A DNA stretch of 64,000 nt from Desulfosporosinus youngiae DSM 17734 (GTDB taxonomy: Bacteria; Bacillota; Desulfitobacteriia; Desulfitobacteriales; Desulfitobacteriaceae). The stretch is from NCBI RefSeq assembly GCF_000244895.1, contig NZ_CM001441.1:4988198-5052197 (forward strand), in the 5' to 3' direction. The position numbers and the translations under genes are program-made. Shown in pieces: positions 1-64,000 of this stretch. The notes below the pieces were generated by a model, which was not told where the DNA came from, ran no database searches, and saw nothing but the letters and a program-made list of their open reading frames with translations. Within the stretch, counting starts at the first letter, position 1, and the number at the start of each line of letters is the position of its first letter.

Positions 1-98
<98 letters not shown>

Positions 99-142
99 TT
101 ATTTAACGTAAATTGAATTCGGTACTTGCCGCCGGCTCTGCT

Positions 143-526
143 CTATACAACCGCATCGTTTCCGACTTCCCCCGTACGAACCCGAACAACCTCCTGCAAA
201 GGGCAGACAAAAATTTTGCCGTCCCCCATGTGCCCTGTCTGATTAGCCTTAATAATCACATCGGCCACCTCTTCCACTTGATCATCCTGAACTATAATGG
301 TTAACAACCGTTTGGGAATCCAATCAAATTTGGGCTCATCGGCAGAATTGCTCTTCATCAGCGCATTCAATTCAGGATCAACCTCCCCTGCCCATCCGCC
401 AATACCTCCCTGCTTGCCGCGCCCCTCAACACTTTGAATCGTCAAAGCAGGAAACCCGGCATCCTCAAGAGCCTTTTTCGTCGCGGGAACCTGATGACGC
501 CGAATCACCATCATTACTTCTTTCAT
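143..526 (-). CDS. nifI2: Nitrogen regulatory PII-family protein NifI2
   Basis: 127-residue GlnB-family protein. With NifI1 it forms the NifI1-NifI2 complex that binds dinitrogenase and switches off nitrogen fixation after ammonium addition, with relief by 2-oxoglutarate and ATP (family knowledge). The C-terminal PII signature GHMGDGKIFVCPLQEVVRVRTG is visible in part as TGHMGDGKIFV. The long T-loop region (about residues 38-68) is rich in Asn, Asp and Pro and unlike that of GlnB, which is typical of NifI2. The start is the ATG at 524-526, 3 bp after the nifI1 stop, with its SD (AAGGGG) inside the end of nifI1. The two are therefore translationally coupled. Confidence 0.95.
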   Translation of the reverse strand: MKEVMMVIRRHQVPATKKALEDAGFPALTIQSVEGRGKQGGIGGWAGEVDPELNALMKSNSADEPKFDWIPKRLLTIIVQDDQVEEVADVIIKANQTGHMGDGKIFVCPLQEVVRVRTGEVGNDAVV

Positions 527-529
527 TCA

Positions 530-847
530 TTACAACCCCTTTGTGCCATTACTTACGGTATAGGCTTCTAATACTTCACTGACAAAAACCTTCCCATCCC
601 CCATAGTTCCAGTCTTGGCATTTCCGAGAATAATGGTGATAGCTTCATCAAGCTTCTCATCATCGACAACCATCATCAGCAAAGTCTTGGGAAACTCATC
701 ATAAACCACATCCCCGATCCGAATTCCTTTCGTTCTGCCCCGCCCAAAGACGTGCATTTTTGTCAGGGAGGGCATTCCAGCCTTGGCCAAAGCTTCTGCC
801 ACTCCCTCTGTTTTATCCGGTCTTACAATGGCTCTAATCATTTTCAT
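530..847 (-). CDS. nifI1: Nitrogen regulatory PII-family protein NifI1
   Basis: 105-residue GlnB-family protein and partner of NifI2 in post-translational control of nitrogenase. It begins MKMIRAIVRPDKTEGVAEAL and carries the PII C-terminal signature TGTMGDGKVFV. The loop VFGRGRTKGIRIGDVVYDEF replaces the GlnB T-loop with its uridylylated tyrosine, as in NifI1. The ATG at 845-847 follows GGAGG at 9-nt spacing, but that SD and start lie inside a short upstream ORF (834-920). It is the first gene of the nif operon seen here (nifI1-nifI2-nifH). Confidence 0.95.
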   Translation of the reverse strand: MKMIRAIVRPDKTEGVAEALAKAGMPSLTKMHVFGRGRTKGIRIGDVVYDEFPKTLLMMVVDDEKLDEAITIILGNAKTGTMGDGKVFVSEVLEAYTVSNGTKGL

Positions 848-920
848 ATACTTTGTCCTCCTTCAAATTCAGGTTGATTTCTTCATGGCGCTTAGTTTCG
901 GATAACCTCGTAAATTCCAT
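834..920 (-). CDS. Possible 28-codon leader peptide overlapping the nifI1 start
   Basis: The ATG at 918-920 is preceded by a near-perfect Shine-Dalgarno, AAAGGAGGTGATGCG. It opens a 28-codon frame beginning MEFTRLSETKRHEE and ending at a TAG (834-836) that overlaps the nifI1 start by 14 nt in another frame. I recognise no family. The peptide is hydrophilic with no signal sequence. The strong SD and the overlap suggest a translated leader coupled to nifI1. The alternative is a chance frame behind a mutated old start. The sequence further upstream (921-1020) shows no convincing promoter to me. Confidence 0.45.
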   Translation of the reverse strand: MEFTRLSETKRHEEINLNLKEDKVYEND

Positions 921-1020
921 CGCATCACCTCCTTTGATAAGGAACTATGAACCTCTGTGAATTGCTTAAGCAGCTTATAAAATTGAAAACCCAAGAAATT
1001 AGCTTTTGGCTGGAGGCCAG

Positions 1021-1070
1021 GATAAAAAGACAAAGAGAGCCCCTAATTCTGATAAATTAAGGGCTCTCTA
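1021..1070 (-). terminator. Intrinsic terminator downstream of hutP
   Basis: A 15-bp stem (arms 1034-1048 and 1055-1069, core AGAGAGCCC / GGGCTCTCT) is followed on the minus strand by a T-rich tract complementary to 1021-1033. It lies 134 bp after the hutP stop and upstream of the nif operon, separating the two units. Confidence 0.85.
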
Positions 1071-1203
1071 AAACACTATTCCGCTCCAAATCTTCGCTTT
1101 GATCTGGTGCCCGGTTTATGAAATTATGGTCAAATGGAGTTTGACTTACTTCTACACTTTTACACTAATTCGGTTAAGCTTTGATGAAAGCTATTTCGCT
1201 CTA

Positions 1204-1647
1204 TCAGAGGTGCATAACCCCCAATCCTACCCGTGCATGTTCCAAAAGGGGGTGGAGCGAAGAACGGCCATAAATAGCTACTGCAATCCATTCACTATCT
1301 GTGGTTAAGCCAATTTTCAGGGCAAGACTGGCATTACTGTTAGTATGAATAAAAATGCTGTTGCTAGCTTCCAATGTGGCATGGATCAGGGCGTGTATCT
1401 TTCGGTCCTCTTTGGGAATGACCCCGGTGTTAAAGGCTGTTGCCATCACTGAATTCGTAAGCTTACCCGTATGTTGGAGATTTGACACTGTTCCTCCAAG
1501 TTCCGTCACACCGCAGCGCAGATCAAACAATTCATTAAGAGCCTTTTTAAGTTTCTCCTCTTCCTCCCGTGTCTCCGTCATAGCTAACTTTAAGGCTAAG
1601 CGTTCTAAGGAAGGTTTCGCTTTTTCCTTGGGTAATGGTGCTTTCAA
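1204..1647 (-). CDS. hutP: HutP-family L-histidine-dependent antiterminator
   Basis: 147 residues. The C-terminal two thirds match HutP, the RNA-binding antiterminator that, with L-histidine and Mg2+, opens the terminator ahead of hut genes in Bacillus. The fragments IHALIHATLEAS and EWIAVAIYG and the terminal GLGVMHL align with it. His85, His89 and His146 fall where B. subtilis His73, His77 and His138 bind metal and histidine. The N-terminal 45 residues are a charged, probably helical extension. The start is a TTG at 1645-1647 with a strong SD (AAGGAGGAGGGG). The gene is monocistronic here, with its own promoter, a terminator-like leader hairpin and a 3' terminator. hutU and hutI are about 30 kb away. 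Family call is firm; target RNA is inference. Confidence 0.88.
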   Translation of the reverse strand: MKAPLPKEKAKPSLERLALKLAMTETREEEEKLKKALNELFDLRCGVTELGGTVSNLQHTGKLTNSVMATAFNTGVIPKEDRKIHALIHATLEASNSIFIHTNSNASLALKIGLTTDSEWIAVAIYGRSSLHPLLEHARVGLGVMHL

Positions 1648-1674
1648 ACGATTGCCCCTCCTCCTTAGTCAGAA

Positions 1675-1715
1675 TAGAAAAAGCCGCCAGATATCTTTAA
1701 GATACCTTGACGGCT
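1675..1715 (-). terminator. Terminator-like hairpin in the hutP leader (possible attenuator)
   Basis: An imperfect stem of about 15 bp (arms from AGCCGTCAAGG and CTGGCGGCT, 1682-1715) is followed on the minus strand by TTTTTC. It lies between a good sigma-A promoter (1760-1788) and the hutP start, so a transcript from that promoter must pass it. It may attenuate hutP, or it may simply end murJ transcripts (murJ stops at 1845). Confidence 0.7.
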
Positions 1716-1759
1716 CCATTGCCTAATCTTTAATTAAAGTAATGCAATTAATATAGCAT

Positions 1760-1788
1760 ATGATACTCGGTATTCTAAGCTTTGTCAA
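1760..1788 (-). promoter_or_regulatory. Sigma-A promoter for hutP
   Basis: TTGACA (complement of 1783-1788), a 17-bp spacer and TATCAT (complement of 1760-1765) on the minus strand, pointing at hutP. A perfect -35 and ideal spacing make it one of the best promoters in the window. Confidence 0.75.
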
Positions 1789-1844
1789 TGAGTAGACAAG
1801 GGCATTTGCTAATAATACAGGTATACATAGGTTCCCGGTTTGTA

Positions 1845-3413
1845 CTATCTTTTCCCCATCTTCCTGTGCACCATTCCCATTACCAGATTAAACTCTTTCA
1901 TTCTCAGAAGCTTTGCCATCCCGGCAAAGACAAGCACCCCTATGGCCGTTCCAGTCACCAGCATGATCAACGAGGGGATCGTACTAACCCCTATCACAGG
2001 AGTCAGCAAGAGACACCATCCCCAGACCACAAGCGCCATAAGCAGGGATGCTGCTATGGACTTAAGGCTGGTCCAGAACATATTCCATCCGTCCATTTTC
2101 CCCATCCGCTTGTGCAGCACGTAAAACAAGAGGAGCATATTTGCAAAAGCGGCTATCGTCGTGGCGAACGCTAAACCCCCATGAGCAAGCGGACCCACCA
2201 GCAAAAACATGGCTATAATATTAATGGCCATCGCCACGATTCCCAGCAAAACAGGTGTCCAGGTATCCTGCAGGGCATAAAAAACCCGCGGGAGAATCTG
2301 AATGACCGCTTGCGACGATATTCCTATGGAGAAATAAAATAACGGAATGGCCATTGTTAATGTATCTTGAGGCGTGAATTGACCATGCTCGAACAAAACC
2401 CGAATGAGAGGAAAACGCAAGACAATCATGCCAATCGAAATCGGAACCGTTATAAAAATAACCATGCGAATAGCATTTGAGATCGTTTCCCGAAAGTTAT
2501 CCCATTGTTTCAACGCCGCTTGTTCCGTCATTGTCGGAAACGTGGCCACGGCAATCGCTAATGCAAAAATCCCCACTGGCAGCTGAAAAAGCCGATAGGA
2601 ATACCAGACAGCCGTAATACTCCCGGGAAACAACGTTGATCCGAAGTTATTATTGACCACAACCTGAATTTGGTTCAGCGAATAACTAATAATGATGGGC
2701 AACGCTAAAGCTCCGATCAGCCGAACCCCCGGATGCTTCAGATCAATAATCGGGTAATACCGCACGCCTACTCTGCGTAAAGAAGGAATTTGAACCCCAA
2801 AACTTATCACCGCCCCAACAACAACCCCAAAGGCAAAGCCCGAAACACTCTCAGGTTTCTCGGGATTGGCCAGGATCGTACCAAAGAAAATCACGGACGC
2901 ATTATAAAGCACAGTTCCTAAAGCCGAGGGCCAAAAAATCTTATAGGAATTCAAAACTCCCATCGTCAACCCACTCAAAGCCATAAAAAGTGGCTGTATC
3001 AAAAGAATCCTGGTTAAGTGAATTGCCAGCACCGTGTTTTCAGGCGCAAACCCGGGAACCACCAGCTTAATAAATTGCGGTGTAAAAAAAAGCCCCAATA
3101 AAATAAGTAAGCCTAGGGTAATAAAAATCAAATTCACAACCGAGCTGACCACTCGCCAGCCCTCATCCTCATTCTCCTTGGCAATATACTCAGAAAAGAC
3201 AGGAATAAAGGCGGCACTTAAAACTCCGCCTACTAATAGCCAATATAATAAATCCGGAAGTACAAACGCAGTATTATAAGCATCTGTCACCCCACCCTGT
3301 CCAAAAAAACCGGCCATCAATGACTCTCGCAAAAACCCCAGAATACGTGAAGCCATCTGAGCAGCCATTAAAAAACCGGCAGCCTTCATAAGTGTTCGAT
3401 TAGTTGATGACAT
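1845..3413 (-). CDS. murJ: Lipid II flippase MurJ (MviN family, MOP superfamily)
   Basis: 522-residue polytopic membrane protein with the MurJ N-terminus: a hydrophobic start, then SRILGFLRESLMAGFFG and GGVTDAYNTAF. Family members move lipid-linked peptidoglycan precursor from the inner to the outer face of the membrane. The hydrophobic segments are consistent with 14 helices, and the length is normal for the family. The ATG at 3411-3413 follows AAGAGGT. It stands alone between spoIIP and hutP on the minus strand. MOP-family polysaccharide exporters are an alternative, but the N-terminal arginine-rich loop is MurJ-like. Confidence 0.93.
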   Translation of the reverse strand: MSSTNRTLMKAAGFLMAAQMASRILGFLRESLMAGFFGQGGVTDAYNTAFVLPDLLYWLLVGGVLSAAFIPVFSEYIAKENEDEGWRVVSSVVNLIFITLGLLILLGLFFTPQFIKLVVPGFAPENTVLAIHLTRILLIQPLFMALSGLTMGVLNSYKIFWPSALGTVLYNASVIFFGTILANPEKPESVSGFAFGVVVGAVISFGVQIPSLRRVGVRYYPIIDLKHPGVRLIGALALPIIISYSLNQIQVVVNNNFGSTLFPGSITAVWYSYRLFQLPVGIFALAIAVATFPTMTEQAALKQWDNFRETISNAIRMVIFITVPISIGMIVLRFPLIRVLFEHGQFTPQDTLTMAIPLFYFSIGISSQAVIQILPRVFYALQDTWTPVLLGIVAMAINIIAMFLLVGPLAHGGLAFATTIAAFANMLLLFYVLHKRMGKMDGWNMFWTSLKSIAASLLMALVVWGWCLLLTPVIGVSTIPSLIMLVTGTAIGVLVFAGMAKLLRMKEFNLVMGMVHRKMGKR

Positions 3414-3494
3414 CTTAAATTAACCTCTTCTCCCCATCGCTACTCTGCCACCCGAATTATAGCATTTTTCACCATACGAAAAAAGAGAAACCTG

Positions 3495-4580
3495 CTACTT
3501 CCCTTTCAGCCACTCCGCTAAAACTTCAGCTACAGCTTCCGCTGCACCATTAGCTTCATCCAGCGTATTATGCTGACTCCCGAATTCCAGCAACAAACCG
3601 CCCTCCGAAAGATGTTGGTTGTACCGCGCATCAGCTGCATAACTAATATTGGGTTTAAAAAGCCCGGGATATTTCGTTTCACCTATAGCCATCAGTTCTT
3701 TAGCTAAGGCCTCATTCTTTTCCCAGTGCGGATTCTTCTTGCCTATCACCACCAGAACCTTGCAGATTTTTCGGTCATTGACCGTAATGGTTGACTTAGG
3801 GAATCCAGGCGGGAGTCCATCCCGGTGAATATCTAATAAAATCTTAATAGAAGGATAGTCCTTAATGAGCTGAGTTGCCGTCTTAACGGACTCGCTATAT
3901 GACTTCATAAAATCGACCGCATCATGTATTTTCTTGTCATGAACAACACCGACTCCCTTTTGCTCAAGAGCTTTCTTTAAGGTAGCTCCTACTGTTACGA
4001 TGTCCCCATTTTCTCCCTGTAATCGATCAGGCCCCCCATTCCCTGCATAACTTTCACTGTTATGCGTATTATAAATCCCCACAACGACTTCCTTACGACC
4101 AGCTGGTTCCGGCGGGGGAGGATTCAGAGACTCATTATTTTCAGGTATCTGAGGGTCAATTGGCTCAAGAATGGGACCTTCAAACTCAGGATCATCAGGA
4201 TTATAGGCCCACCCTAACCAAACCGGGCCTTGGGGCGGAGGGGAAAAATAGCTCAGAAAAAATGTCCGCGGGTCCGAAATATTAACACCCGTCAATAAAA
4301 ACATGCTCACTGCCGCACCTTGATGCCTCACTAAGTCCAAACGAGAGCGTTCCGGTTGGGAATACCCCGGAGCCCCTTCTAACAAAATCGCTTCAAAAGG
4401 AAACGACTGTTGAGTTAAAAAATGAACAAATTGGTGGGAACTCCCACTGCGCAAAGCATAAGCTAACCCTAAAATAATTAAGAGGCTAACAATCCCAAGG
4501 AAAAACCCTCTCAGCCATTCTTTAAATGTCCAAATCCTATAATTTTTAGTTTGCCGATGATAAAAATCTTCCCGTAACAA
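3495..4580 (-). CDS. spoIIP: Stage II sporulation protein P, peptidoglycan amidase/endopeptidase
   Basis: 361 residues. A basic cytoplasmic N-terminus and one membrane helix (about residues 25-43) precede an extracytoplasmic linker with a proline-rich stretch (about 140-160) and the SpoIIP catalytic domain (about 165-360). YNTHNSESY (His173, Glu176) and DIHRDG (His252) carry the expected zinc and catalytic residues. SpoIIP works with SpoIID and SpoIIM at the engulfing septum to degrade septal peptidoglycan. The start is a TTG at 4578-4580 with an SD (GGAAGGGGG) that lies in one arm of an inverted repeat. Position between rpsT and spoIIP is held by gpr in Bacillus, but no gpr is present here. 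Confidence 0.95.
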   Translation of the reverse strand: MLREDFYHRQTKNYRIWTFKEWLRGFFLGIVSLLIILGLAYALRSGSSHQFVHFLTQQSFPFEAILLEGAPGYSQPERSRLDLVRHQGAAVSMFLLTGVNISDPRTFFLSYFSPPPQGPVWLGWAYNPDDPEFEGPILEPIDPQIPENNESLNPPPPEPAGRKEVVVGIYNTHNSESYAGNGGPDRLQGENGDIVTVGATLKKALEQKGVGVVHDKKIHDAVDFMKSYSESVKTATQLIKDYPSIKILLDIHRDGLPPGFPKSTITVNDRKICKVLVVIGKKNPHWEKNEALAKELMAIGETKYPGLFKPNISYAADARYNQHLSEGGLLLEFGSQHNTLDEANGAAEAVAEVLAEWLKGK

Positions 4581-4581
4581 A

Positions 4582-4628
4582 GGACTTGTCCCCCTTCCTC
4601 TTATTGAAGAAATATGAAGGACAAGTCC
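4582..4628. repeat. Inverted repeat overlapping the spoIIP ribosome binding site
   Basis: Perfect 10-bp arms GGACTTGTCC (4582-4591) and GGACAAGTCC (4619-4628) are separated by 27 bp. On the minus strand the second arm overlaps the end of the spoIIP SD, so pairing could hide it or the repeat could be an operator. Confidence 0.6.
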
Positions 4629-4682
4629 AAGCTAGAACCTAAAAAATATAGTTCAGATAAAATTTAAGTGTTGCGCTTATGT

Positions 4683-5012
4683 TTAGCGAAGGGTTGTCGG
4701 AACAAAGCTATCGACAATACCAATCACCAGGGAAGCCAGTAACGCGCCAATAATAGAAACTGAAATGGACCCGGGAACAAGAAACTGACTGAAGTAAATA
4801 ACAACGGCAGCCGTCAAAAATCCGACCGTTCCCCGTCCCATCCGGGTAATTTTATCTCCGAACACCCTTTCAATAACATAACCCATTATGGCAATCACTG
4901 CGGCTGCAATTAAAGCTCCCGTAAATCCAGCCACCCGAAGCCCCGGAACAATCCAACTCACCAAAAGCAAAACCAAAGCGGATACGATAAACCGAACGAT
5001 CATACCTACCAT
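4683..5012 (-). CDS. Phage holin family 4 (YvlD-like) small membrane protein
   Basis: About 109 residues with four hydrophobic segments in a compact arrangement: MIVRFIVSALVLLLVSW, the GALIAAAVIAIMGYVIERVF region, GFLTAAVVIYFSQFLV and SIIGALLASLVIGIV. This is the pattern of the four-helix family containing B. subtilis YvlD. The function is unknown despite the holin name. I prefer the ATG at 5010-5012 because GGAGGG lies 8 nt upstream; the first ATG at 5025-5027 has no SD. It sits between spoIIP and rpsT, where many Firmicutes keep the spore protease gene gpr. Confidence 0.8.
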   Translation of the reverse strand: MVGMIVRFIVSALVLLLVSWIVPGLRVAGFTGALIAAAVIAIMGYVIERVFGDKITRMGRGTVGFLTAAVVIYFSQFLVPGSISVSIIGALLASLVIGIVDSFVPTTLR

Positions 5013-5171
5013 TGCAAGACCCTCCAATCATTTATTTGCTACACTTTAAAGTGTTTCCGTGATACAAGGTTTAGTTTAAACAAAATGATCCGGATTTATT
5101 TACATTGCAGTAATTTCCTTATTTTCTATGGTGACAATATCTCAGATTAACAACAAAATTCCTGATTTTCC

Positions 5172-5200
5172 TTGATAATTTTAAATCCTGATGTTAAAAT
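5172..5200 (+). promoter_or_regulatory. Sigma-A promoter for rpsT
   Basis: TTGATA (5172-5177), a 17-bp spacer and TAAAAT (5195-5200), 53 bp ahead of the rpsT start. It is the only clear plus-strand promoter in the left half. The rest of 5028-5253 shows nothing else I can name. Confidence 0.8.
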
Positions 5201-5253
5201 ATAGTTTGTGCAACAATCCGAACGAATGTCATAACCAAAGGGGGTGACTATTA

Positions 5254-5526
5254 GTGCCAAACATTAAATCCGCCATTAAAAGAGTTGAGTTGGCAAAAGC
5301 TCGCACGATTAAAAATGCTGCTGCAAAATCTGCATTACGTACAACCATTCGCCGTTTTGAAGAAGCAATCAGCACGGATTCCGAGACTGCAGCACTCGCT
5401 TTGAAAAGGGCTGCTCGTGCTTTGGATAAAGCCTCCTCCAAGGGTTTGATTCATAAAAACTTAGCTGCTCGCAAAAAGTCCCGTCTTACAAAACGCTTCA
5501 GCAAACATTTTGCTCAAGTGGGCTAA
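5254..5526 (+). CDS. rpsT: 30S ribosomal protein S20
   Basis: 90 residues, rich in Lys, Arg and Ala, beginning MPNIKSAIKRVELAKARTIK and helical throughout, as expected for S20, which binds 16S rRNA in the body of the small subunit. The start is a GTG at 5254-5256 with SD AAGGGGGTG. It is monocistronic, with its own promoter and a strong terminator. It is transcribed against its neighbours, as in Bacillus, where rpsT also lies next to holA in the opposite direction. Confidence 0.98.
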   Translation: MPNIKSAIKRVELAKARTIKNAAAKSALRTTIRRFEEAISTDSETAALALKRAARALDKASSKGLIHKNLAARKKSRLTKRFSKHFAQVG

Positions 5527-5544
5527 GCAAAAAATTGCTGTAAA

Positions 5545-5579
5545 AAAGAAAGCGACGCAATCGTCGCTTTCTTTTTTTG
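5545..5579. terminator. Bidirectional terminator between rpsT and holA
   Basis: A 12-bp perfect stem (AAGAAAGCGACG, loop CAAT, CGTCGCTTTCTT) is followed by TTTTTTT on the plus strand and flanked by an A-run at its 5' side. It can end both rpsT (+) and holA (-). Confidence 0.92.
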
Positions 5580-5616
5580 TGTCAATAACCCCGTCCCCTG
5601 GCACAACCTTAACAGA

Positions 5617-6636
5617 CTAAGTAACCGACTCCCCTCCACAAAACCTGATAATCATCATTTCCAATAAAAATCCGGGATCTCCGCCCCCGGATTTCATTGC
5701 CACATCTGTCTTCAAACATTCTGCTAACCCCTCAGACAACTGCTTCGTCGCTAACTTTGAAGATTGCTGCCAAAGCTTTTGGGCTTCATATGGTTTAATC
5801 CCCAACACAGAAGGAACCTCAGCCAGATTTCCGCCCCGCTTGCGTAAGGCATCACAGCCCAGCAAAAGACGAACCTGACGAACCATTAAGGTTAAAACCT
5901 TTAAGGGATGCTCTTCAAGTAACACCTCCCGCAACGTCTTAACTGCTTTTGCCGAGGAACGATCTGCTACCGCATCCAAAAGATTAAAGATACTCGCTTC
6001 AATCGTCCGCGTCGTGATAGTCTTAACATCCGACATGGTTATCTTTGAGCGATCCCCCACAAAAGCTACAAGCTTATCTAACTCCTGACTTAAAACCCCG
6101 GTCTGATGTCCTGCCCATTCAATAAACTGAGACGCCACCTTAGCATCCATTGCCTTTCCCCGTGCATTTAATTCTGCCTGAACCCAAGCCAGCCATTCCT
6201 GAGGACGTTTGGGAACTGAAAATTCTAAGATCTCCCCCGCCTTCGCCCGGCTCAAAGCTTTATAAAGTTTTCTTCCTCTATGCACGCTCTCAGCGACAAA
6301 CAAGAGGCAGGTAGCAGGATTTGGGTTGGAAAAATACTCTATAAACGGCTCTAAATCTGTCGTTTGTCCCTCCTGAAAATAAGGAGCCTCATCAACCACC
6401 ACAAGACGGTTAGCAAAAAAGGACATTGTATTAGCCCGCTCTACGATTTCAGCTGGAGATAACTCCTTTGAGTCCAGTACTTCGATTCCACTTCCGGAAG
6501 GATCCCTCATGAAATAGAACGACTTAAGGACTTTCAATCCTTCCTGTATTAAAAAGCGCTCCTCCCCATGCCAAAGGTAAATGGACGCAATCCTTCCCTT
6601 TTCTACGCTTTCCCTGATTCGTTCAATCTCACGCAT
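5617..6636 (-). CDS. holA: DNA polymerase III delta subunit (clamp-loader wrench)
   Basis: 339 residues, the normal length for HolA/YqeN. The N-terminal part reads YLWHGEERFLIQEGLKVLKS and resembles the AAA+-like fold of delta, which opens the beta sliding clamp. FFANRLVVVDEAPYF occupies the degenerate Walker B region. The C-terminal helical domain (about 210-339) contains the HPLKVLTLMVRQVRLLLGC segment typical of delta. There is no functional P-loop, as expected for this subunit. The ATG follows AGAGGTG. It is downstream of comEA-comEC and convergent with rpsT, the same arrangement as in Bacillus. Confidence 0.94.
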   Translation of the reverse strand: MREIERIRESVEKGRIASIYLWHGEERFLIQEGLKVLKSFYFMRDPSGSGIEVLDSKELSPAEIVERANTMSFFANRLVVVDEAPYFQEGQTTDLEPFIEYFSNPNPATCLLFVAESVHRGRKLYKALSRAKAGEILEFSVPKRPQEWLAWVQAELNARGKAMDAKVASQFIEWAGHQTGVLSQELDKLVAFVGDRSKITMSDVKTITTRTIEASIFNLLDAVADRSSAKAVKTLREVLLEEHPLKVLTLMVRQVRLLLGCDALRKRGGNLAEVPSVLGIKPYEAQKLWQQSSKLATKQLSEGLAECLKTDVAMKSGGGDPGFLLEMMIIRFCGGESVT

Positions 6637-6763
6637 CTTAACTAAACACCTCTAGTGCTCATTTTAATCGAGACCCTTAAAAAAAGCCAGTGAAAAAAGC
6701 ATGCTGCCGCACACACTACATCAGTTATCCACAAGTCAAAAATTATATACTTTCCCGAACAAT

Positions 6764-6793
6764 AAAAAAAGCCCCCCACGGTAGTGGAGGAGC
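6764..6793 (-). terminator. Terminator after comEC
   Basis: The stem GCTCCTCCAC / GTGGGGGGC (6771-6793, one mismatch) is followed on the minus strand by TTTTTTTATT. It lies 124 bp past the comEC stop and ends the comEA-comEC unit before holA. Within 6637-6916 I see otherwise only a plus-strand 18-codon frame (6818-6874). Confidence 0.85.
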
Positions 6794-6916
6794 AAAAGAA
6801 AGAGGAGGAGAAAAGAGATGTTCCTTGTTATTGTTACCCAACATTTCCTTTTTATACATACTGTCGAAAAATAATCGGATTCCAGCTTTAATTTATGGAT
6901 ATAGAGGAGCAGTACA

Positions 6917-9376
6917 CTAGCGGCCAGGAATAACCTCAACCCCACCTTCCCCTAACAATAGCCTAATCGTTCCATACTCGTCCGTCCGAAAAACCGGAAC
7001 ATGACGTTCTTCCCAATACCGAAGCACTTCCCGTGAGGGGTGGCCAAAGGAGTTTTTCCCTACCGATATCCACACAGCCTGAGGATACATACTTTCTAAC
7101 CAAGGTGCATACAAGGAAAACCGGCTTCCATGATGAGGAACCTTAAAAACATCTGTTTCCAGAGCCACACCCGTCTCATAGATGTCCTGCATTTGTTCTT
7201 GCTCCATATCCGCCGTTAACATAACACTTTGCCCTAAATAATGAAGTTTGAGCACCAAACAATTATTATTGGCATCCGAATGCGTTCCTTTAAGGACCTG
7301 CTGCGGACCTAAGACATCAATCCAAGCTCCTGAATCCAGATTGATTCGATCACCCGCTTGAAGTAGGCGCAACGTCTCGGACTGTCGAGTTAAACCCACG
7401 GGCAGCCCCTCTCGCCATTCCTCATTTTCCAGACGCTCGCCCACATTAGGCACCCCTACCCAATCAGTGGGAATAGTCTTGAGTATCGCTCGTACTCCAC
7501 CAATATGATCATTATGTTCATGGGTAATCAGCAGGGCATCCAAATGCCGAGTGCCTGTATGCAGCAGATAGGGCAGGACAATACGCTCCCCCGCATCAAA
7601 GGTTTCACTGCGCGGACCGGTATCGATTAAAACAGCATGCTTCTCAGGCGTCCGTATTAAGGTCGCATCTCCTTGTCCCACATCAATTATAACGACTTCC
7701 AGATCGTTTTTTGAATTCCAGGGGCTCCATAATAAAACCAGAATCAGCAATATCCCGCTCCAGCGGACTAACCACCGATTTCCCGAAATAGGTCTGTACG
7801 ATATACTTGCCAACGTTCGTTGCATGGCTTGACCAAGCCCCCCTGGGCATTCCTCAATCAGCCTGACCGCAAGTTTACTTAACCCTCTGCGGCAGTAAAT
7901 CCATCTTACTTTAAAGGTAAAGAGAGCACGCTCTCTCCCCCACAAAACAACGCCAATGCCGCCATACCAGATCAACCAGAAAAGGGGCCCCGGATTTAGA
8001 ACCCAGACATCCGCATAGGGTAATTCCGCCAGGAACTTTAAAATCGCATTCGTCCCTTCCAGCAGCCATAAACTTGCTTGAAACAAGGGAGCAGACAATT
8101 CTGGGGAAAAAGAAAGCAATACCCCTAAGAGCCCTACTTCTAATACACCCCCTAAGACAAATAGGATAAAGACATTAACCAATAAACCAATGATCGATAA
8201 GCGATGAAACGCTGCAATCAACAGCGGTAAGGTCGCCGCTTGAGCTGCCAGGGTTCCGGCAGCCGCATAACGAAGCAAAGCAGGTATATTTGCCAATAAC
8301 TTCGTCCCAAGGATCCGAGGAGTGAGCACTATTATTCCCCAGGCTGCCGCAAAAGAAAGCTGAAAACCAAGATCCTGAATAATCAAAGGGTTATGAATAA
8401 AAAGCCCCACAGCAGCAAAAAACAACCATCTCAACACAGCCACTTTTTCCCGGCCCAGACGCCCCAGTAAAAGCGCAATCCCCAAGATAGTTGCTCTGAC
8501 AATCGGAGCATTTCCCCCGCAAAGGGCGGCATAAAGCAACAAAGCCAAAACTGTTGCACCAATCCTGAATCCTTTTGGCAAAAAGCAGAAGAGAAGCCAG
8601 GAAAACCCCAATACAAAGGCTACATTCGAGCCCGAGGCTGCAAAAACGTGAAGCACACCCGTCACCTTATAGCGTTCTTCGACCACGTCTGGAATCCGAC
8701 TGGAATCTCCAAACAGAATCCCCTCTAAGACCCCTGTTTCCTCTGAATCCCAAATCAAAAGCCGGTTCCGAACTTGCTGACGAATCTTCCAAGTCAGGCC
8801 CGGCTCCCCTGCAGATACAAGCACTGCATCCCCTTGAGCGTACATAGTTCCGCTTAGCCCTCTAACTCCATAGTAAAGCCGCACATCAAAGCCACCCGGC
8901 GTACCGAGAGGCTTAAGTCTTTCCAAGTGCCCTTGAAAGCTCAGCCGGTCTCCAGGCTGAACCCGCTTCCACTCACTTGGAATATGTCCCCCTTGATCAG
9001 GATAAACAGCTAAACGATAGGTCTGACCTTTAACCTCACCTTCCTCGACACGCAGAAGTCCAACCGCCATATCCTCATTTATATTCCAATCCTTTAAGAG
9101 GCCAACAATTTCTACGCGATCCAAAACAAGGGGTTCCGGCAAGGTTCTCTCTGCAAGCGCTCCATAGACAAACCCCAACAACAGACTCCCTGCTAACAGT
9201 GGTATTTCAGGTCGAAACATGCGGCCAAAGAAATCACGAGGACACCACAATAAAAGCCGAACCCCTAACCATACAAGAATCCCCAAAGCCCAAAAACGTC
9301 CCTCAGACGGAATGTACGCTCCAATAAGTCCTCCGAGCAAGAGGGCAGACGCTCGTCTGATCAAAGGATCTCTCAT
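6917..9376 (-). CDS. comEC: DNA uptake channel protein ComEC/Rec2
   Basis: 819 residues in three parts: two N-terminal hydrophobic segments with a soluble OB-like region (to about residue 200), the polytopic Competence domain (about 215-480) and a C-terminal metallo-beta-lactamase-like domain. The last carries the metal motif HEHNDHIGG near residue 617 and DVGQGDATLI before it. ComEC forms the inner-membrane channel for single-stranded DNA during transformation, and its lactamase domain is thought to degrade the non-transported strand. The ATG overlaps the comEA stop by 4 bp (ATGA-type coupling). The gene appears intact, but I cannot tell whether this strain is competent. Confidence 0.96.
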   Translation of the reverse strand: MRDPLIRRASALLLGGLIGAYIPSEGRFWALGILVWLGVRLLLWCPRDFFGRMFRPEIPLLAGSLLLGFVYGALAERTLPEPLVLDRVEIVGLLKDWNINEDMAVGLLRVEEGEVKGQTYRLAVYPDQGGHIPSEWKRVQPGDRLSFQGHLERLKPLGTPGGFDVRLYYGVRGLSGTMYAQGDAVLVSAGEPGLTWKIRQQVRNRLLIWDSEETGVLEGILFGDSSRIPDVVEERYKVTGVLHVFAASGSNVAFVLGFSWLLFCFLPKGFRIGATVLALLLYAALCGGNAPIVRATILGIALLLGRLGREKVAVLRWLFFAAVGLFIHNPLIIQDLGFQLSFAAAWGIIVLTPRILGTKLLANIPALLRYAAAGTLAAQAATLPLLIAAFHRLSIIGLLVNVFILFVLGGVLEVGLLGVLLSFSPELSAPLFQASLWLLEGTNAILKFLAELPYADVWVLNPGPLFWLIWYGGIGVVLWGRERALFTFKVRWIYCRRGLSKLAVRLIEECPGGLGQAMQRTLASISYRPISGNRWLVRWSGILLILVLLWSPWNSKNDLEVVIIDVGQGDATLIRTPEKHAVLIDTGPRSETFDAGERIVLPYLLHTGTRHLDALLITHEHNDHIGGVRAILKTIPTDWVGVPNVGERLENEEWREGLPVGLTRQSETLRLLQAGDRINLDSGAWIDVLGPQQVLKGTHSDANNNCLVLKLHYLGQSVMLTADMEQEQMQDIYETGVALETDVFKVPHHGSRFSLYAPWLESMYPQAVWISVGKNSFGHPSREVLRYWEERHVPVFRTDEYGTIRLLLGEGGVEVIPGR

Positions 9377-9969
9377 GGTCCAACCGTCACTTGGGAAGCC
9401 ATTTTTTCATAAGTCTTGGGACCAATACCCGAAACATTCTCTAAATCTTCAGGTCTGGCAAAGGGTCCATGTTCCGTCCGATATTGAATAATCCGCTCCG
9501 CCAACGCCGGGCCGACACCAGACAGTTTGTCCAGTTCAGCAGCCCCGGCAGTATTAATGTTTATTTTGCCTTCGGATGTTGACGAAACTACTGTTTGCAG
9601 AGGATTAGCCGCAGGCGCAGCTGGCGCGGATGAAGTCGTTAAGCCTGCAGAATCTTGGGGAATAACAACCTTGAACGGAACCGTCACTTTCTGACCGTCT
9701 TTTAGTTTTTCCGCCGGATTCATACTCTCTAAGTTCGCCTCCGGCAATAAGCTGACTTGCTTAAGGGCATCATCCAAACGAGCATCAGGCTCTAAATGAA
9801 CAAGTCCCGGTTTTTCAACGGCCCCGGCAATATAAACAATAATCTCCCGACGCGTATCTGCTTTTTGAAGATACGTCTCCGAGCCATGAGGAAGAAACAG
9901 TTTCCAAATCGCTACAATCACCAAACCAACAAGGACACCCCACCAGGCATAGCGTAGCTTCCGTTCCAT
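9373..9969 (-). CDS. comEA: Competence DNA receptor ComEA (SLBB plus helix-hairpin-helix)
   Basis: About 198 residues: a short basic N-terminus, one membrane anchor (WWGVLVGLVIVAIWKLF), an SLBB domain (YIAGAVEKPGLVHLEPDAR onward), an Ala/Pro/Ser-rich linker and tandem HhH motifs (LDKLSGVGPALAERI, LENVSGIGPKTYEKM). ComEA binds incoming double-stranded DNA outside the membrane and hands it to ComEC. I prefer the ATG at 9967-9969, behind AGGGGG; the first ATG at 9985-9987 lacks an SD. It is translationally coupled to comEC. The group II intron ends about 140 bp upstream. Confidence 0.95.
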   Translation of the reverse strand: MERKLRYAWWGVLVGLVIVAIWKLFLPHGSETYLQKADTRREIIVYIAGAVEKPGLVHLEPDARLDDALKQVSLLPEANLESMNPAEKLKDGQKVTVPFKVVIPQDSAGLTTSSAPAAPAANPLQTVVSSTSEGKININTAGAAELDKLSGVGPALAERIIQYRTEHGPFARPEDLENVSGIGPKTYEKMASQVTVGP

Positions 9970-10110
9970 CCCCATACCCCCTGCCATATCAAATAATCTG
10001 CTTTATCGGTTTCAATTTCGCCTTATTCCTTTGTTCTCCTGCCACGAAGTCTTGCTTATCCTGTCGGATTTTGCCCTTTCGTCAAGCACCCTGGATATGG
10101 GACAACAATG

Positions 10111-10186
10111 ATCGGGTAGGAGGCTGATCATTATTTGATCAGCCGACCTCCCACAGCACCGTACGTACCGTTCGGTATACGGCGCT
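10111..10186 (-). ncRNA. Group II intron domains V and VI
   Basis: Domain V is the 32-nt hairpin at 10155-10186 (minus strand AGCGCCGTAT...GTACGGTGCT) with the catalytic AGC triad at its base. Domain VI is the following stem (about 10111-10152), whose arms GGGAGG..CGGCTGATCA and TGATCAGCC..CCT can bulge the branch-point adenosine. Together they fix the 3' end of the element within a few bases. Confidence 0.85.
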
Positions 10187-10201
10187 TCCAAAGTTTACAC
10201 G

Positions 10202-11611
10202 TTATTTCGCAGAGTAATATTCACTAAAACTAAGATATCCGACTTGCTTAAACCGCTCGTTGGATAGTGCTCTCGTCAGAATAGGGCTATGGGCAGTTCG
10301 CCAATAGCCTTTTCTTGTATTTGCCCACATCCAAGCTTGTTCCTTGCTAATACCTGCTTTCTTCAGGTTTTTAAACCGAGTTCGGATTTTCTTCCATCGC
10401 TTCCAAGTTACCATTCGTATACGACTTCTCATCCATTCATCCAGTTCCTTGAGTAGCTTCTTAGCATCTGCCGGTTTGAAGTAATTTGTCCAGCCTCGTA
10501 CCACTTGATTGAGCTTAGTTCTGCGCTCTTCGATTCCCATCCCATTGCTACGCCCAGTAACTTCCCGGATTTTGTCCTTAAGCTTCTGGATGCTCTTAGG
10601 ATGGATTCTCAGGCGCCCTTCTCCCCTGTAAATATAGAAGCTATATCCTAAAAACTTGACATAGTTTACATGAGCAACCTTCGTTTTCTCCCTATTTACC
10701 TTTAGAAACAGTTTTCCTTCGATATAGGGGAGAATGTGATCAATGGTTCGTTTTGCCGCCTTCTTACTTTTGCAGAAAATCATCATATCATCTGCATACC
10801 GTACAAAGTGGTGTCCTCGCTTTATCAACTCGTGGTCGCACTCGTTAAGCATTATGTTGCCAAGTAACGGACTTAGGGGGCCTCCCTGTGGCACACCCTC
10901 TGGACTTTCTTCAAACATCCCGTTGGTCATAACTCCTGCTTTCAGGAATTTGTGAATCAGGGATATGACCCGGCCATCTTTTATCGTCTCCGACAAAATC
11001 TGAATCAGCTTGCTTTGGTTTACCGTATCGAAATACTTCTCCAAGTCCATATCGGCTACATATCTGTAACCTGCTGTAATATAGGTTTGGCATCTTCTTA
11101 GTGCACCGTGTGCACTGCGGTTCGGTCGGAATCCAAAGCTATTGTCTGAGAACTGTTTCTCGAATATGGGACTTAGAGCCTGAGTTATCGCTTGTTGGAT
11201 TAGCCTGTCCAAAACGGTGGGTATTCCTAGTTTTCTAGTCTTTCCGTTCTCTTTAGGTACTTCTACCCTTCGTACGGGTTTTGGACGGTATTGACCGTCC
11301 CGGAGGGATTGCAAGAGTTCCTCCTTGTGTTCTTTTAGGAAGGGTAGAAGTTCATCTACCTGCATACCATCAATCCCACCTGCGCCTTTGTTTCTTTTAA
11401 CCTGCCTATAGGCCTGGTTTAGATTCTCGGTGCTAAGGATTTGCTCAAGCAAACCTTCTGTCTGCTCATTTGTGTTGGTGTTGTCGGTTTCAGTCATCTT
11501 TGGGGGCGCACACACTTCTGCATACTCTTTCTGTTCCGCAGATACCCTTTGCAAATAGTCTCCTTTTCGAAGTTGTCTGTGTTTTAGGTTGCCACTTTCA
11601 GTAACTTTCAT
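10202..11611 (-). CDS. ltrA: Group II intron reverse transcriptase/maturase (IIC type)
   Basis: 469 residues. RT blocks include PKENGKTRKLGIPTVLDRLI, SFGFRPNRSAHGAL, GVPQGGPLSPLL and the catalytic YADD near residue 272. The maturase (X) domain follows, and the protein ends with the ANTRKGYWRTAHSPIL motif typical of class C proteins. There is no HNH endonuclease domain, again as in class C, so mobility would use nicks or single-stranded DNA at replication forks. The ATG at 11609-11611 follows GGAGGTG. No frameshift or missing catalytic residue is visible, so the protein is probably active. It resembles thermostable GsI-IIC RT from memory. Confidence 0.95.
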   Translation of the reverse strand: MKVTESGNLKHRQLRKGDYLQRVSAEQKEYAEVCAPPKMTETDNTNTNEQTEGLLEQILSTENLNQAYRQVKRNKGAGGIDGMQVDELLPFLKEHKEELLQSLRDGQYRPKPVRRVEVPKENGKTRKLGIPTVLDRLIQQAITQALSPIFEKQFSDNSFGFRPNRSAHGALRRCQTYITAGYRYVADMDLEKYFDTVNQSKLIQILSETIKDGRVISLIHKFLKAGVMTNGMFEESPEGVPQGGPLSPLLGNIMLNECDHELIKRGHHFVRYADDMMIFCKSKKAAKRTIDHILPYIEGKLFLKVNREKTKVAHVNYVKFLGYSFYIYRGEGRLRIHPKSIQKLKDKIREVTGRSNGMGIEERRTKLNQVVRGWTNYFKPADAKKLLKELDEWMRSRIRMVTWKRWKKIRTRFKNLKKAGISKEQAWMWANTRKGYWRTAHSPILTRALSNERFKQVGYLSFSEYYSAK

Positions 11612-12018
11612 TGACCCACACCTCCTTTGGTTCAGCCCTTCCGTCGGTGTCTAGAACACCTCTGTACTATGGCTTCGGCTGACTCCTCACGATAAATCTT
11701 GTTTCAACCGGGTTTCTTACTCTGTTTCCACCCGTCCGTGAGGCCTCCCACGGTAAGACGATTCACTTTCATTCCATGTACCCGCAATATCTACGCTAAC
11801 GTGTCCGTGTAGCTTTTGGGCTTTGACTTGTGTAGCAGTCTTACCCCACGTTTTGCGCCTTATACTGTTCGTATTCCTCGGGGCAGAACTTTGCCGTAGG
11901 CTTCCTTCAGATTCCACCTTGCGATGGACACCCTTGCCTTAAGCTAATGGTTGGTCGCTACATACCCCCATAACGGACTTTCACCGTCAAGTTAATCGTC
12001 ATGCGTGGCGCACTACAA

Positions 12019-12050
12019 AATGCAAGTCGGGAACTGTCCCAACTTGCATT
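12019..12050 (-). terminator. Hairpin downstream of phoH, the intron's probable target
   Basis: The stem AATGCAAGTTGGGA / TTCCCGACTTGCATT (loop CAG) starts 63 bp past the phoH stop and is followed by TTG on the minus strand, after which the intron begins. Read without the intron it would be the phoH terminator. Position 12051-12113 shows nothing else. Confidence 0.75.
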
Positions 12051-12113
12051 CCAAACCCACGCTTAGCTTCTCTGCGCCGCAAACACCTCGCACTGTGTGA
12101 CCATAATCCCCCT

Positions 12114-13439
12114 TTACAGCAACCCGGCCGCCCGAGTTGCAAGTTCGCTCCGTTCCCCACGAACCAGACGGACCTGGCCGTAAAAGGATTGCCCATTTAA
12201 CCGGGAAGCGAGATGGGCCAGTCCATTACTCTCTTTATCAAGATACGGATGATCAATTTGATCCGGATCCCCACAAAGCACAATTTTCGTTCCCTCACCC
12301 GCCCGGGTAATAATCGTCTTTACCTCATGGGCAGAAAGATTTTGAGCCTCATCGATAATAATAAACTGATTCGGAATACTGCGGCCTCGGATATAGGTGA
12401 GTACTTCGATTTCAAGCTGTCTCTTCTTGATGAGAAGATCAATCGCACTGTCTACCACGGATTCAGCGCCTCTCTCACGCTCTTTCTCCCGCCTTGCCCG
12501 CAGTAGAAACTCAAGGTTATCATAAATGGGCTGCATATACGGACGAACCTTCTGATCCTTCTCCCCAGGCAGAAATCCAATATCCTTGCCAAAAGGAACA
12601 ATCGGACGGGCACAAAGCATCCTGACATAGATTTCAGCATGGATAGTTTGCTCCAAACCACTCGCCAAAGCAAGTAACGTTTTCCCGGTACCTGCCGGCC
12701 CCATTAAATTAACTAATTTGATCTCTGGATTATTGAGCATTTCCAAGGCCCATGATTGCTCCAGATTTTTAGGCCGTATATCCCAAGGAGCAAGACCTTT
12801 CCCCATTTGATAGACGAGTCTCTTTCCATCGGGAGACGTTAAGAGAGGCAAGACGCTGTCGTCGCTCAAAACCGCCTTTACACAGCGATTCGGGGATATC
12901 GGTGATTGGAGTGGGATATACCTATTCTTATAAAGTACCGCAACCTCGTCATCATCCATTGAGCGGGTTACGATTTCCTCCATAATAGGAGGCAAAACTA
13001 CTTTGTCATTATGATAATCTTCCGTTAAGATTCCTAAAGCATCCGCTTTGACTCGCATAGCAATATCTTTTGTAACTAAGACGACAGGACGTTCTTCTTC
13101 ACGGGTCAGACTCAGGGTGACTGCCAGAATTCGATTATCAGCCAACGCCATATCTGATTTCAAGGGCAAAATATCATTAGAATAATGATTCAGCTCAATC
13201 CGAACCTTACCACCGTTGGGCAAAAGAACCCCCTGAGATAGTTGACCTTTTTCCCTTAATCCATCAAGATGGCGAATAGCCTCCCGGGCTGCCCGACCAA
13301 TATTTTCTAAGCTGCGTTTTTTACCTTCTACTTCCTCTAATACAACGTAAGGGATAATGACTTCATTCTCATGAAAGTGTAAGATCGCGTTAGGGTCATG
13401 CAGTAGTACGCTTGAATCGAGTACATATATTTTTTGCAA
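12114..13439 (-). CDS. PhoH-like protein with N-terminal PIN domain
   Basis: 441 residues. An N-terminal PIN ribonuclease domain (about 1-140: YVLDSSVLLHDPNAI and later acidic residues VLEEVEGKKR, MALADNRILAV) is fused to a PhoH-type P-loop ATPase with Walker A GPAGTGKT near residue 245 and Walker B IIIDEAQNL. PIN-PhoH proteins (YlaK type) act as ATP-dependent RNA helicase/RNases. The start is a TTG at 13437-13439 with SD AAGGGGTG. The gene is single, and the group IIC intron sits in its 3' flank. The 389 bp upstream (13440-13828) holds a terminator for the next gene and nothing else clear. Confidence 0.9.
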   Translation of the reverse strand: MQKIYVLDSSVLLHDPNAILHFHENEVIIPYVVLEEVEGKKRSLENIGRAAREAIRHLDGLREKGQLSQGVLLPNGGKVRIELNHYSNDILPLKSDMALADNRILAVTLSLTREEERPVVLVTKDIAMRVKADALGILTEDYHNDKVVLPPIMEEIVTRSMDDDEVAVLYKNRYIPLQSPISPNRCVKAVLSDDSVLPLLTSPDGKRLVYQMGKGLAPWDIRPKNLEQSWALEMLNNPEIKLVNLMGPAGTGKTLLALASGLEQTIHAEIYVRMLCARPIVPFGKDIGFLPGEKDQKVRPYMQPIYDNLEFLLRARREKERERGAESVVDSAIDLLIKKRQLEIEVLTYIRGRSIPNQFIIIDEAQNLSAHEVKTIITRAGEGTKIVLCGDPDQIDHPYLDKESNGLAHLASRLNGQSFYGQVRLVRGERSELATRAAGLL

Positions 13440-13710
13440 CTATATACACCCCTTTTCTACCATCCTTTTATAGTATATTCCAGATATTTGCAAAATCTCA
13501 TGACATCCCTATCCCCCACAACGTATTCATTTTAAATCCAGATCTTTCTAATACTATATTCCCAGCCCGCTTAACCATTCGCAAAACCAATTTCAGCCGA
13601 TTTGTCGGTACTGTCCGCTATTTCAACTCTATTGTCATATCAAGTCAAAGTATAACAGATGACTGTAAAGTAACCTTAGCAAGGATGTTAAGGTAATGTT
13701 AAAAAGAATA

Positions 13711-13765
13711 AACAAGGACGAATTTCTTTTAAATGCTTTAAGGCATCAAAAGAATCGTCCTTGTT
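13711..13765 (-). terminator. Terminator after the CWB2 lipoprotein gene, member of a repeated hairpin family
   Basis: Outer arms AACAAGGACGAATT and ATCGTCCTTGTT enclose an inner stem (ATGC/GCAT). On the minus strand it is followed by TTTATTCTTTTT. The arms resemble hairpins at 19797, 30143 and 56562. Confidence 0.75.
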
Positions 13766-13828
13766 TGAAGGTTATGATATCCTATTTCCGGGTCAATCCC
13801 TCAAGTCTTGCAATGATAATAGTTTGAC

Positions 13829-15967
13829 TTACTTCCCATCAAGCAAAGCTTCGGCCTGTTTTATCAGGCTATCTGGAACGACAACCGCCCCTCCCAAGGC
13901 CCGAACCATAGGACGGCTTCCTGTATCCCTAAGTTTCTTCAGGTAAGCCTCTATTGCAGGAGGAAGGGTTTCTCGATTGGGGTCAACCAAAAGAACCGGG
14001 TCAGCTGTTCTCGCTGCTAAAGAGCTTCCGGCAAGTGCATCTTGATAGGCAGATCCATTGGCCAAATAAACTGCCAGTGGGAATTCAGCAAACTCGTCAA
14101 GTACGGCACCCGCTGTGGCAAAGCTATCATTCCCTGCTAAGCGCTTAATAGAAGCAGCAGGCACCAACTCTTTGATTTGGGCTTCGACAGACTGCGAGAT
14201 AGCGGCTTCCCCGCCAACAATATACACAGTGGTTGGATTATTGCTTGCAATATAATTCTTGGTTTTATCCGTAAGTTCATTCTTGCCTATCAGGAGGGCA
14301 GGGTATTGGTAAGCACCCGCAAAACCGGCTGCACTCAGGGCATCCGGAAAGCTCTCTCCAGAAATCAGAAACACGGGCGTACCATACGCTGCATCTGCCT
14401 TCTCTGCCACAATTATGCCTGTTTCATAGGAATCGGATCCGCCTAAACGTTCAATATTTACATGCCCGCGCTTGATAAGCTCCGTTTCAAAAGGCGTACC
14501 TATTACTCCGGTACCACCGACAATGAACAGTTTGGTATCTGAATTTGAATGTGACGCAATATAATCGAAGGCAGCTGATGACTCTTCTACGCTAGCGCCA
14601 ACCAGCAAAATTGGGGCATCGAACTTTTGGGAAAGGATGCTTGAGGATAAGGCGTCGGAAAAGTTAAGACCGGATGCTAAAATAATGCTCGTACATTGAC
14701 CGCTATTATACTCTTCTCCAATGATTTTAGCCGTCTCATAACCATCCTGCCCTGCCAAACGTACTGGACGGTCGGCTAAAGGGTTAAAGGCTTTCATCAA
14801 GTCCATGTAATCAAAAGAGTTATTTTCGTTTACTTCCGGGATCTGGATTTCAAAGGGTTGGTTGATATCCGAAGTAACTGTACTAAAATTGACCTTCAAA
14901 CTTAAGTTACCCGCTGTATCTTCAGACATCGTTTGTTGGGGGCCGGGGGTTAGAGACTGCATCAATTGGATAATCTGGGGCAAATCCACGTTAAGATCGA
15001 GAGTCCCGCTTTTTTTAACCACATATCCGTCAACAATAGCATACTGCAACTCTAGTCCCTGATCACCCAAAAGGGTAACATTCTCTAATTCATCCATGAC
15101 CTTATTAAATCCGGTTAAAAACTCCTGCTTATTATCTCCAAAGTCCTCAAAAGCCTGATCAAACTCATTTAAGGTATTTGCCTTCCCCGGAACCTGGCTA
15201 AACCCCATGATCGTATCCATATACTCTTTGATAAACGTCATAGCTTCCTGGTCCTGAGCAAAATTATTGACGGCGTACCGGATAAAATCCTTTAATTGGG
15301 AGTCGTTAAGTTTGATCTCATATAGTTTAGCCAGCTTACTGCCCTCGTTAGTTTGCAAGTACTGACTTCCTTTGGAAATCACTTTAAGATCCGGATTAAA
15401 GCGCTGAGCAAAGCTCGTTAAAAAGGCCAGTTGTTTTGCCGGCATGCTTTTGCTGAATTCAGCAAGCTTGGACAGGTCATAATTAGGTTGTGGCCCCCCC
15501 ATATTATAAGGATTCATCACCGTGTATTCCTTACCGGCAAACTCCGGGGGTAAAGACGCTTTTGCTATCTGTGGAAGTTTAATAATCTCAATGAGCTTTG
15601 GCTCTTCTCCGGTTAAATCCGCGTCTACCCAAACAGGCAGCGTTATGTTCATTCCCGGTAAAGCTAAGTCCATATCAACTTGTGCCTTACTTAAGGTTCT
15701 CTCTTGATTGCTGCTGGTTTTTACATTTAGGTTTAATTTCGCGTTATTCATAAATTCGGCAGCCGTGTCGACTTGTTGTTGGACAGCCGGATCAAACCCT
15801 GAGCCGCTTAATTTGAAGGTCATCGTTGTCTGCTGCTGCAAAGAGGTTACATTTTGCATCTTCATGGCAGCATCAAAAATGGCCTGCTGATTCTGACTAC
15901 ACCCCGTTAATACAAGTAATAGCGCGAGTAACATCACGAACCAACTTAATTTTTTCACTAATTTCAC
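13829..15967 (-). CDS. Lipoprotein with three C-terminal cell-wall-binding repeats (CWB2)
   Basis: About 712 residues from the GTG at 15965-15967, which has the SD AAGGGGAGG; an in-frame ATG at 16006 has none. The signal peptide ends in the lipobox LVLTGC. Residues of roughly 25-400 form a domain rich in Asp, Gln and Phe that I do not recognise (YcnB/LppX-like beta-sheet lipoproteins are possible). Three CWB2 repeats follow (LAGQDGYETAKI, LGGSDSYETGII, LAGNDSFATAGAV, each followed by a FSDAL/FPDAL/YQDAL segment). CWB2 anchors proteins to anionic wall polymers in Clostridium difficile, so this protein probably links membrane and wall. It is monocistronic, with a terminator at 13711. Confidence 0.85.
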   Translation of the reverse strand: MKLVKKLSWFVMLLALLLVLTGCSQNQQAIFDAAMKMQNVTSLQQQTTMTFKLSGSGFDPAVQQQVDTAAEFMNNAKLNLNVKTSSNQERTLSKAQVDMDLALPGMNITLPVWVDADLTGEEPKLIEIIKLPQIAKASLPPEFAGKEYTVMNPYNMGGPQPNYDLSKLAEFSKSMPAKQLAFLTSFAQRFNPDLKVISKGSQYLQTNEGSKLAKLYEIKLNDSQLKDFIRYAVNNFAQDQEAMTFIKEYMDTIMGFSQVPGKANTLNEFDQAFEDFGDNKQEFLTGFNKVMDELENVTLLGDQGLELQYAIVDGYVVKKSGTLDLNVDLPQIIQLMQSLTPGPQQTMSEDTAGNLSLKVNFSTVTSDINQPFEIQIPEVNENNSFDYMDLMKAFNPLADRPVRLAGQDGYETAKIIGEEYNSGQCTSIILASGLNFSDALSSSILSQKFDAPILLVGASVEESSAAFDYIASHSNSDTKLFIVGGTGVIGTPFETELIKRGHVNIERLGGSDSYETGIIVAEKADAAYGTPVFLISGESFPDALSAAGFAGAYQYPALLIGKNELTDKTKNYIASNNPTTVYIVGGEAAISQSVEAQIKELVPAASIKRLAGNDSFATAGAVLDEFAEFPLAVYLANGSAYQDALAGSSLAARTADPVLLVDPNRETLPPAIEAYLKKLRDTGSRPMVRALGGAVVVPDSLIKQAEALLDGK

Positions 15968-16094
15968 GTCGTTTCCTCCCCTTCTTTCAAAATTAATCAG
16001 ATTCATAATGATAATTTCTATGATAAGGGGGGCAATCCCTGCTCAATCAGGAAATTTATTTTCAAACACTCCGAATCCCGGCGCAAGAACGCCT

Positions 16095-19000
16095 TTATTT
16101 AATAACGATCAGAAGCTCCCCAGCCTTGACCTGCTGCCCTTCTTTGATATTCACCGAGCCGATTGTCCCGGCAACAGAACTCGTTATCCTTGTTTCCATT
16201 TTCATGGCCTCGATAATCGCCAGCAGCTGACCCTCTGTTACCCCGTCTCCTTCTTCAACCTTCAGCGACACAACCGTCCCCGGAATTGGCGAGCCAATTT
16301 CATTCTTGTTATCGGGATCCGCCATTTCTGTCCTGCCGTATTCTCCCAACTGACTAAGAAGGTTAACGTTGCTCCAGTTCTTGTCTTTGATTTTGATTTC
16401 CCTTCTATTCCTGTTGACTTCAAATACCAGGGTTCTGTATCCTTCCGGATCCGGCTTCTCGATAGAGCGGAGTTTAATCATCAAACTTCTTCCTTCTGCG
16501 ACCTCTGCTTCAATAATTTCTCCTTCGCCAAGTCCATGGAAGAAGACGTCGCTTCCCAGCCTGCTCAAATCTCCGTATTCGGCGACAAATTTCAAGAATC
16601 CTGCATAGACTTCAGGGTACAGGGCATAACTCAGGATATCCTGTTTAGTTGGTTCCAATTCGAATTCATGTCTCAAATGTTGAGCGATCCTGTCAAAGTC
16701 CTCAGCAGGAAGCAGTTCGCCCGGACGCTGGGTAATGGGTTTTTCCCCTTTCAGCACCAGTTTCTGGAGTTTCTCCGGAAAGCCTCCCATGGGCTGGCCC
16801 ATCATCCCCATGAAATAGGCTACGACAGAATCGGGAAAGGCCATCTTCTCCCCTTTCTCATAGATATTCTCCGGGGTCAGGTGATTCTGAACCATAAATA
16901 TGGCAAAATCCCCCACAACCTTCGAAGACGGAGTGACTTTCACAATATCCCCTAACATCCCGTTAACAGTCTTGTACATTTCTTTGATCTCGGTAAACTT
17001 GTGACCCAAGCCGAAGCTTTCTACCTGAGGTTTAAGATTGGAGTACTGCCCGCCGGGAATTTCATACTTATAGATTTCAGCAGATCCCGATTTCAAGCCG
17101 GATTCGTATCTGCCATAAACCGGCCGGACCGCTTCCCAGTAGTCCGATATCTTTTGCAGCCCTTTCAGGTCAATGCCGGGATCCCTTTCCGTATTTTTCA
17201 GAGCGGCAACAATTGAATTCATGGCCGGCTGACTGGTCAGCCCTGACATGCTGTTGAAAGCAGTGTCCACGATATCTACTCCCGCTTCCACAGCCATGAG
17301 AACCGTGGCTCCCCCGTTGCCTGTGGTATCGTGAGTATGCAGGTGGATTGGAATTCCGATTTCCTCTTTCAAGGCGCGGATGAGCCGATAGGCTGCATGA
17401 GGTTTGAGGAGTGCGGACATATCTTTGATCGCCAAAATATGGGCTCCCGCTTTTTCTATCTCTTTGGCCAGCTTAATATAGTAGTTCAAGTTATATTTTT
17501 CCCTGCTGCTGTCCAAGATGTCTCCGGTATAACAGATGCAGGCCTCGGCGATCTTGCCGCTCTTTATAACTTCGTCAATGGAAATCTCCATACCCCTCAG
17601 CTCGTTCAGAGAATCAAAAATCCTGAAGACATCAATGCCCGCGGCAGCCGATTCTTTAATGAATTCCCGGATGACATTGTCCGGATAGTTCTTATAGCCT
17701 ACCCCATTCGCTCCTCTTATGAGCATCTGGAAGAGAAGGTTGGGAACCCTTTTCCGCAGTTCCTCCAGCCGTTCCCAGGGAGACTCTTTAAGGAACCTGT
17801 AAGCCACGTCAAAAGTCGCACCCCCCCACATTTCCAGGGAAAAGAGATCCTTGCCGTAAACGGAAGTGGCCTTGGCGACTTTGATCATGTCCTTGGTTCT
17901 GAGCCTTGTCGCCATCAGAGACTGGTGAGCGTCCCGCATGGTCGTATCTGTCAGCAGAACCTGTTTCTGAGCTTTGATCCAGCTGACCAGCCCATCCGCA
18001 CCCTGCTCATCGAGAATCTGTTTCGTTCCCCTCAAATCCCCCGAACTGATACCACCGGTTTTAGGCACTTTGGGGACATCGTACTGCGGCTTGACCCCTA
18101 TGGTCTCGTTGACCACCACATTGCCAAGAAATTTCAGAATCCGGCTTTCATCATCACTCTGATGGCTGAGGGAGATCAGATCAGGATTTTCCTCGATGAA
18201 ACCGGTATGGCATTCTCCCTTCATAAACAAGGGATGATTGAGAACATTGATCAGAAAGCCTATATTCGTCTTAACTCCGGTGATTTGGGTCTCGGTGATG
18301 GCTCGAATGGACTTTTTGATAACATCCTGAAAACTTCTGGACCAAGAGATATTCTTGACGAGAAGGCTGTCATAATACGGACTGATTTCAGCTCCTGTGA
18401 AGCCGTTGCCGCCGTCCAGCCTGATCCCAAATCCGGAGCCGGTCCGATAGGATTCAATTTTTCCTGTGTCCGGAGCAAAGTTATTGGAAGGATTCTCCGT
18501 GGTGATCCGGCATTGAATGGAATAGCCATTGAGCATGATGTCCTCTTGTGAGTTGATTCCGATCTCCGGAGAATCCAGAGCGTATCCCTGAGCAATTTGG
18601 ATCTGGGCCTGGACGATATCTATCCCGGTAACCATCTCTGTAACCGTATGCTCAACCTGAATCCGCGGGTTCATTTCAATGAAGTAATAATTTCCCTGGT
18701 TATCCACCAGAAATTCCAGGGTTCCGGCGCTCCGGTAGTTTACGGCCCTGGCGATCTTAAGAGCATCCTGATAAATATTGTTTCTGATTTCCTGGGAGAT
18801 GGAAAAGGCCGGAGTAAATTCCACCACCTTCTGGTGTCTTCTCTGGATGGAACAATCCCGTTCAAACATATGGACTATCTTGCCGTACTTGTCCCCCAGC
18901 ACCTGTACTTCGATATGCTTCGGTTTCTCAATAAATTTCTCCATAAAGATATGATCGATGCCAAAGGCTTTTTTCGCCTCGCTTTTAGCGCTTAAAAAGG

Positions 19001-19547
19001 CAGACTCCAGCTCACTCTCGTCTCTGACGATCCGCATTCCTCTGCCGCCGCCTCCGGCGGCTGCTTTAAGCATCAGGGGATAACCGCATTCCGCGGCATG
19101 TATCCTTGCCTCATTCACTGTTTTTACGTTCTTCTCATAACCCGGGATAGTCGGGACTCCCACTTTTTTGGCCACAATCTTTGACTTGATTTTGTCTCCC
19201 AGCCTCTCCATCATCGCCGCCGTCGGCCCGATAAATTCAATGCCTTCCTGCTCACAGCGCAGAGCAAATTCAGGGTTTTCCGACAGGAAGCCATATCCCG
19301 GATGAATGGCATCCACCCCTTTTTTGAGGGCCAGGCTGATAATCTCCTCAATATTCAGATAGGCATCAACAGGACTCCTGTCTTCGCCAATGAGGTAAGC
19401 CTCATCGGCTTTGCTCCGAAAAAGAGAGTATTTATCTTCATTGGAATAGATGGCGACAGTCCTTATTCCCAGCTCATTACATGCTCTGAACACCCTAATA
19501 GCGATTTCACCCCGATTGGCAACCATCACTCTCTTAAATTTAGCCAT
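16095..19547 (-). CDS. pyc: Pyruvate carboxylase
   Basis: 1150 residues, full length. The biotin carboxylase domain is residues 1-450 (MVANRGEIAIRVFRACNELG, GGGGRGMRIV, FIEMNPRIQVEHTVTE). The carboxyltransferase domain is about 520-1000 (LLTDTTMRDAHQSLMATRLR, metal-binding HLHTHDTTGNG). The biotin carrier domain at the end has the biotinylated lysine in EAMKME near residue 1115. It makes oxaloacetate from pyruvate, bicarbonate and ATP in the cytoplasm (anaplerosis). The ATG follows GGAGGAG. It is single-gene, with a 351-bp upstream gap that contains a repeated hairpin (19797-19840) and no other feature I can name. Confidence 0.97.
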   Translation of the reverse strand: MAKFKRVMVANRGEIAIRVFRACNELGIRTVAIYSNEDKYSLFRSKADEAYLIGEDRSPVDAYLNIEEIISLALKKGVDAIHPGYGFLSENPEFALRCEQEGIEFIGPTAAMMERLGDKIKSKIVAKKVGVPTIPGYEKNVKTVNEARIHAAECGYPLMLKAAAGGGGRGMRIVRDESELESAFLSAKSEAKKAFGIDHIFMEKFIEKPKHIEVQVLGDKYGKIVHMFERDCSIQRRHQKVVEFTPAFSISQEIRNNIYQDALKIARAVNYRSAGTLEFLVDNQGNYYFIEMNPRIQVEHTVTEMVTGIDIVQAQIQIAQGYALDSPEIGINSQEDIMLNGYSIQCRITTENPSNNFAPDTGKIESYRTGSGFGIRLDGGNGFTGAEISPYYDSLLVKNISWSRSFQDVIKKSIRAITETQITGVKTNIGFLINVLNHPLFMKGECHTGFIEENPDLISLSHQSDDESRILKFLGNVVVNETIGVKPQYDVPKVPKTGGISSGDLRGTKQILDEQGADGLVSWIKAQKQVLLTDTTMRDAHQSLMATRLRTKDMIKVAKATSVYGKDLFSLEMWGGATFDVAYRFLKESPWERLEELRKRVPNLLFQMLIRGANGVGYKNYPDNVIREFIKESAAAGIDVFRIFDSLNELRGMEISIDEVIKSGKIAEACICYTGDILDSSREKYNLNYYIKLAKEIEKAGAHILAIKDMSALLKPHAAYRLIRALKEEIGIPIHLHTHDTTGNGGATVLMAVEAGVDIVDTAFNSMSGLTSQPAMNSIVAALKNTERDPGIDLKGLQKISDYWEAVRPVYGRYESGLKSGSAEIYKYEIPGGQYSNLKPQVESFGLGHKFTEIKEMYKTVNGMLGDIVKVTPSSKVVGDFAIFMVQNHLTPENIYEKGEKMAFPDSVVAYFMGMMGQPMGGFPEKLQKLVLKGEKPITQRPGELLPAEDFDRIAQHLRHEFELEPTKQDILSYALYPEVYAGFLKFVAEYGDLSRLGSDVFFHGLGEGEIIEAEVAEGRSLMIKLRSIEKPDPEGYRTLVFEVNRNRREIKIKDKNWSNVNLLSQLGEYGRTEMADPDNKNEIGSPIPGTVVSLKVEEGDGVTEGQLLAIIEAMKMETRITSSVAGTIGSVNIKEGQQVKAGELLIVIK

Positions 19548-19796
19548 AATTCTCCTCCATCTCTTTTCGTCACCTTAATCTTTGTAAATAATAAATAAGG
19601 CCGGAAGGCCACAGCAGACTATACAACACAGTCAATAGTTCAAATCTTATCATAATAAACAATCTTATAATATATCAATTTATCGGATTCTTTATGTATA
19701 CATTTTTTAGGGATAACTTCCCTTCGCTGAACGGTAGAATCTCAGACGAAAGTCGGGTTGATTAAAAAGGATATCAGGCTCTTAAGTAAACCAAAT

Positions 19797-19840
19797 AAGG
19801 ACGGTTCTTTAATGGATTTAATCCAGAAAGAACCGTCCTT
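19797..19840 (-). terminator. Hairpin after leuS, member of the repeated GGACGGTT family
   Basis: Perfect 14-bp arms AAGGACGGTTCTTT (19797-19810) and AAAGAACCGTCCTT (19827-19840). It lies 59 bp past the leuS stop, so it can terminate leuS, although the T-tract after it (ATTTGGTTT) is weak. The same core recurs at 13711, 30143 and 56562. Confidence 0.7.
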
Positions 19841-19898
19841 GTCCAGGACTTAAGCAACTTTTAGTCAAGTTTCCCTAACGATTTGCTCTCTTAAGTCA

Positions 19899-22400
19899 TT
19901 ACTTAACAACAATATTAACCAGCTTACCCGGAACTGTAATCACTTTAACGATGGTTTTTCCTTGGGTCCATTCCATAACTTTTGGCTGAGCAAGCACTAA
20001 CGTTTCTAATTCAGCCGCTGAGATATCAGCAGCCACTTGAATCCGTTCCCGAACTTTCCCATTCACCTGGAGAATAACCGTCACTTCATCTTGAACGAGA
20101 GCCGCTTCATCCACTTCAGGCCAAGGCTGGAGATGAATGCTCTCCGTATGTCCAAGTTCCCGCCAAAGCTCCTCCGTGATATGCGGAGCAATGGGAGCAA
20201 GAAGCATAAGAATCCCTTCCAGAGCCTCACGACCGACAGCAGCATCTGCAGTTGGCTGCTCTTTGTAGATATACAAAGCATTAACCCATTCCATAATCGT
20301 ACTAATGGCGGTATTAAAGTTATAGCGCTTTCCGATGTCTGTTGTTACTCTCTGGATGGCCAAATGAGTGTGACGACGCATTTCTTTGCCGATTTTATCC
20401 AGGTGTTCCCAGCTATTTGCCTGATCATCAGCCGCTGATGCTTCTCCTGCTTCCCTTAAGAAGGGCTGATACTGAACAACCAAACGCCAAACTCGATTCA
20501 GGAAACGATAACATCCTTCAACCCCTTGATCACTCCACTCCAAATCTCTCTCCGGCGGAGCAGCGAACAGTATAAACAAACGGGCCGTGTCTGCGCCATA
20601 TTTTCCAATAATCGCTCCCGGACTGACAACATTCCCTTTCGATTTGGACATTTTAGAACCATTCATACAAACCATCCCCTGGGTAAGCAGGTTCTGGAAA
20701 GGTTCATCGACCTCCAAATAGCCGAAATCTCTTAAACCCTTCGTAAAAAAGCGTGCATAAAGCAAATGAAGGATGGCGTGCTCTACCCCACCGACGTATT
20801 GATCAACATTCATCCAGTGATTTGCTTCTTTTTTCGAAAAAACCTGATCGGCATTGCGGGGATCCGTATAACGAAGGAAATACCAGGAAGAACAAGCAAA
20901 GGTATCCATCGTATCCGTTTCACGCCGGGCAGTTCCCCCACACTTAGGACAGGTTGTTTCTATAAACGAAGGAGATGTGGCCAGCGGATTCTCCCCGGAT
21001 TTAAAGACAACATCAGGTGGCAGCATTACCGGCAAATGTTCCTCCGGAACGGGTACGGTTCCACAAGAATCGCAATAAATCATAGGAATAGGTGCACCCC
21101 AATAACGCTGACGAGAGATAAGCCAATCACGCAAGCGGAAATTAACCTTCCGTTGTCCGATACCCAGGCGCTCTGCTTCATCGGCAATCCGCTCCAACGC
21201 CTCCTCGCTGCCCAGTCCATCGAAGGAACCGGAGTTCACCATAACTCCTTCGTCTGTGAAAGCCGCTTTGAGGGGCCGGTCCTTCTCCTCTAAGAAACTC
21301 CCTGGAGGCACAATGACCGTTTTAATCTCTAAATTATACTTCGTCGCAAATTCAAAGTCCCTTTCATCATGAGCCGGAACACCCATCACTGCTCCTGTTC
21401 CATATTCCAGCAGAACATAGTTGGCGATCCAAATCGGCACCTTTTTGCCGCTTAGTGGATTGAGGCAATAGGCTCCTATGAACAGTCCTTCCTTTTCTGC
21501 ATCGGTTGACGTTCGAGCAATTTCATTGAGGCCCTTCATTTTTTCGATAAAGGCTAACACATCCGCCTCATACTCGGTCCCGCTTACCAGCTCTAGAACG
21601 AGAGGATGTTCAGGAGCTAGGACCACATAGCTGACTCCAAAAAGAGTGTCAACCCGGGTTGTATACACTGGGATTTTCTCTGGGCTGTCTTCCAAAGCAA
21701 ATTTTACTTCTACCCCTTCTGAACGGCCAATCCAGTTACGCTGCATGGTTTTTACCTTTTCAGGCCATCCCGGCAACATGTCCAAATCTTGAAGCAGAAC
21801 ATCCGCGTAATCCGTAATTTTAAAAAACCACTGTTCCAGGTTTTTCTTCGTGACCAAGGTGTCGCACCGCTCGCATCCACCGTCCACAACTTGTTCATTG
21901 GCAAGCACTGTGGCACAGGAAGGACACCAGTTCACAGCAGCCTTTTTCTTATAGACCAACCCATGTTTATGAAACTCTAAAAATAACCACTGTGTCCATT
22001 TATAATAACCCGGATGACATGTCGCCATTTCCCGGTCCCAATCATAGGAAATTCCCATCTCCTGAAGCTGACGCCGCATATTGGCGATATTCTTCCAGGT
22101 CCAGTCTGCCGGCGGAGTCTGGTGCTTGATAGCGGCATTTTCAGCCGGCAAGCCAAAAGCGTCCCAGCCAATAGGGTGAAGCACATTGTAACCTGTCATT
22201 CGTTTATAACGAGCGATTACATCCACTATTGAGTAATTGCGTACATGCCCCATATGTAGATCTCCTGAAGGATAAGGGAACATAGCTAAGGCATAATACT
22301 TGGGCTTTGAGGCATCTCGCTCGGTTTTATAAGCTTTATTCTCCACCCATTCTTTCTGCCACTTCGATTCAATCTCAGGAAACGAGTACTTCTCTTGCAT
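19899..22400 (-). CDS. leuS: Leucyl-tRNA synthetase
   Basis: 833 residues, class I synthetase of the bacterial type. The HIGH-like motif is HMGH in [13 protein letters not shown] near residue 50; KMSKS is at about 581-585 ([12 protein letters not shown]). The CP1 editing domain (about 220-420) contains [13 protein letters not shown] and [15 protein letters not shown], and a zinc-like cysteine set (CPSC, CERC) lies near 158-180. It charges tRNA-Leu. The ATG follows AAGGAGGAA. It is preceded by a T-box leader with a leucine codon, so expression rises when uncharged tRNA-Leu accumulates. It follows nadD-yqeK-rsfS on the same strand. Confidence 0.98.
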
Positions 22401-22439
22401 AAAAAACGTTCCTCCTTAGAAATAAGTCTGCTAAATTAA

Positions 22440-22678
22440 AAAATCTCTCGTCCCTAAAGGGACGAGAGACCTTCTCCCGTGGTACCACCCATTTTCAATA
22501 GCGCTCAAACGATTTTAACGGTTCGCACCGATGTTCATTGTTACCTGAACACAGCTCCAGGGTGAGTTCCTGACGTTCCCAATAACGGCTTGCACCTTCC
22601 GCCGTCTCTCTGCAGAGGGTCCCCCAGTACTGCTCCCTATCCCAGCTTTTACGTGTTTGAATTAATCTCCGTGTTCAA
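22440..22678 (-). promoter_or_regulatory. T-box riboswitch, tRNA-Leu specific, ahead of leuS
   Basis: The conserved T-box sequence GGTGGTACCACGG lies on the minus strand (complement of about 22478-22490), immediately before a 10-bp terminator stem (22445-22468) and a T-run. The upstream part forms stem I with AG-rich internal loops, and the specifier loop reads GGAACTCACC, placing CTC (Leu; complement of 22564-22566) at the codon position followed by A. Uncharged tRNA-Leu would stabilise the antiterminator. The leader begins right after the rsfS stop. Confidence 0.93.
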
Positions 22679-22679
22679 C

Positions 22680-23039
22680 TTAGTGCTTGACCGGATTCAA
22701 TGACATAACTTCCGCATCTTTCCAGAGACGTTCAAGCTGATAAAATTCACGATGATCCGGAGTCATAACATGAATCACTAGATCTCCGCCACAATCCATC
22801 AAAACCCAGTTGGCCGTTGGCAATCCTTCAAGATGAATAACCGGGATTCCCATCTCCGGCAACTTTTCTTCTAAATGGTCAGTGATCGCTTTAACCTGAG
22901 TCGTCGTATTTCCAGTTACCAATAAGCAATAATCCGTGACCATAGAAATTCCCTTTAAATTCAAAAGGGTAATGTCTCCACCTTTTTTGTCCTCAACATA
23001 ACCGACCACTTCACTAAGCATTTTTTGATCCAGTTCCAA
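22680..23039 (-). CDS. rsfS: Ribosome silencing factor RsfS
   Basis: About 119 residues. RsfS binds ribosomal protein uL14 and blocks subunit joining in starved cells. The family core is clear: DYCLLVTGNTTTQVKAITDHLEEKL, LEGLPTANWVLMDCGGDLVIHVM and YQLERLWKDAE. I prefer the TTG start at 23037-23039, which has a GAAGGAGG SD at 7 nt; the in-frame ATG at 23066 has no SD and would deepen the overlap with yqeK. With this start the overlap with yqeK is 26 bp. The order nadD-yqeK-rsfS is the usual Firmicutes one. Confidence 0.95.
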   Translation of the reverse strand: MELDQKMLSEVVGYVEDKKGGDITLLNLKGISMVTDYCLLVTGNTTTQVKAITDHLEEKLPEMGIPVIHLEGLPTANWVLMDCGGDLVIHVMTPDHREFYQLERLWKDAEVMSLNPVKH

Positions 23040-23610
23040 TAGTTTGCCTCCTTCGTAAATCATCAAACGTCAACTGAGTTAACGGATGAATCGGGCGCTT
23101 GCCCTCTTTCAAATATAGTAACGTGTGTTCAACACAGGCTAACGTACCCTTTTCTAAATTATCATACAGGGATTGTCGCAAAAAGTCCACTTTTGGGAAA
23201 TCACGGTCAGGTTCCGTCAGATCAGCACTGTAAATCAGCATCTCCAAAGGACACATTCCCGGCCTTCCCAATGTATGATTCGCAACAGCTGCTAAGACTT
23301 CAGCATCATCTAATCCGTAATAATGCTCCAGCCAATAAGCGGCCACCGAGCCATGCAAAACATAAGGACTTAGCTCATCTTCAGGATACTTAAGCAAATT
23401 CCAGCGTCGTGCGTACCTAAGCTGGCCTTTTATTGGAATTTCCTTTGCTAAATCATGCACTAATCCCGCACAACGAGCCCTAACCGGATCCAATCCATGG
23501 TGATGAGCCAATTCTTCCGCCCAATCTGCCACACCCAGAGTATGCCTGAACCGTTCTTCTGAAAGAACACGAGCCGCCAGATCCCTCAGCACTTCAACCT
23601 GCAATTTCAC
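23014..23610 (-). CDS. yqeK: HD-domain hydrolase YqeK (symmetrical Ap4A hydrolase)
   Basis: 198 residues. HD-superfamily metal ligands are visible in RHTLGVADWAEELAHHHG, AGLVHDLAKEIP (the HD pair) and YVLHGSVAAYWLEHYYG, with VANHTLGRPGM further on. YqeK proteins cleave diadenosine tetraphosphate symmetrically to ADP with an Fe-dependent site. The start is a GTG at 23608-23610. It lies between nadD (with an RRM gene inserted between) and rsfS, overlapping the latter. Confidence 0.93.
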   Translation of the reverse strand: MKLQVEVLRDLAARVLSEERFRHTLGVADWAEELAHHHGLDPVRARCAGLVHDLAKEIPIKGQLRYARRWNLLKYPEDELSPYVLHGSVAAYWLEHYYGLDDAEVLAAVANHTLGRPGMCPLEMLIYSADLTEPDRDFPKVDFLRQSLYDNLEKGTLACVEHTLLYLKEGKRPIHPLTQLTFDDLRRRQTIGTGSKNA

Positions 23611-23696
23611 GTATCTCCCGCTCCTCTTTAATCTCTAACATTCTCTTTGAGTATCTATTTTATCAAGTAAATGCTTCTGATGCAAAATAATAAAAT

Positions 23697-23730
23697 GGGA
23701 GACCCCCACCAAGCATGTCAGAGGTCTCCC
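23697..23730 (-). terminator. Terminator after the RRM-protein gene
   Basis: The stem GGGAGACC / GGTCTCCC (arms at 23697-23704 and 23723-23730) is followed on the minus strand by ATTTTATTATTTT. It ends the RRM gene 17 bp past its stop and separates it from yqeK. Confidence 0.85.
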
Positions 23731-23746
23731 TTACAGTCCGCAGGTA

Positions 23747-23998
23747 TTACATTTGTTTCGGTTTGGCTTCATTGACCGTTAATGGCCTTCCGCCAAAATC
23801 CTTGCCGTTTAACTCTTCCGCCATACGTGCCGCATCCATTTCTTCAACCTCAATAAATCCAAAACCCCTGGAGCGGCCAGTCTCACGATCGGTTATAATC
23901 CGGCTGCTTTCAACCTGACCATACGCGCTGAAAAACTCTCCGAGTTCTTCAGCTGTCGTATTCCATGGAAGATTTCCAACATATAGTGTTGTTGCCAT
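23747..23998 (-). CDS. RRM-type RNA-binding protein
   Basis: 83 residues, a single RNA recognition motif with RNP2 LYVGNLPW (near the N-terminus) and RNP1 RGFGFIEV (about residues 43-50). Small single-RRM proteins bind single-stranded RNA and occur in cyanobacteria and some Firmicutes and Proteobacteria; their role is poorly known. The ATG at 23996-23998 has the SD AGAGGTGA. It is inserted between nadD and yqeK, which are usually adjacent, and has its own terminator, so it looks like a self-contained unit. Confidence 0.92.
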   Translation of the reverse strand: MATTLYVGNLPWNTTAEELGEFFSAYGQVESSRIITDRETGRSRGFGFIEVEEMDAARMAEELNGKDFGGRPLTVNEAKPKQM

Positions 23999-24178
23999 GA
24001 TAACTGTCACCTCTTGTCTAGTATTAATCATTGATCGTTTTTAGTATGGTCAAATCCAGACAGAGTATGCGAAATAAAAACAAAACATAAAATTAGTAAA
24101 TCCGAACTGCTCAGTGAACTTACTTTAGCTTAGCTGAACATCGGGGCTTCTGCTGCGAAAGCAAACGAAGAGGTCACT

Positions 24179-24811
24179 TTACGTATCTGTATATAGCTTA
24201 TGCTGGGCAAGATAAAGCCGAACAGCCTCAGGCAAAAGATAACGGATCGGCTCTCCACGCCGAACCCTCGCTCTGATATCCGTTGAAGAAATCGCTAAGG
24301 CTGGAACCTCAAGGTAATGAATCTTCCCTTTAGTTTCCGGATGTTCCTGTTGAACCTTTAAAAAAAAATCACTCGCATCAAACCCTGGCCGCGCAGCACC
24401 TATAAATTCAATCAACCTGAAGATTTCTTCTGCCTCACGCCAGGAAAAGATCTCTAAAAGAGCATCTGACCCGGTAATAAAATAAAGTTCATGTTCCGGC
24501 CACATACGGCGTAAGACACGCAGAGTTTCCACGGTATAAGATGGACCTTCCCGCTCAATTTCCAATCGGGAAATATCGAAGGATGGATTATCCTGAATAG
24601 CACGTTTAACCATCTCAAAACGCAATTCTGCGTCTGAGATGCCTTTTCTGTTTTTATGGGGAGGAGTCCCTGTCGGTATAAATAAGACTTTGTCTAACTT
24701 AAACTCCGCACGCGCCATTTCCGCAGCAACCAAATGCCCATAATGAATCGGGTCAAAGGTTCCGCCCATTATGCCCAACCTATTCACTTTTCCTTTTAGA
24801 TCATTATTCAT
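24179..24811 (-). CDS. nadD: Nicotinate-mononucleotide adenylyltransferase
   Basis: About 210 residues. The nucleotidyltransferase motif GGTFDPIHYGHL is at the N-terminus, and ISSTDIRARVRRG, the second signature, is near the C-terminus, with GSDALLEIFSWREAEEI between them. NadD makes nicotinate adenine dinucleotide from NaMN and ATP for NAD synthesis. I prefer the ATG at 24809-24811, which has GGAG upstream; the GTG at 24826 lies within that SD region. It marks the restart of the conserved block after the accessory genes: yhbY, its usual upstream neighbour, is 21 kb away. Confidence 0.96.
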   Translation of the reverse strand: MNNDLKGKVNRLGIMGGTFDPIHYGHLVAAEMARAEFKLDKVLFIPTGTPPHKNRKGISDAELRFEMVKRAIQDNPSFDISRLEIEREGPSYTVETLRVLRRMWPEHELYFITGSDALLEIFSWREAEEIFRLIEFIGAARPGFDASDFFLKVQQEHPETKGKIHYLEVPALAISSTDIRARVRRGEPIRYLLPEAVRLYLAQHKLYTDT

Positions 24812-24922
24812 TGCTTTCTTCTCCACGGTCTGTCTCTCTATGTATTATGCCATAGTATATCAGCAGTGTATACCTGATCATCCTCTCTCCCGCCCTAATA
24901 GTCTCTTACCCCTTATCCCAAC

Positions 24923-26089
24923 CTATTTGGCAACAGAACCACCGGCTCTGATATCCGGTAAAGTAAAGGCTAGTATTATCCCCAGGACGGGAAGCAGGCT
25001 GATCAGGTTCATGGTTAGAGGCAGGCCCATATGATCAGCGATTACTCCGAGTAATATTATGCCGATTGAGCCCATACCTACGCCAAAACCGAGCATCAGC
25101 CCCGAAGCCAACCCGATGTTATTTGGTAAGAGCCTCTGCCCAAATACCACAGTAACGGAAAACGTTGAGATGACCGACGCGCCTACAATAAATGCTAAAA
25201 CGGGAATCCACGTACCATTGAAATGGATAAATGGGTAAACCGTGAATAGGGAAACAGCCATAGAAGCCAGCATTCCATTACGTCCACCGAAACGATCGGC
25301 AAAAGGCCCGCCTAAAACCGTGCCTACTACCCCGGCAATTAAAAACATACTCACCAGATATTCAGGATCAGGGATACCTTTAAAACTGGGATAATAGAAA
25401 GGTATGAAATAAATCAGACCAGAATGTATCCAGGATCGAATGGTTACGTAAAGGATCAATAATACTAGGCTTCTCCTATCGTCACTCCTGGTATTTAGTG
25501 CGGAATCACTTTTTTGTTTGGAAGGTTTCTTCTCAAGAATCTTCTTGAATTTGGGCATTAAGAATAAGAAGACCAAAGCAGCCAATGCTCCTGGAATCAT
25601 TACACCCAGAATTGAGTCCAGACCGGCAAAACTCAATAAGAATATTGCGAGCATGGGGCCCAGGCCAAAACCGAGATTTCCTCCCACTGAAAAAATTGCC
25701 ATCGAAGCCCCAGCCTTACTATCCTCACTGACAAAATGGGCCACTTTAGACCCTTCCGGATGGTATCCCGCCACCCCGATACCGCTCAACAGCACCACAA
25801 GCAACAATAATGCATAAGAGTTAACAATACCAGTGAGTGCTAGTCCAAGACCGGAAAGGAAAAGCCCCAGAGGCATTAACCAAGGCATGCTGTAGCGATC
25901 GCTCAACACCCCGAATACCGGCTGAATAATGGCCGAACTGAACGTAAATGCCAGCACAACCGTACCAACTTGAAAGTAACTGAGATGAAGGCTCTGGGCC
26001 AGTAAGGGCATTAAGATAGGTAGGATACCCTGCCCCAAATCGATAATCAGATGACCTATACTCAAGATCCATAAATACGGGTTAATCAA
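24923..26089 (-). CDS. Major facilitator superfamily exporter (fosmidomycin-resistance Fsr-like)
   Basis: 388 residues with about 12 membrane segments. The MFS loop 2-3 motif appears as GVLSDRYSMPW and its second-half counterpart as GPFADRFGGRNGM. The motifs GYHPEGSKVAHFVSE and FSVGGNLGFGLGP are characteristic of the Fsr (YfnC/fosmidomycin resistance) group. Substrate cannot be told from sequence. It is a single gene with a 98-bp gap to nadD. Confidence 0.85.
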   Translation of the reverse strand: MINPYLWILSIGHLIIDLGQGILPILMPLLAQSLHLSYFQVGTVVLAFTFSSAIIQPVFGVLSDRYSMPWLMPLGLFLSGLGLALTGIVNSYALLLLVVLLSGIGVAGYHPEGSKVAHFVSEDSKAGASMAIFSVGGNLGFGLGPMLAIFLLSFAGLDSILGVMIPGALAALVFLFLMPKFKKILEKKPSKQKSDSALNTRSDDRRSLVLLILYVTIRSWIHSGLIYFIPFYYPSFKGIPDPEYLVSMFLIAGVVGTVLGGPFADRFGGRNGMLASMAVSLFTVYPFIHFNGTWIPVLAFIVGASVISTFSVTVVFGQRLLPNNIGLASGLMLGFGVGMGSIGIILLGVIADHMGLPLTMNLISLLPVLGIILAFTLPDIRAGGSVAK

Positions 26090-26210
26090 TTGTTTCCCCT
26101 CTTTCTGTGTCCTCTGTTGATTATTTCTATGTCATCCCACAAATTCAACTACTAATTAATCCATGCCTTACCTAATATTCTAAAAGCATAGTTTACGATA
26201 TTTGAGATTG

Positions 26211-26245
26211 AAAAGGGCTTACTGACATTATCAGCAAGCCTTTTG
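26211..26245. terminator. Terminator between an ABC-F gene and the MFS gene
   Basis: Arms AAAAGGGCTTACTGA and TCAGCAAGCCTTTT (one mismatch) form a stem flanked by A and T runs, so it can act on both strands. It lies 37 bp past the ABC-F stop. Confidence 0.8.
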
Positions 26246-26281
26246 TTTAGTGGGATAGTCTCCATCAAACAATCTATTCAC

Positions 26282-27838
26282 TTATACGATTTTTGTGGTC
26301 CAATCTTCCAGATTCCAGACATCCGTGACCCAATCTTCGTAAAAATCCGGTTCGTGGGAAACCACAATGACCGTCCCTTTAAAGTCCATAATAGCCCTCT
26401 TAAGCTCGGCCTTAGCATCCACATCCAAATGATTCGTAGGTTCGTCAAGGACAAGCCAGTTCACATCTTTCAGCATCAGCTTACACAAGCGAACTTTGGC
26501 ATTTTCCCCCCCACTTAGAACCATCATTTTACTGGAGATGTGTTCACTGGTCAAACCACACCTGGCCAAGGCTCCCCGCACTTCAGAGTTTGTCATTCCG
26601 GGATACTCATCCCACACTTCCTCCAAAGCTGTCTTAGAATTCTTGCGACTGGATTCTTGCTCAAAGTAACCAGGATAAAGATAATCACCCAGCTCAACTT
26701 CACCTGAAACCGGCGGGATATACCCCAACAGAGTTTTTAACAGCGTAGATTTTCCCAATCCGTTAACCCCACGGATCGCAACCTTCTGCCCGCGTTCCAG
26801 GGCCAAGTCCAGCGGACGAGTCAAAGGCTCATCATACCCAAGCACAATATTTTTGGCTTCAAAAATCACTTTTCCAGGTGACCGTGCTTCCCTAAATTTA
26901 AACTTGGGCTGAATCTTCTCTCTTGGCCGCTCCAGCAGATCCATTTTTTCCAGCTGCTTCTGACGGCTCTTAGCCCGCCCGGTCGTTGAAATCCGCGCTT
27001 TATTGCGGGCAATAAAGTCTTCGAGACGATCGACTTCTTTCTGCTGTTTATCATAGGCTTTAAGTTCCTGAATCTTTTTAGTTTCTAAAAGCGCCATAAA
27101 TTGCTCGTAGTTTCCAGTATAACGAGTCAACTGCGCATTATCCACGTGATAAATAACATTGATGACGCTATTCAAAAACGGAACATCATGAGAAACGAGA
27201 ATAAACGCATTCTCATATTGATTCAAATAACGTTTGAGCCATTCGATATGCTCAACATCCAAAAAGTTGGTGGGCTCGTCCAAAATTAAGATGGTCGGAT
27301 TTTGAAGCAGCAGTTTGGTGAGTAAGACCTTCGTCCTCTGACCTCCACTCAAATCTGTAACATCTTTATCCAGTCCGATTTCACCAAGACCCAGTCCATT
27401 AGCAATCTCTTCGATTTTCGCATCGATCATATAAAAACCATTGTGCTCTAAAATACTCTGAATTTCCCCTACGTCTTCCAGAAGCTTATTCATTTCGCTT
27501 TCAGAGACATTGCCCATACGGTCATACATCTCTAAAGTCTCCGCTTCCAAATCATACATCCCTTGAAACGCTTCTTTAAGCACATCCCGGATGGTCTTTC
27601 CTTTGGTCAAAACCGTATGCTGATCCAGATAGCCGACCGTCACCCGATTTGACCATTCGACGTTGCCTTTATCAGGCATCAGGCGCCCTGTTATAATATC
27701 CAGAAAGGTCGATTTTCCCTCCCCGTTCGCTCCTACTAAGCCAACATGCTCCCCTTTTAATAAACGAAACGTGACATCCTCAAATATTTTGCGTCCACCA
27801 AACCCATGACTGACATTTTCAACATTTAAAACACTCAT
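26282..27838 (-). CDS. ABC-F family ATPase (YbiT/YkpA-like)
   Basis: 518 residues with two ABC ATPase domains and no membrane segments. Walker A motifs are GANGEGKST (near residue 40) and GVNGLGKST (near 360). Signatures are LSGGQRTKV and LSGGENAKV, and both Walker B sites end in DEPTN. A linker of about 80 residues rich in Lys, Arg and Glu lies between the domains and reaches the ribosomal E/P site in ABC-F proteins. Such proteins act on ribosomes, either as translation factors or in antibiotic protection; this one lacks the extended antibiotic-resistance-domain features I would need to call resistance. A second, larger ABC-F lies just upstream. Confidence 0.9.
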   Translation of the reverse strand: MSVLNVENVSHGFGGRKIFEDVTFRLLKGEHVGLVGANGEGKSTFLDIITGRLMPDKGNVEWSNRVTVGYLDQHTVLTKGKTIRDVLKEAFQGMYDLEAETLEMYDRMGNVSESEMNKLLEDVGEIQSILEHNGFYMIDAKIEEIANGLGLGEIGLDKDVTDLSGGQRTKVLLTKLLLQNPTILILDEPTNFLDVEHIEWLKRYLNQYENAFILVSHDVPFLNSVINVIYHVDNAQLTRYTGNYEQFMALLETKKIQELKAYDKQQKEVDRLEDFIARNKARISTTGRAKSRQKQLEKMDLLERPREKIQPKFKFREARSPGKVIFEAKNIVLGYDEPLTRPLDLALERGQKVAIRGVNGLGKSTLLKTLLGYIPPVSGEVELGDYLYPGYFEQESSRKNSKTALEEVWDEYPGMTNSEVRGALARCGLTSEHISSKMMVLSGGENAKVRLCKLMLKDVNWLVLDEPTNHLDVDAKAELKRAIMDFKGTVIVVSHEPDFYEDWVTDVWNLEDWTTKIV

Positions 27839-27901
27839 CTGACTTAACTTCTCTCCCTTAAGTAAACTAGAACTCCTATCAGGCGCCCAAAAATGAGTTA
27901 T

Positions 27902-28057
27902 TTACTTATCAAACATCCCACCGACTTTGCGCCGTTTAATGCCCTTCCTTTTCTCTCCGATTTTTTGCATCGCTTTAATCGGCCCACCTTGTTGAGAGCT
28001 CTTTAGTTTTTTCTCCTCAACTAATTTTTTCATCAGGCCCAAGGTCTTTTCGTCCAT
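27902..28057 (-). CDS. 51-residue basic protein between two ABC-F genes
   Basis: The frame starts at the ATG 28055-28057, behind the SD GGAGGA, and ends at the TAA 27902-27904. It begins MDEKTLGLMKKLVEEKK and ends RRKVGGMFDK. It is strongly basic, probably helical, and has no signal or membrane segment. I recognise no named family. The SD, compact fit (21 bp from the upstream ABC-F stop) and shared strand support a real gene. The basic character would suit RNA or ribosome binding, in line with its neighbours, but that is inference. Confidence 0.75.
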   Translation of the reverse strand: MDEKTLGLMKKLVEEKKLKSSQQGGPIKAMQKIGEKRKGIKRRKVGGMFDK

Positions 28058-28078
28058 CTGTCGTGTCCTCCAATAAGT

Positions 28079-30028
28079 TTATCTGCCCTTTGTTTCGGCT
28101 ATCTTTTCTGCCAACTCCGTTAAATATGTCCAACGTTCCAACAAATCATCCAGTTTCTGTTCAAGGGTTTCTTGAAGCTTCACTAGCTCATTCAGCTTTC
28201 CAAAATCACTGCCGGCATCATTCATAGCCTGAGTGTTTTTTTGCAGTTCTTCTTCTGCTTGCGCAATCCGGGCGTCAATTTGATCATATTCCTGCTGCTC
28301 TTTATAGGTCATTTTGAGCGGACGTTCTTTCTTGCTTTCGGGTTCTCCCTTTTCTGAATCAAGCTTTATTTCTCGGAAGGTTTTTGCTAAAGCGGCCAAT
28401 TTAACAGCCTGTTCGGCCTCTTGCTCAGCAGCGTATACTTGCTCACGATAGTCCGAGTAATTTCCCGTATATGAGCGAATTTTTCCTTCACCCTCAAACG
28501 CAAAAATCTTATCTGTGACCCGGTCAAGAAAATACCGATCGTGGGAGACAGCCATAACCGCTCCCGGAAAATCATCCAAATAGCTTTCCAAAATAGTGAG
28601 AGTTTGAATATCTAAATCATTGGTCGGCTCGTCCAATAAGAGAACATTCGGTGCTCCCATCAAAACCTGCAACAAGTACAACCTGCGTTTTTCCCCGCCG
28701 GAGAGCTTACCAATTTGTGTCCACTGAACGGCCGGCGGAAATAAAAAGCGTTCCAGCATTTGAGAAGCCGTCAAAGAACCACCATCTGCCGTGGGGATCA
28801 CTTCGGCTATGGCTTTAATCGAATCAATGACACGTACATCCGGATCCATATCACTGTTTTCCTGAGAAAAATAGCCTATCTTAACCGTCGAACCCAGTTC
28901 GATACTACCGCTATCCGGCGTCAGCTTTCCGGCAATCAGGTTCAACAAGGTCGACTTGCCACTCCCATTGGGTCCGATAATTCCTATCCGATCATTCCTC
29001 AAAAGAATGTAGCTAAAATCTTTGATAACTACACCCCGATCAGGAAACCCTTTTTGCAGCTCAGTGCATTCCAGAATCTTTTTTCCTAAGCGGGACGCCC
29101 CCGCCAGGATTTCAATCCGCTCCTCATGATCTAAGGGCTTCTCAGCCTGCAGTTTTTCAAAACGTTCTATCCTGGCCTTTTGCTTCGTCGTCCGGGCTTT
29201 AGCGCCTCTCCGCATCCAAGCAAGCTCATTGCGAAAGAGGTTTTGGCGCTTTCTCTCGGATGCTTCAAGCTGCTCCTCCCGCTCCGCTTTCAATTCCAGG
29301 AAACGGCTGTAATTACCGGGATAAGGATACACCCTCCCGTGATCTAACTCCAGCACTCGCCCCACCACACGATCCAGAAAATACCGATCGTGCGTAATCA
29401 TAACCAACGCACCTTTACGTTTATTTAAATACTGCTCCAGCCAATCAACCGTATCATTATCAATGTGATTCGTTGGTTCATCGAGCATCAGGATATCTGT
29501 AGGATTAATGAGAGCACTCGCCAAAGCAACTCGTTTTCTCTGTCCGCCTGAAAGAGTTCCCACTAAGGTATCAAAACCGGAAATTCCCAGCTTAGTCAAG
29601 ATGGTTTTGGCCTCGTTTTCGAGTTGCCAGGCATCCTGCTCATCCATTTGCTGGCCTAAGGCTATCAGCGTTTGTTGAAGTACCGGCTCATCAGGATCTG
29701 CATTCAGCTTTTCTAAAGCGGATTCATACTCCCGCAGCAGCTTTATCTGCGGGGAATTTCCTTTAAAGACCTGCTGTAAGACTGTCGCCGTTTCTTCGAA
29801 CTCCGGGTTTTGAGAGAGGTATTCTAAGCGGACGCTATTGCCAATCGTAACTTTACCCTGATCCGGCCATTCAATACCAGCTAATATTTTAAGTAATGTA
29901 GACTTACCCGTCCCATTGACTCCGATAATCCCTATTTTCTCCCCTTCGTCAATCCCGAAGGAAATATCAGTGAATAGAAGCTTTTCACCATAACTTTTCG
30001 TCAAATTTTCAGCAGTTAAGACATTCAT
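28079..30028 (-). CDS. ABC-F family ATPase (Uup-like, with C-terminal coiled coil)
   Basis: 649 residues with tandem ATPase domains: Walker A GVNGTGKST and GPNGSGKST, signatures LSGGQRKRV and LSGGEKRRL, Walker B LMLDEPTNH and LLLDEPTND. The inter-domain linker is long and charged. A C-terminal region (about 560-649) rich in Glu, Gln and Lys fits the Uup coiled coil that binds DNA or ribosomes. Uup-type proteins affect ribosome assembly, translation and replication intermediates in E. coli. The ATG is at 30026-30028. It is the first gene of a three-gene run with the 51-residue protein and the second ABC-F. Confidence 0.9.
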   Translation of the reverse strand: MNVLTAENLTKSYGEKLLFTDISFGIDEGEKIGIIGVNGTGKSTLLKILAGIEWPDQGKVTIGNSVRLEYLSQNPEFEETATVLQQVFKGNSPQIKLLREYESALEKLNADPDEPVLQQTLIALGQQMDEQDAWQLENEAKTILTKLGISGFDTLVGTLSGGQRKRVALASALINPTDILMLDEPTNHIDNDTVDWLEQYLNKRKGALVMITHDRYFLDRVVGRVLELDHGRVYPYPGNYSRFLELKAEREEQLEASERKRQNLFRNELAWMRRGAKARTTKQKARIERFEKLQAEKPLDHEERIEILAGASRLGKKILECTELQKGFPDRGVVIKDFSYILLRNDRIGIIGPNGSGKSTLLNLIAGKLTPDSGSIELGSTVKIGYFSQENSDMDPDVRVIDSIKAIAEVIPTADGGSLTASQMLERFLFPPAVQWTQIGKLSGGEKRRLYLLQVLMGAPNVLLLDEPTNDLDIQTLTILESYLDDFPGAVMAVSHDRYFLDRVTDKIFAFEGEGKIRSYTGNYSDYREQVYAAEQEAEQAVKLAALAKTFREIKLDSEKGEPESKKERPLKMTYKEQQEYDQIDARIAQAEEELQKNTQAMNDAGSDFGKLNELVKLQETLEQKLDDLLERWTYLTELAEKIAETKGR

Positions 30029-30142
30029 CCTGACCCTCTTCTCTTTAGCAAAAGCTGTCGAACAATTTATTATATCACAGTTCTAAGAAGGACGCCCTAT
30101 ATAGAAACTGCCTTAATCTGCAAGACGTCTAACCATAAAAAT

Positions 30143-30186
30143 AGCCGTCCTCGGTTACTCCATAATTAAAGAAACCAAGGACAGCC
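30143..30186 (-). terminator. Terminator after the Spo0E-like gene, repeated hairpin family
   Basis: Arms AGCCGTCCTCGGTT (30143-30156) and AACCAAGGACAGCC (30173-30186) pair with two mismatches. On the minus strand it is followed by ATTTTTA. It lies 28 bp past the small Spo0E-like gene and shares the GGACGG/CCGTCC core with three other hairpins in the window. Confidence 0.8.
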
Positions 30187-30213
30187 TAATATTTTCTCTC
30201 ATTGAAAAACGTT

Positions 30214-30366
30214 TTAATGCTTGCCTTTCAGATAAAACTCGTTAATTAATACGTCTAATTTAGAGCTGATACTCACAACTCTATCATCCGTCAAATCTTT
30301 ATCTGAAGCGACTTCATGCATTTCTAATCTCAATTCTTCAATTTGCTCTTCTAGCAATTTACTCAC
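30214..30366 (-). CDS. Spo0E-like aspartyl-phosphate phosphatase
   Basis: 50 residues. It begins MSKLLEEQIEELRLEMHEVA and carries the family motif SSKLDVLINEFY (S-x-x-L-D) near the C-terminus, with a preceding first helix. Spo0E-type proteins remove phosphate from Spo0A~P and so restrain sporulation. The start is a GTG at 30364-30366 with the SD GAGGT six nt upstream; the stop is at 30214-30216. It is monocistronic with its own terminator. The 146 bp between it and hutI shows no hairpin. Confidence 0.88.
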   Translation of the reverse strand: MSKLLEEQIEELRLEMHEVASDKDLTDDRVVSISSKLDVLINEFYLKGKH

Positions 30367-30512
30367 TAGAATACCTCATTTCAACATATTTGATAACCTT
30401 GAACCATTCTAATACAATACTCAAATATCATCAACAATATATAAGATAATCTTTTGTCGAAATGAGATGAATTATAAATACTTGAAAAAAGTCTATAAAT
30501 TCCAAAAACTGT

Positions 30513-31772
30513 CTAAATACTCCAGGCTACTTTTCCTCGTTTAATCACCATTTCTACGGGGTTATTTCCAAAATGATAGGGCAAATAATTTAGATTTGGT
30601 ATGTCAAGTATGAGCACATCCCCCTGTTTTCCAACTTCCAAACTTCCCACCTGATCCGCTCTGTCAATAGCATGCGCAGCATTGATCGTCGCCGCTGTCA
30701 AAGCCTCCTCAGGAGTAAGTCTAAGGTATAGGCAGGCAATGGTCAAAACAAGCGGCATGGATTCTGTGGGAGACGATCCTGGATTTGAATCCGTGGCCAG
30801 TGCTAGAGGTACCCCTGCTTGAACCATCTCTCTTGCTCTGGCGTACGAATTCTTGGCAAGATTAAACGACGTTGCCGGAAGCAACACTGCAATGACACCT
30901 TTTCGGGCAAGGGCCGCGATCCCTTCATCCGAGGCTTGAAGTAAATGATCTGCACTAATAACGCCCAGCTTTGCAGCTAATTCTGCTCCTCCTGCTGAAG
31001 CCAATTCATCAGCGTGCATTTTTAACTTAAGATTTAAATCTTTAGCCTTCAGTAAAATCCGCTCACTGGATTCGAGACTAAAAACCCCAGGCTCGCAAAA
31101 AACGTCACAGAACTCCGCCAAGCCCTCTGCGGCAATCTGAGGCAACATTTCATCAACAATGTAGTTTGTGAACCTTTCTTCATTGTAGCCTGGGGGAACG
31201 GCATGCGCACCCATAAACGTCGGTACTAAATCAACGGCTTGTTCTTGATCTAATTCATGGATCAAACGCAACGCCCGGAGTTCTTCATCCAGCATTAAGC
31301 CATATCCGCTCTTCGCCTCAGCCGTCGTCGTGCCCATGCTGAGCATCGTTCGAAGCCGGCGACTTGTCTGCGCCTTAATTTCTTCATCCGATGCCTGCTT
31401 TGTACTCTGAACCGTGGATAAAATCCCCCCGCCCTGTTTAAGTATCTCGAGATAGGGAACCCCTTTTAGTTTTAAAGACAACTCGTTCTCACGCGAGCCA
31501 GCATAAAGAACATGGGTGTGAGGATCAACAAATCCTGGTGTAACAACTTTACCTGACGCATTAATTAGCTTTGTATCAGGGCCTATCCATCCATCTGCCC
31601 GGACTTCCTCAGTTGTGCCAACCGCTGTAATCTTGCCGTCTTGAATAGCAACAGCACCATCCTCGATTATACCGATCTCAGACATATCCGTCCCACAGGC
31701 CGGTCCCTCCGAGAAACCTCTCAGCGTCGCCATCATCTGAGCGGAATGGATCACCAGATCCGCATAAACCAC
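30513..31772 (-). CDS. hutI: Imidazolonepropionase
   Basis: About 419 residues, amidohydrolase superfamily. It hydrolyses 4-imidazolone-5-propanoate to N-formimino-L-glutamate, the third step of histidine degradation. Metal-ligand segments are visible as DPHTHVLYAGSREN, MGAHAVPPGYN, KMHADELASAGG and LATDSNPGSSPT. I prefer the GTG at 31770-31772, which has GGAG eight nt upstream; the TTG at 31790 has no useful SD. It starts 21 bp after the hutU stop, and the two are surely cotranscribed. No hutH or formiminoglutamate hydrolase is present in the window. Confidence 0.95.
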   Translation of the reverse strand: MVYADLVIHSAQMMATLRGFSEGPACGTDMSEIGIIEDGAVAIQDGKITAVGTTEEVRADGWIGPDTKLINASGKVVTPGFVDPHTHVLYAGSRENELSLKLKGVPYLEILKQGGGILSTVQSTKQASDEEIKAQTSRRLRTMLSMGTTTAEAKSGYGLMLDEELRALRLIHELDQEQAVDLVPTFMGAHAVPPGYNEERFTNYIVDEMLPQIAAEGLAEFCDVFCEPGVFSLESSERILLKAKDLNLKLKMHADELASAGGAELAAKLGVISADHLLQASDEGIAALARKGVIAVLLPATSFNLAKNSYARAREMVQAGVPLALATDSNPGSSPTESMPLVLTIACLYLRLTPEEALTAATINAAHAIDRADQVGSLEVGKQGDVLILDIPNLNYLPYHFGNNPVEMVIKRGKVAWSI

Positions 31773-31793
31773 ACAATCATCTCCATTCAATTC

Positions 31794-33806
31794 CTACTTG
31801 ACCAACCGATCAATCAATTCATCCTTTGGAATAAAGGGAACCGTAATATGCCCCAGCCCCTTATATCGCTCGTTAAACTCGATGCTCGTCTCGATGGAAT
31901 GTTCATTTCTAGCCCAAGACCGTCGCGCTACTCCACCGATAACATCCCATAACAGAGCAGATTTGATAATACTGTCCACTCGCTCGCTGCCATCAAGCAC
32001 CAAGCCAAAGCCGCCATTAATGGCTTTGCCAATACCGACGCCCCCTCCATTGTGAAGAGATACGAGGCTCATCCCACGCGCAGCATCTCCCGCGAAACTC
32101 TGCACAGCCATGTCTGCCATAACATTGCTGCCATCTTTAATGTTTGCTGTTTCTCTGAACGGCGAATCTGTTCCGCTCACATCATGATGATCCCGCCCCA
32201 GCATGACCGGGCCAATTTCTCCCTGACGTACCATTTCATTAAATTTAAGGGCAATTTTAATGCGTCCTTCGGCATCCTGATATAGAATTCGGGCTTGCGT
32301 ACCTACGACCAGTTTGTTTTTCTCAGCATCCTTAATCCAAATATAATTATCCCGATCTTGCCCCCTGCGATTCGGATCAATACAAGACATCGCTGCCGAG
32401 TCCGTTTTACGCAAATCTTCCGGTTTGCCGCTCAGGCAAACCCATCGGAACGGTCCATATCCATAATCAAAGAGCTCCGGCCCCATAATATCTTCGACAT
32501 AGGACGGGAAGATAAAACCATCTTTTTCATCCACACCGTTTTTCGAAATTTCCTTCACTCCAGCATCATAAACCGCTTTCATAAACGAATTACCATAATC
32601 AAAGAAATACGTCCCACGTTCAACCAGGGTGCGGATTAATTCAAATTGACGAACCAAACTCTGATCCACGAGCTTCTTAAACTCAGCCCGGTCTGTTGCC
32701 AGCAGCCTCGTTCTCTCTGCAAAGGAAATCCCCTGCGGGCAATACCCGCCTTCATAGGCAACATGGCAGGACGTCTGATCACTGAGCAAATCCACTTGAA
32801 TTTGATGATTAACCGCATACTCCAATAAATCGACAATGTTACCCTGATAAGCAATCGACATAGGCTCTTTTTTCCGCATATACTCATCCGCAATACGGAA
32901 GACTTCCTCAAGATCCGCAGACACTCTGCTAACCCAACCTTGCTCAAAACGAGTCTTGATTCTAGACTCATCCACTTCAGCAATAATTCCCACACCACAG
33001 GCAATTTCCACAGACTTTCCTTGAGCACCACTCATTCCGCCCAGACCTGAGGAGATGAATAATCGCCCGCTTAAATCCCCATCGTGTGGAATCCCTAACT
33101 TCATTCGCCCGGCATTAAGCAAGGTATTAAAGGTACCATGGACAATTCCCTGAGGGCCAATATACATCCAACCGCCCGCCGTCATCTGCCCATAATTTGC
33201 GACACCCATTTGTTCAGCAATTTCCCAATCCTTCTGATTGTCAAACATCCCGACCATCAAAGCATTGGTAATAATCACCCGCGGAGCATCCGGGCGGGAA
33301 GGAAATAAGCCGACGGGATGACCTGATTCCATAACCAGAGTCTGTTGATCTGTCATCACTTCGAGATATTTTTTAATCAAACGATATTGCAGCCAGTTTT
33401 GACAAACACTTCCTGTCTCACCATAAGTAACAAGCTCATAAGGGTAAAGCGCCACGTCAAAATCCAGGTTGTTATCAATCATCACCTGAAAAGCCTTGCC
33501 TTCTGTGCAGTTACCCTTATACTCATCGATAGGCTTCCCATACAACCTTCCCGCCGGACGGTAACGATACGCATAAATTCTCCCCCTGGTCCGCAACTCC
33601 TCCAGAAACTCAGGCGCTAATTGTTCATGCAGTTCTTCGGGAACATAGCGCAAAGCGTTTTTCAAGGCAATTTTCGTTTGCTCAACCGACAGGCTATAAC
33701 CTCGATCCGGTGCCCGCCTAATCCCTTCCACAAACTCCGGCATCTCCGGCAATTTAGAATCCAGCTTGATCGTCATGGCTTGGGAAATGTTATTGTTACT
33801 GATCAT
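31794..33806 (-). CDS. hutU: Urocanate hydratase (long form)
   Basis: 670 residues, in the size class of the long urocanases (like the animal enzyme) and not the roughly 550-residue Bacillus form. It uses tightly bound NAD+ to hydrate urocanate to imidazolonepropionate. Visible motifs are GWMYIGPQGIVHGTFNTL, the NAD-site run SGLGGMSGAQGK, DQTSCHVAYEGGYCPQG and the C-terminal HNGGGVGIGKAINGGFG. The ATG at 33804-33806 has the SD AGGGGTGA; the in-frame GTG at 33815 lies inside that SD. It lies 192 bp downstream of the corrinoid protein gene and upstream of hutI. The substrate could be a urocanate derivative in this context, which sequence alone cannot settle. Confidence 0.94.
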   Translation of the reverse strand: MISNNNISQAMTIKLDSKLPEMPEFVEGIRRAPDRGYSLSVEQTKIALKNALRYVPEELHEQLAPEFLEELRTRGRIYAYRYRPAGRLYGKPIDEYKGNCTEGKAFQVMIDNNLDFDVALYPYELVTYGETGSVCQNWLQYRLIKKYLEVMTDQQTLVMESGHPVGLFPSRPDAPRVIITNALMVGMFDNQKDWEIAEQMGVANYGQMTAGGWMYIGPQGIVHGTFNTLLNAGRMKLGIPHDGDLSGRLFISSGLGGMSGAQGKSVEIACGVGIIAEVDESRIKTRFEQGWVSRVSADLEEVFRIADEYMRKKEPMSIAYQGNIVDLLEYAVNHQIQVDLLSDQTSCHVAYEGGYCPQGISFAERTRLLATDRAEFKKLVDQSLVRQFELIRTLVERGTYFFDYGNSFMKAVYDAGVKEISKNGVDEKDGFIFPSYVEDIMGPELFDYGYGPFRWVCLSGKPEDLRKTDSAAMSCIDPNRRGQDRDNYIWIKDAEKNKLVVGTQARILYQDAEGRIKIALKFNEMVRQGEIGPVMLGRDHHDVSGTDSPFRETANIKDGSNVMADMAVQSFAGDAARGMSLVSLHNGGGVGIGKAINGGFGLVLDGSERVDSIIKSALLWDVIGGVARRSWARNEHSIETSIEFNERYKGLGHITVPFIPKDELIDRLVK

Positions 33807-33900
33807 ACAGGTCACCCCTCACTAAAAATTTTAAGCCTTGACCTAACTTACTAATCAATAAAACTAGCAGAAAAGTCACTTAATTGGCAGTTTAGAAATA

Positions 33901-33930
33901 GGTACAGTTGTCCCTGCGGACTCCTGTACC
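33901..33930. promoter_or_regulatory. Nested hairpin between the corrinoid gene and hutU
   Basis: Outer arms GGTACAG / CTGTACC enclose an inner stem GTCC CTGC GGAC. On the minus strand it is followed by TATTTCT, a weak T-tract, and then by three TAG triplets within 25 nt (complement of about 33843-33866). It may reduce read-through into hutU or be an attenuator; HutP binds UAG-type triplets, but the spacing here (10 and 5 nt) is not the canonical 4. Confidence 0.5.
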
Positions 33931-33998
33931 CTTATCATTATACGGAACTTTCGCCGTAATCTCTATCCCTGCCATGGAAAAACTCATTCACGAGTTTA

Positions 33999-34634
33999 CT
34001 AAGCAATTAAATTCCGACACAAATCTGTGGCAGCTGCAGCATCCGGAGCATATCCGTCGGCGCCGATTTCATTAGCGAAGCTTTGGGAAATGGGGGCTCC
34101 TCCAATCACAACTTTGACGGAATCACGCAATCCCTCTTCTTTCAATGCCTCAATCGTATCCTTCATGGCCGGCATTGTTGTTGTCAAAAGAGCGGACATA
34201 GCAATAACTTGGGGCTTGTGGTCTTTAACCCCTTTCACAAAAACAGCAGGGGCTATGTCAACACCTAAGTCAACAATCTCAAATCCGGCACTTTCCATCA
34301 TCATCACGACGAGATTTTTCCCGATGTCGTGAAGGTCGCCCTTTACCGTACCAATCAACACTTTCCCGGCAGTAGGCATATCTTTATCCGCAATCAAAGG
34401 TTTTAAGAGTTCGATCCCTGTGCTCATAGCTCTGGCAGACATCATGACCTCCGGAACAAACATATCCCCGGCTTTGAAACGAACCCCGACAACATTCATA
34501 CCCGCCATTAATCCTTGGTTAATAATTTCTAAAGGCTCAATACCGTTATCGATCATCTTCTGAGTTAAATCCTTAGCTCCGGCATAATTCCCACTAATCA
34601 CAAGTTCAGATAAATTAGCAAAATTGCTCATCAT
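33999..34634 (-). CDS. Corrinoid methyl-carrier protein (MtgC/MttC type)
   Basis: 211 residues: an N-terminal helical cap (about 1-85, with MAGMNVVGVRFKAGDMFVPE) and a C-terminal B12-binding domain with the base-off motif GDLHDIGKN, whose His ligates cobalt, plus SALLTTTMPAM and GGAPIS. It accepts a methyl group from the MttB-family partners and donates it to a second methyltransferase that makes methyl-tetrahydrofolate in acetogen-like bacteria. No such second methyltransferase is in the window. The ATG follows AGGAGGAATT. It is 108 bp after the second mttB homologue. Confidence 0.94.
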   Translation of the reverse strand: MMSNFANLSELVISGNYAGAKDLTQKMIDNGIEPLEIINQGLMAGMNVVGVRFKAGDMFVPEVMMSARAMSTGIELLKPLIADKDMPTAGKVLIGTVKGDLHDIGKNLVVMMMESAGFEIVDLGVDIAPAVFVKGVKDHKPQVIAMSALLTTTMPAMKDTIEALKEEGLRDSVKVVIGGAPISQSFANEIGADGYAPDAAAATDLCRNLIA

Positions 34635-34742
34635 AATTCCTCCTATAATATTAGTTATTATCTTTATCCAAGGATACTCTTATACCACTTTAACATCTTT
34701 GTCGTCTATGATTATTCAGGCATGTGCAGTTTTTAATTAGAT

Positions 34743-36200
34743 CTACGCTTTAACTCCAAGCTTTTCCCTGGCTTTGCGGAGAACTTCAGCAATTTGCTCC
34801 TTTACATCTTCAGAGACGGACTTGGGCTGGTGGGTATCCAAGATAAGTTTAATGCGGTCCCGGGCACGTTCCACCATTGTTTTGCTGCCGTTCACTGTCC
34901 AGTTTTCATAATTGTTGAAATCCGAAAGATCGGACATCCAATTTCCTCTAAAATGCTTAACGGTATGCTCATCCCCGAGGAAATTTCCTCCCGGGCCAAC
35001 CCGTTTGATCGCCTCTACGCCCAGGGATTCCTTATCCGTATCAATCCCCTTTAAAAGCCGCCGGGTCCGTCCGATAACTTCGTTGGAAATAACCAGCAGC
35101 TCTAAGGAGCCTGTTATGCCAAATTCCATATAGAAAACATCATGCATAATATTACACCCTTGGAGCGCTCCCATTAACGTAAACATCGTCGACTCCACAA
35201 TCGCCTGCTCATCGCAAACCTTAGAATTGCTGCAGCCGGCATAGCCCCAAGAGGGCAGCTGGTAGTAGTGGGCCAGATCAACGGCTCCGCCTTGAAAGAG
35301 CACCGCCTCGGGAGTTCCATAAACCGCCTGCATCGAGCGCATATCCAGCGGGGAATTTCCATAACCGTAAATAAACGGCGCCCCTGGAGCTTTCAACTGG
35401 TGAATAATTAAGCCGCTCAACGCTTCCGCATTGGCCTGAACCAAAGCCCCTGCCACAGTTGTAGGAACAGATGCGCCCGCTACACCACCACACGCGAAAT
35501 TCGCCGGAACTCCATTTTCTGCAGCGATCAACAATTTATCAACGGACTCCTTCGGATGTTGAAGCGGCGAAGTCGGCTCAGTATAGATCATAAACAAAGG
35601 CTTCTGACGCAGACGTTCTTTTCCGCCGACCGCACACGCAGCCATCTCAATAATATCCCGCAGGGTATCCCCATCTTCAGCAATAACCACCTGAGGTTTC
35701 TCTGTGTTTTGAACCATAATTGCATATTGTTCCCGATTAATCATAAGCGGGTCCACATCAGACAATAAACCCATGGACATGACAAAATCAATATTTGGTA
35801 ATTTATCGCAAATTCTGATGGCATTAGCCACATCCTCTTGACGCCAACTCCGCCGTTCCAAGGTGAACGGATCGAGATAGTTGAGCGTATCCGACCCTGT
35901 ACCAAAGTAAACATTTGTCCCCTCTAAATGCAGTGCTGCTTCCCCATTGCGGTCATATAGAGTTACACGAGAAGGGGCCGATTGCAGTGCTTGCTTCACC
36001 AGAAAGCTCGGAAAATAAACACGGTTACCATTTTCGACCTGCGCTCCCGCCTGTCGAAGTAGTTCAACTGCTTCTTCATGGTGAATTACCATACCTGTAT
36101 CTTCGAGAATTTGGCAACTGGCAAGATGAATCTCCTCTGCTTGCTTTTCCGAGAGTGTTCGAAAGAATAGGCCATTTCCATGTGAGCTTCCTAATCCCAT
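34743..36200 (-). CDS. MttB-family methyltransferase, non-pyrrolysine (quaternary amine type), paralogue 2
   Basis: 485 residues, related to trimethylamine:corrinoid methyltransferase but with no in-frame TAG, so it does not contain pyrrolysine. Non-Pyl members such as MtgB of Desulfitobacterium demethylate glycine betaine, and others use proline betaine, carnitine or butyrobetaine. Conserved segments are YFGTGSDTLNYLDP, GNSPLDMRSMQAVYGTPE and RVGPGGNFLGDEHTVKHF. The ATG at 36198-36200 has the SD AAAGGGGT. It follows paralogue 1 by 24 bp. The exact substrate is not evident, and the two paralogues differ enough to prefer different ones. Confidence 0.88.
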   Translation of the reverse strand: MGLGSSHGNGLFFRTLSEKQAEEIHLASCQILEDTGMVIHHEEAVELLRQAGAQVENGNRVYFPSFLVKQALQSAPSRVTLYDRNGEAALHLEGTNVYFGTGSDTLNYLDPFTLERRSWRQEDVANAIRICDKLPNIDFVMSMGLLSDVDPLMINREQYAIMVQNTEKPQVVIAEDGDTLRDIIEMAACAVGGKERLRQKPLFMIYTEPTSPLQHPKESVDKLLIAAENGVPANFACGGVAGASVPTTVAGALVQANAEALSGLIIHQLKAPGAPFIYGYGNSPLDMRSMQAVYGTPEAVLFQGGAVDLAHYYQLPSWGYAGCSNSKVCDEQAIVESTMFTLMGALQGCNIMHDVFYMEFGITGSLELLVISNEVIGRTRRLLKGIDTDKESLGVEAIKRVGPGGNFLGDEHTVKHFRGNWMSDLSDFNNYENWTVNGSKTMVERARDRIKLILDTHQPKSVSEDVKEQIAEVLRKAREKLGVKA

Positions 36201-36224
36201 TACATGTACCCCTTTCGTTGGTAT

Positions 36225-37694
36225 TTATCGAATTGCCGCTTTTGCTTTATCCGTCTCAGAGATGATATCATTTAATCCCTGACGGATTGTTGGGTCTAAT
36301 AGTTCAGGGGTATGAGCAGCGACGATCTCTTTAGCTAATTCCTCAGCATTGTCTTCCATCGATTTCGACCCCTGCTCTTCCCAGATCTCCCAGAAGGAGC
36401 GATTGAACTGTTTTGGCATCCAAACTTCTTCACGGAAATATTTAAACGTATGTTCATGGCTAACATAGTTTCCACCCGGTCCCACTTCATCGATCACATC
36501 GACAGCCATCGTCTCGTCATCAATCCGCGTACCTCTTCCCATATAACGTGCATTATCCATGAAATCATTACACATTGTAAGGAAAGCCAACGAACCGGTT
36601 TTTCCGCCTTCCAGATATCCCACATCATGAACCAGATTAGCACCCATTAATTGAGCCATTAAAATACCATTTCCGGCTTCCATGCCAGCTTGAGCATCCG
36701 GCACCGGAGAATTGACACACCCAGCTTCCGTGAAGTTAGGAATCCCATAAAACTGGGATAATTGAGTCATGATGGCATAGTTCATCATTGTCTCCGGAGA
36801 GCCATACAAGGTCGCCGTGGTTCTCATATCCATAGGAGTCGCTCCGCCGCCAATAATAATTGGAGCCCCCTTTTGTTTTAATTGAGCCATGACAACTCCT
36901 GCCAATGCTTCAGCATTCATCAACACAATGGTTCCTGCTTTGGTAACCGGTGTAGTTGCCCCCGACAAAATCCCCGGAGTATAAACCACCGGAACACCAT
37001 ATTCAAAGCAAGCAAACATTTTGCCCACTCCATCATTGGTGTGCACCAAAGGAGAGATCGGCTCGGAATAAAGCATCAGGAACGGATTCTTTCTCAGTTC
37101 TTCCTTCCCACCAGCAACTAAAGCAGCCATTTCTAATTGCGCCCGCATGTTGATTTCATCATGGGCAGTAACAATGATTGGTTTTATAGTATTAGAAACC
37201 ATCGCCTCTAATTGATGAAGGTCACTCACTCTAGGACTCGTATCTGAGGCAATCGCATAACTCATGACAAAATCATAATTCGGCAAATAATCCATCACCC
37301 GGCAAGCAAGCTCCACATCCTTCTTCGTCGAGCGTCGCCGCTTACCCGTCTCCAAGTCAATTGTATAGGGCAGATCTGAGCCTGTCCCAAAATATGTCCG
37401 ATTCTTTTCCAACGGCATAACCCGTTGACCCTTCCGATTAGCGACCACAATTTTGCGAGGTGCTAACCGCAGGCATTCCTCTACCAGCCAGCTCGGAATT
37501 CGAACACGGTTCTCATTAACTATACATCCGGCATCCTTCAGCAACTGTAATGCTTCGGGGTGATCGACCTTAACTCCGGTTCGTTCCAGAACCTCCAAAG
37601 TTGCGAAATGAATTTGCTCGATTTGCCCCTCACTCACCCAGCGTAATAATGGCGTTGTTTGTTCTATACTATTGGAACGAATCTTTCTCATCAA
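36225..37694 (-). CDS. MttB-family methyltransferase, non-pyrrolysine (quaternary amine type), paralogue 1
   Basis: 489 residues and the first gene of a sigma-54-type transcription unit. Its segments match paralogue 2: YFGTGSDLPYTIDLETGKR, GGATPMDMRTTATLYGSPE and EVGPGGNYVSHEHTFKYF. The reading frame is open throughout, with no amber codon, so it belongs to the pyrrolysine-free branch that methylates the corrinoid protein from a quaternary amine. Its partner is presumably the corrinoid protein at 33999. A 5' leader of about 210 nt separates it from the promoter at 37920. Confidence 0.88.
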   Translation of the reverse strand: MMRKIRSNSIEQTTPLLRWVSEGQIEQIHFATLEVLERTGVKVDHPEALQLLKDAGCIVNENRVRIPSWLVEECLRLAPRKIVVANRKGQRVMPLEKNRTYFGTGSDLPYTIDLETGKRRRSTKKDVELACRVMDYLPNYDFVMSYAIASDTSPRVSDLHQLEAMVSNTIKPIIVTAHDEINMRAQLEMAALVAGGKEELRKNPFLMLYSEPISPLVHTNDGVGKMFACFEYGVPVVYTPGILSGATTPVTKAGTIVLMNAEALAGVVMAQLKQKGAPIIIGGGATPMDMRTTATLYGSPETMMNYAIMTQLSQFYGIPNFTEAGCVNSPVPDAQAGMEAGNGILMAQLMGANLVHDVGYLEGGKTGSLAFLTMCNDFMDNARYMGRGTRIDDETMAVDVIDEVGPGGNYVSHEHTFKYFREEVWMPKQFNRSFWEIWEEQGSKSMEDNAEELAKEIVAAHTPELLDPTIRQGLNDIISETDKAKAAIR

Positions 37695-37919
37695 TCCTTA
37701 CCCGGTTAATAAAACTTGGAAAACCTAACCTTATCCTTTCCTAATTCTTGCTGTTTGATTTTCTCTCCAAGTTTTGAACGTTTTGTCACCTTGGTCTACC
37801 TAAAACTACCTTAAATACCCGGGAAGCTTTGCATTTGCTGAAAGTTAGAAAACTCTTACTTAGCTTATAGATAATAACTAAGTGGGTATTTAATATTTCT
37901 TTCACTACAGTTATTTAGT

Positions 37920-37935
37920 AGCAAATTCTATGCCA
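37920..37935 (-). promoter_or_regulatory. Sigma-54 promoter upstream of the mttB-corrinoid-hut genes
   Basis: The minus strand reads TGGCATAGAATTTGCT, matching TGGCAY-N5-TTGCW at both the -24 and -12 elements. It is 226 bp upstream of mttB paralogue 1 and downstream of a 13-bp dyad at 38147-38179. The remainder of the 496-bp gap (37695-38190) holds a weak 69-codon frame that I reject and a small dyad near 37855-37885. Confidence 0.8.
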
Positions 37936-38146
37936 ATTCTTTAAACCAGAAGAAATCTTCTTTTTAAGTATGTGTTTCAAGTCCATATTAGCGCGTTTAA
38001 GCCCATTGTATAGCTTGTAAAGATGTCCCGGGGCTGTATAAATACAGGGGTTTGCCTGCTTATAAAAACGGAATATATCGAATCCGCATAAACTTTTTGC
38101 ATCTATAGTTTCTATATAAGCCAACTATTTATGACTTTATATGAGC

Positions 38147-38179
38147 GCATAATTTATTAGCACTGCCTAATAAATTTGC
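38147..38179. promoter_or_regulatory. Probable activator-binding dyad (UAS) for the mttB promoter
   Basis: Arms GCATAATTTATTAG (38147-38160) and CTAATAAATTTGC (38167-38179) form a near-perfect palindrome around CACTGC, about 210 bp upstream of the sigma-54 promoter at 37920. Very similar half-sites, GCATAATTTATTTGC and GCAAATTATTATGGC, occur at 43115 and 43179 by the other sigma-54 promoter. Confidence 0.6.
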
Positions 38180-38190
38180 TGATTTACGTT

Positions 38191-39195
38191 TCATTTTTTG
38201 TTATGATTTAAACCATTATCGAGAGGAACCATGGAAATTGCCTTACTGCCACAGGCTTCAACACAAATCCCGCATCCCCAACATTTGCTTGGGTCAAACT
38301 CGACGTTTCTCCGAGTCTTGCCCTTCACCACCCTTTCCGTTTCTCCCCAATAGAAAGCCCCAAAATTGCAGCGCTTAGTACAGGCTCCACAATGGGAACA
38401 CTTGGTTTCATCATAATGAGCCTCGAATTGACTAATAGGAAATATACCCTTCGTCCCCTTTTCCTGGGCCAGACGTGTTGGATAACAGCAGCAGGAACAA
38501 CAATTACACATAAAAGCCGGCCCATTTGTCCGCCAGTCACTGTTCAATTGATGCATCAGGCCTTTCTTATGAGCTGTCATCACAAGCTCTTTGGCCTCTT
38601 CCCTCGTAAGTGAACGACCAAACGTACGATCCTTTATTGCATCGTCAAAACTCAGACAAGTTTCCACCGGCTTAGCGCACTGCTCTGCTAACTTGCGGCA
38701 ATTACAAGGAACTAAACGGATCTCACTCACACGCTCCAATACGTCGTCAAGATCTTCAATCAGCATAAACTCCTCTGGTGCTCTATCCACAGCTTCCCCA
38801 TTCAGCAGTGAATTAAGATACGGCTCCATCCGTTCGGCATAAACCTGATAGCACCACTGATCTAAAGCCTGTTTTAACTCTTTATCCATTAGGGGATAGT
38901 TTTCATCAAACTTACACATATAATCCAAGAGATCATAGAAATCCCCTGCAAAATAAACAAGCTCCCCATTAAGCTCTTCCTTGTGAACAATATGCTTATT
39001 ATAACAGCTTTGCAAAAAAACCTGTGTCTCTTCTAAAGAAAAACCTAGCCTTACTGCAATTTCAGGGGCAGTACACTTTTGACCATCAAGCCGGTCCACC
39101 AGGTCCATCTCATATTCCGAAATAAAACGAGAAAGATAAGGAATTGCAAATTCAGGTACACCAAACGAAGAAATTGAGTTATCAATTGTAGTCAT
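38191..39195 (-). CDS. Cysteine-rich 4Fe-4S ferredoxin-like protein of the methyltransferase cluster
   Basis: About 334 residues. An N-terminal winged-helix-like region (about 30-90, DRLDGQKCTAPEIAVRLG) is followed by a helical stretch, a PCNCRKLAEQC motif near 165, an unusual CNCCSCCC cluster near 232 and two ferredoxin-type motifs, CSHCGACTKRC and CWGCGICVEAC, near the C-terminus. I infer a redox partner, perhaps for reactivating oxidised corrinoid; it is not a RamA homologue. I prefer the ATG at 39193-39195, which has AAAGGCAGG upstream. It lies between the ABC importer genes and the mttB genes. Confidence 0.8.
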   Translation of the reverse strand: MTTIDNSISSFGVPEFAIPYLSRFISEYEMDLVDRLDGQKCTAPEIAVRLGFSLEETQVFLQSCYNKHIVHKEELNGELVYFAGDFYDLLDYMCKFDENYPLMDKELKQALDQWCYQVYAERMEPYLNSLLNGEAVDRAPEEFMLIEDLDDVLERVSEIRLVPCNCRKLAEQCAKPVETCLSFDDAIKDRTFGRSLTREEAKELVMTAHKKGLMHQLNSDWRTNGPAFMCNCCSCCCYPTRLAQEKGTKGIFPISQFEAHYDETKCSHCGACTKRCNFGAFYWGETERVVKGKTRRNVEFDPSKCWGCGICVEACGSKAISMVPLDNGLNHNKK

Positions 39196-39233
39196 TTTTA
39201 CTATCCTGCCTTTCATGATGCAAAACATCGTAA

Positions 39234-39276
39234 AGCCACTTTACACCTATTGTGAAGCATTAGGTATAAAGTGGCT
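39234..39276. terminator. Hairpin between the ABC importer operon and the 4Fe-4S gene
   Basis: Arms AGCCACTTTACACCTA (39234-39249) and TAGGTATAAAGTGGCT (39261-39276) pair over 16 bp with one mismatch. It follows the binding-protein gene and precedes the 4Fe-4S gene by 39 bp. The T-tract is short, so it may be a partial terminator. A smaller CGGCG/CGCCG stem is at 39321-39333. Confidence 0.6.
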
Positions 39277-39357
39277 GATTACTTGAATGAGCGGCTTAAT
39301 CACGGAAACATTCCAACCCTCGGCGGAACGCCGAAGTTGAGGTGCGTCAGACCTTAC

Positions 39358-40302
39358 TTATTTTAACAATTGCTTACTTTTTAAGAAGGTTGTTGAAACT
39401 TCTTCGATAGACTTCTTCTCAACATCGACTTGCATGTTTAATTCAGTAATAGTCTTTGTATCCAACACAGAACTCAATTTCTTAAGATCCTCTGCCAGGG
39501 TAGGATAGGCATCCACAATTTCCTGACGTACGACAGGAGCTGCGTTATAGACCGGGAAGGCTTTCTTATCATCTTCCAGCATTACCAGCTTATCTGTAAC
39601 AATCCTGGGTTCTGTCGTGAAGGCTAATGCCAGATCCCCTTTTTTATTGGCAAGCGTCTCGTAGTTTAGACCCATAGCTACATTAACATAATCGTTTTTA
39701 GGCATTTTGAAATCATAGACTTTCTCGAAAGCCGGCAGCCCATCTGCTCGTCCTTCCCATTCAGGGAAACCGACAAATTTAAGGCCTTCCCCCTTCTTCA
39801 CCAGAGCAACATAGTCAGACGTGGTCTTCAAGTTATACTTTTCGGCAATATCTGATCGAACCACAATTCCGTAAGTATCATTAAGTGGGGCATAATCCAG
39901 CCACGCAATTCCGTTCTTGGCATCCCAATCTTTAATGAGTTTGTAGCTTTCATCAGCATCAAATACAGGTTCATGTTCCATTAAATTCAAGACACCCGTA
40001 CCAGTGTATTCCCAATAGAGATCAATTTGCCCGGAGGTCAGAGCAGGTCTGATAACGGCCAATTCACCGAGACCCATCTTGTTTTCAACGGGATAGCCTA
40101 GTTCTTCCATGTATTGGAGGGTCATCGTTCCTAAAAGTGCCGCTTCGGTGAAGGTTTTGGAGGAAATCTTAATGGCAGGTCCTTCCTTTGCCTTATCTGG
40201 AGCAGATCCGGCAGCAGGCTCCTTGGAACCGCAGCCAAAGACCCCGCCCAAAGCTAATGTCAGGGACAAGACTGCAACGAGAAATAATGATCGTTTTTTC
40301 AT
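39358..40302 (-). CDS. Glycine betaine/quaternary amine-binding lipoprotein (OpuCC-type)
   Basis: About 314 residues. A signal peptide with the lipobox GGVFGCGS is followed by an OpuAC-type binding domain (IKISSKTFTEAALLGTM, LYWEYTGTGVLNLMEHEP, WLDYAPLNDTYGIVVRSD). Family members carry choline, betaine or carnitine to the OpuC permease; aromatic residues (W, Y) that form the ammonium-binding cage are present. I prefer the ATG at 40300-40302 behind AGGAAGGGG; the longer frame to 40410 gives an odd N-terminus. It is the last gene of a four-gene importer operon. Confidence 0.92.
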   Translation of the reverse strand: MKKRSLFLVAVLSLTLALGGVFGCGSKEPAAGSAPDKAKEGPAIKISSKTFTEAALLGTMTLQYMEELGYPVENKMGLGELAVIRPALTSGQIDLYWEYTGTGVLNLMEHEPVFDADESYKLIKDWDAKNGIAWLDYAPLNDTYGIVVRSDIAEKYNLKTTSDYVALVKKGEGLKFVGFPEWEGRADGLPAFEKVYDFKMPKNDYVNVAMGLNYETLANKKGDLALAFTTEPRIVTDKLVMLEDDKKAFPVYNAAPVVRQEIVDAYPTLAEDLKKLSSVLDTKTITELNMQVDVEKKSIEEVSTTFLKSKQLLK

Positions 40303-40479
40303 GTACATACCCCTTCCTTTTATTGAACTGTTCCAATTATACATCTTTTCACAATATTTTCGAAGCACTTTTTCCACAATTTTCTGGACATCCCTCCTTC
40401 CAAGCTCCATGTCAAAACGTCACCCTTGGCCCCTACAGCCTCCTCGATACATCTTGCCGACCGAAATCCCGTCTCTCTC

Positions 40480-41124
40480 CTACTCGACCTTCATCCCCGG
40501 CGGAGTAATCCGATACTCCAGATAGTTAATCATCCGATCTAAAAAGATTGCCATCAGCGCCCCCAGCCCCGCGCCAACCAGCAAGTATTCAGGCCGGAAA
40601 AGAGCTAAACCGCCCATAATAAGATTGCCCAAACCTCCTGCCCCGATTAAAGAAGCCAATGTACCCATACTCACAACGTAAACTGTCGCCGTCCGGATAC
40701 CGCTCAGAATAATCGGGATAGCTAAGGGAATTTCTACTTCGAAAAGTATTTTTCGCTGGGACATTCCCATACCGCTCGCCGCTTCCTTAACATCTGAACT
40801 AACTCCCAATAAACCGGCAATCGTATTTCTGACGATGGGCAACAGGCTTTGGAATAGAAGAGCAACTATGGCAGGTTTCATTCCCAAACCAAGAATCGGT
40901 AAAGCCAGAGCAATAACAGCAATCCCGGGCACAGCTTGTAAAAGATTCAGGATGTTAAGGGTGACAAGACCAAACTTTCTAAATTTCGGACGGCTTAGAA
41001 ACACCCCGAGCGGTATAGAAATCAGGATTGCAATCCCTATGGTGATCACAACGATCATGGAATGCTCCAATAAAGCCTCCGGTGCTTTCTCGAATAGAGC
41101 AAACCTGAAATTCTCCCACCTCAT
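40480..41124 (-). CDS. Quaternary amine ABC importer permease (OpuCD-type)
   Basis: 214 residues with about five or six membrane segments and the binding-protein-dependent permease motif EAASGMGMSQRKILFEVEIPLAIP, which contacts the ATPase. It is the second permease of the importer. The ATG immediately follows the ATPase stop (TAG-ATG adjacency), indicating translational coupling. Confidence 0.92.
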   Translation of the reverse strand: MRWENFRFALFEKAPEALLEHSMIVVITIGIAILISIPLGVFLSRPKFRKFGLVTLNILNLLQAVPGIAVIALALPILGLGMKPAIVALLFQSLLPIVRNTIAGLLGVSSDVKEAASGMGMSQRKILFEVEIPLAIPIILSGIRTATVYVVSMGTLASLIGAGGLGNLIMGGLALFRPEYLLVGAGLGALMAIFLDRMINYLEYRITPPGMKVE

Positions 41125-42240
41125 CTACACACCCTCTTTCCTATAAACATGCTTCCTGATCCCCTTGAAAGAGAGCATCCCGCAAAGTACCTCGCCCTTC
41201 AGAATTCCTAGATAATCAGCATCATATTCCAGTAATAAAGAAAGCGCATCAGGAAACGGAGTGGTTGTCTGAACAAAGGCTTTCTCCGTCTTAAGAACCC
41301 GTTTTCTTAACCCCTCCAAATCGTTTTCAAGCTTGTCAAGATCAGCAGAGGTAATGTGCCCGCAAGCCTTGCCGGCTTTATTAATAACAAAAGCCACCTC
41401 GGCTCCCGCATCCTTCATTTTCCGGGCAGCATTCTCCAGTTCCTCTTCCTTTACGGTACAACCAACCGGCTGCATTCCGTCTTCAGCCAAATAAAGGTTC
41501 AACTTTTTCACAACCCGGTCACGACCGATAAAATCTTCGACAAACTCATTGATTGGATTGGTCAAAATCTCTTCCGGAGTTCCGAATTGAACTAGCTTTC
41601 CAGCATTAAAAATAGCAATCCTGTCCCCCATTTTTATAGCTTCATTAATATCATGGGTAACAAAAACAATGGTCTTCTTAATCTCCTTCTGTAAACGGAG
41701 CAATTCATCCTGCAGATGCGTCCGGGCTATCGGGTCAACTGCGCCAAAGGGCTCATCCATCAACATTATCGGAGGATCAACGGCCATTGCCCTGGCGACC
41801 CCAACTCTCTGCATTTGCCCGCCGCTAAGCTGAGAGGGATACTTTCCCCTTGTCTTTTCCAGATCAAGCCCCATCATAACGATTAATTCGTCAACACGCT
41901 GCTTGATCTTCTCCTTTGGCCATTTATACAATCGGGGAACGATGGCTATATTCTCGGCAATGGTGCGGTGAGGCAGCAGGCCAATCTGTTGAATAACATA
42001 ACCGATCCCCATTCTCAATTGGTCCGGATCTGTGCGCGTCACATCCTCTCCATTAATCTTGACGACCCCGGATGAAGGTTCAATCATACGGTTGATCATG
42101 CGTAAAATAGTACTCTTCCCACAGCCTGAAGGTCCGACTAAGACACATATCTCCCCTTTCGGAATGGAAAGCGATAATTTGTCAACGGCTGGCATTGCTT
42201 GACCTGGGTATTGTTTTGTAATTTGCTCTAGTACGATCAT
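41125..42240 (-). CDS. Quaternary amine ABC importer ATPase with CBS domains (OpuCA-type)
   Basis: About 371 residues. The ABC domain has Walker A GPSGCGKST, signature LSGGQMQRVGVARA and Walker B LMDEPFGAVDP. A C-terminal region (about 250-370) contains two CBS-like segments, which in OpuA/OpuC sense ionic strength or c-di-AMP. I prefer the ATG at 42238-42240, which has AGAGGAGG upstream; the ATG at 42258 lies before that SD. It sits between the two permease genes in the operon. Confidence 0.93.
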   Translation of the reverse strand: MIVLEQITKQYPGQAMPAVDKLSLSIPKGEICVLVGPSGCGKSTILRMINRMIEPSSGVVKINGEDVTRTDPDQLRMGIGYVIQQIGLLPHRTIAENIAIVPRLYKWPKEKIKQRVDELIVMMGLDLEKTRGKYPSQLSGGQMQRVGVARAMAVDPPIMLMDEPFGAVDPIARTHLQDELLRLQKEIKKTIVFVTHDINEAIKMGDRIAIFNAGKLVQFGTPEEILTNPINEFVEDFIGRDRVVKKLNLYLAEDGMQPVGCTVKEEELENAARKMKDAGAEVAFVINKAGKACGHITSADLDKLENDLEGLRKRVLKTEKAFVQTTTPFPDALSLLLEYDADYLGILKGEVLCGMLSFKGIRKHVYRKEGV

Positions 42241-42300
42241 CAGAAACCTCCTCTGCAAACTCTTTCTGTCCTCAGTTAGGCCTTTTATGTAGATGAGGCG

Positions 42301-42957
42301 TTAGCGGCTAATTCTTAATCCTTTGGGAACAACTCTTTTCTCAATCAAGCCAAGAAACGTATCTAAGCCAATGGCGATCACCGAGATAATCAAAGCACCT
42401 GTGACCAACATAGGAGTATTAGAACGAACGAGGCCTTCCTGAATAAACCGCCCTAAATTACGCTCCCCGATGTAAGTGGCTATCGCCGCAATGCCGGTGG
42501 TCATTACCACCGTCACTCGAAAACCGGCAAAGATAACGGGCATACCTAAAGGTACAAGAATTTCAACAAGAATTCTCCTTGTGCTCATACCCATCCCTTT
42601 AGCCGCTTCAATTACATTGCGGTCGACATTTTTAACCCCGTCATAAACACTGCGAATTAAGGGCATCATCGCATAAAGCACCAACGCAAACAAAGCAGAT
42701 TTTCGGCCCAAGCCGAACATGGGAATAGTTACCAAAATAGCAAACATGGACAAACTTGGAATACAAAATATCGTGTTCGCCAGCGACAAGACCCTAGCCG
42801 CCCATTTATCACTTTTCGTCAATAATAACCCGACAGGTACCCAAATCACCAGAGAAATCCCCACTGCCAATAAGACCAGAGTAAAATGATTTTCTGAATA
42901 CTCCAGAATGGTCCTGGTGTTTCTTGTAAAAAAATTAATCATGTCCGACAATGTCAC
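42301..42957 (-). CDS. Quaternary amine ABC importer permease (OpuCB-type)
   Basis: 218 residues, about six membrane segments, with the coupling motif EAAKGMGMSTRRILVEILVPLGMP. It is the first gene of the importer operon, transcribed from the sigma-54 promoter at 43046. The start is a GTG at 42955-42957 behind GGTGGGGTGA. With the ATPase, second permease and binding lipoprotein it makes a complete type I importer. Confidence 0.92.
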   Translation of the reverse strand: MTLSDMINFFTRNTRTILEYSENHFTLVLLAVGISLVIWVPVGLLLTKSDKWAARVLSLANTIFCIPSLSMFAILVTIPMFGLGRKSALFALVLYAMMPLIRSVYDGVKNVDRNVIEAAKGMGMSTRRILVEILVPLGMPVIFAGFRVTVVMTTGIAAIATYIGERNLGRFIQEGLVRSNTPMLVTGALIISVIAIGLDTFLGLIEKRVVPKGLRISR

Positions 42958-43045
42958 TTCGCATCACCCCACCTTTCTTTCATCTATTCATGAATCACAC
43001 TTCAAATTAAAACATTTTAAAAAATACTGTAAATTTAATATATGT

Positions 43046-43061
43046 TGCAAAAATCATGCCT
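43046..43061 (-). promoter_or_regulatory. Sigma-54 promoter for the importer operon
   Basis: The minus strand reads AGGCATGATTTTTGCA: GGCAT at -24 and TTGCA at -12 with the right 5-bp gap, close to consensus apart from the leading A. It is 89 bp upstream of the first permease gene and 54 bp downstream of a GCATAATTTATTTGC half-site. Confidence 0.8.
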
Positions 43062-43114
43062 GCTTTCAGATAATTTGGCCATCTGGCTTTTTGTCCACAG
43101 CCTTGAATCCTTAT

Positions 43115-43193
43115 GCATAATTTATTTGCTATAGAAAAACACCCCAAGACTAGCCAGGAGTGTTTTTCTATAGCAAGCGCAAATTATTATGGC
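43115..43193. promoter_or_regulatory. Paired activator half-sites flanking a terminator-like hairpin
   Basis: GCATAATTTATTTGC (43115-43129) and the inverted GCAAATTATTATGGC (43179-43193) flank a perfect 15-bp stem (GCTATAGAAAAACAC / GTGTTTTTCTATAGC, 43128-43174). The stem can end the regulator gene just upstream, while the half-sites resemble the dyad at 38147 and are placed as a UAS for the promoter at 43046. Confidence 0.6.
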
Positions 43194-43197
43194 GCGC

Positions 43198-44595
43198 TTA
43201 AAATTTATGCATTCCTAATTTTTTCATCCTGTATTGGAGATTTTGCCGAGCAATTCCTAAGGATTGAGCAGCCCTGGTGACATTCCCGCTATGAGCTTTC
43301 AATGCTTCCCACAGCACTTGCTTCTCTACCTCACGCAAAGCATGAGCTAAAGTGCCGGACCCCTTTTTGTAGAGCTCGGTTGAACTCACCTCCTGACTGA
43401 GAAACTTTGCCTTTAGATAATGAGGTAAATGGTCCATAGTTATAACCTTCCGGCCGTCCAGCATGTTCATTGCGCTTTCAAGAATGTGCTCTAATTCGCG
43501 TACATTTCCCGGCCATATATATCTAAGGAAAACATTCTTTAGATCATCACCAATTTGAACCTCACCTAAGCCATAGATTTTTTGATACCGGTTCAAAAAA
43601 AAGTGAATCAAAGCTTCAATATCTTCCTTCCGATCCTTCAAAGGGGGAATAAAGAGGGTCATAACGGCCAGGCGATAAAAAAGATCTTTACGCATGCTCC
43701 CATTGTTTACTGACTCCCAAGGATCAACATTCGTAGAACTGATCACCCGGCAGTGAATAGGAATCTCCGTTGTCCCGCCAACCCGCCTCACCATTTTTTC
43801 TTGAACGACTCGTAAAATCTTGGCCTGCAAAGCGATACTCATACAATTTAATTCATCTAAAAACAAGGTTCCCTGACCTGCTTGTTGGAACAGTCCCTTT
43901 GATTCCACGGCTCCTGTAAAAGCCCCCTTGGCCGTCCCAAATAGGATGCTTTCCAGCAAGGTTTCCGGAATTGCCGCACAGTTAATTGCTACAAAAGGTT
44001 CATTTTTTCTAGGGCTATGATTATGAATGGCTTGAACCAGTAGTTCCTTACCCGTTCCGGTCTCGCCAAACACTAAGATAAATCCATCCGCTACCGCTGC
44101 TTTCTTAGCAGAAGCAATTAAGCGTTTCATCGTTGAGCTGGCATAGACAATCGAATCAAAGGTATAACGGGTTCCATTATTACTGCGCTGCTCCTGCCCT
44201 TCCAACCCAATCTGGTCGTGTAACTGCATCGTCTTAGTTAACAATTCTTTAAACTTGGTAATATCTTTACACACGGAATAGACCGCAACCACCTGATCGT
44301 CTTCTATCACGGGAAACGTACTGGCTACAATCGTGACCTCTTTACCTTTGTTTGTAAAATAGGCTTTATGCTTCTCAAGAACAGGTTCACGGGTAAGCAC
44401 AACACTCAAGTGTTCACTGCTTTCCACAGTAACCGCATCATAGACCTCATTCAGGTGCTTTCCAACAACATGTTCCGATAACAATTCTTCTAACTTAGCC
44501 ATTTCTGCATTATAAAAGATGATCTTACCCTCAGTATCTGTAACAATGATCCCTTCGTCAATTGAATTGAAGAGATGCCTAAAAACTTGAATCAT
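43198..44595 (-). CDS. Sigma-54-dependent transcriptional activator (PAS, AAA+, Fis)
   Basis: About 465 residues. An N-terminal PAS domain (about 5-110: FNSIDEGIIVTDTEGKIIFYN) probably senses a small molecule. The AAA+ domain has Walker A GETGTGKE, the sigma-54 contact loop GAFTGA and Walker B TLFLDELN. A C-terminal Fis-type helix-turn-helix (SLGIARQNLQYRMKKLG) binds the enhancer. No response-regulator receiver is present. I take the ATG at 44593-44595 behind AGGTGAT; 44613 is possible. The organisation is RocR/PrdR-like. The adjacent importer and the mttB genes with matching dyads are the likely targets. Confidence 0.92.
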   Translation of the reverse strand: MIQVFRHLFNSIDEGIIVTDTEGKIIFYNAEMAKLEELLSEHVVGKHLNEVYDAVTVESSEHLSVVLTREPVLEKHKAYFTNKGKEVTIVASTFPVIEDDQVVAVYSVCKDITKFKELLTKTMQLHDQIGLEGQEQRSNNGTRYTFDSIVYASSTMKRLIASAKKAAVADGFILVFGETGTGKELLVQAIHNHSPRKNEPFVAINCAAIPETLLESILFGTAKGAFTGAVESKGLFQQAGQGTLFLDELNCMSIALQAKILRVVQEKMVRRVGGTTEIPIHCRVISSTNVDPWESVNNGSMRKDLFYRLAVMTLFIPPLKDRKEDIEALIHFFLNRYQKIYGLGEVQIGDDLKNVFLRYIWPGNVRELEHILESAMNMLDGRKVITMDHLPHYLKAKFLSQEVSSTELYKKGSGTLAHALREVEKQVLWEALKAHSGNVTRAAQSLGIARQNLQYRMKKLGMHKF

Positions 44596-44750
44596 AATAT
44601 CACCTACAGGCATACTCCAACCCCCTTAGTCATTTAAAACACTATAATACTCTGATTCTCCAACTAACGATATACCTTTTTAAATGTCACTATACCGGCA
44701 TCATCCAATCATGAGGCTCTCATTTCAATAGCCGAGAATGATCCCTTGTT

Positions 44751-45623
44751 TCACAGGTTAGGGAACAAATCCTCAAAAAGGTCGTAAGCCAGACCTCGAA
44801 TAGCCTCGCGTTTATACTCCCGGGAGTCACGGCCAGGAATTGCTCGATCCACTACTCCTGTTAAATGATCGGCAATGTCCTCTGCAAGTTCTTGGTTAAC
44901 CCTCTTTCCCTGTAATTCCTGCTCCAACTCCTTTAAACGAAAGGGGACACGCCCTAACGCTCCCACTGCCCATCTTGAGTTTAAAATCCGCTGACCCTCA
45001 ACATCAAATTCCACCATTACCGCCATATTTAAACGAGCAATCGAAACCGCGGTACGGCTTCCGATTTTCCCAAAAGCGCTGATAATACGAGCTTTCTCCT
45101 GCGCTTTCCACAGAGGAAAATCGATCTCAGTGATCAATTCCTTCTTACGCAGACCTTGGCCATCTCCTGCTTGCAACTGAGCAAAGGGTAATCTCCGAAT
45201 GCCTTGAGGTCCAATCATACTGGCCCAAGCATCAAGGACCAGCAAAGCGGGTAGACTGTCCCCCGCCGGCGAAGCGTTAGCAATATTTCCGCCTATGGTA
45301 GCCCGGTTACGGATTTGAGCAGACCCCACCTGAGACGCGGCTTGGCTCAAACAACGAGCTTTCTCCCGAACGAGATTACTCTCACCGATTTGAGCAAAGG
45401 TTGTCCCGCTCCCAATCTTGATCCTACCATCAGCTTCCCTAATAAATTTAAGCTCCGGAATCAAAGAAACATCCATCAGCCAATCAGGATGTATCTGACC
45501 GCTCTGTAATTTAATGACAAGGTCCGTACCGCCGCTTATAAACATAACGTCCTCATTAATTGCGGAAATCTTCTCAATCCCGTCTGCAATAGTCGCTGGA
45601 CAAACAAACTGACATTTCGGCAT
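44751..45623 (-). CDS. Molybdopterin dehydrogenase FAD-binding subunit (CoxM/XdhB-like), orphan
   Basis: 290 residues. The FAD-binding fold of medium subunits of xanthine and CO dehydrogenases is visible in FISGGTDLVIKLQSG and RNRATIGGNIANASPAGD, with the C-terminal CO_deh_flav domain after about residue 175. Normally it transfers electrons from a molybdenum subunit through a 2Fe-2S subunit to FAD. Neither partner is encoded nearby, so it may serve a remote enzyme or a different one. It lies upstream of the sigma-54 activator in the same direction with a 155-bp gap. Confidence 0.88.
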   Translation of the reverse strand: MPKCQFVCPATIADGIEKISAINEDVMFISGGTDLVIKLQSGQIHPDWLMDVSLIPELKFIREADGRIKIGSGTTFAQIGESNLVREKARCLSQAASQVGSAQIRNRATIGGNIANASPAGDSLPALLVLDAWASMIGPQGIRRLPFAQLQAGDGQGLRKKELITEIDFPLWKAQEKARIISAFGKIGSRTAVSIARLNMAVMVEFDVEGQRILNSRWAVGALGRVPFRLKELEQELQGKRVNQELAEDIADHLTGVVDRAIPGRDSREYKREAIRGLAYDLFEDLFPNL

Positions 45624-45854
45624 CTAAAAAAACTCCCCTCGCTTCCTCTTTCCACCCGATCCTCGCATTTCTTCTTTAGATATTCGCTATCTGAGCCAGT
45701 ATCCCTTCCTTAAGAATAGGTAAGTTTCCGTATTGAAGCTGAGCGGGCAATTGTCTTATTTCTTGTCTCAAAAATCATACGCGCGTATTATGCTTTTTCA
45801 GGTTTTCGTTGATAGTCCTAACATCAAGCAGGGCTGCACATAGCCTTCAGTTGA

Positions 45855-45917
45855 AAAATCGGGCGGTTTGAGGTGTACTAACCTAGATTAGTCCAGCCTC
45901 AAAACCGCCCAATTTTT
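45855..45917. terminator. Terminator at the end of the obgE-yhbY run
   Basis: Arms AAAAATCGGGCGGTTTGAGG and GCCTCAAAACCGCCC pair with one bulge. They are followed by ATTTTTC on the minus strand and AATTTTTAAA on the plus strand, so the hairpin acts both ways. The rest of 45624-45980 (357 bp) shows nothing I can name. Confidence 0.85.
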
Positions 45918-45980
45918 AAATCACTCCATTTTAACAAACTTCAATATATTTATGAATCATTCATGATCGTCATTGGATCC

Positions 45981-46274
45981 TTACTTCGGCAGTTCTATGA
46001 CTGGCTTATCCTTTGACTGCTTAAACAACAAGAAGTTACGCCCGATAACTTGGACAAGATCTGACCCAGTCCGTTCGGCAAGTTCTGCAGCCACGGTTTT
46101 CGGCTCCTCCAGGCAGTTTTGCAAGACTCGGCCCTTGATCAACTCCCGGGCTTCTATGGTCTCGCTCGTTTGAGTTACGACATTTTCCGTAATTCCGCCC
46201 TTACCCACCTGAAGGATAGGATCCATTTCATTCCCCATGGCCCGTAAAAAACGTTTTTGTTTACCTGTTAACAC
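45981..46274 (-). CDS. yhbY: YhbY-family RNA-binding protein (CRM domain)
   Basis: 97 residues, a single CRM domain: LTGKQKRFLRAMGNEMDPIL, then GKGGITENVV (the GxxG RNA-binding loop region) and GRNFLLFKQSK. YhbY associates with pre-50S ribosomal particles. In Firmicutes it sits after obgE and before nadD; here nadD is 21 kb downstream past the accessory block, which marks the left-hand side of that insertion. Confidence 0.95.
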   Translation of the reverse strand: MLTGKQKRFLRAMGNEMDPILQVGKGGITENVVTQTSETIEARELIKGRVLQNCLEEPKTVAAELAERTGSDLVQVIGRNFLLFKQSKDKPVIELPK

Positions 46275-46297
46275 AGAATCTTCCCCCTAAATCTTCA

Positions 46298-47497
46298 CTA
46301 CTCATATCTCAAGGCCGCCATCGGTTCCAGCTTAGCCGCTTTTAAGGCGGGATAAAAGCCGAAGAAAAGTCCCACTCCAATCGAAAAGGATACGGCAAAT
46401 ATAATTGCCCATCCGGACAAAAGCGGCGGCCAGTTTAAAAGGTTCGACGCTATCAGCGCACTCCCTACCCCCAAAGCGATCCCCATAATTCCCCCGATCA
46501 GAGATAAAACAATCGCTTCTAATAGAAATTGCAGTAAAATGTCCCGTTCTTTAGCCCCCACAGCTTTGCGCAATCCGATCTCCCGGGTGCGTTCTGTCAC
46601 AGACACCAACATAATATTCATAATCCCAATCCCTCCCACTAAGAGAGATATTCCGGCAACTAAACCAATAAAACTCGTCAGAATCTGCATAATCGTCTTC
46701 GCTGATTGCACTAATTGCTGGACATTAAAGGCCTCGTACTCATCGTTCGTCCCATGGCGCACGTTTAAAATGCGCTTGGCACTGTCAATCGTAGCGGCTA
46801 AATCCGCCTCCCGGTAGGTCGCCCCTTCCAATTGGTCCACCCGCCGAGACTGAAACACATCCGACCAGGTTCCCCAAGGCATATAAGCATAGGCATTCTG
46901 GGGCCCTACGTTAAATTGAGAAAAGGCAGATTTATCCTTGGCCAAAACCCCAATCACCCGACAAGGAACACTCTGAACGATAACCTGCTGCCCTAATGGA
47001 TTTCCGGCCCCAAATAGATTCTCCCCTAAGGTTTGGTCGATCACCACCACCCGGCGGTCCGCGGCAAACTCCTCCTCAGAAAAAAAACGTCCCCTGGCAA
47101 TATCCCGATTGCGCAAGTCTGCAAACTCCGGGGTGGTTCCCACAACCATGGCTGAAGAACGCTTTTGGTTGACCTCTAAAGCCGTATACTCAATACTCGC
47201 CGGCAGCAATAGCTTAATTTGGGGGTGGGCCCGTTTTAAGCTTTCCCCATCCTGCAGAGTCAGGCGACTTCCCTCAGCCTGCCCACTAGTCCCAACAGAC
47301 TTGGCGTACAGGACAAACAAGTTAACTCCGCTTTTCTCCATTTCCTGCATAATAGCCGCCTTGCCTCCCAGACCGACTGTGACAACGGCGATCACTGCGG
47401 CAATCCCAATAATAATTCCCAGCATCGTCAACCCCGAGCGCAGCTTATTGGTCCTCAGGCTAAAAAGCGCCCCTCGTAATCCCTCTAAGAGACTCAT
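46298..47497 (-). CDS. ABC transporter permease, MacB/FtsX type
   Basis: 399 residues: an N-terminal membrane helix (LTMLGIIIGIAAVIAVVTV), a large extracytoplasmic MacB core domain (about 45-240) and a C-terminal FtsX domain with three helices (TRERTREIGLRKAVGAK precedes the second). Such permeases pair with a MacB-type ATPase and an adaptor to export peptides, lipoproteins or drugs, or to drive cell-wall hydrolysis. It overlaps the adaptor gene by 4 bp. No ATPase gene is in this operon, which is unusual. It lies between obgE and yhbY. Confidence 0.9.
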   Translation of the reverse strand: MSLLEGLRGALFSLRTNKLRSGLTMLGIIIGIAAVIAVVTVGLGGKAAIMQEMEKSGVNLFVLYAKSVGTSGQAEGSRLTLQDGESLKRAHPQIKLLLPASIEYTALEVNQKRSSAMVVGTTPEFADLRNRDIARGRFFSEEEFAADRRVVVIDQTLGENLFGAGNPLGQQVIVQSVPCRVIGVLAKDKSAFSQFNVGPQNAYAYMPWGTWSDVFQSRRVDQLEGATYREADLAATIDSAKRILNVRHGTNDEYEAFNVQQLVQSAKTIMQILTSFIGLVAGISLLVGGIGIMNIMLVSVTERTREIGLRKAVGAKERDILLQFLLEAIVLSLIGGIMGIALGVGSALIASNLLNWPPLLSGWAIIFAVSFSIGVGLFFGFYPALKAAKLEPMAALRYE

Positions 47498-48696
47498 GAG
47501 CCTCCACTTCCCACCTCAGGGGCGACGAGCATGCCTTCCGAGAAATCAGTCGAAGGATTTAAAACTACCTGATCCCCGGCCTTTAAACCGGAGGTAATCT
47601 CTTGGTGAGTATCATTGCCGATTCCAAGGGTCACCTCTGTTTTCTCCAGGCGACCCGCCTGGATTCGGTAAACATAGTTCTTATTTCCTTCTTGGAAAAG
47701 AGCTTCCTGCGGGACAGCTATGATCCCTTCTTTAGTCGCAATAACAATTTCAATCGTCACCGTAAAACCGGGCTTAAGCTCCAGCGGTGCTTTATCCAAA
47801 CGGATTTTTACCCCGACGGTCGGGGACGCGTTCCCCTGAACGCTTGGTTTGGCGACCGCCGTCGGAGATATTTCAACAATCGTTCCTTGAACTGTGGTTT
47901 CTCCCAACATCTTACTGGAGATAATCGCTTTTCCGCCAACTCGAACCTTTCCCGCATCTACTTCATTCAACTGAGCCTCAACATTCATTTGGGTCAGATC
48001 AGCGACCACAACTAACGGCAGCTGCGCGGATGCAAGACTGCCTTCTTGAGCATTAACTTCCAGAACCGTTCCGGCGATTCCGGCTTTATGGATCAATTGC
48101 CCCTGTTGCACCTGAGCAACTTTCAACATTTCCTGAGCCTGTTTTAAAGCCGCTTTACTTTGTGCCAAAGCACCCTCCGCCTGGTTAATAACCGCAGGTG
48201 AAATCGGGTTTTCCTGGAGCAAATTCTTACCGTCGCTCAGAAAATCCGGAAGCAAAGAGCTGGCACTAACAGCGCCGCTTTCCGCCCCTAAACCGCTTAA
48301 ATTCGCAGCACTTTGAGCTTTCTTCAGCTCATCTAAATTAGCCTGAGCCGTATTGACCGCTGCCTGTGCCGCCTCGACACTCACCCTTGCCTGAGCCACT
48401 TGGGCATCAACAAGCGTCGTATCCAGCGAAACGAGGGCCTGCCCCACTTTAACTGTATCCCCAACCTTGACCTCCACCTTCGCTACCTGCCCGGGAGTCA
48501 AAACGCGCACTTCCTGGCGTGACACCGGAACAACACTTCCCGTCGCATAGACATCTTCCTGCATCGAAACCGGAGCCACCACCCCGGCTTTGACCTTCAG
48601 TGGACCCTGAGGCCTTCCCCAAAACCACCATACACCCAAGGCTAACGCAAGAACAGAGAGCATTGCCCCGGCTATCCACCAGAGACGTTTCGTCAC
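47494..48696 (-). CDS. Efflux adaptor protein, HlyD/MacA family
   Basis: 400 residues. It has an N-terminal membrane anchor (about 6-26), a biotinyl-lipoyl-like domain (MQEDVYATGSVVPVSRQEVRV, LTPGQVAKVEVKVGDTVKVG), a helical hairpin rich in Ala and Gln (about 90-200) and beta-barrel domains to the C-terminus. The adaptor links a MacB-type permease to the cell envelope. In Gram-positive cells its target is the wall. The start is a GTG at 48694-48696 with GGGGGTAA. It follows obgE by 43 bp and is coupled to the permease, so it travels with the ribosome-biogenesis operon. Confidence 0.9.
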   Translation of the reverse strand: MTKRLWWIAGAMLSVLALALGVWWFWGRPQGPLKVKAGVVAPVSMQEDVYATGSVVPVSRQEVRVLTPGQVAKVEVKVGDTVKVGQALVSLDTTLVDAQVAQARVSVEAAQAAVNTAQANLDELKKAQSAANLSGLGAESGAVSASSLLPDFLSDGKNLLQENPISPAVINQAEGALAQSKAALKQAQEMLKVAQVQQGQLIHKAGIAGTVLEVNAQEGSLASAQLPLVVVADLTQMNVEAQLNEVDAGKVRVGGKAIISSKMLGETTVQGTIVEISPTAVAKPSVQGNASPTVGVKIRLDKAPLELKPGFTVTIEIVIATKEGIIAVPQEALFQEGNKNYVYRIQAGRLEKTEVTLGIGNDTHQEITSGLKAGDQVVLNPSTDFSEGMLVAPEVGSGGS

Positions 48697-48739
48697 AATG
48701 TTACCCCCAAATCAAGCAAACTACTTACTAACTCGAACC

Positions 48740-50008
48740 CTATACCCAATCAAACCTGACTCCCGCAATCTCCACTTGATCTCCTTCTTTGATTCCTTCT
48801 TCACGGAGAGCATCATCAACCCCCATCACCTTTAAGATATTTTGGAAACGATAAATGCTATCCTCTTGATCAAAGAACGTCATCTTAACATGTTTTTCGA
48901 TTTCAGCACCTTCAATGATAAAGAGACCCTCTTCTTTGCGGATTTCAAACCGCTTGCCTGTCTCTGCCTTTGTCACCCGGTGCTCGGCCGGCAGGCTGAC
49001 AATCTTCGGTGCCGGGATATCCGGCAAGACTTGAGCGATATGATAAATTAAGGTTTCTAAACCTTCCCCGGTTGCAGCTGATACCGCAAAGATTTCGTGA
49101 CGATCTCCAACCTCATTTTTCAGACGCTGCAAATGTTCTTCTGCACCCGGAATATCAATTTTATTAGCGACAATAATCACGGGGCGCTCAGCAAGGGCCG
49201 GACTATAGAGGCTCAGTTCGTCCTGAATAATTCGTAAATCCTCAAGGGGATCTCGTTCTTCCGAGCCGGAAATATCTAACACGTGCAGAATCAAGCGTGT
49301 CCGTTCCGTATGGCGTAAGAATTCGTGCCCTAATCCAGCCCCTGTATGAGCCCCCTCAATCAGTCCCGGAATATCCGCCATCACAAAACTTTCCCCATCT
49401 TCAATATCTACCACACCCAAATTCGGAACTAAAGTGGTAAAATGATAATCCGCAATCTTCGGCTTCGCAGCAGACACCTTGGAAATAATCGTGGATTTTC
49501 CCACATTCGGGAACCCGACCAACCCGACATCCGCCAAGAGCTTTAACTCCAAACGCAGCCAGCGTTCCACGCCCGGTTCTCCATTTTCCGCTATGGTGGG
49601 AGCTTTATTCGTATTGCTCATAAAACGGGCATTACCCCTGCCTCCCCGTCCGCCTGCTGCCACGACCACCCGCTGACCATGCTCTGTAATATCAGCTATG
49701 GTTTCCCCGGTTCCATCATCGAAAACCACGGTACCCACCGGGATACGCAGAACAATATCTGCCCCTCCCCGACCGCTCATATTTTTCGACTGTCCATGTT
49801 CCCCCCGATCCCCTTTATAATGTCGTTTATAGCGAAAATCAACGAGGGTTCTTAGCCCTTCATCTCCCATAAACACAACATTCCCTCCGCGCCCGCCATC
49901 TCCGCCGCTGGGGCCTCCTTCAGGGACATATTTCTCTCGACGGAATGCTACGGCTCCCGCTCCGCCGTCCCCGCCTTTAACATAAATCTTCGCCTGATCG
50001 TAAAACAT
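48740..50008 (-). CDS. obgE: GTPase Obg
   Basis: 422 residues in three domains: the glycine-rich Obg fold (about 1-158, KIYVKGGDGGAGAVAFRREK), the GTPase domain (G1 GFPNVGKST, G3 DIPG, G4 NKID) and the C-terminal OCT domain (about 340-422). Obg assists 50S ribosome assembly and links it to stringent response and, in Bacillus, to Spo0A activation. The ATG at 50006-50008 follows GGAGAA. It is 12 bp after the spo0B-like gene, the standard Firmicutes order. Confidence 0.98.
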   Translation of the reverse strand: MFYDQAKIYVKGGDGGAGAVAFRREKYVPEGGPSGGDGGRGGNVVFMGDEGLRTLVDFRYKRHYKGDRGEHGQSKNMSGRGGADIVLRIPVGTVVFDDGTGETIADITEHGQRVVVAAGGRGGRGNARFMSNTNKAPTIAENGEPGVERWLRLELKLLADVGLVGFPNVGKSTIISKVSAAKPKIADYHFTTLVPNLGVVDIEDGESFVMADIPGLIEGAHTGAGLGHEFLRHTERTRLILHVLDISGSEERDPLEDLRIIQDELSLYSPALAERPVIIVANKIDIPGAEEHLQRLKNEVGDRHEIFAVSAATGEGLETLIYHIAQVLPDIPAPKIVSLPAEHRVTKAETGKRFEIRKEEGLFIIEGAEIEKHVKMTFFDQEDSIYRFQNILKVMGVDDALREEGIKEGDQVEIAGVRFDWV

Positions 50009-50020
50009 ATATGATTCTCC

Positions 50021-50521
50021 TTAACTGTTAAACGTCACTAATTTATCCCAGAGGACTGACGCCTCATCAGATAAGATAAACTGACAAGTCATGCCCCCCG
50101 GCTCATCGAATAAATAAACTTCAGCATTTAAATCTTTAGAGTCTCTAAAGTTTGAAACTACTTCCATCCATTCCGTAGTGTACCCGTATAACCCATCCAC
50201 ATATTCTTCCCGCCAATGATCTTTCCAAAAGTCCGCCTGCTTCATCTCTTCCGGAAAATCCAAGGTAGCAATAACTCCTTCATGACTCAAACGAATCAAG
50301 AAACCTAATAGAATCGCTCCCAAAAAAGGTTCGGAAATCTGCGCTATTTTTTGTTCTTCGAGCGAAGCAACGCTCGTCTCCCGCATGTACCTTAGGGCCT
50401 CTTCAGGCCGATTAAGCTGTAAATTGCCCATAATCACCTGCCAGTGATTCATATAATCATGCCTTTGCAAGCGATACCACTGTAACAACTCTGACAAAAG
50501 AACCCGTTCTATCTTTGTCAT
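50021..50521 (-). CDS. spo0B: Spo0B-like sporulation phosphotransferase
   Basis: 166 residues. The N-terminal helix contains RHDYMNHWQVIMGNLQLN, the conserved histidine region of Spo0B that is phosphorylated by Spo0F~P and passes phosphate to Spo0A. The C-terminal region resembles a degenerate histidine-kinase ATPase fold without nucleotide motifs. Position between rpmA and obgE matches Bacillus spo0B. Sequence similarity outside the His motif is low, and Spo0F is often absent in clostridia-like lineages, so its partner is uncertain. The ATG follows GAGAGGG. Confidence 0.82.
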   Translation of the reverse strand: MTKIERVLLSELLQWYRLQRHDYMNHWQVIMGNLQLNRPEEALRYMRETSVASLEEQKIAQISEPFLGAILLGFLIRLSHEGVIATLDFPEEMKQADFWKDHWREEYVDGLYGYTTEWMEVVSNFRDSKDLNAEVYLFDEPGGMTCQFILSDEASVLWDKLVTFNS

Positions 50522-50660
50522 AATTTTACCCTCTCATCCATCACTGTTATTGTCCCAAAAACCACGAATATATGTATATCGTTCCGGCTCGTCAGAAACT
50601 TGCCGGTGCCAAGCAGCAAGCACAGAAGCCCCACTTGACTTATGGCCTTCTGACTAATAC

Positions 50661-50689
50661 ACGAAAAACCCCTGGGAAGACCCAGGGGT
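50661..50689 (-). terminator. Terminator after rpmA
   Basis: A perfect 9-bp stem (ACCCCTGGG, loop TCTT on the minus strand, CCCAGGGGT) is followed by TTTTTCG on the minus strand. It lies 16 bp past rpmA and separates rplU-prp-rpmA from spo0B-obgE. I see no clear promoter for spo0B in 50522-50660. Confidence 0.92.
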
Positions 50690-50704
50690 GATTGAGAAAA
50701 CAGC

Positions 50705-51013
50705 TTATTGGGCAATAGCCACCGGTGTTTTTGGGCGCTCAGCATAAACACTTACTTGTTTATGTGTCCGATCTTTATGCTCAAACTTGACATAACCGTC
50801 GATTAAAGCAAACAAGGTGTCATCTTTACCCAAACCACAGTTTTTAGCGGGATGAAACTTCGTACCGCGTTGACGTACGATAATCGTACCAGCTGTCACG
50901 AATTGGCCATCACCACGTTTTAAACCAAGGCGTTGCGCATTACTATCCCGGCCGTTACGTGAGCTACCTACCCCTTTTTTATGGGCGAACAATTGAAGAT
51001 TCATTTTTAGCAT
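50705..51013 (-). CDS. rpmA: 50S ribosomal protein L27 with cleavable N-terminal extension
   Basis: 102 residues from the ATG at 51011-51013, which has the SD GGAGGT. It begins [20 protein letters not shown]. In Firmicutes the first nine or so residues (ending in LQLFA) are removed by the protease Prp before L27 can reach the peptidyl transferase centre, and the prp gene is directly upstream. The start overlaps the prp stop by 7 bp. A longer frame to 51106 is only read-through of the same frame. Confidence 0.97.
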
Positions 51014-51345
51014 GGAGTCCACCTCCTTCGATCGATAAATATATAGTCTTGGCCATAAGCCGCCTGTATTTTTTCGATACCTAACGCCATTGTCTGCAAA
51101 ATCCATTGGGCCTTCTCTAATTCCTGCTCAGAAACCTCTACAAGCTGACAGGTGATGTGTCCATCTGCCTCCCGAACCTTAGGGGCCACCGACAAGAAGT
51201 GCTCCAACCCATTGACAGCCGCGATACTCAGCGCAGAAACCCCCGCACAAACAATATCCTGGCCTTCTTCTGCAAACCCTGCATGTCCAGACATCTCGAA
51301 TTCACGAATTTGCCCTCGGTCATCCGCCCATATAATGAAACGAAT
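51007..51345 (-). CDS. prp: Ribosomal-processing cysteine protease Prp, with no standard start codon
   Basis: About 112 residues. Prp cleaves the N-terminal extension of L27. The catalytic pair is visible: His in [10 protein letters not shown] and Cys in [13 protein letters not shown]. The expected start falls right after the rplU stop, but the only in-frame ATG/GTG/TTG upstream is at 51456, deep inside rplU. The codon that would give the family's normal length is ATT at 51343-51345, 13 nt after the rplU TAA, with no strong SD. Translation may begin at AUU by coupling. The family call is firm, the start is not. The product of the gene is placed between rplU and rpmA, as usual. Confidence 0.88.
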
Positions 51346-51358
51346 ACCGCTTTGGCGC

Positions 51359-51670
51359 TTACGCTTGGAGTGCCTCGACGAGAACTTTTGTGTAAGGTTG
51401 ACGATGTCCTTGTTTGCGTCGATAGTTCTTTTTGGATTTGTATTTGAAGACAACAATCTTCTCCCCTTTACCGTGCTCCACGACTTTCAGCACTGCTGTA
51501 GCACCTGCCACAACTGGGGTTCCAACTTTTACAGAACCGTCTTTTTCCACGAGAAGAACTTGATCAATCGTTACGGCATCTCCTACATTAGCATCCAATT
51601 TCTCAACGTATATTTCGTCGCCTTCTTGAACGCGAAACTGCTTACCACCGGTTTCAATAACTGCGTACAT
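51359..51670 (-). CDS. rplU: 50S ribosomal protein L21
   Basis: 103 residues beginning [20 protein letters not shown] and ending in the family's EALQA tail region ([19 protein letters not shown]). It binds 23S rRNA. The ATG at 51668-51670 has the SD GGGAGGTG; the upstream in-frame ATG at 51688 has none. It is the first gene of rplU-prp-rpmA and is preceded by a long leader and a strong promoter. Confidence 0.98.
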
Positions 51671-51775
51671 TATTATTACACCTCCCATGCCCTAGACTCG
51701 CCATTGCAGGTCGGCTTCCCAAACGAAAAACCGGTTAATACCTGATTCGAGCGGTTGCGGTGAGAAGTCACCACA
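51671..51775 (-). promoter_or_regulatory. Probable L21 ribosomal-protein leader RNA
   Basis: The 5' untranslated region of rplU contains conserved-looking runs (GGTGACTTCTCACC hairpin, then CGCTCGAA, GTTTGGGAAGCCGACCTGC) that match my memory of the Firmicutes L21 leader, thought to bind L21 and autoregulate. I could not run a covariance search. Confidence 0.6.
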
Positions 51776-51782
51776 TTTAAGT

Positions 51783-51812
51783 ATTTTAGCATTTATGTGC
51801 TTAAGCTGTCAA
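51783..51812 (-). promoter_or_regulatory. Sigma-A promoter for rplU-prp-rpmA
   Basis: TTGACA (complement of 51807-51812), an 18-bp spacer and TAAAAT (complement of 51783-51788), placing the start near 51775, about 105 bp upstream of rplU. Confidence 0.8.
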
Positions 51813-51887
51813 CCTGTTAGTTTATTTCTATTAATTTATTTTGAGTTTATTTTTATTAGTTTATTTTCATCTTTACCTTTTACATGG

Positions 51888-52298
51888 TTACCTTATACGT
51901 TTTAAACGCCTTAACCAGTTTTTCAACCCATAAATACTTAAAACAATTGCCATGTAAATTGCAAATGCGACCAGGAAACCCCAAAGACCTTCCACAATAT
52001 CTTGGAATTCCATATTGCCGCGCCCTGTTACTTTTTGTCCAATTTCAATAGCGAAAACAAAAACAACCAGAACCGTAAACGTGTAGATAAAGGAAATCGC
52101 CGTAAGGCTATGGCGAGCCAGAAACTTAAATAATTTGTGTACAACGATGAAAAGGAGAATTCCTATAAACCCTATAACCAGGAAATGGAGCTGTTTATCA
52201 TTCAAGTTCAGCCCCATTAACTTTGTCAGCAAGATTAAGTTATCGTGGAAATAGTTGATAATCTGAGTTATATATTTCAACACACTAATCAATATCAT
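51888..52298 (-). CDS. Small polytopic membrane protein, VanZ-like
   Basis: 136 residues with a short amphipathic start and three clear membrane segments (LHFLVIGFIGILLFIVVHKL, SFIYTFTVLVVFVFAIEIG and GLWGFLVAFAIYMAIVLSIYG). The DKQLHF motif before the first and ...AIEIGQ...FQDIVEG before the last fit the loose VanZ-like pattern. The function is unknown. The ATG at 52296-52298 follows an A-rich stretch with the SD GGAG. It lies alone between rplU and a plus-strand gene. Confidence 0.65.
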   Translation of the reverse strand: MILISVLKYITQIINYFHDNLILLTKLMGLNLNDKQLHFLVIGFIGILLFIVVHKLFKFLARHSLTAISFIYTFTVLVVFVFAIEIGQKVTGRGNMEFQDIVEGLWGFLVAFAIYMAIVLSIYGLKNWLRRLKRIR

Positions 52299-52495
52299 TT
52301 TCCTCCAAGCTACATAACAACAATCACTGCGTCGTGCCAGTCACGACATTGAGTCTCCTGCCTACGCTAATTAGGTCATTTTTCTCATTATACCATTTAT
52401 TGGACATCAGGTCATTTTATAACCTTAGTTATTTTTAAGAAGAAAAGCAGGATTTTAATCGATAATTCGAGAAAGTAAAACCAGAAAGGAGGTCC

Positions 52496-54424
52496 ATGAT
52501 TTTGACCATAAAAATGAAAGAGCAGTTTAAAGATTTCTTGTTAGCCCTTTTGCTTATTACGCTTATAGTCTTAGCCTACACACCTATAGCTGCAGCTTCT
52601 ACATCGACCGGACGAATTGCAGGCTACGACCGCTATGAAACTGCCGTTACTATTAGTCAAAGGGGCTGGCCTGATGGAGCAGATTCAGCAATTCTTGCCA
52701 ACGGAGACGACTTTCCGGATGCTTTAAGCGCTGGACCATTAGCTCAAAAATTCAATGCCCCGATATTGTTGACCAATCCTTATATGTTAGATACTAACAC
52801 GGCCGCTGAGTTGAAACGCCTGAACGTAAAAAAAGTTTACATAATTGGCGGGAATGCGGTTGTCTCTAACAGTGTAGAACGTCAACTTTCCTTGATGAAG
52901 ATCTCCGCTATTCGAATAGCCGGACAGGATCGTTATGAAACATCATTAAAAGTAGCTCAGGAAGTCGGCGTGAATCAAGGAGTTTTCGTAACCAACGGTT
53001 TGAATTTTGCGGACGCCTTGTCCATAGGTCCCATTGCAGCATCTCTAAAGATGCCGATCGTACTAGTCCCTCCAGATGATCTAACTCCTGCACAAAAGAC
53101 CTTTTTAGACAAGACTAAAATCCCTTCCAGTGTCATTGTCTCAGGATATTATGATCTGAGTGAGAACGTAATCAGCCAGTTTCCTGGTCACGAACTGATT
53201 TACGGTGCTGACCCTTATGATCGCAATATTAAACTGATTAAACGATTTGCAGATAGTCTAAACCTGGATACTGTTTACATTGCAACAGGCAGGTCTTTTC
53301 CAGATGCACTTGCCGCCTCTGCTTTAGCCCAGAAGAAACAAAACGCTATTATCTTGCTCGATGGTAATACAATCCCCTATTCAAGCCATTCGTTCATCCA
53401 GTCTAAGCTTATTTCGAAGCTCAACATTCTCGGCGGCACAGCGGTTATCAGCAGTTCGACTGAATCGACACTCGCCGGACTTCCGGCCGAAATCAAGTCA
53501 ATTGACGATGTTTCTGACAGTGTTCAGGAACAGCAGAAATACGAACCTCCCAAAGCCGTAACAGCGACAAGAACAGACGGAATAAAAGAGGAAGTGCCTG
53601 TGACCTGGAGTCTGTCCTCAGTTCAAACTCTAAAGTCCGGAACCTATAGATTTGAAGGTACCGTAAATAATTATAGTAACCCCGTTTATTTAAAATTAAC
53701 AATCCATCCAAAAGTCTTGAAAGTAGAGACTATTTCCGCCGAAATCATTCTTGGGGATTCCTATAGTTTTCCCGACAAGATATCAGTAACTATGAGTGAT
53801 AATACGACAGAAACATTCCCTGTAACTTGGAGCAGTAATATCGTCCCCTTGAATAAGGCAGGCAGTTACACCTTTCAAGGAACCATTGAAGACTTGTCAC
53901 AAAAAGTTAGTTTAACCCTCAAAGTTTCAGAAGATGCTAAAATCACTTTCACTGATCCTGAGTTTAAAGATGCAGTGAGACGTAGATTGCGCAAAAGCAG
54001 GAGCGAGTCAATTTATAAAAGTGATGTTATAAATATCACTACCTTGAATGTACGAAACGATAACATCACTGATTTAACCGGCTTGGAGTATTTTGTGAAT
54101 TTGAAAACCCTTGATGTCGGCAATAATGAACTCACGAGGATCACTGCACTAAGCAAACTAAAAAACTTAAAGACCCTAAAAATTAATAATAATGGTCTTA
54201 AGGATATTAGTGCCATCAAAGATTTAACATCGCTTACCTATCTTGATATTTCCGATAATTACATTACGAACTTTACGCCCTTAAAAAACCTCACCAATTT
54301 AACCACACTTTATTTGGATGATAACGAACCCGACCCCTATGACGAGAATTATACTCCCGATTATAGTCCAATCCGATCCTATTATAAAAACATTGACCGG
54401 CGCAATAGAGATTTCAGTTTATAG
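52496..54424 (+). CDS. Secreted cell-wall-binding protein: CWB2 repeats, Ig-like domains and leucine-rich repeats
   Basis: 642 residues. A signal peptide (membrane segment about 13-32, then AAAST) is followed by three CWB2 repeats (RIAGYDRYETAVTI, RIAGQDRYETSLKV, a diverged third near 245), two bacterial Ig-like domains (VPVTWSLSSVQTLKSGTYRFEG and FPVTWSSNIVPLNKAGSYTFQG, about 345-490) and leucine-rich repeats to the end (LKTLDVGNNELTRI, LKTLKINNNGLKDI, LTYLDISDNYITNF). Probably wall-anchored by CWB2, it displays the LRRs for adhesion. Its plus strand is opposite to most neighbours. The ATG is 3 nt after GGAGG; a TTG at 52502 has better spacing. Confidence 0.9.
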   Translation: MILTIKMKEQFKDFLLALLLITLIVLAYTPIAAASTSTGRIAGYDRYETAVTISQRGWPDGADSAILANGDDFPDALSAGPLAQKFNAPILLTNPYMLDTNTAAELKRLNVKKVYIIGGNAVVSNSVERQLSLMKISAIRIAGQDRYETSLKVAQEVGVNQGVFVTNGLNFADALSIGPIAASLKMPIVLVPPDDLTPAQKTFLDKTKIPSSVIVSGYYDLSENVISQFPGHELIYGADPYDRNIKLIKRFADSLNLDTVYIATGRSFPDALAASALAQKKQNAIILLDGNTIPYSSHSFIQSKLISKLNILGGTAVISSSTESTLAGLPAEIKSIDDVSDSVQEQQKYEPPKAVTATRTDGIKEEVPVTWSLSSVQTLKSGTYRFEGTVNNYSNPVYLKLTIHPKVLKVETISAEIILGDSYSFPDKISVTMSDNTTETFPVTWSSNIVPLNKAGSYTFQGTIEDLSQKVSLTLKVSEDAKITFTDPEFKDAVRRRLRKSRSESIYKSDVINITTLNVRNDNITDLTGLEYFVNLKTLDVGNNELTRITALSKLKNLKTLKINNNGLKDISAIKDLTSLTYLDISDNYITNFTPLKNLTNLTTLYLDDNEPDPYDENYTPDYSPIRSYYKNIDRRNRDFSL

Positions 54425-54530
54425 TCAGCATTCTCACTGCAAAACCTTCCGATAATATGCAAGCTCAGTTCGAACAGTGTAAACTAAATACTACACGACC
54501 TTGGTTCCCCTTTGTAAATTCCTATCTCTA

Positions 54531-54569
54531 AAAAAGATCCCAGTCACATATGTGGCGGGGATCTTTTTG
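54531..54569. terminator. Bidirectional terminator between the CWB2-LRR gene and the Uma2 gene
   Basis: The stem AAAAAAGATCCC / GGGGATCTTTTT, with A and T runs on both sides, ends 7 bp from the minus-strand Uma2 stop and 145 bp past the plus-strand gene. It serves convergent genes. Confidence 0.9.
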
Positions 54570-54575
54570 GTCTTT

Positions 54576-55151
54576 TTAGATCTTATCAAAGACCGGCTTT
54601 AAATCTACCATAAAACCAGGGATAACAGACACTTCCACCTTATCTGTTTCAGTGTAAACTTCCGGTCTTCCATATCTATTATTTGGCAGTAAGGTGAAGA
54701 CACTAATAAACTTACCTTCCGGTTCAACAATCCAGTACTCTTTAACTCCAACTTTTTCGTATCTATTAAATTTCCAAACTTTGTCACTTCTTGCTGTCGA
54801 AGGAGCAGAAATTTCTATCACTAGCATGGGAGTACCATAGTACCCTGTTCCTTTTAGTCCTGTTTTATCACAAATAACTATAATATCAGGCTGAACAACA
54901 AATGTGGTTTCTTCATCCCTTTCGTTGGTTTCCGGCAGTCTTAGATCGAAGGGGGAAGCAAACACCTGACAAGGGTTATCGTTAAGATAATTATTGAACT
55001 GGGTCAAAAGCTCCCTTGATATCGCTTGATGTTGCCAGGTTGGTGCAGCCTGCATAATAGGCACTCCATCGATAATCTCCCAGTGTTCGTTTTCCGGCCA
55101 GGTTAAATAATCGGAGAAAGTATACTTTTTATTTTTATGCTGTAAGGGCAT
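54576..55151 (-). CDS. Uma2-family (DUF820) putative endonuclease
   Basis: About 191 residues. The Uma2 fold resembles PD-(D/E)XK nucleases, and its acidic and lysine positions are visible in VVQPDIIVICD, VIEISAPSTARSDKVWKF and EKVGVKEYWIVEPE. Family members are numerous in cyanobacteria and scattered elsewhere; their biological role is unsettled, with mobile-element origin suspected. I prefer the ATG at 55149-55151 behind GGAGG; the ATG at 55193 lacks an SD. It is a single gene without a partner. Confidence 0.88.
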   Translation of the reverse strand: MPLQHKNKKYTFSDYLTWPENEHWEIIDGVPIMQAAPTWQHQAISRELLTQFNNYLNDNPCQVFASPFDLRLPETNERDEETTFVVQPDIIVICDKTGLKGTGYYGTPMLVIEISAPSTARSDKVWKFNRYEKVGVKEYWIVEPEGKFISVFTLLPNNRYGRPEVYTETDKVEVSVIPGFMVDLKPVFDKI

Positions 55152-55308
55152 ATTCCCCCCCTCCTCTAAACAGATTTTCCCCATCGTATTCAAGCTGTAT
55201 ACTATTATACCATTTTATGGACATTTAGCGCTACCGTTTCTAATTGCCAAATATGATTACTATCAGAAGTCATTAAGTGCTTTTTCAGGTTCTAAAAAAC
55301 CATTGTCT

Positions 55309-56490
55309 TTACACTATGCCATCCTTATGCAGTTGCTCAATTTGCGCTGTACTATACCCAATACTCGCTAATATCTCATCCGTATTCTCTCCAATTCCGG
55401 CAAACACCATTTTAGCTTCACCCGGGGTCTCAGAAAGCTTGATGGGAACTCCGGTGCAAACCAGGTCTTTCCCTGATCCCTGGAAATTCGTCAAAGTATG
55501 AACCATATCCCGAGCCAAAACCTGTGGATGTTTGACCATTTCATCGAGCGAAAGAACCGGTGTAAAGCATAGGTCTGAATCCGAGAAAAACTCAACCCAT
55601 TCATCTCGGGTCTTGGAAAGCATAATCTTTCTGATGGAATCTTGGAGATATTCCTGATGAGGTATATCTATATGGAGAGGAATATACTCATCCACTCCCA
55701 GCTTCCTACAAAAGCTGGCCCAGAATTTATCCTCTACAGCAGCCAAACTGACATGCCTGCCATCTTTGCACTCGTAAATATTGTATGCAGCGTAACCACC
55801 CGTTAACATTTCACCACCGCGTTTGGGCAGGGTGCCATCTCCCCCAGACCATTCGCCAATGGTATAAGAAAGCAGACTAAGAGCTCCATCCATCATAGCC
55901 ACATCACAAAGCTGGCCTTCACCCGTTTTTTCACGTGCAGCCAGGGCAAGCAAAATAGCGATCACGGAATACATGCTGCCTCCGGCAGTATCTGCAATCT
56001 GGACACCGCTCATAGCAGGGGGGCCGTCTTTGGTCCCCATTAATTCAGTCACACCAGCAATATTAAGATAGTTAAGATCGTGACCGGCCGCATCACGCAT
56101 CGGTCCAGTCAAACCGTAACCCGTGATGATGCAATAAATGATTCTCGGATTAATCTCTTTTAAGACTTCATATCCCAGGCCAAGTTTGTTCATGACATCG
56201 GGTCGGAACTGATCAACCACGATGTCAGCATCAGCAACCAGCTTCTTGAAAATCTCTTTACCTTCCGGTTTTTTTAAATCCAGCCCCATGCTTCTCTTAT
56301 TGCGATTTACGGTATAGAAAAGAGCACTGGTGTCCTTGATCATAGGTTCTAAATATCGCCCTAATTCACCCTTACGATCCTCGATCTTAATAACCTCCGC
56401 CCCAAAATCCCCCAGTATCTGTGTTGCCAGAGGACCGGGTAAATATCTCGATAGATCAAGGACTTTAAGACCTTCTAACGGTAAACTCAT
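55309..56490 (-). CDS. CaiB/BaiF family (type III CoA-transferase or acyl-CoA racemase)
   Basis: 393 residues. It begins MSLPLEGLKVLDLSRYLPGP, with the CoA-binding region EVIKIED, NRNKRSMGLDLK and AGHDLNYLNIAG. The His in GHDLNY and the Asp in IADTAGGSM match the His/Asp pair of alpha-methylacyl-CoA racemase, while CoA-transferases carry the catalytic Asp nearby, so both activities remain possible. The ATG follows AAGGAGTGA. It lies downstream of the GctAB-type CoA-transferase genes, separated by a repeated hairpin, which suggests a separate or partly attenuated transcript. Confidence 0.88.
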   Translation of the reverse strand: MSLPLEGLKVLDLSRYLPGPLATQILGDFGAEVIKIEDRKGELGRYLEPMIKDTSALFYTVNRNKRSMGLDLKKPEGKEIFKKLVADADIVVDQFRPDVMNKLGLGYEVLKEINPRIIYCIITGYGLTGPMRDAAGHDLNYLNIAGVTELMGTKDGPPAMSGVQIADTAGGSMYSVIAILLALAAREKTGEGQLCDVAMMDGALSLLSYTIGEWSGGDGTLPKRGGEMLTGGYAAYNIYECKDGRHVSLAAVEDKFWASFCRKLGVDEYIPLHIDIPHQEYLQDSIRKIMLSKTRDEWVEFFSDSDLCFTPVLSLDEMVKHPQVLARDMVHTLTNFQGSGKDLVCTGVPIKLSETPGEAKMVFAGIGENTDEILASIGYSTAQIEQLHKDGIV

Positions 56491-56561
56491 AACTTCACTC
56501 CTTCCTATGTAAATTTTACCATAGTGAGCTATCTTTGAAATAGTTTTGTTCAGGATAACGC

Positions 56562-56603
56562 AAGGACGGTTCCCGGTACCTTGGCAGGCCGAGAACCGTC
56601 CTT
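56562..56603 (-). terminator. Hairpin after the CoA-transferase gene, repeated GGACGGTT family
   Basis: Arms AAGGACGGTTC (56562-56572) and GAACCGTCCTT (56593-56603) are perfect, with an additional CGG/CCG. It lies between the CoA-transferase B gene and the CaiB-family gene. The T-tract is weak (CCTTGCG). The arms equal those of the hairpin at 19797. Confidence 0.65.
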
Positions 56604-56659
56604 TGCAGACCGTTCATCATGTTAGTGGTGCAAAGATCCGCCATTCTTGTCACCGCACA

Positions 56660-57469
56660 CTACTTCATGATAATTCCTTCCGGATCAATAACATTATAGA
56701 GCAGATCCAACTCCTCATAGGTAGGAGTCAAAGTTTCACCTTGACACTTTGAAATATTCAGTTTAAAACTGCAGTTTTCCCGGCAATCTTCTGCCGTAAA
56801 GCCCGGGTGAACCGTATCAAGATACATTTCCCCGTTTTCATCAAAACGATAGACCCCCATATCGGAAATAACGGCAGCGGGTCCGCCATTGAAAGCTGGT
56901 CCGTAGACTTCCTGTTTAGAACGCCATTCTCTGTTCGGACCATAGGGGAATCTCCAGCCGGGTGAGGTTATATAGCTGACCTGTTCCACAAAACGGCGTT
57001 TTTGCCCTAATTGCGGCATGATCAAAACACTTCTTTTAGCCAGGGAGTGGATATCGTTGTTGCCGCCGCTGCCAGTGAGTCGTTTACCCGTGGGACCGCC
57101 CATAAAAGTGGTGTTTACGTTCCCATAAAGATCAACTTCGGCCCCCCCCAAATAAGCCAGGTCAACAATGCCGGATTGCAGTTGGCCGAACACATCGTTC
57201 AGACCATCCGCCACCGCCGCTTGATAACTGCAGCGGGCATCCGCTACGGAAGTCGGCAGGTCGATGGGGCGCCCGTCAATGGAGCCCGCTTCATAAATAC
57301 AGACAGCCGTGGGAGCTTGGGTTTTCTGAGCAACCATAATCGCCAACATCGGTAAACCCGTTCCGGCGAAGACAACTTCGCCGTCTTTCACTTCCCGGGC
57401 AGCGGCACAAGCCAAGAGGTCCATTGGCTTAAATTCACCGGGTTTGGAATGTCCTTTTTTGCTATCCAT
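56660..57469 (-). CDS. CoA-transferase beta subunit (GctB-like, class I)
   Basis: 269 residues. The active-site glutamate is probably Glu60 in AVCIYEAGSIDG, aligning with Glu54 of glutaconate CoA-transferase GctB. EVDLYGNVNTTFMGG and SGGNNDIHSLAKRSV are family segments. Class I enzymes move CoA between acetyl-CoA and another acid via a glutamyl-CoA intermediate. The ATG overlaps the alpha-subunit stop (TAATG). Substrate could be glutaconate, 3-oxoadipate or another dicarboxylate or oxoacid; sequence alone does not decide. Confidence 0.9.
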   Translation of the reverse strand: MDSKKGHSKPGEFKPMDLLACAAAREVKDGEVVFAGTGLPMLAIMVAQKTQAPTAVCIYEAGSIDGRPIDLPTSVADARCSYQAAVADGLNDVFGQLQSGIVDLAYLGGAEVDLYGNVNTTFMGGPTGKRLTGSGGNNDIHSLAKRSVLIMPQLGQKRRFVEQVSYITSPGWRFPYGPNREWRSKQEVYGPAFNGGPAAVISDMGVYRFDENGEMYLDTVHPGFTAEDCRENCSFKLNISKCQGETLTPTYEELDLLYNVIDPEGIIMK

Positions 57470-58443
57470 TATCTTGACCCCCTTTTCATTGTTTTTGAAT
57501 AGCCTAAAGCAGGATCAGCAACCAGAGTTTGCAAGCGCTCTTTTCCTAATTTATCGAGATACTCCTGGTAGTCTTTAACTCCGTAAATCCATTCATCGGC
57601 CCACTGATCGAACCCTTCCTGAGTACGGGTAGATTTGAAGAAATTGGCGATAAATTCCCCGTCTGGTTCATGCACCCCGTACAAGCCTGTGGGATGAGCA
57701 CCCCAAGGTAACTCGACGATATAATCCACTAAGTAACCACCCAGCATATTGCGAGTCGGATGCTCACGCAGCGAGTCCTCGGAAACAATCTTTTCCGCAA
57801 TGATAATATTATGCTTAGAAGCCTTAATGACTTCCTGATCACTGAATCTTAAACCCTCGACTCTTACCGTTCCTTCTGTGCCCACCGTTTGCACATGAGT
57901 GATACACCAGTCCGGATTAGCCGCCGGAATTAAGATAATCTCGGAATCCGTGAAAGGTTCTTTGTAGGCAATATGCTTATGCTTACCGATATGGGGGTTG
58001 GATCCGTCGCGGAGACCGGCTTTACCCAGCATATCGTTATCCGGATTCAGTACATCGCTTCCCATAGCGGAATAAGTCGGCATAAAAGGCAGCCCCTTGG
58101 AACCGGCCACAAAGCGATTTAAGACTTGGATATGTGACCAGTCCTCATACAGGATTTCGCCCTTTTCAATCCGGCGGGCCAAGTTACCGCCAAGCTTGCC
58201 GTAAAGTTCGTGTCCACACCAGCTGGATTCCCAGATTCCTACGCAGCCGGCACCCACGAGCATATCATCATGGGTTCCGCCATTCACCTCGACAAGATGG
58301 AGATTACGTTTTTTCTGCCGAATCAGCTCATAAATCGCTGCCATAGGACGACGCCAAACGGTAAAACCTCCGAATGTCAACATATCGCCATCCTTGATCT
58401 GCCCTATCGCTTCCGTGAGACTAACTTTTTTTGGCCTGGCCAT
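57469..58443 (-). CDS. CoA-transferase alpha subunit (GctA-like, class I)
   Basis: About 324 residues. The glycine-rich GDMLTFGGFTVWRRPMAAIYE motif near the N-terminus and PTYSAMGSDVLNPDNDM and LIPAANPDWCITHVQTVG further along follow GctA. It pairs with the beta subunit to form a heterotetramer or larger. I prefer the ATG at 58441-58443, which has GGGAGG eight nt upstream; the ATG at 58461 precedes that SD. It is separated from acyl-CoA dehydrogenase by two hairpins. Confidence 0.9.
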   Translation of the reverse strand: MARPKKVSLTEAIGQIKDGDMLTFGGFTVWRRPMAAIYELIRQKKRNLHLVEVNGGTHDDMLVGAGCVGIWESSWCGHELYGKLGGNLARRIEKGEILYEDWSHIQVLNRFVAGSKGLPFMPTYSAMGSDVLNPDNDMLGKAGLRDGSNPHIGKHKHIAYKEPFTDSEIILIPAANPDWCITHVQTVGTEGTVRVEGLRFSDQEVIKASKHNIIIAEKIVSEDSLREHPTRNMLGGYLVDYIVELPWGAHPTGLYGVHEPDGEFIANFFKSTRTQEGFDQWADEWIYGVKDYQEYLDKLGKERLQTLVADPALGYSKTMKRGSR

Positions 58444-58499
58444 TGTACAAACCTCCCTCATTCATAATTAAACACCTTTGCCAATTGGAACATTTGGGT

Positions 58500-58580
58500 G
58501 GCGAAGGGGGGATCTCCCTTCGCCTGAAGTCGGTAATTAAGGGATTGGCTTTTTACAAAAAATCCTCTACTGGAGGCTTT
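58500..58580 (-). terminator. Two hairpins between the acyl-CoA dehydrogenase and CoA-transferase genes
   Basis: A short stem (CCTC/GAGG within AAAGCCTCCAGTAGAGG, complement of about 58556-58578) is followed by TTTTTTG on the minus strand, an intrinsic terminator for the dehydrogenase gene. A second, perfect stem GGCGAAGGG / CCCTTCGCC lies at 58500-58524. Thiolase-dehydrogenase and the CoA-transferase genes may therefore be separate units or attenuated. Confidence 0.65.
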
Positions 58581-58623
58581 TGTAACCACAGTTTAGATGT
58601 TCGGCTAAGACTGAACGGGTTGA

Positions 58624-59772
58624 CTAGAAACGACCAATGACTTCACGACCAATGATCATGCGCTGAATTTGATTCGAACCTTCGTAGATTTGGGTGATTT
58701 TAGCATCTCTCATCATACGTTCAACTGGGTATTCCGAGCAGTAACCATATCCGCCCATCAACTGTACGCAATTGGTCGTGACTTCCATGGCAACATCCGT
58801 AGCGAAGTACTTGGCCATTGAGGCTTCTTTGTTATGGGGCATTTTGTTATCTTTAAGCCAGGCGGCTCTATAAATCAGCATCTGGGCGGCTTCTATCTTG
58901 GTGGCCATCTCTGCGATCATAAACTGAACCCCTTGATTGGCTGCCAAAGGTTTATCGAATTGCTTTCTTTCTTTAATGTAATTAGTGGTATACTCCAAAG
59001 CACCTTCCGCAATTCCCAGCCCCTGAGCACCAATTGTGATCCGACCGCCAGCCAGCAGCCCCATCGCAACGGCAAAACCATTGTTTATTTCTCCTAAGAC
59101 ATTTTCTTTGGGAACTTTAACATTTTCAAAATAAAGCTCACAAGTCGGGTCGGCGTGCATACCCATTTTTTCGACAGGTTTGCTGATCGTGAACCCAGGG
59201 GTGTCCTTTTCAATGATTAAACAGGTAATCCCTTTCCCTTTAGGCTGAGTCGAATCTGTCTTAACAAAGGTGCAATAGGTAGTTGCGTGTCCGCCGTTGG
59301 TAATAAATATTTTGCTGCCGTTCACCAGGAAATGGTCTCCCATATCTTCGGCTTTGCATTTCAGGGCAGCAGCGTCAGATCCGGCGTTTGGCTCGGTCAA
59401 GGCATAGGCACCAATAATCTCACCAATGGACAATCTCTTAAGATATTTATCTTTCAAATACTGACTGCCATAAAGGTAAATACTCATGCAGCCTAATCCC
59501 GTATGAACACTCGTAACAACAGCTGTCGAGGCACAGGCTTTTGCCAACTCCTCAATGATAATCGCAAAGTCCAGGTAAGTGCCGCCTCCACCGCCCCATT
59601 CTTCCGGAACAGGATACCCGGTCAGGCCAAGTTCTCTCATCTTATTCCAGGTATCCACAGGAAACTCATGGCTTTTATCCAGTTTTTCTGCTAAAGGTGC
59701 CACTTGATTTTTAGCAAATTTCCTGACCATATCTCTAACCATCAAGGTTTCGTTACTTAATTGAAAATCCAA
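58624..59772 (-). CDS. Acyl-CoA dehydrogenase
   Basis: 382 residues, the normal family length. It begins MDFQLSNETLMVRDMVRKF, with YALTEPNAGSDAAALKCKAE (FAD/substrate region), FITNGGHATTYCTFVKTD, and the C-terminal MGGYGYCSEYPVERMMRDAK with the catalytic Glu in the IYEGSNQIQRMIIGR segment. It oxidises a short acyl-CoA to the enoyl-CoA and passes electrons to electron-transferring flavoprotein (etfAB is not in the window). I take the TTG at 59770-59772, behind AGGAGTGA; the frame extending to 59916 is not coding. It is downstream of thiolase in the same direction. Confidence 0.93.
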   Translation of the reverse strand: MDFQLSNETLMVRDMVRKFAKNQVAPLAEKLDKSHEFPVDTWNKMRELGLTGYPVPEEWGGGGGTYLDFAIIIEELAKACASTAVVTSVHTGLGCMSIYLYGSQYLKDKYLKRLSIGEIIGAYALTEPNAGSDAAALKCKAEDMGDHFLVNGSKIFITNGGHATTYCTFVKTDSTQPKGKGITCLIIEKDTPGFTISKPVEKMGMHADPTCELYFENVKVPKENVLGEINNGFAVAMGLLAGGRITIGAQGLGIAEGALEYTTNYIKERKQFDKPLAANQGVQFMIAEMATKIEAAQMLIYRAAWLKDNKMPHNKEASMAKYFATDVAMEVTTNCVQLMGGYGYCSEYPVERMMRDAKITQIYEGSNQIQRMIIGREVIGRF

Positions 59773-59833
59773 TATACTCACTCCTATTGTTTTTATTGAA
59801 AAACGCATATATGATTTCGTGGTCGGTTTTGGG

Positions 59834-61192
59834 TTAGTCGGCATCGACACGAATAAGCATCGCATCGCCCTGAGCATGGCCGGCACAAATTCCGCAGACA
59901 CCATAACCGCCGCCACGGCGTTTTAATTCATACGCCAGAGTCATCACAATTCTCGCTCCGCTTGCCCCGATGGGATGACCATAAGCAACAGCGCCGCCAT
60001 TGACATTGACCCTTTCAAACATCTGCTCTTTAGTCATACCTAGAATGCTGCGAGCACTTACAAGGGCAACAGCTGCAAACGCTTCGTTAATCTCAATGAG
60101 CTTGATATCATCCAACGTCAGATTGTTCTGTTCCAGTACTTTCTTAATAGAAAGACCGGGAACTGTCGCAATATCCTTCGTAGGTTGGGATACTTCCGCA
60201 TAGTCCACAATCGTGAAAAGAGGTTTTATCCCCAGTTCATCTGCCTTAGCACGACTCATAAGTAAACAAACATCACCGCCGTCATTGGTACCGGGTGCAT
60301 TACCGGCGGTAACACTGCCGGGTTTTCCGGTGACAGCACTAACATGGTCGAATACCGGACCAAGCTTGGCCAGACCTTCCATCGTGGAATTAGCCCTCGG
60401 TCCTTCATCCTTTTCCATGACTTCTTTGCCTTTTTTAATAGCTATCGGAAAGATTTCATCATCAAGTTTCCCCGCAGCCATAGCCTCTGAGGCTGCAAGC
60501 TGGGAGTGTAGTGCCCATTCATCCTGTTCTTCGCGGCTATAACCGAACTCATCCGCGACTTCAGACCCATGAATGGCCATATGACGATTATAGATAGCAT
60601 CCCAAAGCCCATCTTTCACCATCAAGTCCTCACAGTTGGCATTGAGGAAACCCATTTTCTTTCCGCGTCTCATATCCGGAAGGGCAAAGGGGATATTGCT
60701 CATGCTCTCTTGACCGCCGGCAATCACGATCTCTGCTCTCCCCAAGGCGATCATCTGTGCACCCAGATCAATCGTTTTAACCCCGGAGGAGCAAACCTTA
60801 TTGACTGTAATGGAAGGTACATGTTCAGGAAGCCCTGCCAGGAGAGTAGCCTGACGGCTCGGCACTTGACCACTGCCGGCTTGTACTACGTGCCCCATGA
60901 TGACATAGTCGACATCGCCAGGAGCTACTTTCCCTTCCGTTCTGCGAATAACTTCCTTAATAGCTAAAGCTCCTAATTGAGCAGCATCATACTCTACTAA
61001 CGCGCCAAGAGATTTACCATAGGGAGTTCTGCAGGCCTCTACGCAAACGACCTCCCGTTGTTTAGCGTATGTGTTGCCGATTTTCCTGCCCATGGTTGAG
61101 TAATCAGGCTTTCTTTCGCCATAAGCGGCAATCTTGGCACCCTTGTAATAGGTTTTTCTTGTCAGTTCAAGCTTCTGAGTTACTTTAGACAT
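59834..61192 (-). CDS. Acetyl-CoA acetyltransferase (thiolase) with N-terminal extension
   Basis: 452 residues, about 50 longer than typical thiolases because of an N-terminal extension (MSKVTQKLELTRKTYYKG onward). That start is supported by the strong SD AAGGAGGA. Catalytic residues appear in VNKVCSSGVKTI (acylated Cys), NVNGGAVAYGHPIGASGA (His) and GICAGHAQGD (second Cys). It cleaves or condenses acetoacetyl-CoA or a homologous 3-oxoacyl-CoA. It is transcribed from a sigma-54 promoter at 61308. Confidence 0.93.
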   Translation of the reverse strand: MSKVTQKLELTRKTYYKGAKIAAYGERKPDYSTMGRKIGNTYAKQREVVCVEACRTPYGKSLGALVEYDAAQLGALAIKEVIRRTEGKVAPGDVDYVIMGHVVQAGSGQVPSRQATLLAGLPEHVPSITVNKVCSSGVKTIDLGAQMIALGRAEIVIAGGQESMSNIPFALPDMRRGKKMGFLNANCEDLMVKDGLWDAIYNRHMAIHGSEVADEFGYSREEQDEWALHSQLAASEAMAAGKLDDEIFPIAIKKGKEVMEKDEGPRANSTMEGLAKLGPVFDHVSAVTGKPGSVTAGNAPGTNDGGDVCLLMSRAKADELGIKPLFTIVDYAEVSQPTKDIATVPGLSIKKVLEQNNLTLDDIKLIEINEAFAAVALVSARSILGMTKEQMFERVNVNGGAVAYGHPIGASGARIVMTLAYELKRRGGGYGVCGICAGHAQGDAMLIRVDAD

Positions 61193-61307
61193 ATCTTAGA
61201 AATCCTCCTTATTCCTTAAAGTCCTCAAACTATTAGTGCGAGTAAGCCCTTAGTGAGTTATTTGACTTATTCACCTCACCTTAATATCTAGTTACTCTTA
61301 ATATAAA

Positions 61308-61323
61308 AGCAAGAATCATGCCA
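61308..61323 (-). promoter_or_regulatory. Sigma-54 promoter for the thiolase operon
   Basis: The minus strand reads TGGCATGATTCTTGCT, a full match to TGGCAY-N5-TTGCW. It is 116 bp upstream of the thiolase start. The -24 end overlaps a perfect 11-bp inverted repeat (ATGCCAATATT / AATATTGGCAT, 61318-61342). Confidence 0.85.
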
Positions 61324-61525
61324 ATATTCTTAATATTGGCATGATTAAATATGACGTGGTCTCTAAAGCCTAAGTATAGCCATTGTCTAAGTATTCAAAA
61401 TTATTTAACATTATGGTATTTCCAGAGTATTTTATCAAGATCAATATGTCTACTAAATAATACACTTATCTATTTTTTACTCGTCCAATGTGACTTATAT
61501 GAGGAATAGCCCCCGCCTTCATCAA

Positions 61526-61561
61526 TGTCTACATTCGTAGATCTATCTCCAATCGTAGACA
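61526..61561. promoter_or_regulatory. 36-bp activator-binding element (UAS) for the thiolase promoter
   Basis: Imperfect dyad with outer arms TGTCTACATT and AATCGTAGACA. It matches the element at 63266-63301 at 26 of 36 positions with identical length, and it stands 203 bp upstream of the sigma-54 promoter. Apart from this, the promoter and the terminator at 61581, the 464-bp gap 61193-61656 shows nothing else. Confidence 0.65.
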
Positions 61562-61580
61562 CAGGGCCATTTAACATACA

Positions 61581-61619
61581 AAGGCTGATTCACCCCCGCT
61601 TAGGAGAATAAATCAGCCT
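61581..61619 (-). terminator. Terminator after the chemotaxis-protein genes
   Basis: Arms AGGCTGATT (61582-61590) and AATCAGCCT (61611-61619) are perfect and are followed on the minus strand by TTGTATG, a short T-tract. It lies 38 bp past the methyl-accepting-protein stop. Confidence 0.65.
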
Positions 61620-61656
61620 CTTTACCTCGATCCCCATCATTCGAAGAGAATATTAG

Positions 61657-62472
61657 CTAAAGGTTGCTGGCTAAATCTGACAATGCCTTTGCAGAATCCG
61701 AAAGTGATTCAACCGTCGCTCCAATTTCCTCAACGGCTGCCGAAACCTCTTGTGTGTTCCCCCCCACTTTTTCCAACTCCGCGGTCATATTGCCGACAAG
61801 CCCTTGAATGCCACCGATAATTTTGCGAATATCCTTTGCGGAAGTAGCACTAGAAATAGCCATCGCCCGAATTTCTGAGGCTACCACGGCGAAGCCTCTT
61901 CCTACATCACCAGCCCGGGAAGCTTCAATTGAGGCATTAAGTCCCAGAACCTTTGTATCACTAGCTACAGAATTTATGTATTCGACAACTTCCTCCATTT
62001 GCAGTGCTTTTTCATTCACTTCTTGAGCCTGTACTGTGAGGGCTTGACCACCATCTGCAAGGGATTGAGCCGAAGCTGCAATATTTTCAATAGCAGCGGA
62101 AACTTGCTCCAAAGAATCTGAAAGTTCCTTGGCCAAGTCTGGTAATTTTTCCAGTGCATATTCTCTCTCGTTTGAACCTGTAGTGGCGATTCCACCGATG
62201 ATGACACCATTTTCCCGAATTGGATAGGCTACTCCAGTATAAGCTACACCTAAGGATTCCGCCCCAACATGTCTTTGAACCTTTTCACCTGTTTGAAGAC
62301 ATTGATACGACGTAGTCGTGGGGGCTAATATGTCACCGGCTTTAAGAGGGAGAACTATTATTGAACCCATTCTAATATAAATAAATTTCTCAAGATCAAA
62401 TAAGAAAACGGATGTTTTCCCAAAGTCAGTGTCATAAATCACATCAACTATTTGAATGTAGTCCTCGATCAC
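61657..62472 (-). CDS. Soluble, short methyl-accepting chemotaxis-type protein
   Basis: About 271 residues with no membrane segment. An N-terminal domain (about 1-110) has no match I can name. The remaining part is an MCP signalling domain with the conserved hairpin tip region near [15 protein letters not shown], shorter than in standard receptors. It would bind CheW and so tune CheA. I take the GTG at 62470-62472 behind AGGAGG; the frame starting at 62490 precedes that SD. It is adjacent to cheW in one operon. Confidence 0.85.
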
Positions 62473-62490
62473 GGCAATTCCTCCTAACAA

Positions 62491-62979
62491 TTAACTTCCT
62501 TGGACCGTCTTTGCTTTATCTATCAATTCAGGGTCAGAAGAGCCCAGCCAGGTTAAAACTTCGTTTGAAAAGAGCTGTTCCACATCTATTACCGGAATGA
62601 TGTTATCCTCTGTTTTGATGATTTCTTTGATTGTACCTTGATGTACGATATCCGGGATTCTTTCCAGGGAGTTGCCTTCAACTTCCAGAATTTCAACGAC
62701 ATCATCTACCCACAAACCCACTTTTTCTGTCTCTTTATCCGACTCGAAAATCATGATTCTTGGTTCACCTTCATCTGTGGGTTTAATTAAAAACTTTTTT
62801 CTTAAATCAATTATGGTGACAACTCCTTCACGAACTTTAGCAATTCCCTGTACAAATTCAGGTGCACCTAAAAGGTCTATGACTTTTACAGGCTTGATAA
62901 TTTCGCGAACACAACTCATTTCCACAGCATAATCGTTCAACCCCATTTTAAACTGAATAAATTGCTTCATTTCGTCCAT
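62491..62979 (-). CDS. cheW: CheW-type coupling protein
   Basis: 162 residues, a CheW fold: MKQFIQFKMGLNDYAVEMS, IREIIKPVKVIDLLGAPEFVQG-type segment around residue 30, then GVVTIIDLRKKF and VGLWVDDVVEILEV. CheW links receptors to the CheA kinase. The ATG at 62977-62979 has the SD AAAGGAG. It is the first gene of a two-gene unit with the soluble receptor-like protein; no cheA or flagellar gene is in the window, so a non-motility role is possible. Confidence 0.9.
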   Translation of the reverse strand: MDEMKQFIQFKMGLNDYAVEMSCVREIIKPVKVIDLLGAPEFVQGIAKVREGVVTIIDLRKKFLIKPTDEGEPRIMIFESDKETEKVGLWVDDVVEILEVEGNSLERIPDIVHQGTIKEIIKTEDNIIPVIDVEQLFSNEVLTWLGSSDPELIDKAKTVQGS

Positions 62980-63050
62980 TTACATTGCTCCTTTCTTTTA
63001 AAATAAATAAGAAATTGTTGTTTAAGTGATTCCTTATCTAACTTCAGAAA

Positions 63051-63066
63051 TGCAATAATCGTACCA
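63051..63066 (-). promoter_or_regulatory. Sigma-54 promoter for cheW and the soluble receptor
   Basis: The minus strand reads TGGTACGATTATTGCA: GG at -24 and TTGC at -12 with correct spacing, one mismatch (T for C) in the -24 element. It is 72 bp upstream of cheW and 200 bp downstream of the element at 63266. Confidence 0.7.
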
Positions 63067-63265
63067 ATTGTCTAAATATTTCTTCAATTTTAGCCCCGCA
63101 GTCTATAGTTGTTTGATAATACGACATTTTACTTTATATAATTTTTAGAAACTACAAATATCTCAATTCGGAAAATCAAGCTATTTGTACACTAATCCAG
63201 ACACTTTTCTGCTCTCTTTCCCATAAAAGCCCCCTCACACGGGTAAAAATCACCTTCTTCACATA

Positions 63266-63301
63266 TGTACACATTTAGAGACTAGTCTCAAATCGTAGAC
63301 A
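63266..63301. promoter_or_regulatory. 36-bp activator-binding element (UAS) for the cheW promoter
   Basis: Outer arms TGTACACATT and AATCGTAGACA flank a perfect palindrome GAGACTAGTCTC. It pairs with the element at 61526 in sequence and distance (200 versus 203 bp from the promoter). It also lies 179 bp ahead of the plus-strand cytochrome gene, whose promoter I could not find. The rest of 62980-63479 shows nothing else. Confidence 0.65.
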
Positions 63302-63479
63302 AATATCAAACATCACACCAAAAGGAATGGCCAGGCTCCCCGGCTGAAAGCCTGCAGTGTATGCCAGAGGCTTGTTTGGGCATAATAATTTCGGTCACTG
63401 AGTATAGCACCCTACTAGTAGAATGGGATGTACTTTGAAGCCAAAAGGCAAAATCTGTTAGTTTAAAGAGGTGTGGCAA

Positions 63480-64000
63480 ATGTACAAACCCGCACAATGG
63501 CGGTTTCAGTTTTGGAAGGTATTGAGCATTTTAATGCTATTGCTCTTGTCCGTGGCTATCTTTGCAACTGAAGCAAAAGCTCAGGAAACTTGTCTCCAAT
63601 GCCATGGTGATGTCGGTCAAAAAATTGAGCGTTCCGAGCACAGCTTTCTAAGCTGCACAAGCTGCCATACAGACATAAAAGGGTATCCACATCCTAAGGG
63701 GGCCTCCCTGGACAAAAAAGAGAGCGTTGCAACCTGTTCGAATTGCCACAAAGGTCAGATAGCCGATAGTTATGGATCGAGTTTTCATGGTAAAGCAGTT
63801 CACCTTGGCAGCGAAAAGTCAGCAACTTGCGCAGACTGCCACGGTGCTCACGACATTTTGGGATCGGATTACCCCAATTCCAAAGTCGCTAAAGCCAATG
63901 TCCCCCAAACCTGCGCCGCCTGTCACGAGCAGGCCTCACCTGGCTTTGCCGAGGGGTCTGAGCATTTCAAGTTTGCACCTTCCGGTCCGGGCGCACCTAT
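63480..64000 (+). CDS. Multihaem c-type cytochrome (partial, cut by the window edge)
   Basis: The frame starts at the ATG 63480-63482, behind the SD GAGGTG, and runs open to the edge (173 codons). A signal peptide or anchor (about residues 12-34, ending EAKAQ) is followed by five CxxCH haem motifs so far: CLQCH, CTSCH, CSNCH, CADCH and CAACH. The haem spacing resembles NapC/NrfH- or octahaem-type proteins. It acts outside the membrane in electron transfer, possibly from quinol. The gene is cut, so more haems and the full class are unknown. It is divergent from cheW. Confidence 0.93.
   Translation, partial: MYKPAQWRFQFWKVLSILMLLLLSVAIFATEAKAQETCLQCHGDVGQKIERSEHSFLSCTSCHTDIKGYPHPKGASLDKKESVATCSNCHKGQIADSYGSSFHGKAVHLGSEKSATCADCHGAHDILGSDYPNSKVAKANVPQTCAACHEQASPGFAEGSEHFKFAPSGPGAP

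Follow-up and report, generated by a model that had tools for sequence, protein, structure and literature searches.

Comparative evidence for a two-operon sigma-54 regulon joining betaine-type import and MttB-family demethylation in Desulfosporosinus youngiae

Comparative analysis of a 64,000-nucleotide stretch of the genome of Desulfosporosinus youngiae DSM 17734, referred to below as the window, lends good support to a regulon of two operons, in which a betaine-type importer and a set of demethylation genes would share one switch. It is very likely that this is a pathway-specific sigma-54 regulon, in which dimers of a neighbouring activator drive both operons from arrays of 15-bp sites. The window spans positions 4,988,198-5,052,197 of the forward strand of NZ_CM001441.1 (assembly GCF_000244895.1; GTDB lineage Bacteria; Bacillota; Desulfitobacteriia; Desulfitobacteriales; Desulfitobacteriaceae). 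Searches covered the 5.66 Mb genome, and comparison within the genus covered 29 Desulfosporosinus genomes.

Gene content of the two operons

The activator gene and the genes downstream of it were assigned from profile matches as follows.

43198-44613, minus strand: PAS-AAA+-Fis sigma-54 activator, 471 aa (PF00158, PF25601, PF02954 and PAS models)
42301-42957, minus strand: importer permease 1 (PF00528, 82.2 bits)
41125-42258, minus strand: importer ATPase, ProV-like (TIGR01186, 349.5 bits, above cut-off)
40480-41124, minus strand: importer permease 2 (PF00528, 72.3 bits)
39358-40410, minus strand: betaine-type substrate-binding protein (PF04069, 179 bits; closest by sequence among solved chains, the OsmF-like 4wep)
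38191-39228, minus strand: 4Fe-4S dicluster ferredoxin-type protein (PF00037, PF12838 and others)
36225-37694, minus strand: mttB1, non-pyrrolysine MttB-family methyltransferase (PF06253, 338.7 bits; no in-frame stop)
34743-36200, minus strand: mttB2, non-pyrrolysine MttB-family methyltransferase (PF06253, 312.2 bits; no in-frame stop)
33999-34634, minus strand: cognate corrinoid protein (TIGR02370, 220.4 bits, above cut-off)
31794-33815, minus strand: hutU, urocanate hydratase (TIGR01228, 435.2 bits, cut-off 375)
30513-31790, minus strand: hutI, imidazolonepropionase (TIGR01224, 475.8 bits, above cut-off)

The pyrrolysine TMA methyltransferase MttB was rejected as an identity for mttB1 and mttB2, which score 442 and 432 bits against TIGR02369, below 525, and lack an in-frame TAG. 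Among the solved relatives found by sequence is a glycine betaine methyltransferase, 9yce. A gene found between hutU and hutI in relatives gave no family match.

Sigma-54 promoters

Each operon is preceded by a sigma-54 promoter, with transcription start positions predicted by the -12/-24 rule.

43046-43061, minus strand: importer-unit sigma-54 promoter, AGGCATGATTTTTGCA, with a start predicted near 43035
37920-37935, minus strand: mttB1-unit sigma-54 promoter, TGGCATAGAATTTGCT, with a start predicted near 37909

A sequence-only reading of the window had proposed sigma-54 promoters at 37920 and 43046, and both are borne out as exact GG-N10-GC sites on the minus strand. Each matches 10 of the 12 specified positions of TGGCACG-N4-TTGCW, with the GG and GC doublets 10 bp apart, and a site is found ahead of mttB1 in 16 of 19 orthologous loci and ahead of the importer in 17 of 18. 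Genome-wide, the motif WGGCATNNNNTTTGCW has 17 matches compared with 2 for the reversed pattern, and a single PF04552 match (204 bits) identifies the sigma-54 gene. Three genomes in which the ferredoxin gene nearly abuts mttB1 (gap 54-137 bp) revealed no separate site before mttB1. The importer of G027 (L042) has no recognisable promoter or site, despite the presence of the activator and of an array at mttB1. Sites and arrays at both promoters recur in most cluster-bearing Desulfosporosinus loci, in Paradesulfitobacterium (L154) and in another Bacillota genome (L156).

An array of 15-bp sites upstream of each promoter

Upstream of each promoter lie three copies of a 15-bp unit, GC-N11-GC with an A/T core, which we regard as putative activator sites.

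43196-43210, minus strand: putative site 1, importer promoter, GCATAAATTTTAAGC; overlaps the 3' end of the activator gene (last codons and stop)
43179-43193, minus strand: putative site 2, importer promoter, GCCATAATAATTTGC
43115-43129, minus strand: putative site 3, importer promoter, GCAAATAAATTATGC; 11 bits alone
38165-38179, minus strand: putative site 1, mttB1 promoter, GCAAATTTATTAGGC
38147-38161, minus strand: putative site 2, mttB1 promoter, GCTAATAAATTATGC
38086-38100, minus strand: putative site 3, mttB1 promoter, GCAAAAAGTTTATGC; 9.5 bits alone with model R1, described below

The earlier reading had described an AT-rich dyad shared by the two promoters. The element is real and enriched, but its unit had been misread, being a complete 15-bp site and not the arm of a dyad. 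What was taken for a palindrome at 38147-38179 consists of two complete adjacent sites, and positions 43115 and 43179 mark the starts of complete sites rather than half-sites. Four of the six sites had thus been noticed, while 38086-38100 and 43196-43210 were overlooked. In the motif search that had been proposed for the genome and its relatives, a profile of relatives' 15-bp arrays finds both arrays of the window, whereas the literal dyad pattern, with up to two mismatches, performs no better than its control. The string GCATAATTTATT occurs in the window only at 38147 and 43115, as does GCATAATTTATTNG without mismatch in the whole genome. This exact uniqueness proves little alone, since GCATAATTTATTNG was itself derived from the two loci and, when two mismatches are allowed, has 232 matches against 232 for the reversed control; it was dropped as a genome-wide motif.

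The enrichment of the 15-bp unit is evident in shuffle tests. Each upstream region of the window holds three sites where 0.23 and 0.31 are expected (p 0.002 and 0.006), and 28 upstream regions from 16 loci, retained after removal of promoters with gaps below 100 bp and of loci lacking one or both flanking genes, hold 63 where 5.05 are expected. Across the 64 kb there are just two clusters of three sites within 120 bp, those at the mttB1 and importer promoters, and such clusters are absent from seven stretches carrying the genome's other MttB genes. Clean three-site arrays are present at 10 of 16 mttB1 promoters and in 9 of 18 importer loci, the others having fewer or imperfect sites. Distances from the third site to the -24 element range from 57 to 395 bp, as for an enhancer, and the activator's last codons are overlapped by the importer's first site in 11 of 18 loci. 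The inner 11 letters are modestly more palindromic than shuffled ones (2.67 versus 2.24 of 5 pairs).

Both arrays lie close to gene ends, where the AT-rich dyad might instead be a structural element, a terminator or hairpin following the upstream gene; we regard this as highly improbable. Folded as RNA, the dyad region (38140-38185) has an energy of -11.3 kcal/mol (z -2.5); at 43126-43176, likewise after a gene end, a 20-bp hairpin reaches -30 kcal/mol (z -7.5). By inspection, however, the dyad stem is A/T-rich with no T run after it, and what relatives keep is the 15-bp GC-N11-GC unit, including isolated third sites that have no neighbour with which to pair. The hairpin at 43126-43176, situated between sites 2 and 3 and touching site 3, leaves the arrays unexplained; it may well be the activator's terminator. 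A terminator scan omits the dyad, although it omits this strong hairpin too, and after the scan and folding the dyad was rejected as a terminator. An Rfam search of 37600-44800 returned one match only, far under the gathering score. An inverted repeat in the leader (37711-37720/37766-37775), although found again in relatives, folds no better than shuffles do (z -1.1), and we therefore claim no RNA element there.

Profile searches with relatives' arrays

Binding sites for the activator remain the preferred reading of the arrays, and their distribution was followed with a profile, R1, built from 23 sequences of relatives' arrays (alignment A1) with the window deliberately excluded. L035, which nearly duplicates L034, was likewise left out of A1, as were the L043 and L047 importer sites for want of a clean tandem; some units that A1 includes are imperfect, namely the first unit of the mttB1 array in L042, L043, L045, L048 and L049 and the second unit of the importer array in L036, L037 and L050. 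The tandems of the window score 23.2 bits (importer, 43176-43212) and 22.7 bits (mttB1, 38144-38180). Outside the genus, R1 matches both promoters of L154 and one each in L155 and L156; there were no matches in 15 control loci.

Across the 29 genomes at E<=0.05, 27 of 30 distinct places belong to the present cluster, though 21 of these 27 were in the training set; among the nine held-out places six are cluster promoters, of which two come from G021, whose locus nearly duplicates one used in training. The places away from the cluster are G014:C240, G004:C125 and G019:C13. At this threshold R1 missed two of its own training arrays, those of the G003 and G025 importers, and the importer array of G020.

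In the D. youngiae genome, the mttB1 array ranks first among the 150 of 3086 first-look candidates that were scored. The importer array was aligned only partly (13.4 bits, E 0.73, rank 5), so that weaker arrays could escape a search in which 150 of 3086 candidates were scored. To this extent the data leave room for additional unlinked targets missed by the profile, and so for a larger regulon, which we nevertheless consider unlikely. Twelve distinct unlinked places were found at E<=10; of these, four were checked solely for sigma-54 sites, and six were inspected with their genes, all of which fall inside reading frames. This position inside frames, together with the concentration of genus-wide matches in the cluster itself, argues for two units, and the unlinked hits were taken as chance.

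Two unlinked matches, L076 and L077, lie in near-identical genes, presumably alcohol-dehydrogenase-like as judged by eye, which have sigma-54 sites of their own; the profile match is inside the coding frame.

The neighbouring activator

The activator matches PF00158 (205 bits) and PF02954 (46.7 bits) and has GAFTGA in its translation, indicating an AAA+ sigma-54 interaction domain and a Fis-type HTH. With presence set at E<=1e-130 for the activator and E<=1e-150 for mttB1, the two genes are jointly present in 19 genus genomes and jointly missing in 10, a concordance of 29 out of 29; the orthologs comprise 16 close and three diverged proteins. Culturable species that carry the cluster include D. 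lacus and D. hippei.

From these data the arrays at both operons are very probably worked by the neighbouring regulator gene. That another Fis-type sigma-54 activator binds them, leaving the neighbour to control something else, seems very unlikely, even though the genome has many candidates (72 at first look) and G004, G012 and G025 have the cluster with no closer activator than one of 47-48% identity. The diverged activator of three genomes in fact pairs altered arrays with two recognition-helix changes, GILRQSLQYR for GIARQNLQYR. Moreover, the activator adjoins the importer wherever both are found on one stretch, L050 excepted, and the unlinked places inspected offer no alternative array with a well-placed promoter. 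Conservation of the recognition helix was set aside as weak evidence; it does not single out the neighbour, since a second activator in G003 (L137), 48% identical, differs by one residue in this stretch.

The claim of the sequence-only reading that one regulon is controlled by the PAS-AAA-Fis protein is thus supported by comparative genomics, through conservation of promoters and arrays and through co-occurrence of the activator with mttB1, all of them direct readings of the genomes. Co-occurrence and conservation partly reflect the shared descent of one gene cluster.

A model of regulation

We infer the following sequence of events. Activator dimers would bind the 15-bp GC-N11-GC sites, a tandem pair and a third site upstream of each sigma-54 promoter, and would reach the sigma-54 polymerase by DNA looping, with ATP used to open the promoter. 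The targets switched on would be the importer operon with its ferredoxin gene and the mttB1-mttB2-corrinoid operon, whose transcript perhaps continues into hutU-hutI. Sensing of the substrate, or of redox or energy state, is assumed to fall to the PAS domain. Comprising one activator, two promoters and a 15-bp site that is well defined, this would be a small and directly testable regulon, and its genes point to a single substrate.

A predicted substrate

Genes for histidine degradation accompany mttB1 in 19 of 20 loci, compared with none of the seven stretches carrying the genome's other MttB genes. The 20 are loci found via mttB1, leaving out L161 (32% identical); genus loci found via hutU, where hut linkage would be circular, were not used. 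The linked genes encode histidine ammonia-lyase, urocanase, formiminotransferase and imidazolonepropionase. On the strength of this linkage, the predicted substrate is histidine betaine (hercynine). The binding protein scores 98-101 bits against chains of EgtU, an ergothioneine binder; OsmF-like and ProX-like chains score higher, so that the EgtU similarity does not decide the substrate.

A plausible, if tentative, proposal is that the regulon is dedicated to the anaerobic use of hercynine, which would supply methyl groups and carbon. The betaine ABC system would bring hercynine into the cell, MttB1/MttB2 and the corrinoid protein would demethylate it to histidine or a methylated histidine, and histidine ammonia-lyase and the Hut enzymes would carry the product on to glutamate. 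One PAS-type sigma-54 activator, whose enhancer lies partly in its own 3' coding end, would govern the importer and demethylation genes. If this is true, hercynine would be a further substrate of the MttB superfamily. Betaines are made by fungi and actinobacteria, and the proposal would tie them to the one-carbon metabolism of these bacteria under anaerobic conditions.

Comparison with known systems

In the parts considered here, the study of Nie et al. 2019 (PMC6615313), which reconstructed sigma-54/EBP regulons in Clostridiales, describes a closely similar plan: a Fis-HTH activator usually beside its target operon, multiple upstream sites and the sigma-54 consensus TTGGCATNNNNNTTGCT. Its HiaR group includes hutH among Clostridium targets; among the 39 groups of its Table 1, several with unnamed genes as entries, no MttB, corrinoid or betaine-importer target is named. 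Fifteen of the groups, including PrdR, have TGT-N10-12-ACA sites, in contrast to the GC-N11-GC unit described here. PrdR, the proline reductase regulator (NF041552), is the activator's best NCBIfam match, but this identity was rejected: 372 bits is far under the cut-off of 795, and the site and the neighbouring genes differ. A 2025 survey lists MttB (COG5598) among sigma-54-regulated groups in Clostridia; the activator, binding site and substrate of the present cluster are not given in the passages covered (PMC12316311).

The sites share their 15-bp length and A/T-rich centre with the Fis core (PMC3711457), and their GC-N11-GC spacing fits the NtrC box TGCACCAnnnTGGTGCA as quoted in PMC8743547. 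They differ from that box in their A/T-rich inner letters. The activator, moreover, has a PAS domain, unlike NtrC, which carries a receiver domain.

As in the MttB-superfamily systems described in the main text of PMC12155760 (MtgB for glycine betaine, MtpB, MtcB, MtyB and MthB), a non-pyrrolysine MttB is paired with a corrinoid protein, and in relatives a methyltetrahydrofolate:corrinoid methyltransferase accompanies the cluster. By the count given there, the physiological substrate is known for six members, and the main text does not contain the word "histidine"; linkage to histidine degradation distinguishes the present cluster from the systems it describes. Overall, the kind of system is a known one, while its site, targets and substrate look new.

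Gene organisation and sigma-54 promoters

The genome containing the window is complete (5.66 Mb) and has one sigma-54 gene. The minus strand carries every gene concerned, from the activator through hutI:

44613-43198, minus strand: activator gene, encoding PAS, sigma-54 AAA+ and Fis-type domains

This gene is followed by genes for an importer permease, ATPase, permease and binding protein and for a ferredoxin-type protein (to 38191), and then by mttB1, mttB2, a corrinoid protein gene, hutU and hutI. The sigma-54 sites claimed for the mttB1 and importer units in the sequence-only reading were found at the positions it gave (37920-37935 and 43046-43061, minus strand). The genome contains 17 matches to the relaxed sigma-54 form WGGCATNNNNTTTGCW and two to the same pattern read backwards. 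Among orthologous loci, a sigma-54 site precedes mttB1 in 16 of 19 and the importer in 17 of 18, locus L042 being the exception. The three loci lacking the mttB1 site are those with ferredoxin-mttB1 gaps of 54, 57 and 137 bp, as if the two units had been merged into one.

Two more good sigma-54 sites lie on the minus strand of the window, at 61323 (TGGCATGATTCTTGCT) and 63066 (TGGTACGATTATTGCA); one precedes a thiolase/acyl-CoA dehydrogenase/CoA-transferase run and the other a CheW-like gene, as named by eye. Elsewhere in the genome are two near-identical genes, alcohol-dehydrogenase-like by eye (L076:7010-8173 and L077:6890-8113), with a sigma-54 site located either upstream of each or at its 5' end. 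Directly before mttB1, at 37711-37775, is a 10-nt inverted repeat, AAAACTTGGA/TCCAAGTTTT, with few changes in several relatives; its fold is no better than that of shuffles and it has no Rfam match. A reading frame at 10202-11611 (minus strand) resembles, by eye, a group II intron-type reverse transcriptase.

A tandem 15-bp site upstream of both promoters

Comparison of the upstream regions side by side revealed a repeated 15-bp unit, GC followed by 11 mostly A/T letters and GC, with the consensus GCAAAAAWWTTWKGC from position counts over 54 distinct sites. The palindrome described at 38147 is composed of two such units with three bases between them, and the supposed half-sites at 43115 and 43179 each turn out to be a whole unit. 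Two further units, at 38086-38100 and 43196-43210, had been overlooked. Across 28 upstream regions from 16 loci, 63 sites were observed versus 5.05 in dinucleotide shuffles; regions with at most one site are those of mttB1 in L046, of both units in L037 and of the importer in L042, L047 and L050. Within the window, clusters of three sites in 120 bp occur only at the two promoters.

Three clean units are present at 10 of 16 mttB1 promoters and at 9 of 18 importer loci, the remainder having two, one, none or imperfect ones. The starts of units 1 and 2 are 16-19 bp apart, and those of units 2 and 3 are 58-64 bp apart in 20 of the 24 cases where both are clean; the exceptions are 68, 118 and 47 bp at mttB1 (L037, L042 and L043) and 75 bp at one importer (L033). 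Between unit 3 and the -24 element there are 57 to 395 bp. As in sigma-54 systems generally, the activator would assemble on the predicted upstream sites, reach the polymerase through a DNA loop and use ATP to open the promoter; the variable distance from array to promoter and the mostly fixed internal geometry fit a looping activator. In the portions of the two sources consulted, Fis-type sites agree with the 15-bp unit in length, A/T centre and G/C ends (PMC3711457), and the NtrC box agrees with its GC-N11-GC spacing (PMC8743547).

Site 1 runs into the stop or final codons of the activator gene at 11 of the 18 importer loci, including that of the window. The window's stop codon (43198-43200) is overlapped by site 1 and not by site 2. 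Through this overlap, the putative enhancer would constrain the activator's own C-terminal residues. Between sites 2 and 3, touching site 3, is a 20-bp inverted repeat (43126-43176) whose 3' arm includes a T run and whose fold reaches -30 kcal/mol (z -7.5), perhaps the activator's terminator.

Distribution of the array

A profile of 23 tandem sites from relatives, the window excluded, scores 23.2 and 22.7 bits on the window's two arrays. Genome-wide, it ranked the mttB1 array first (E 7.6e-4); the importer array came only fifth (13.4 bits, E 0.73) because that search shortened its match. Twelve unlinked places reached E<=10, and all six that were opened lie inside reading frames. Among 29 genomes of the genus, 30 distinct places reached E<=0.05 (34 matches, four being the other strand), and 27 of them lie in this cluster, 21 of which belong to the training set. 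The nine held-out places comprise six in this cluster, including two from G021, which is nearly identical to a training locus, and three outside it. At this threshold, the profile missed the importer arrays of genomes G003 and G025, despite their being training members, and that of G020, despite three visible sites.

Outside the genus, in Paradesulfitobacterium ferrireducens (L154), the profile matches the two promoters at E 0.0015 and 0.022; it also matches one promoter in L155 (E 0.0017), the importer of L156 (E 2e-5) with a weak mttB1 match (E 0.06), and L158 weakly (E 0.45), and there is no match in L157. None of 15 control loci gave a match at E<=1.

The activator as candidate binder

At E<=1e-130, 19 of the 29 genus genomes have a match to the activator, 16 of them at 78-100% identity and three at 47-48%; mttB1 (E<=1e-150) occurs in exactly these 19. 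Three more genomes of the order have activator orthologues at 64-69%. The recognition-helix stretch GIARQNLQYR is identical in the window, 15 genus orthologues, L154 and L156. In the three genomes with diverged activators it reads GILRQSLQYR and the arrays have diverged too, which suggests, from sequence comparison, that helix and arrays co-vary. A second activator in G003, 48% identical, differs at a single position (GIGRQNLQYR), so the recognition helix alone cannot single out the binder.

None of seven stretches with the remaining MttB genes of this genome has the site cluster; six of these stretches have their own activator homologue nearby. In L083:5448-12469 and L135:1501-4386, a 47-48% identical activator variant precedes another MttB, and in L083 this is followed by an ammonia-lyase-like gene and yet another MttB; the upstream motif of the variant loci differs and includes GCAATGCAA(A)TTTTGCAG.

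Linkage to histidine degradation

Desulfosporosinus accounts for 15 of the 21 named loci retrieved via mttB1. At least one histidine-degradation gene is present in 19 of 20 loci so retrieved (>=67% identity, within the stretch covered), L157 being the exception and several being cut by contig ends. No such gene is found in the seven stretches spanning this genome's other eleven MttB-family genes. In L154 (2152-19446), a single run holds the activator, importer, two MttB genes, a corrinoid protein gene, a pterin-type methyltransferase gene and Hut genes. Between mttB2 and the corrinoid gene stands a histidine ammonia-lyase, which scores 722 bits with TIGR01225, over cut-off; after the corrinoid gene come the methyltransferase, of the methyltetrahydrofolate:corrinoid type, then hutU, formiminotransferase and hutI, these last families being named after relatives serving as queries. 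The window's genome has two ammonia-lyase genes, both away from the cluster, and the profile found no array in the 19 kb around either (L162 and L163).

A betaine-type binding protein serves the importer, and the MttB1 and MttB2 genes are without a pyrrolysine codon. From these features and the linkage to histidine genes, we predict that the substrate of the regulon is histidine betaine.

Among the 13 MttB-family genes of the genome, four contain a single in-frame TAG, which likely encodes pyrrolysine, and one contains an in-frame TAA. Beside hutU/hutI, many relatives encode a conserved protein of roughly 240 residues (L034:708-1445 and orthologues); it matches no Pfam or NCBIfam model and is missing at that place in the window.

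Comparison with known systems

In the literature searched, outside which many subscription papers lie, no paper was found for 'hercynine' together with 'MttB', and the phrase 'histidine betaine' with corrinoid and anaerobic demethylation was absent among the matches listed. Desulfosporosinus with sigma54 and methyltransferase retrieved PMC12316311 alone, the consulted part of which predicts sigma-54 control of Clostridia MttB genes at the COG level. Table 1 of a survey of Clostridiales regulons names no such regulon (PMC6615313). From this comparison, the kind of system is already known; what appears to be new is its site, its set of targets and the proposed substrate.
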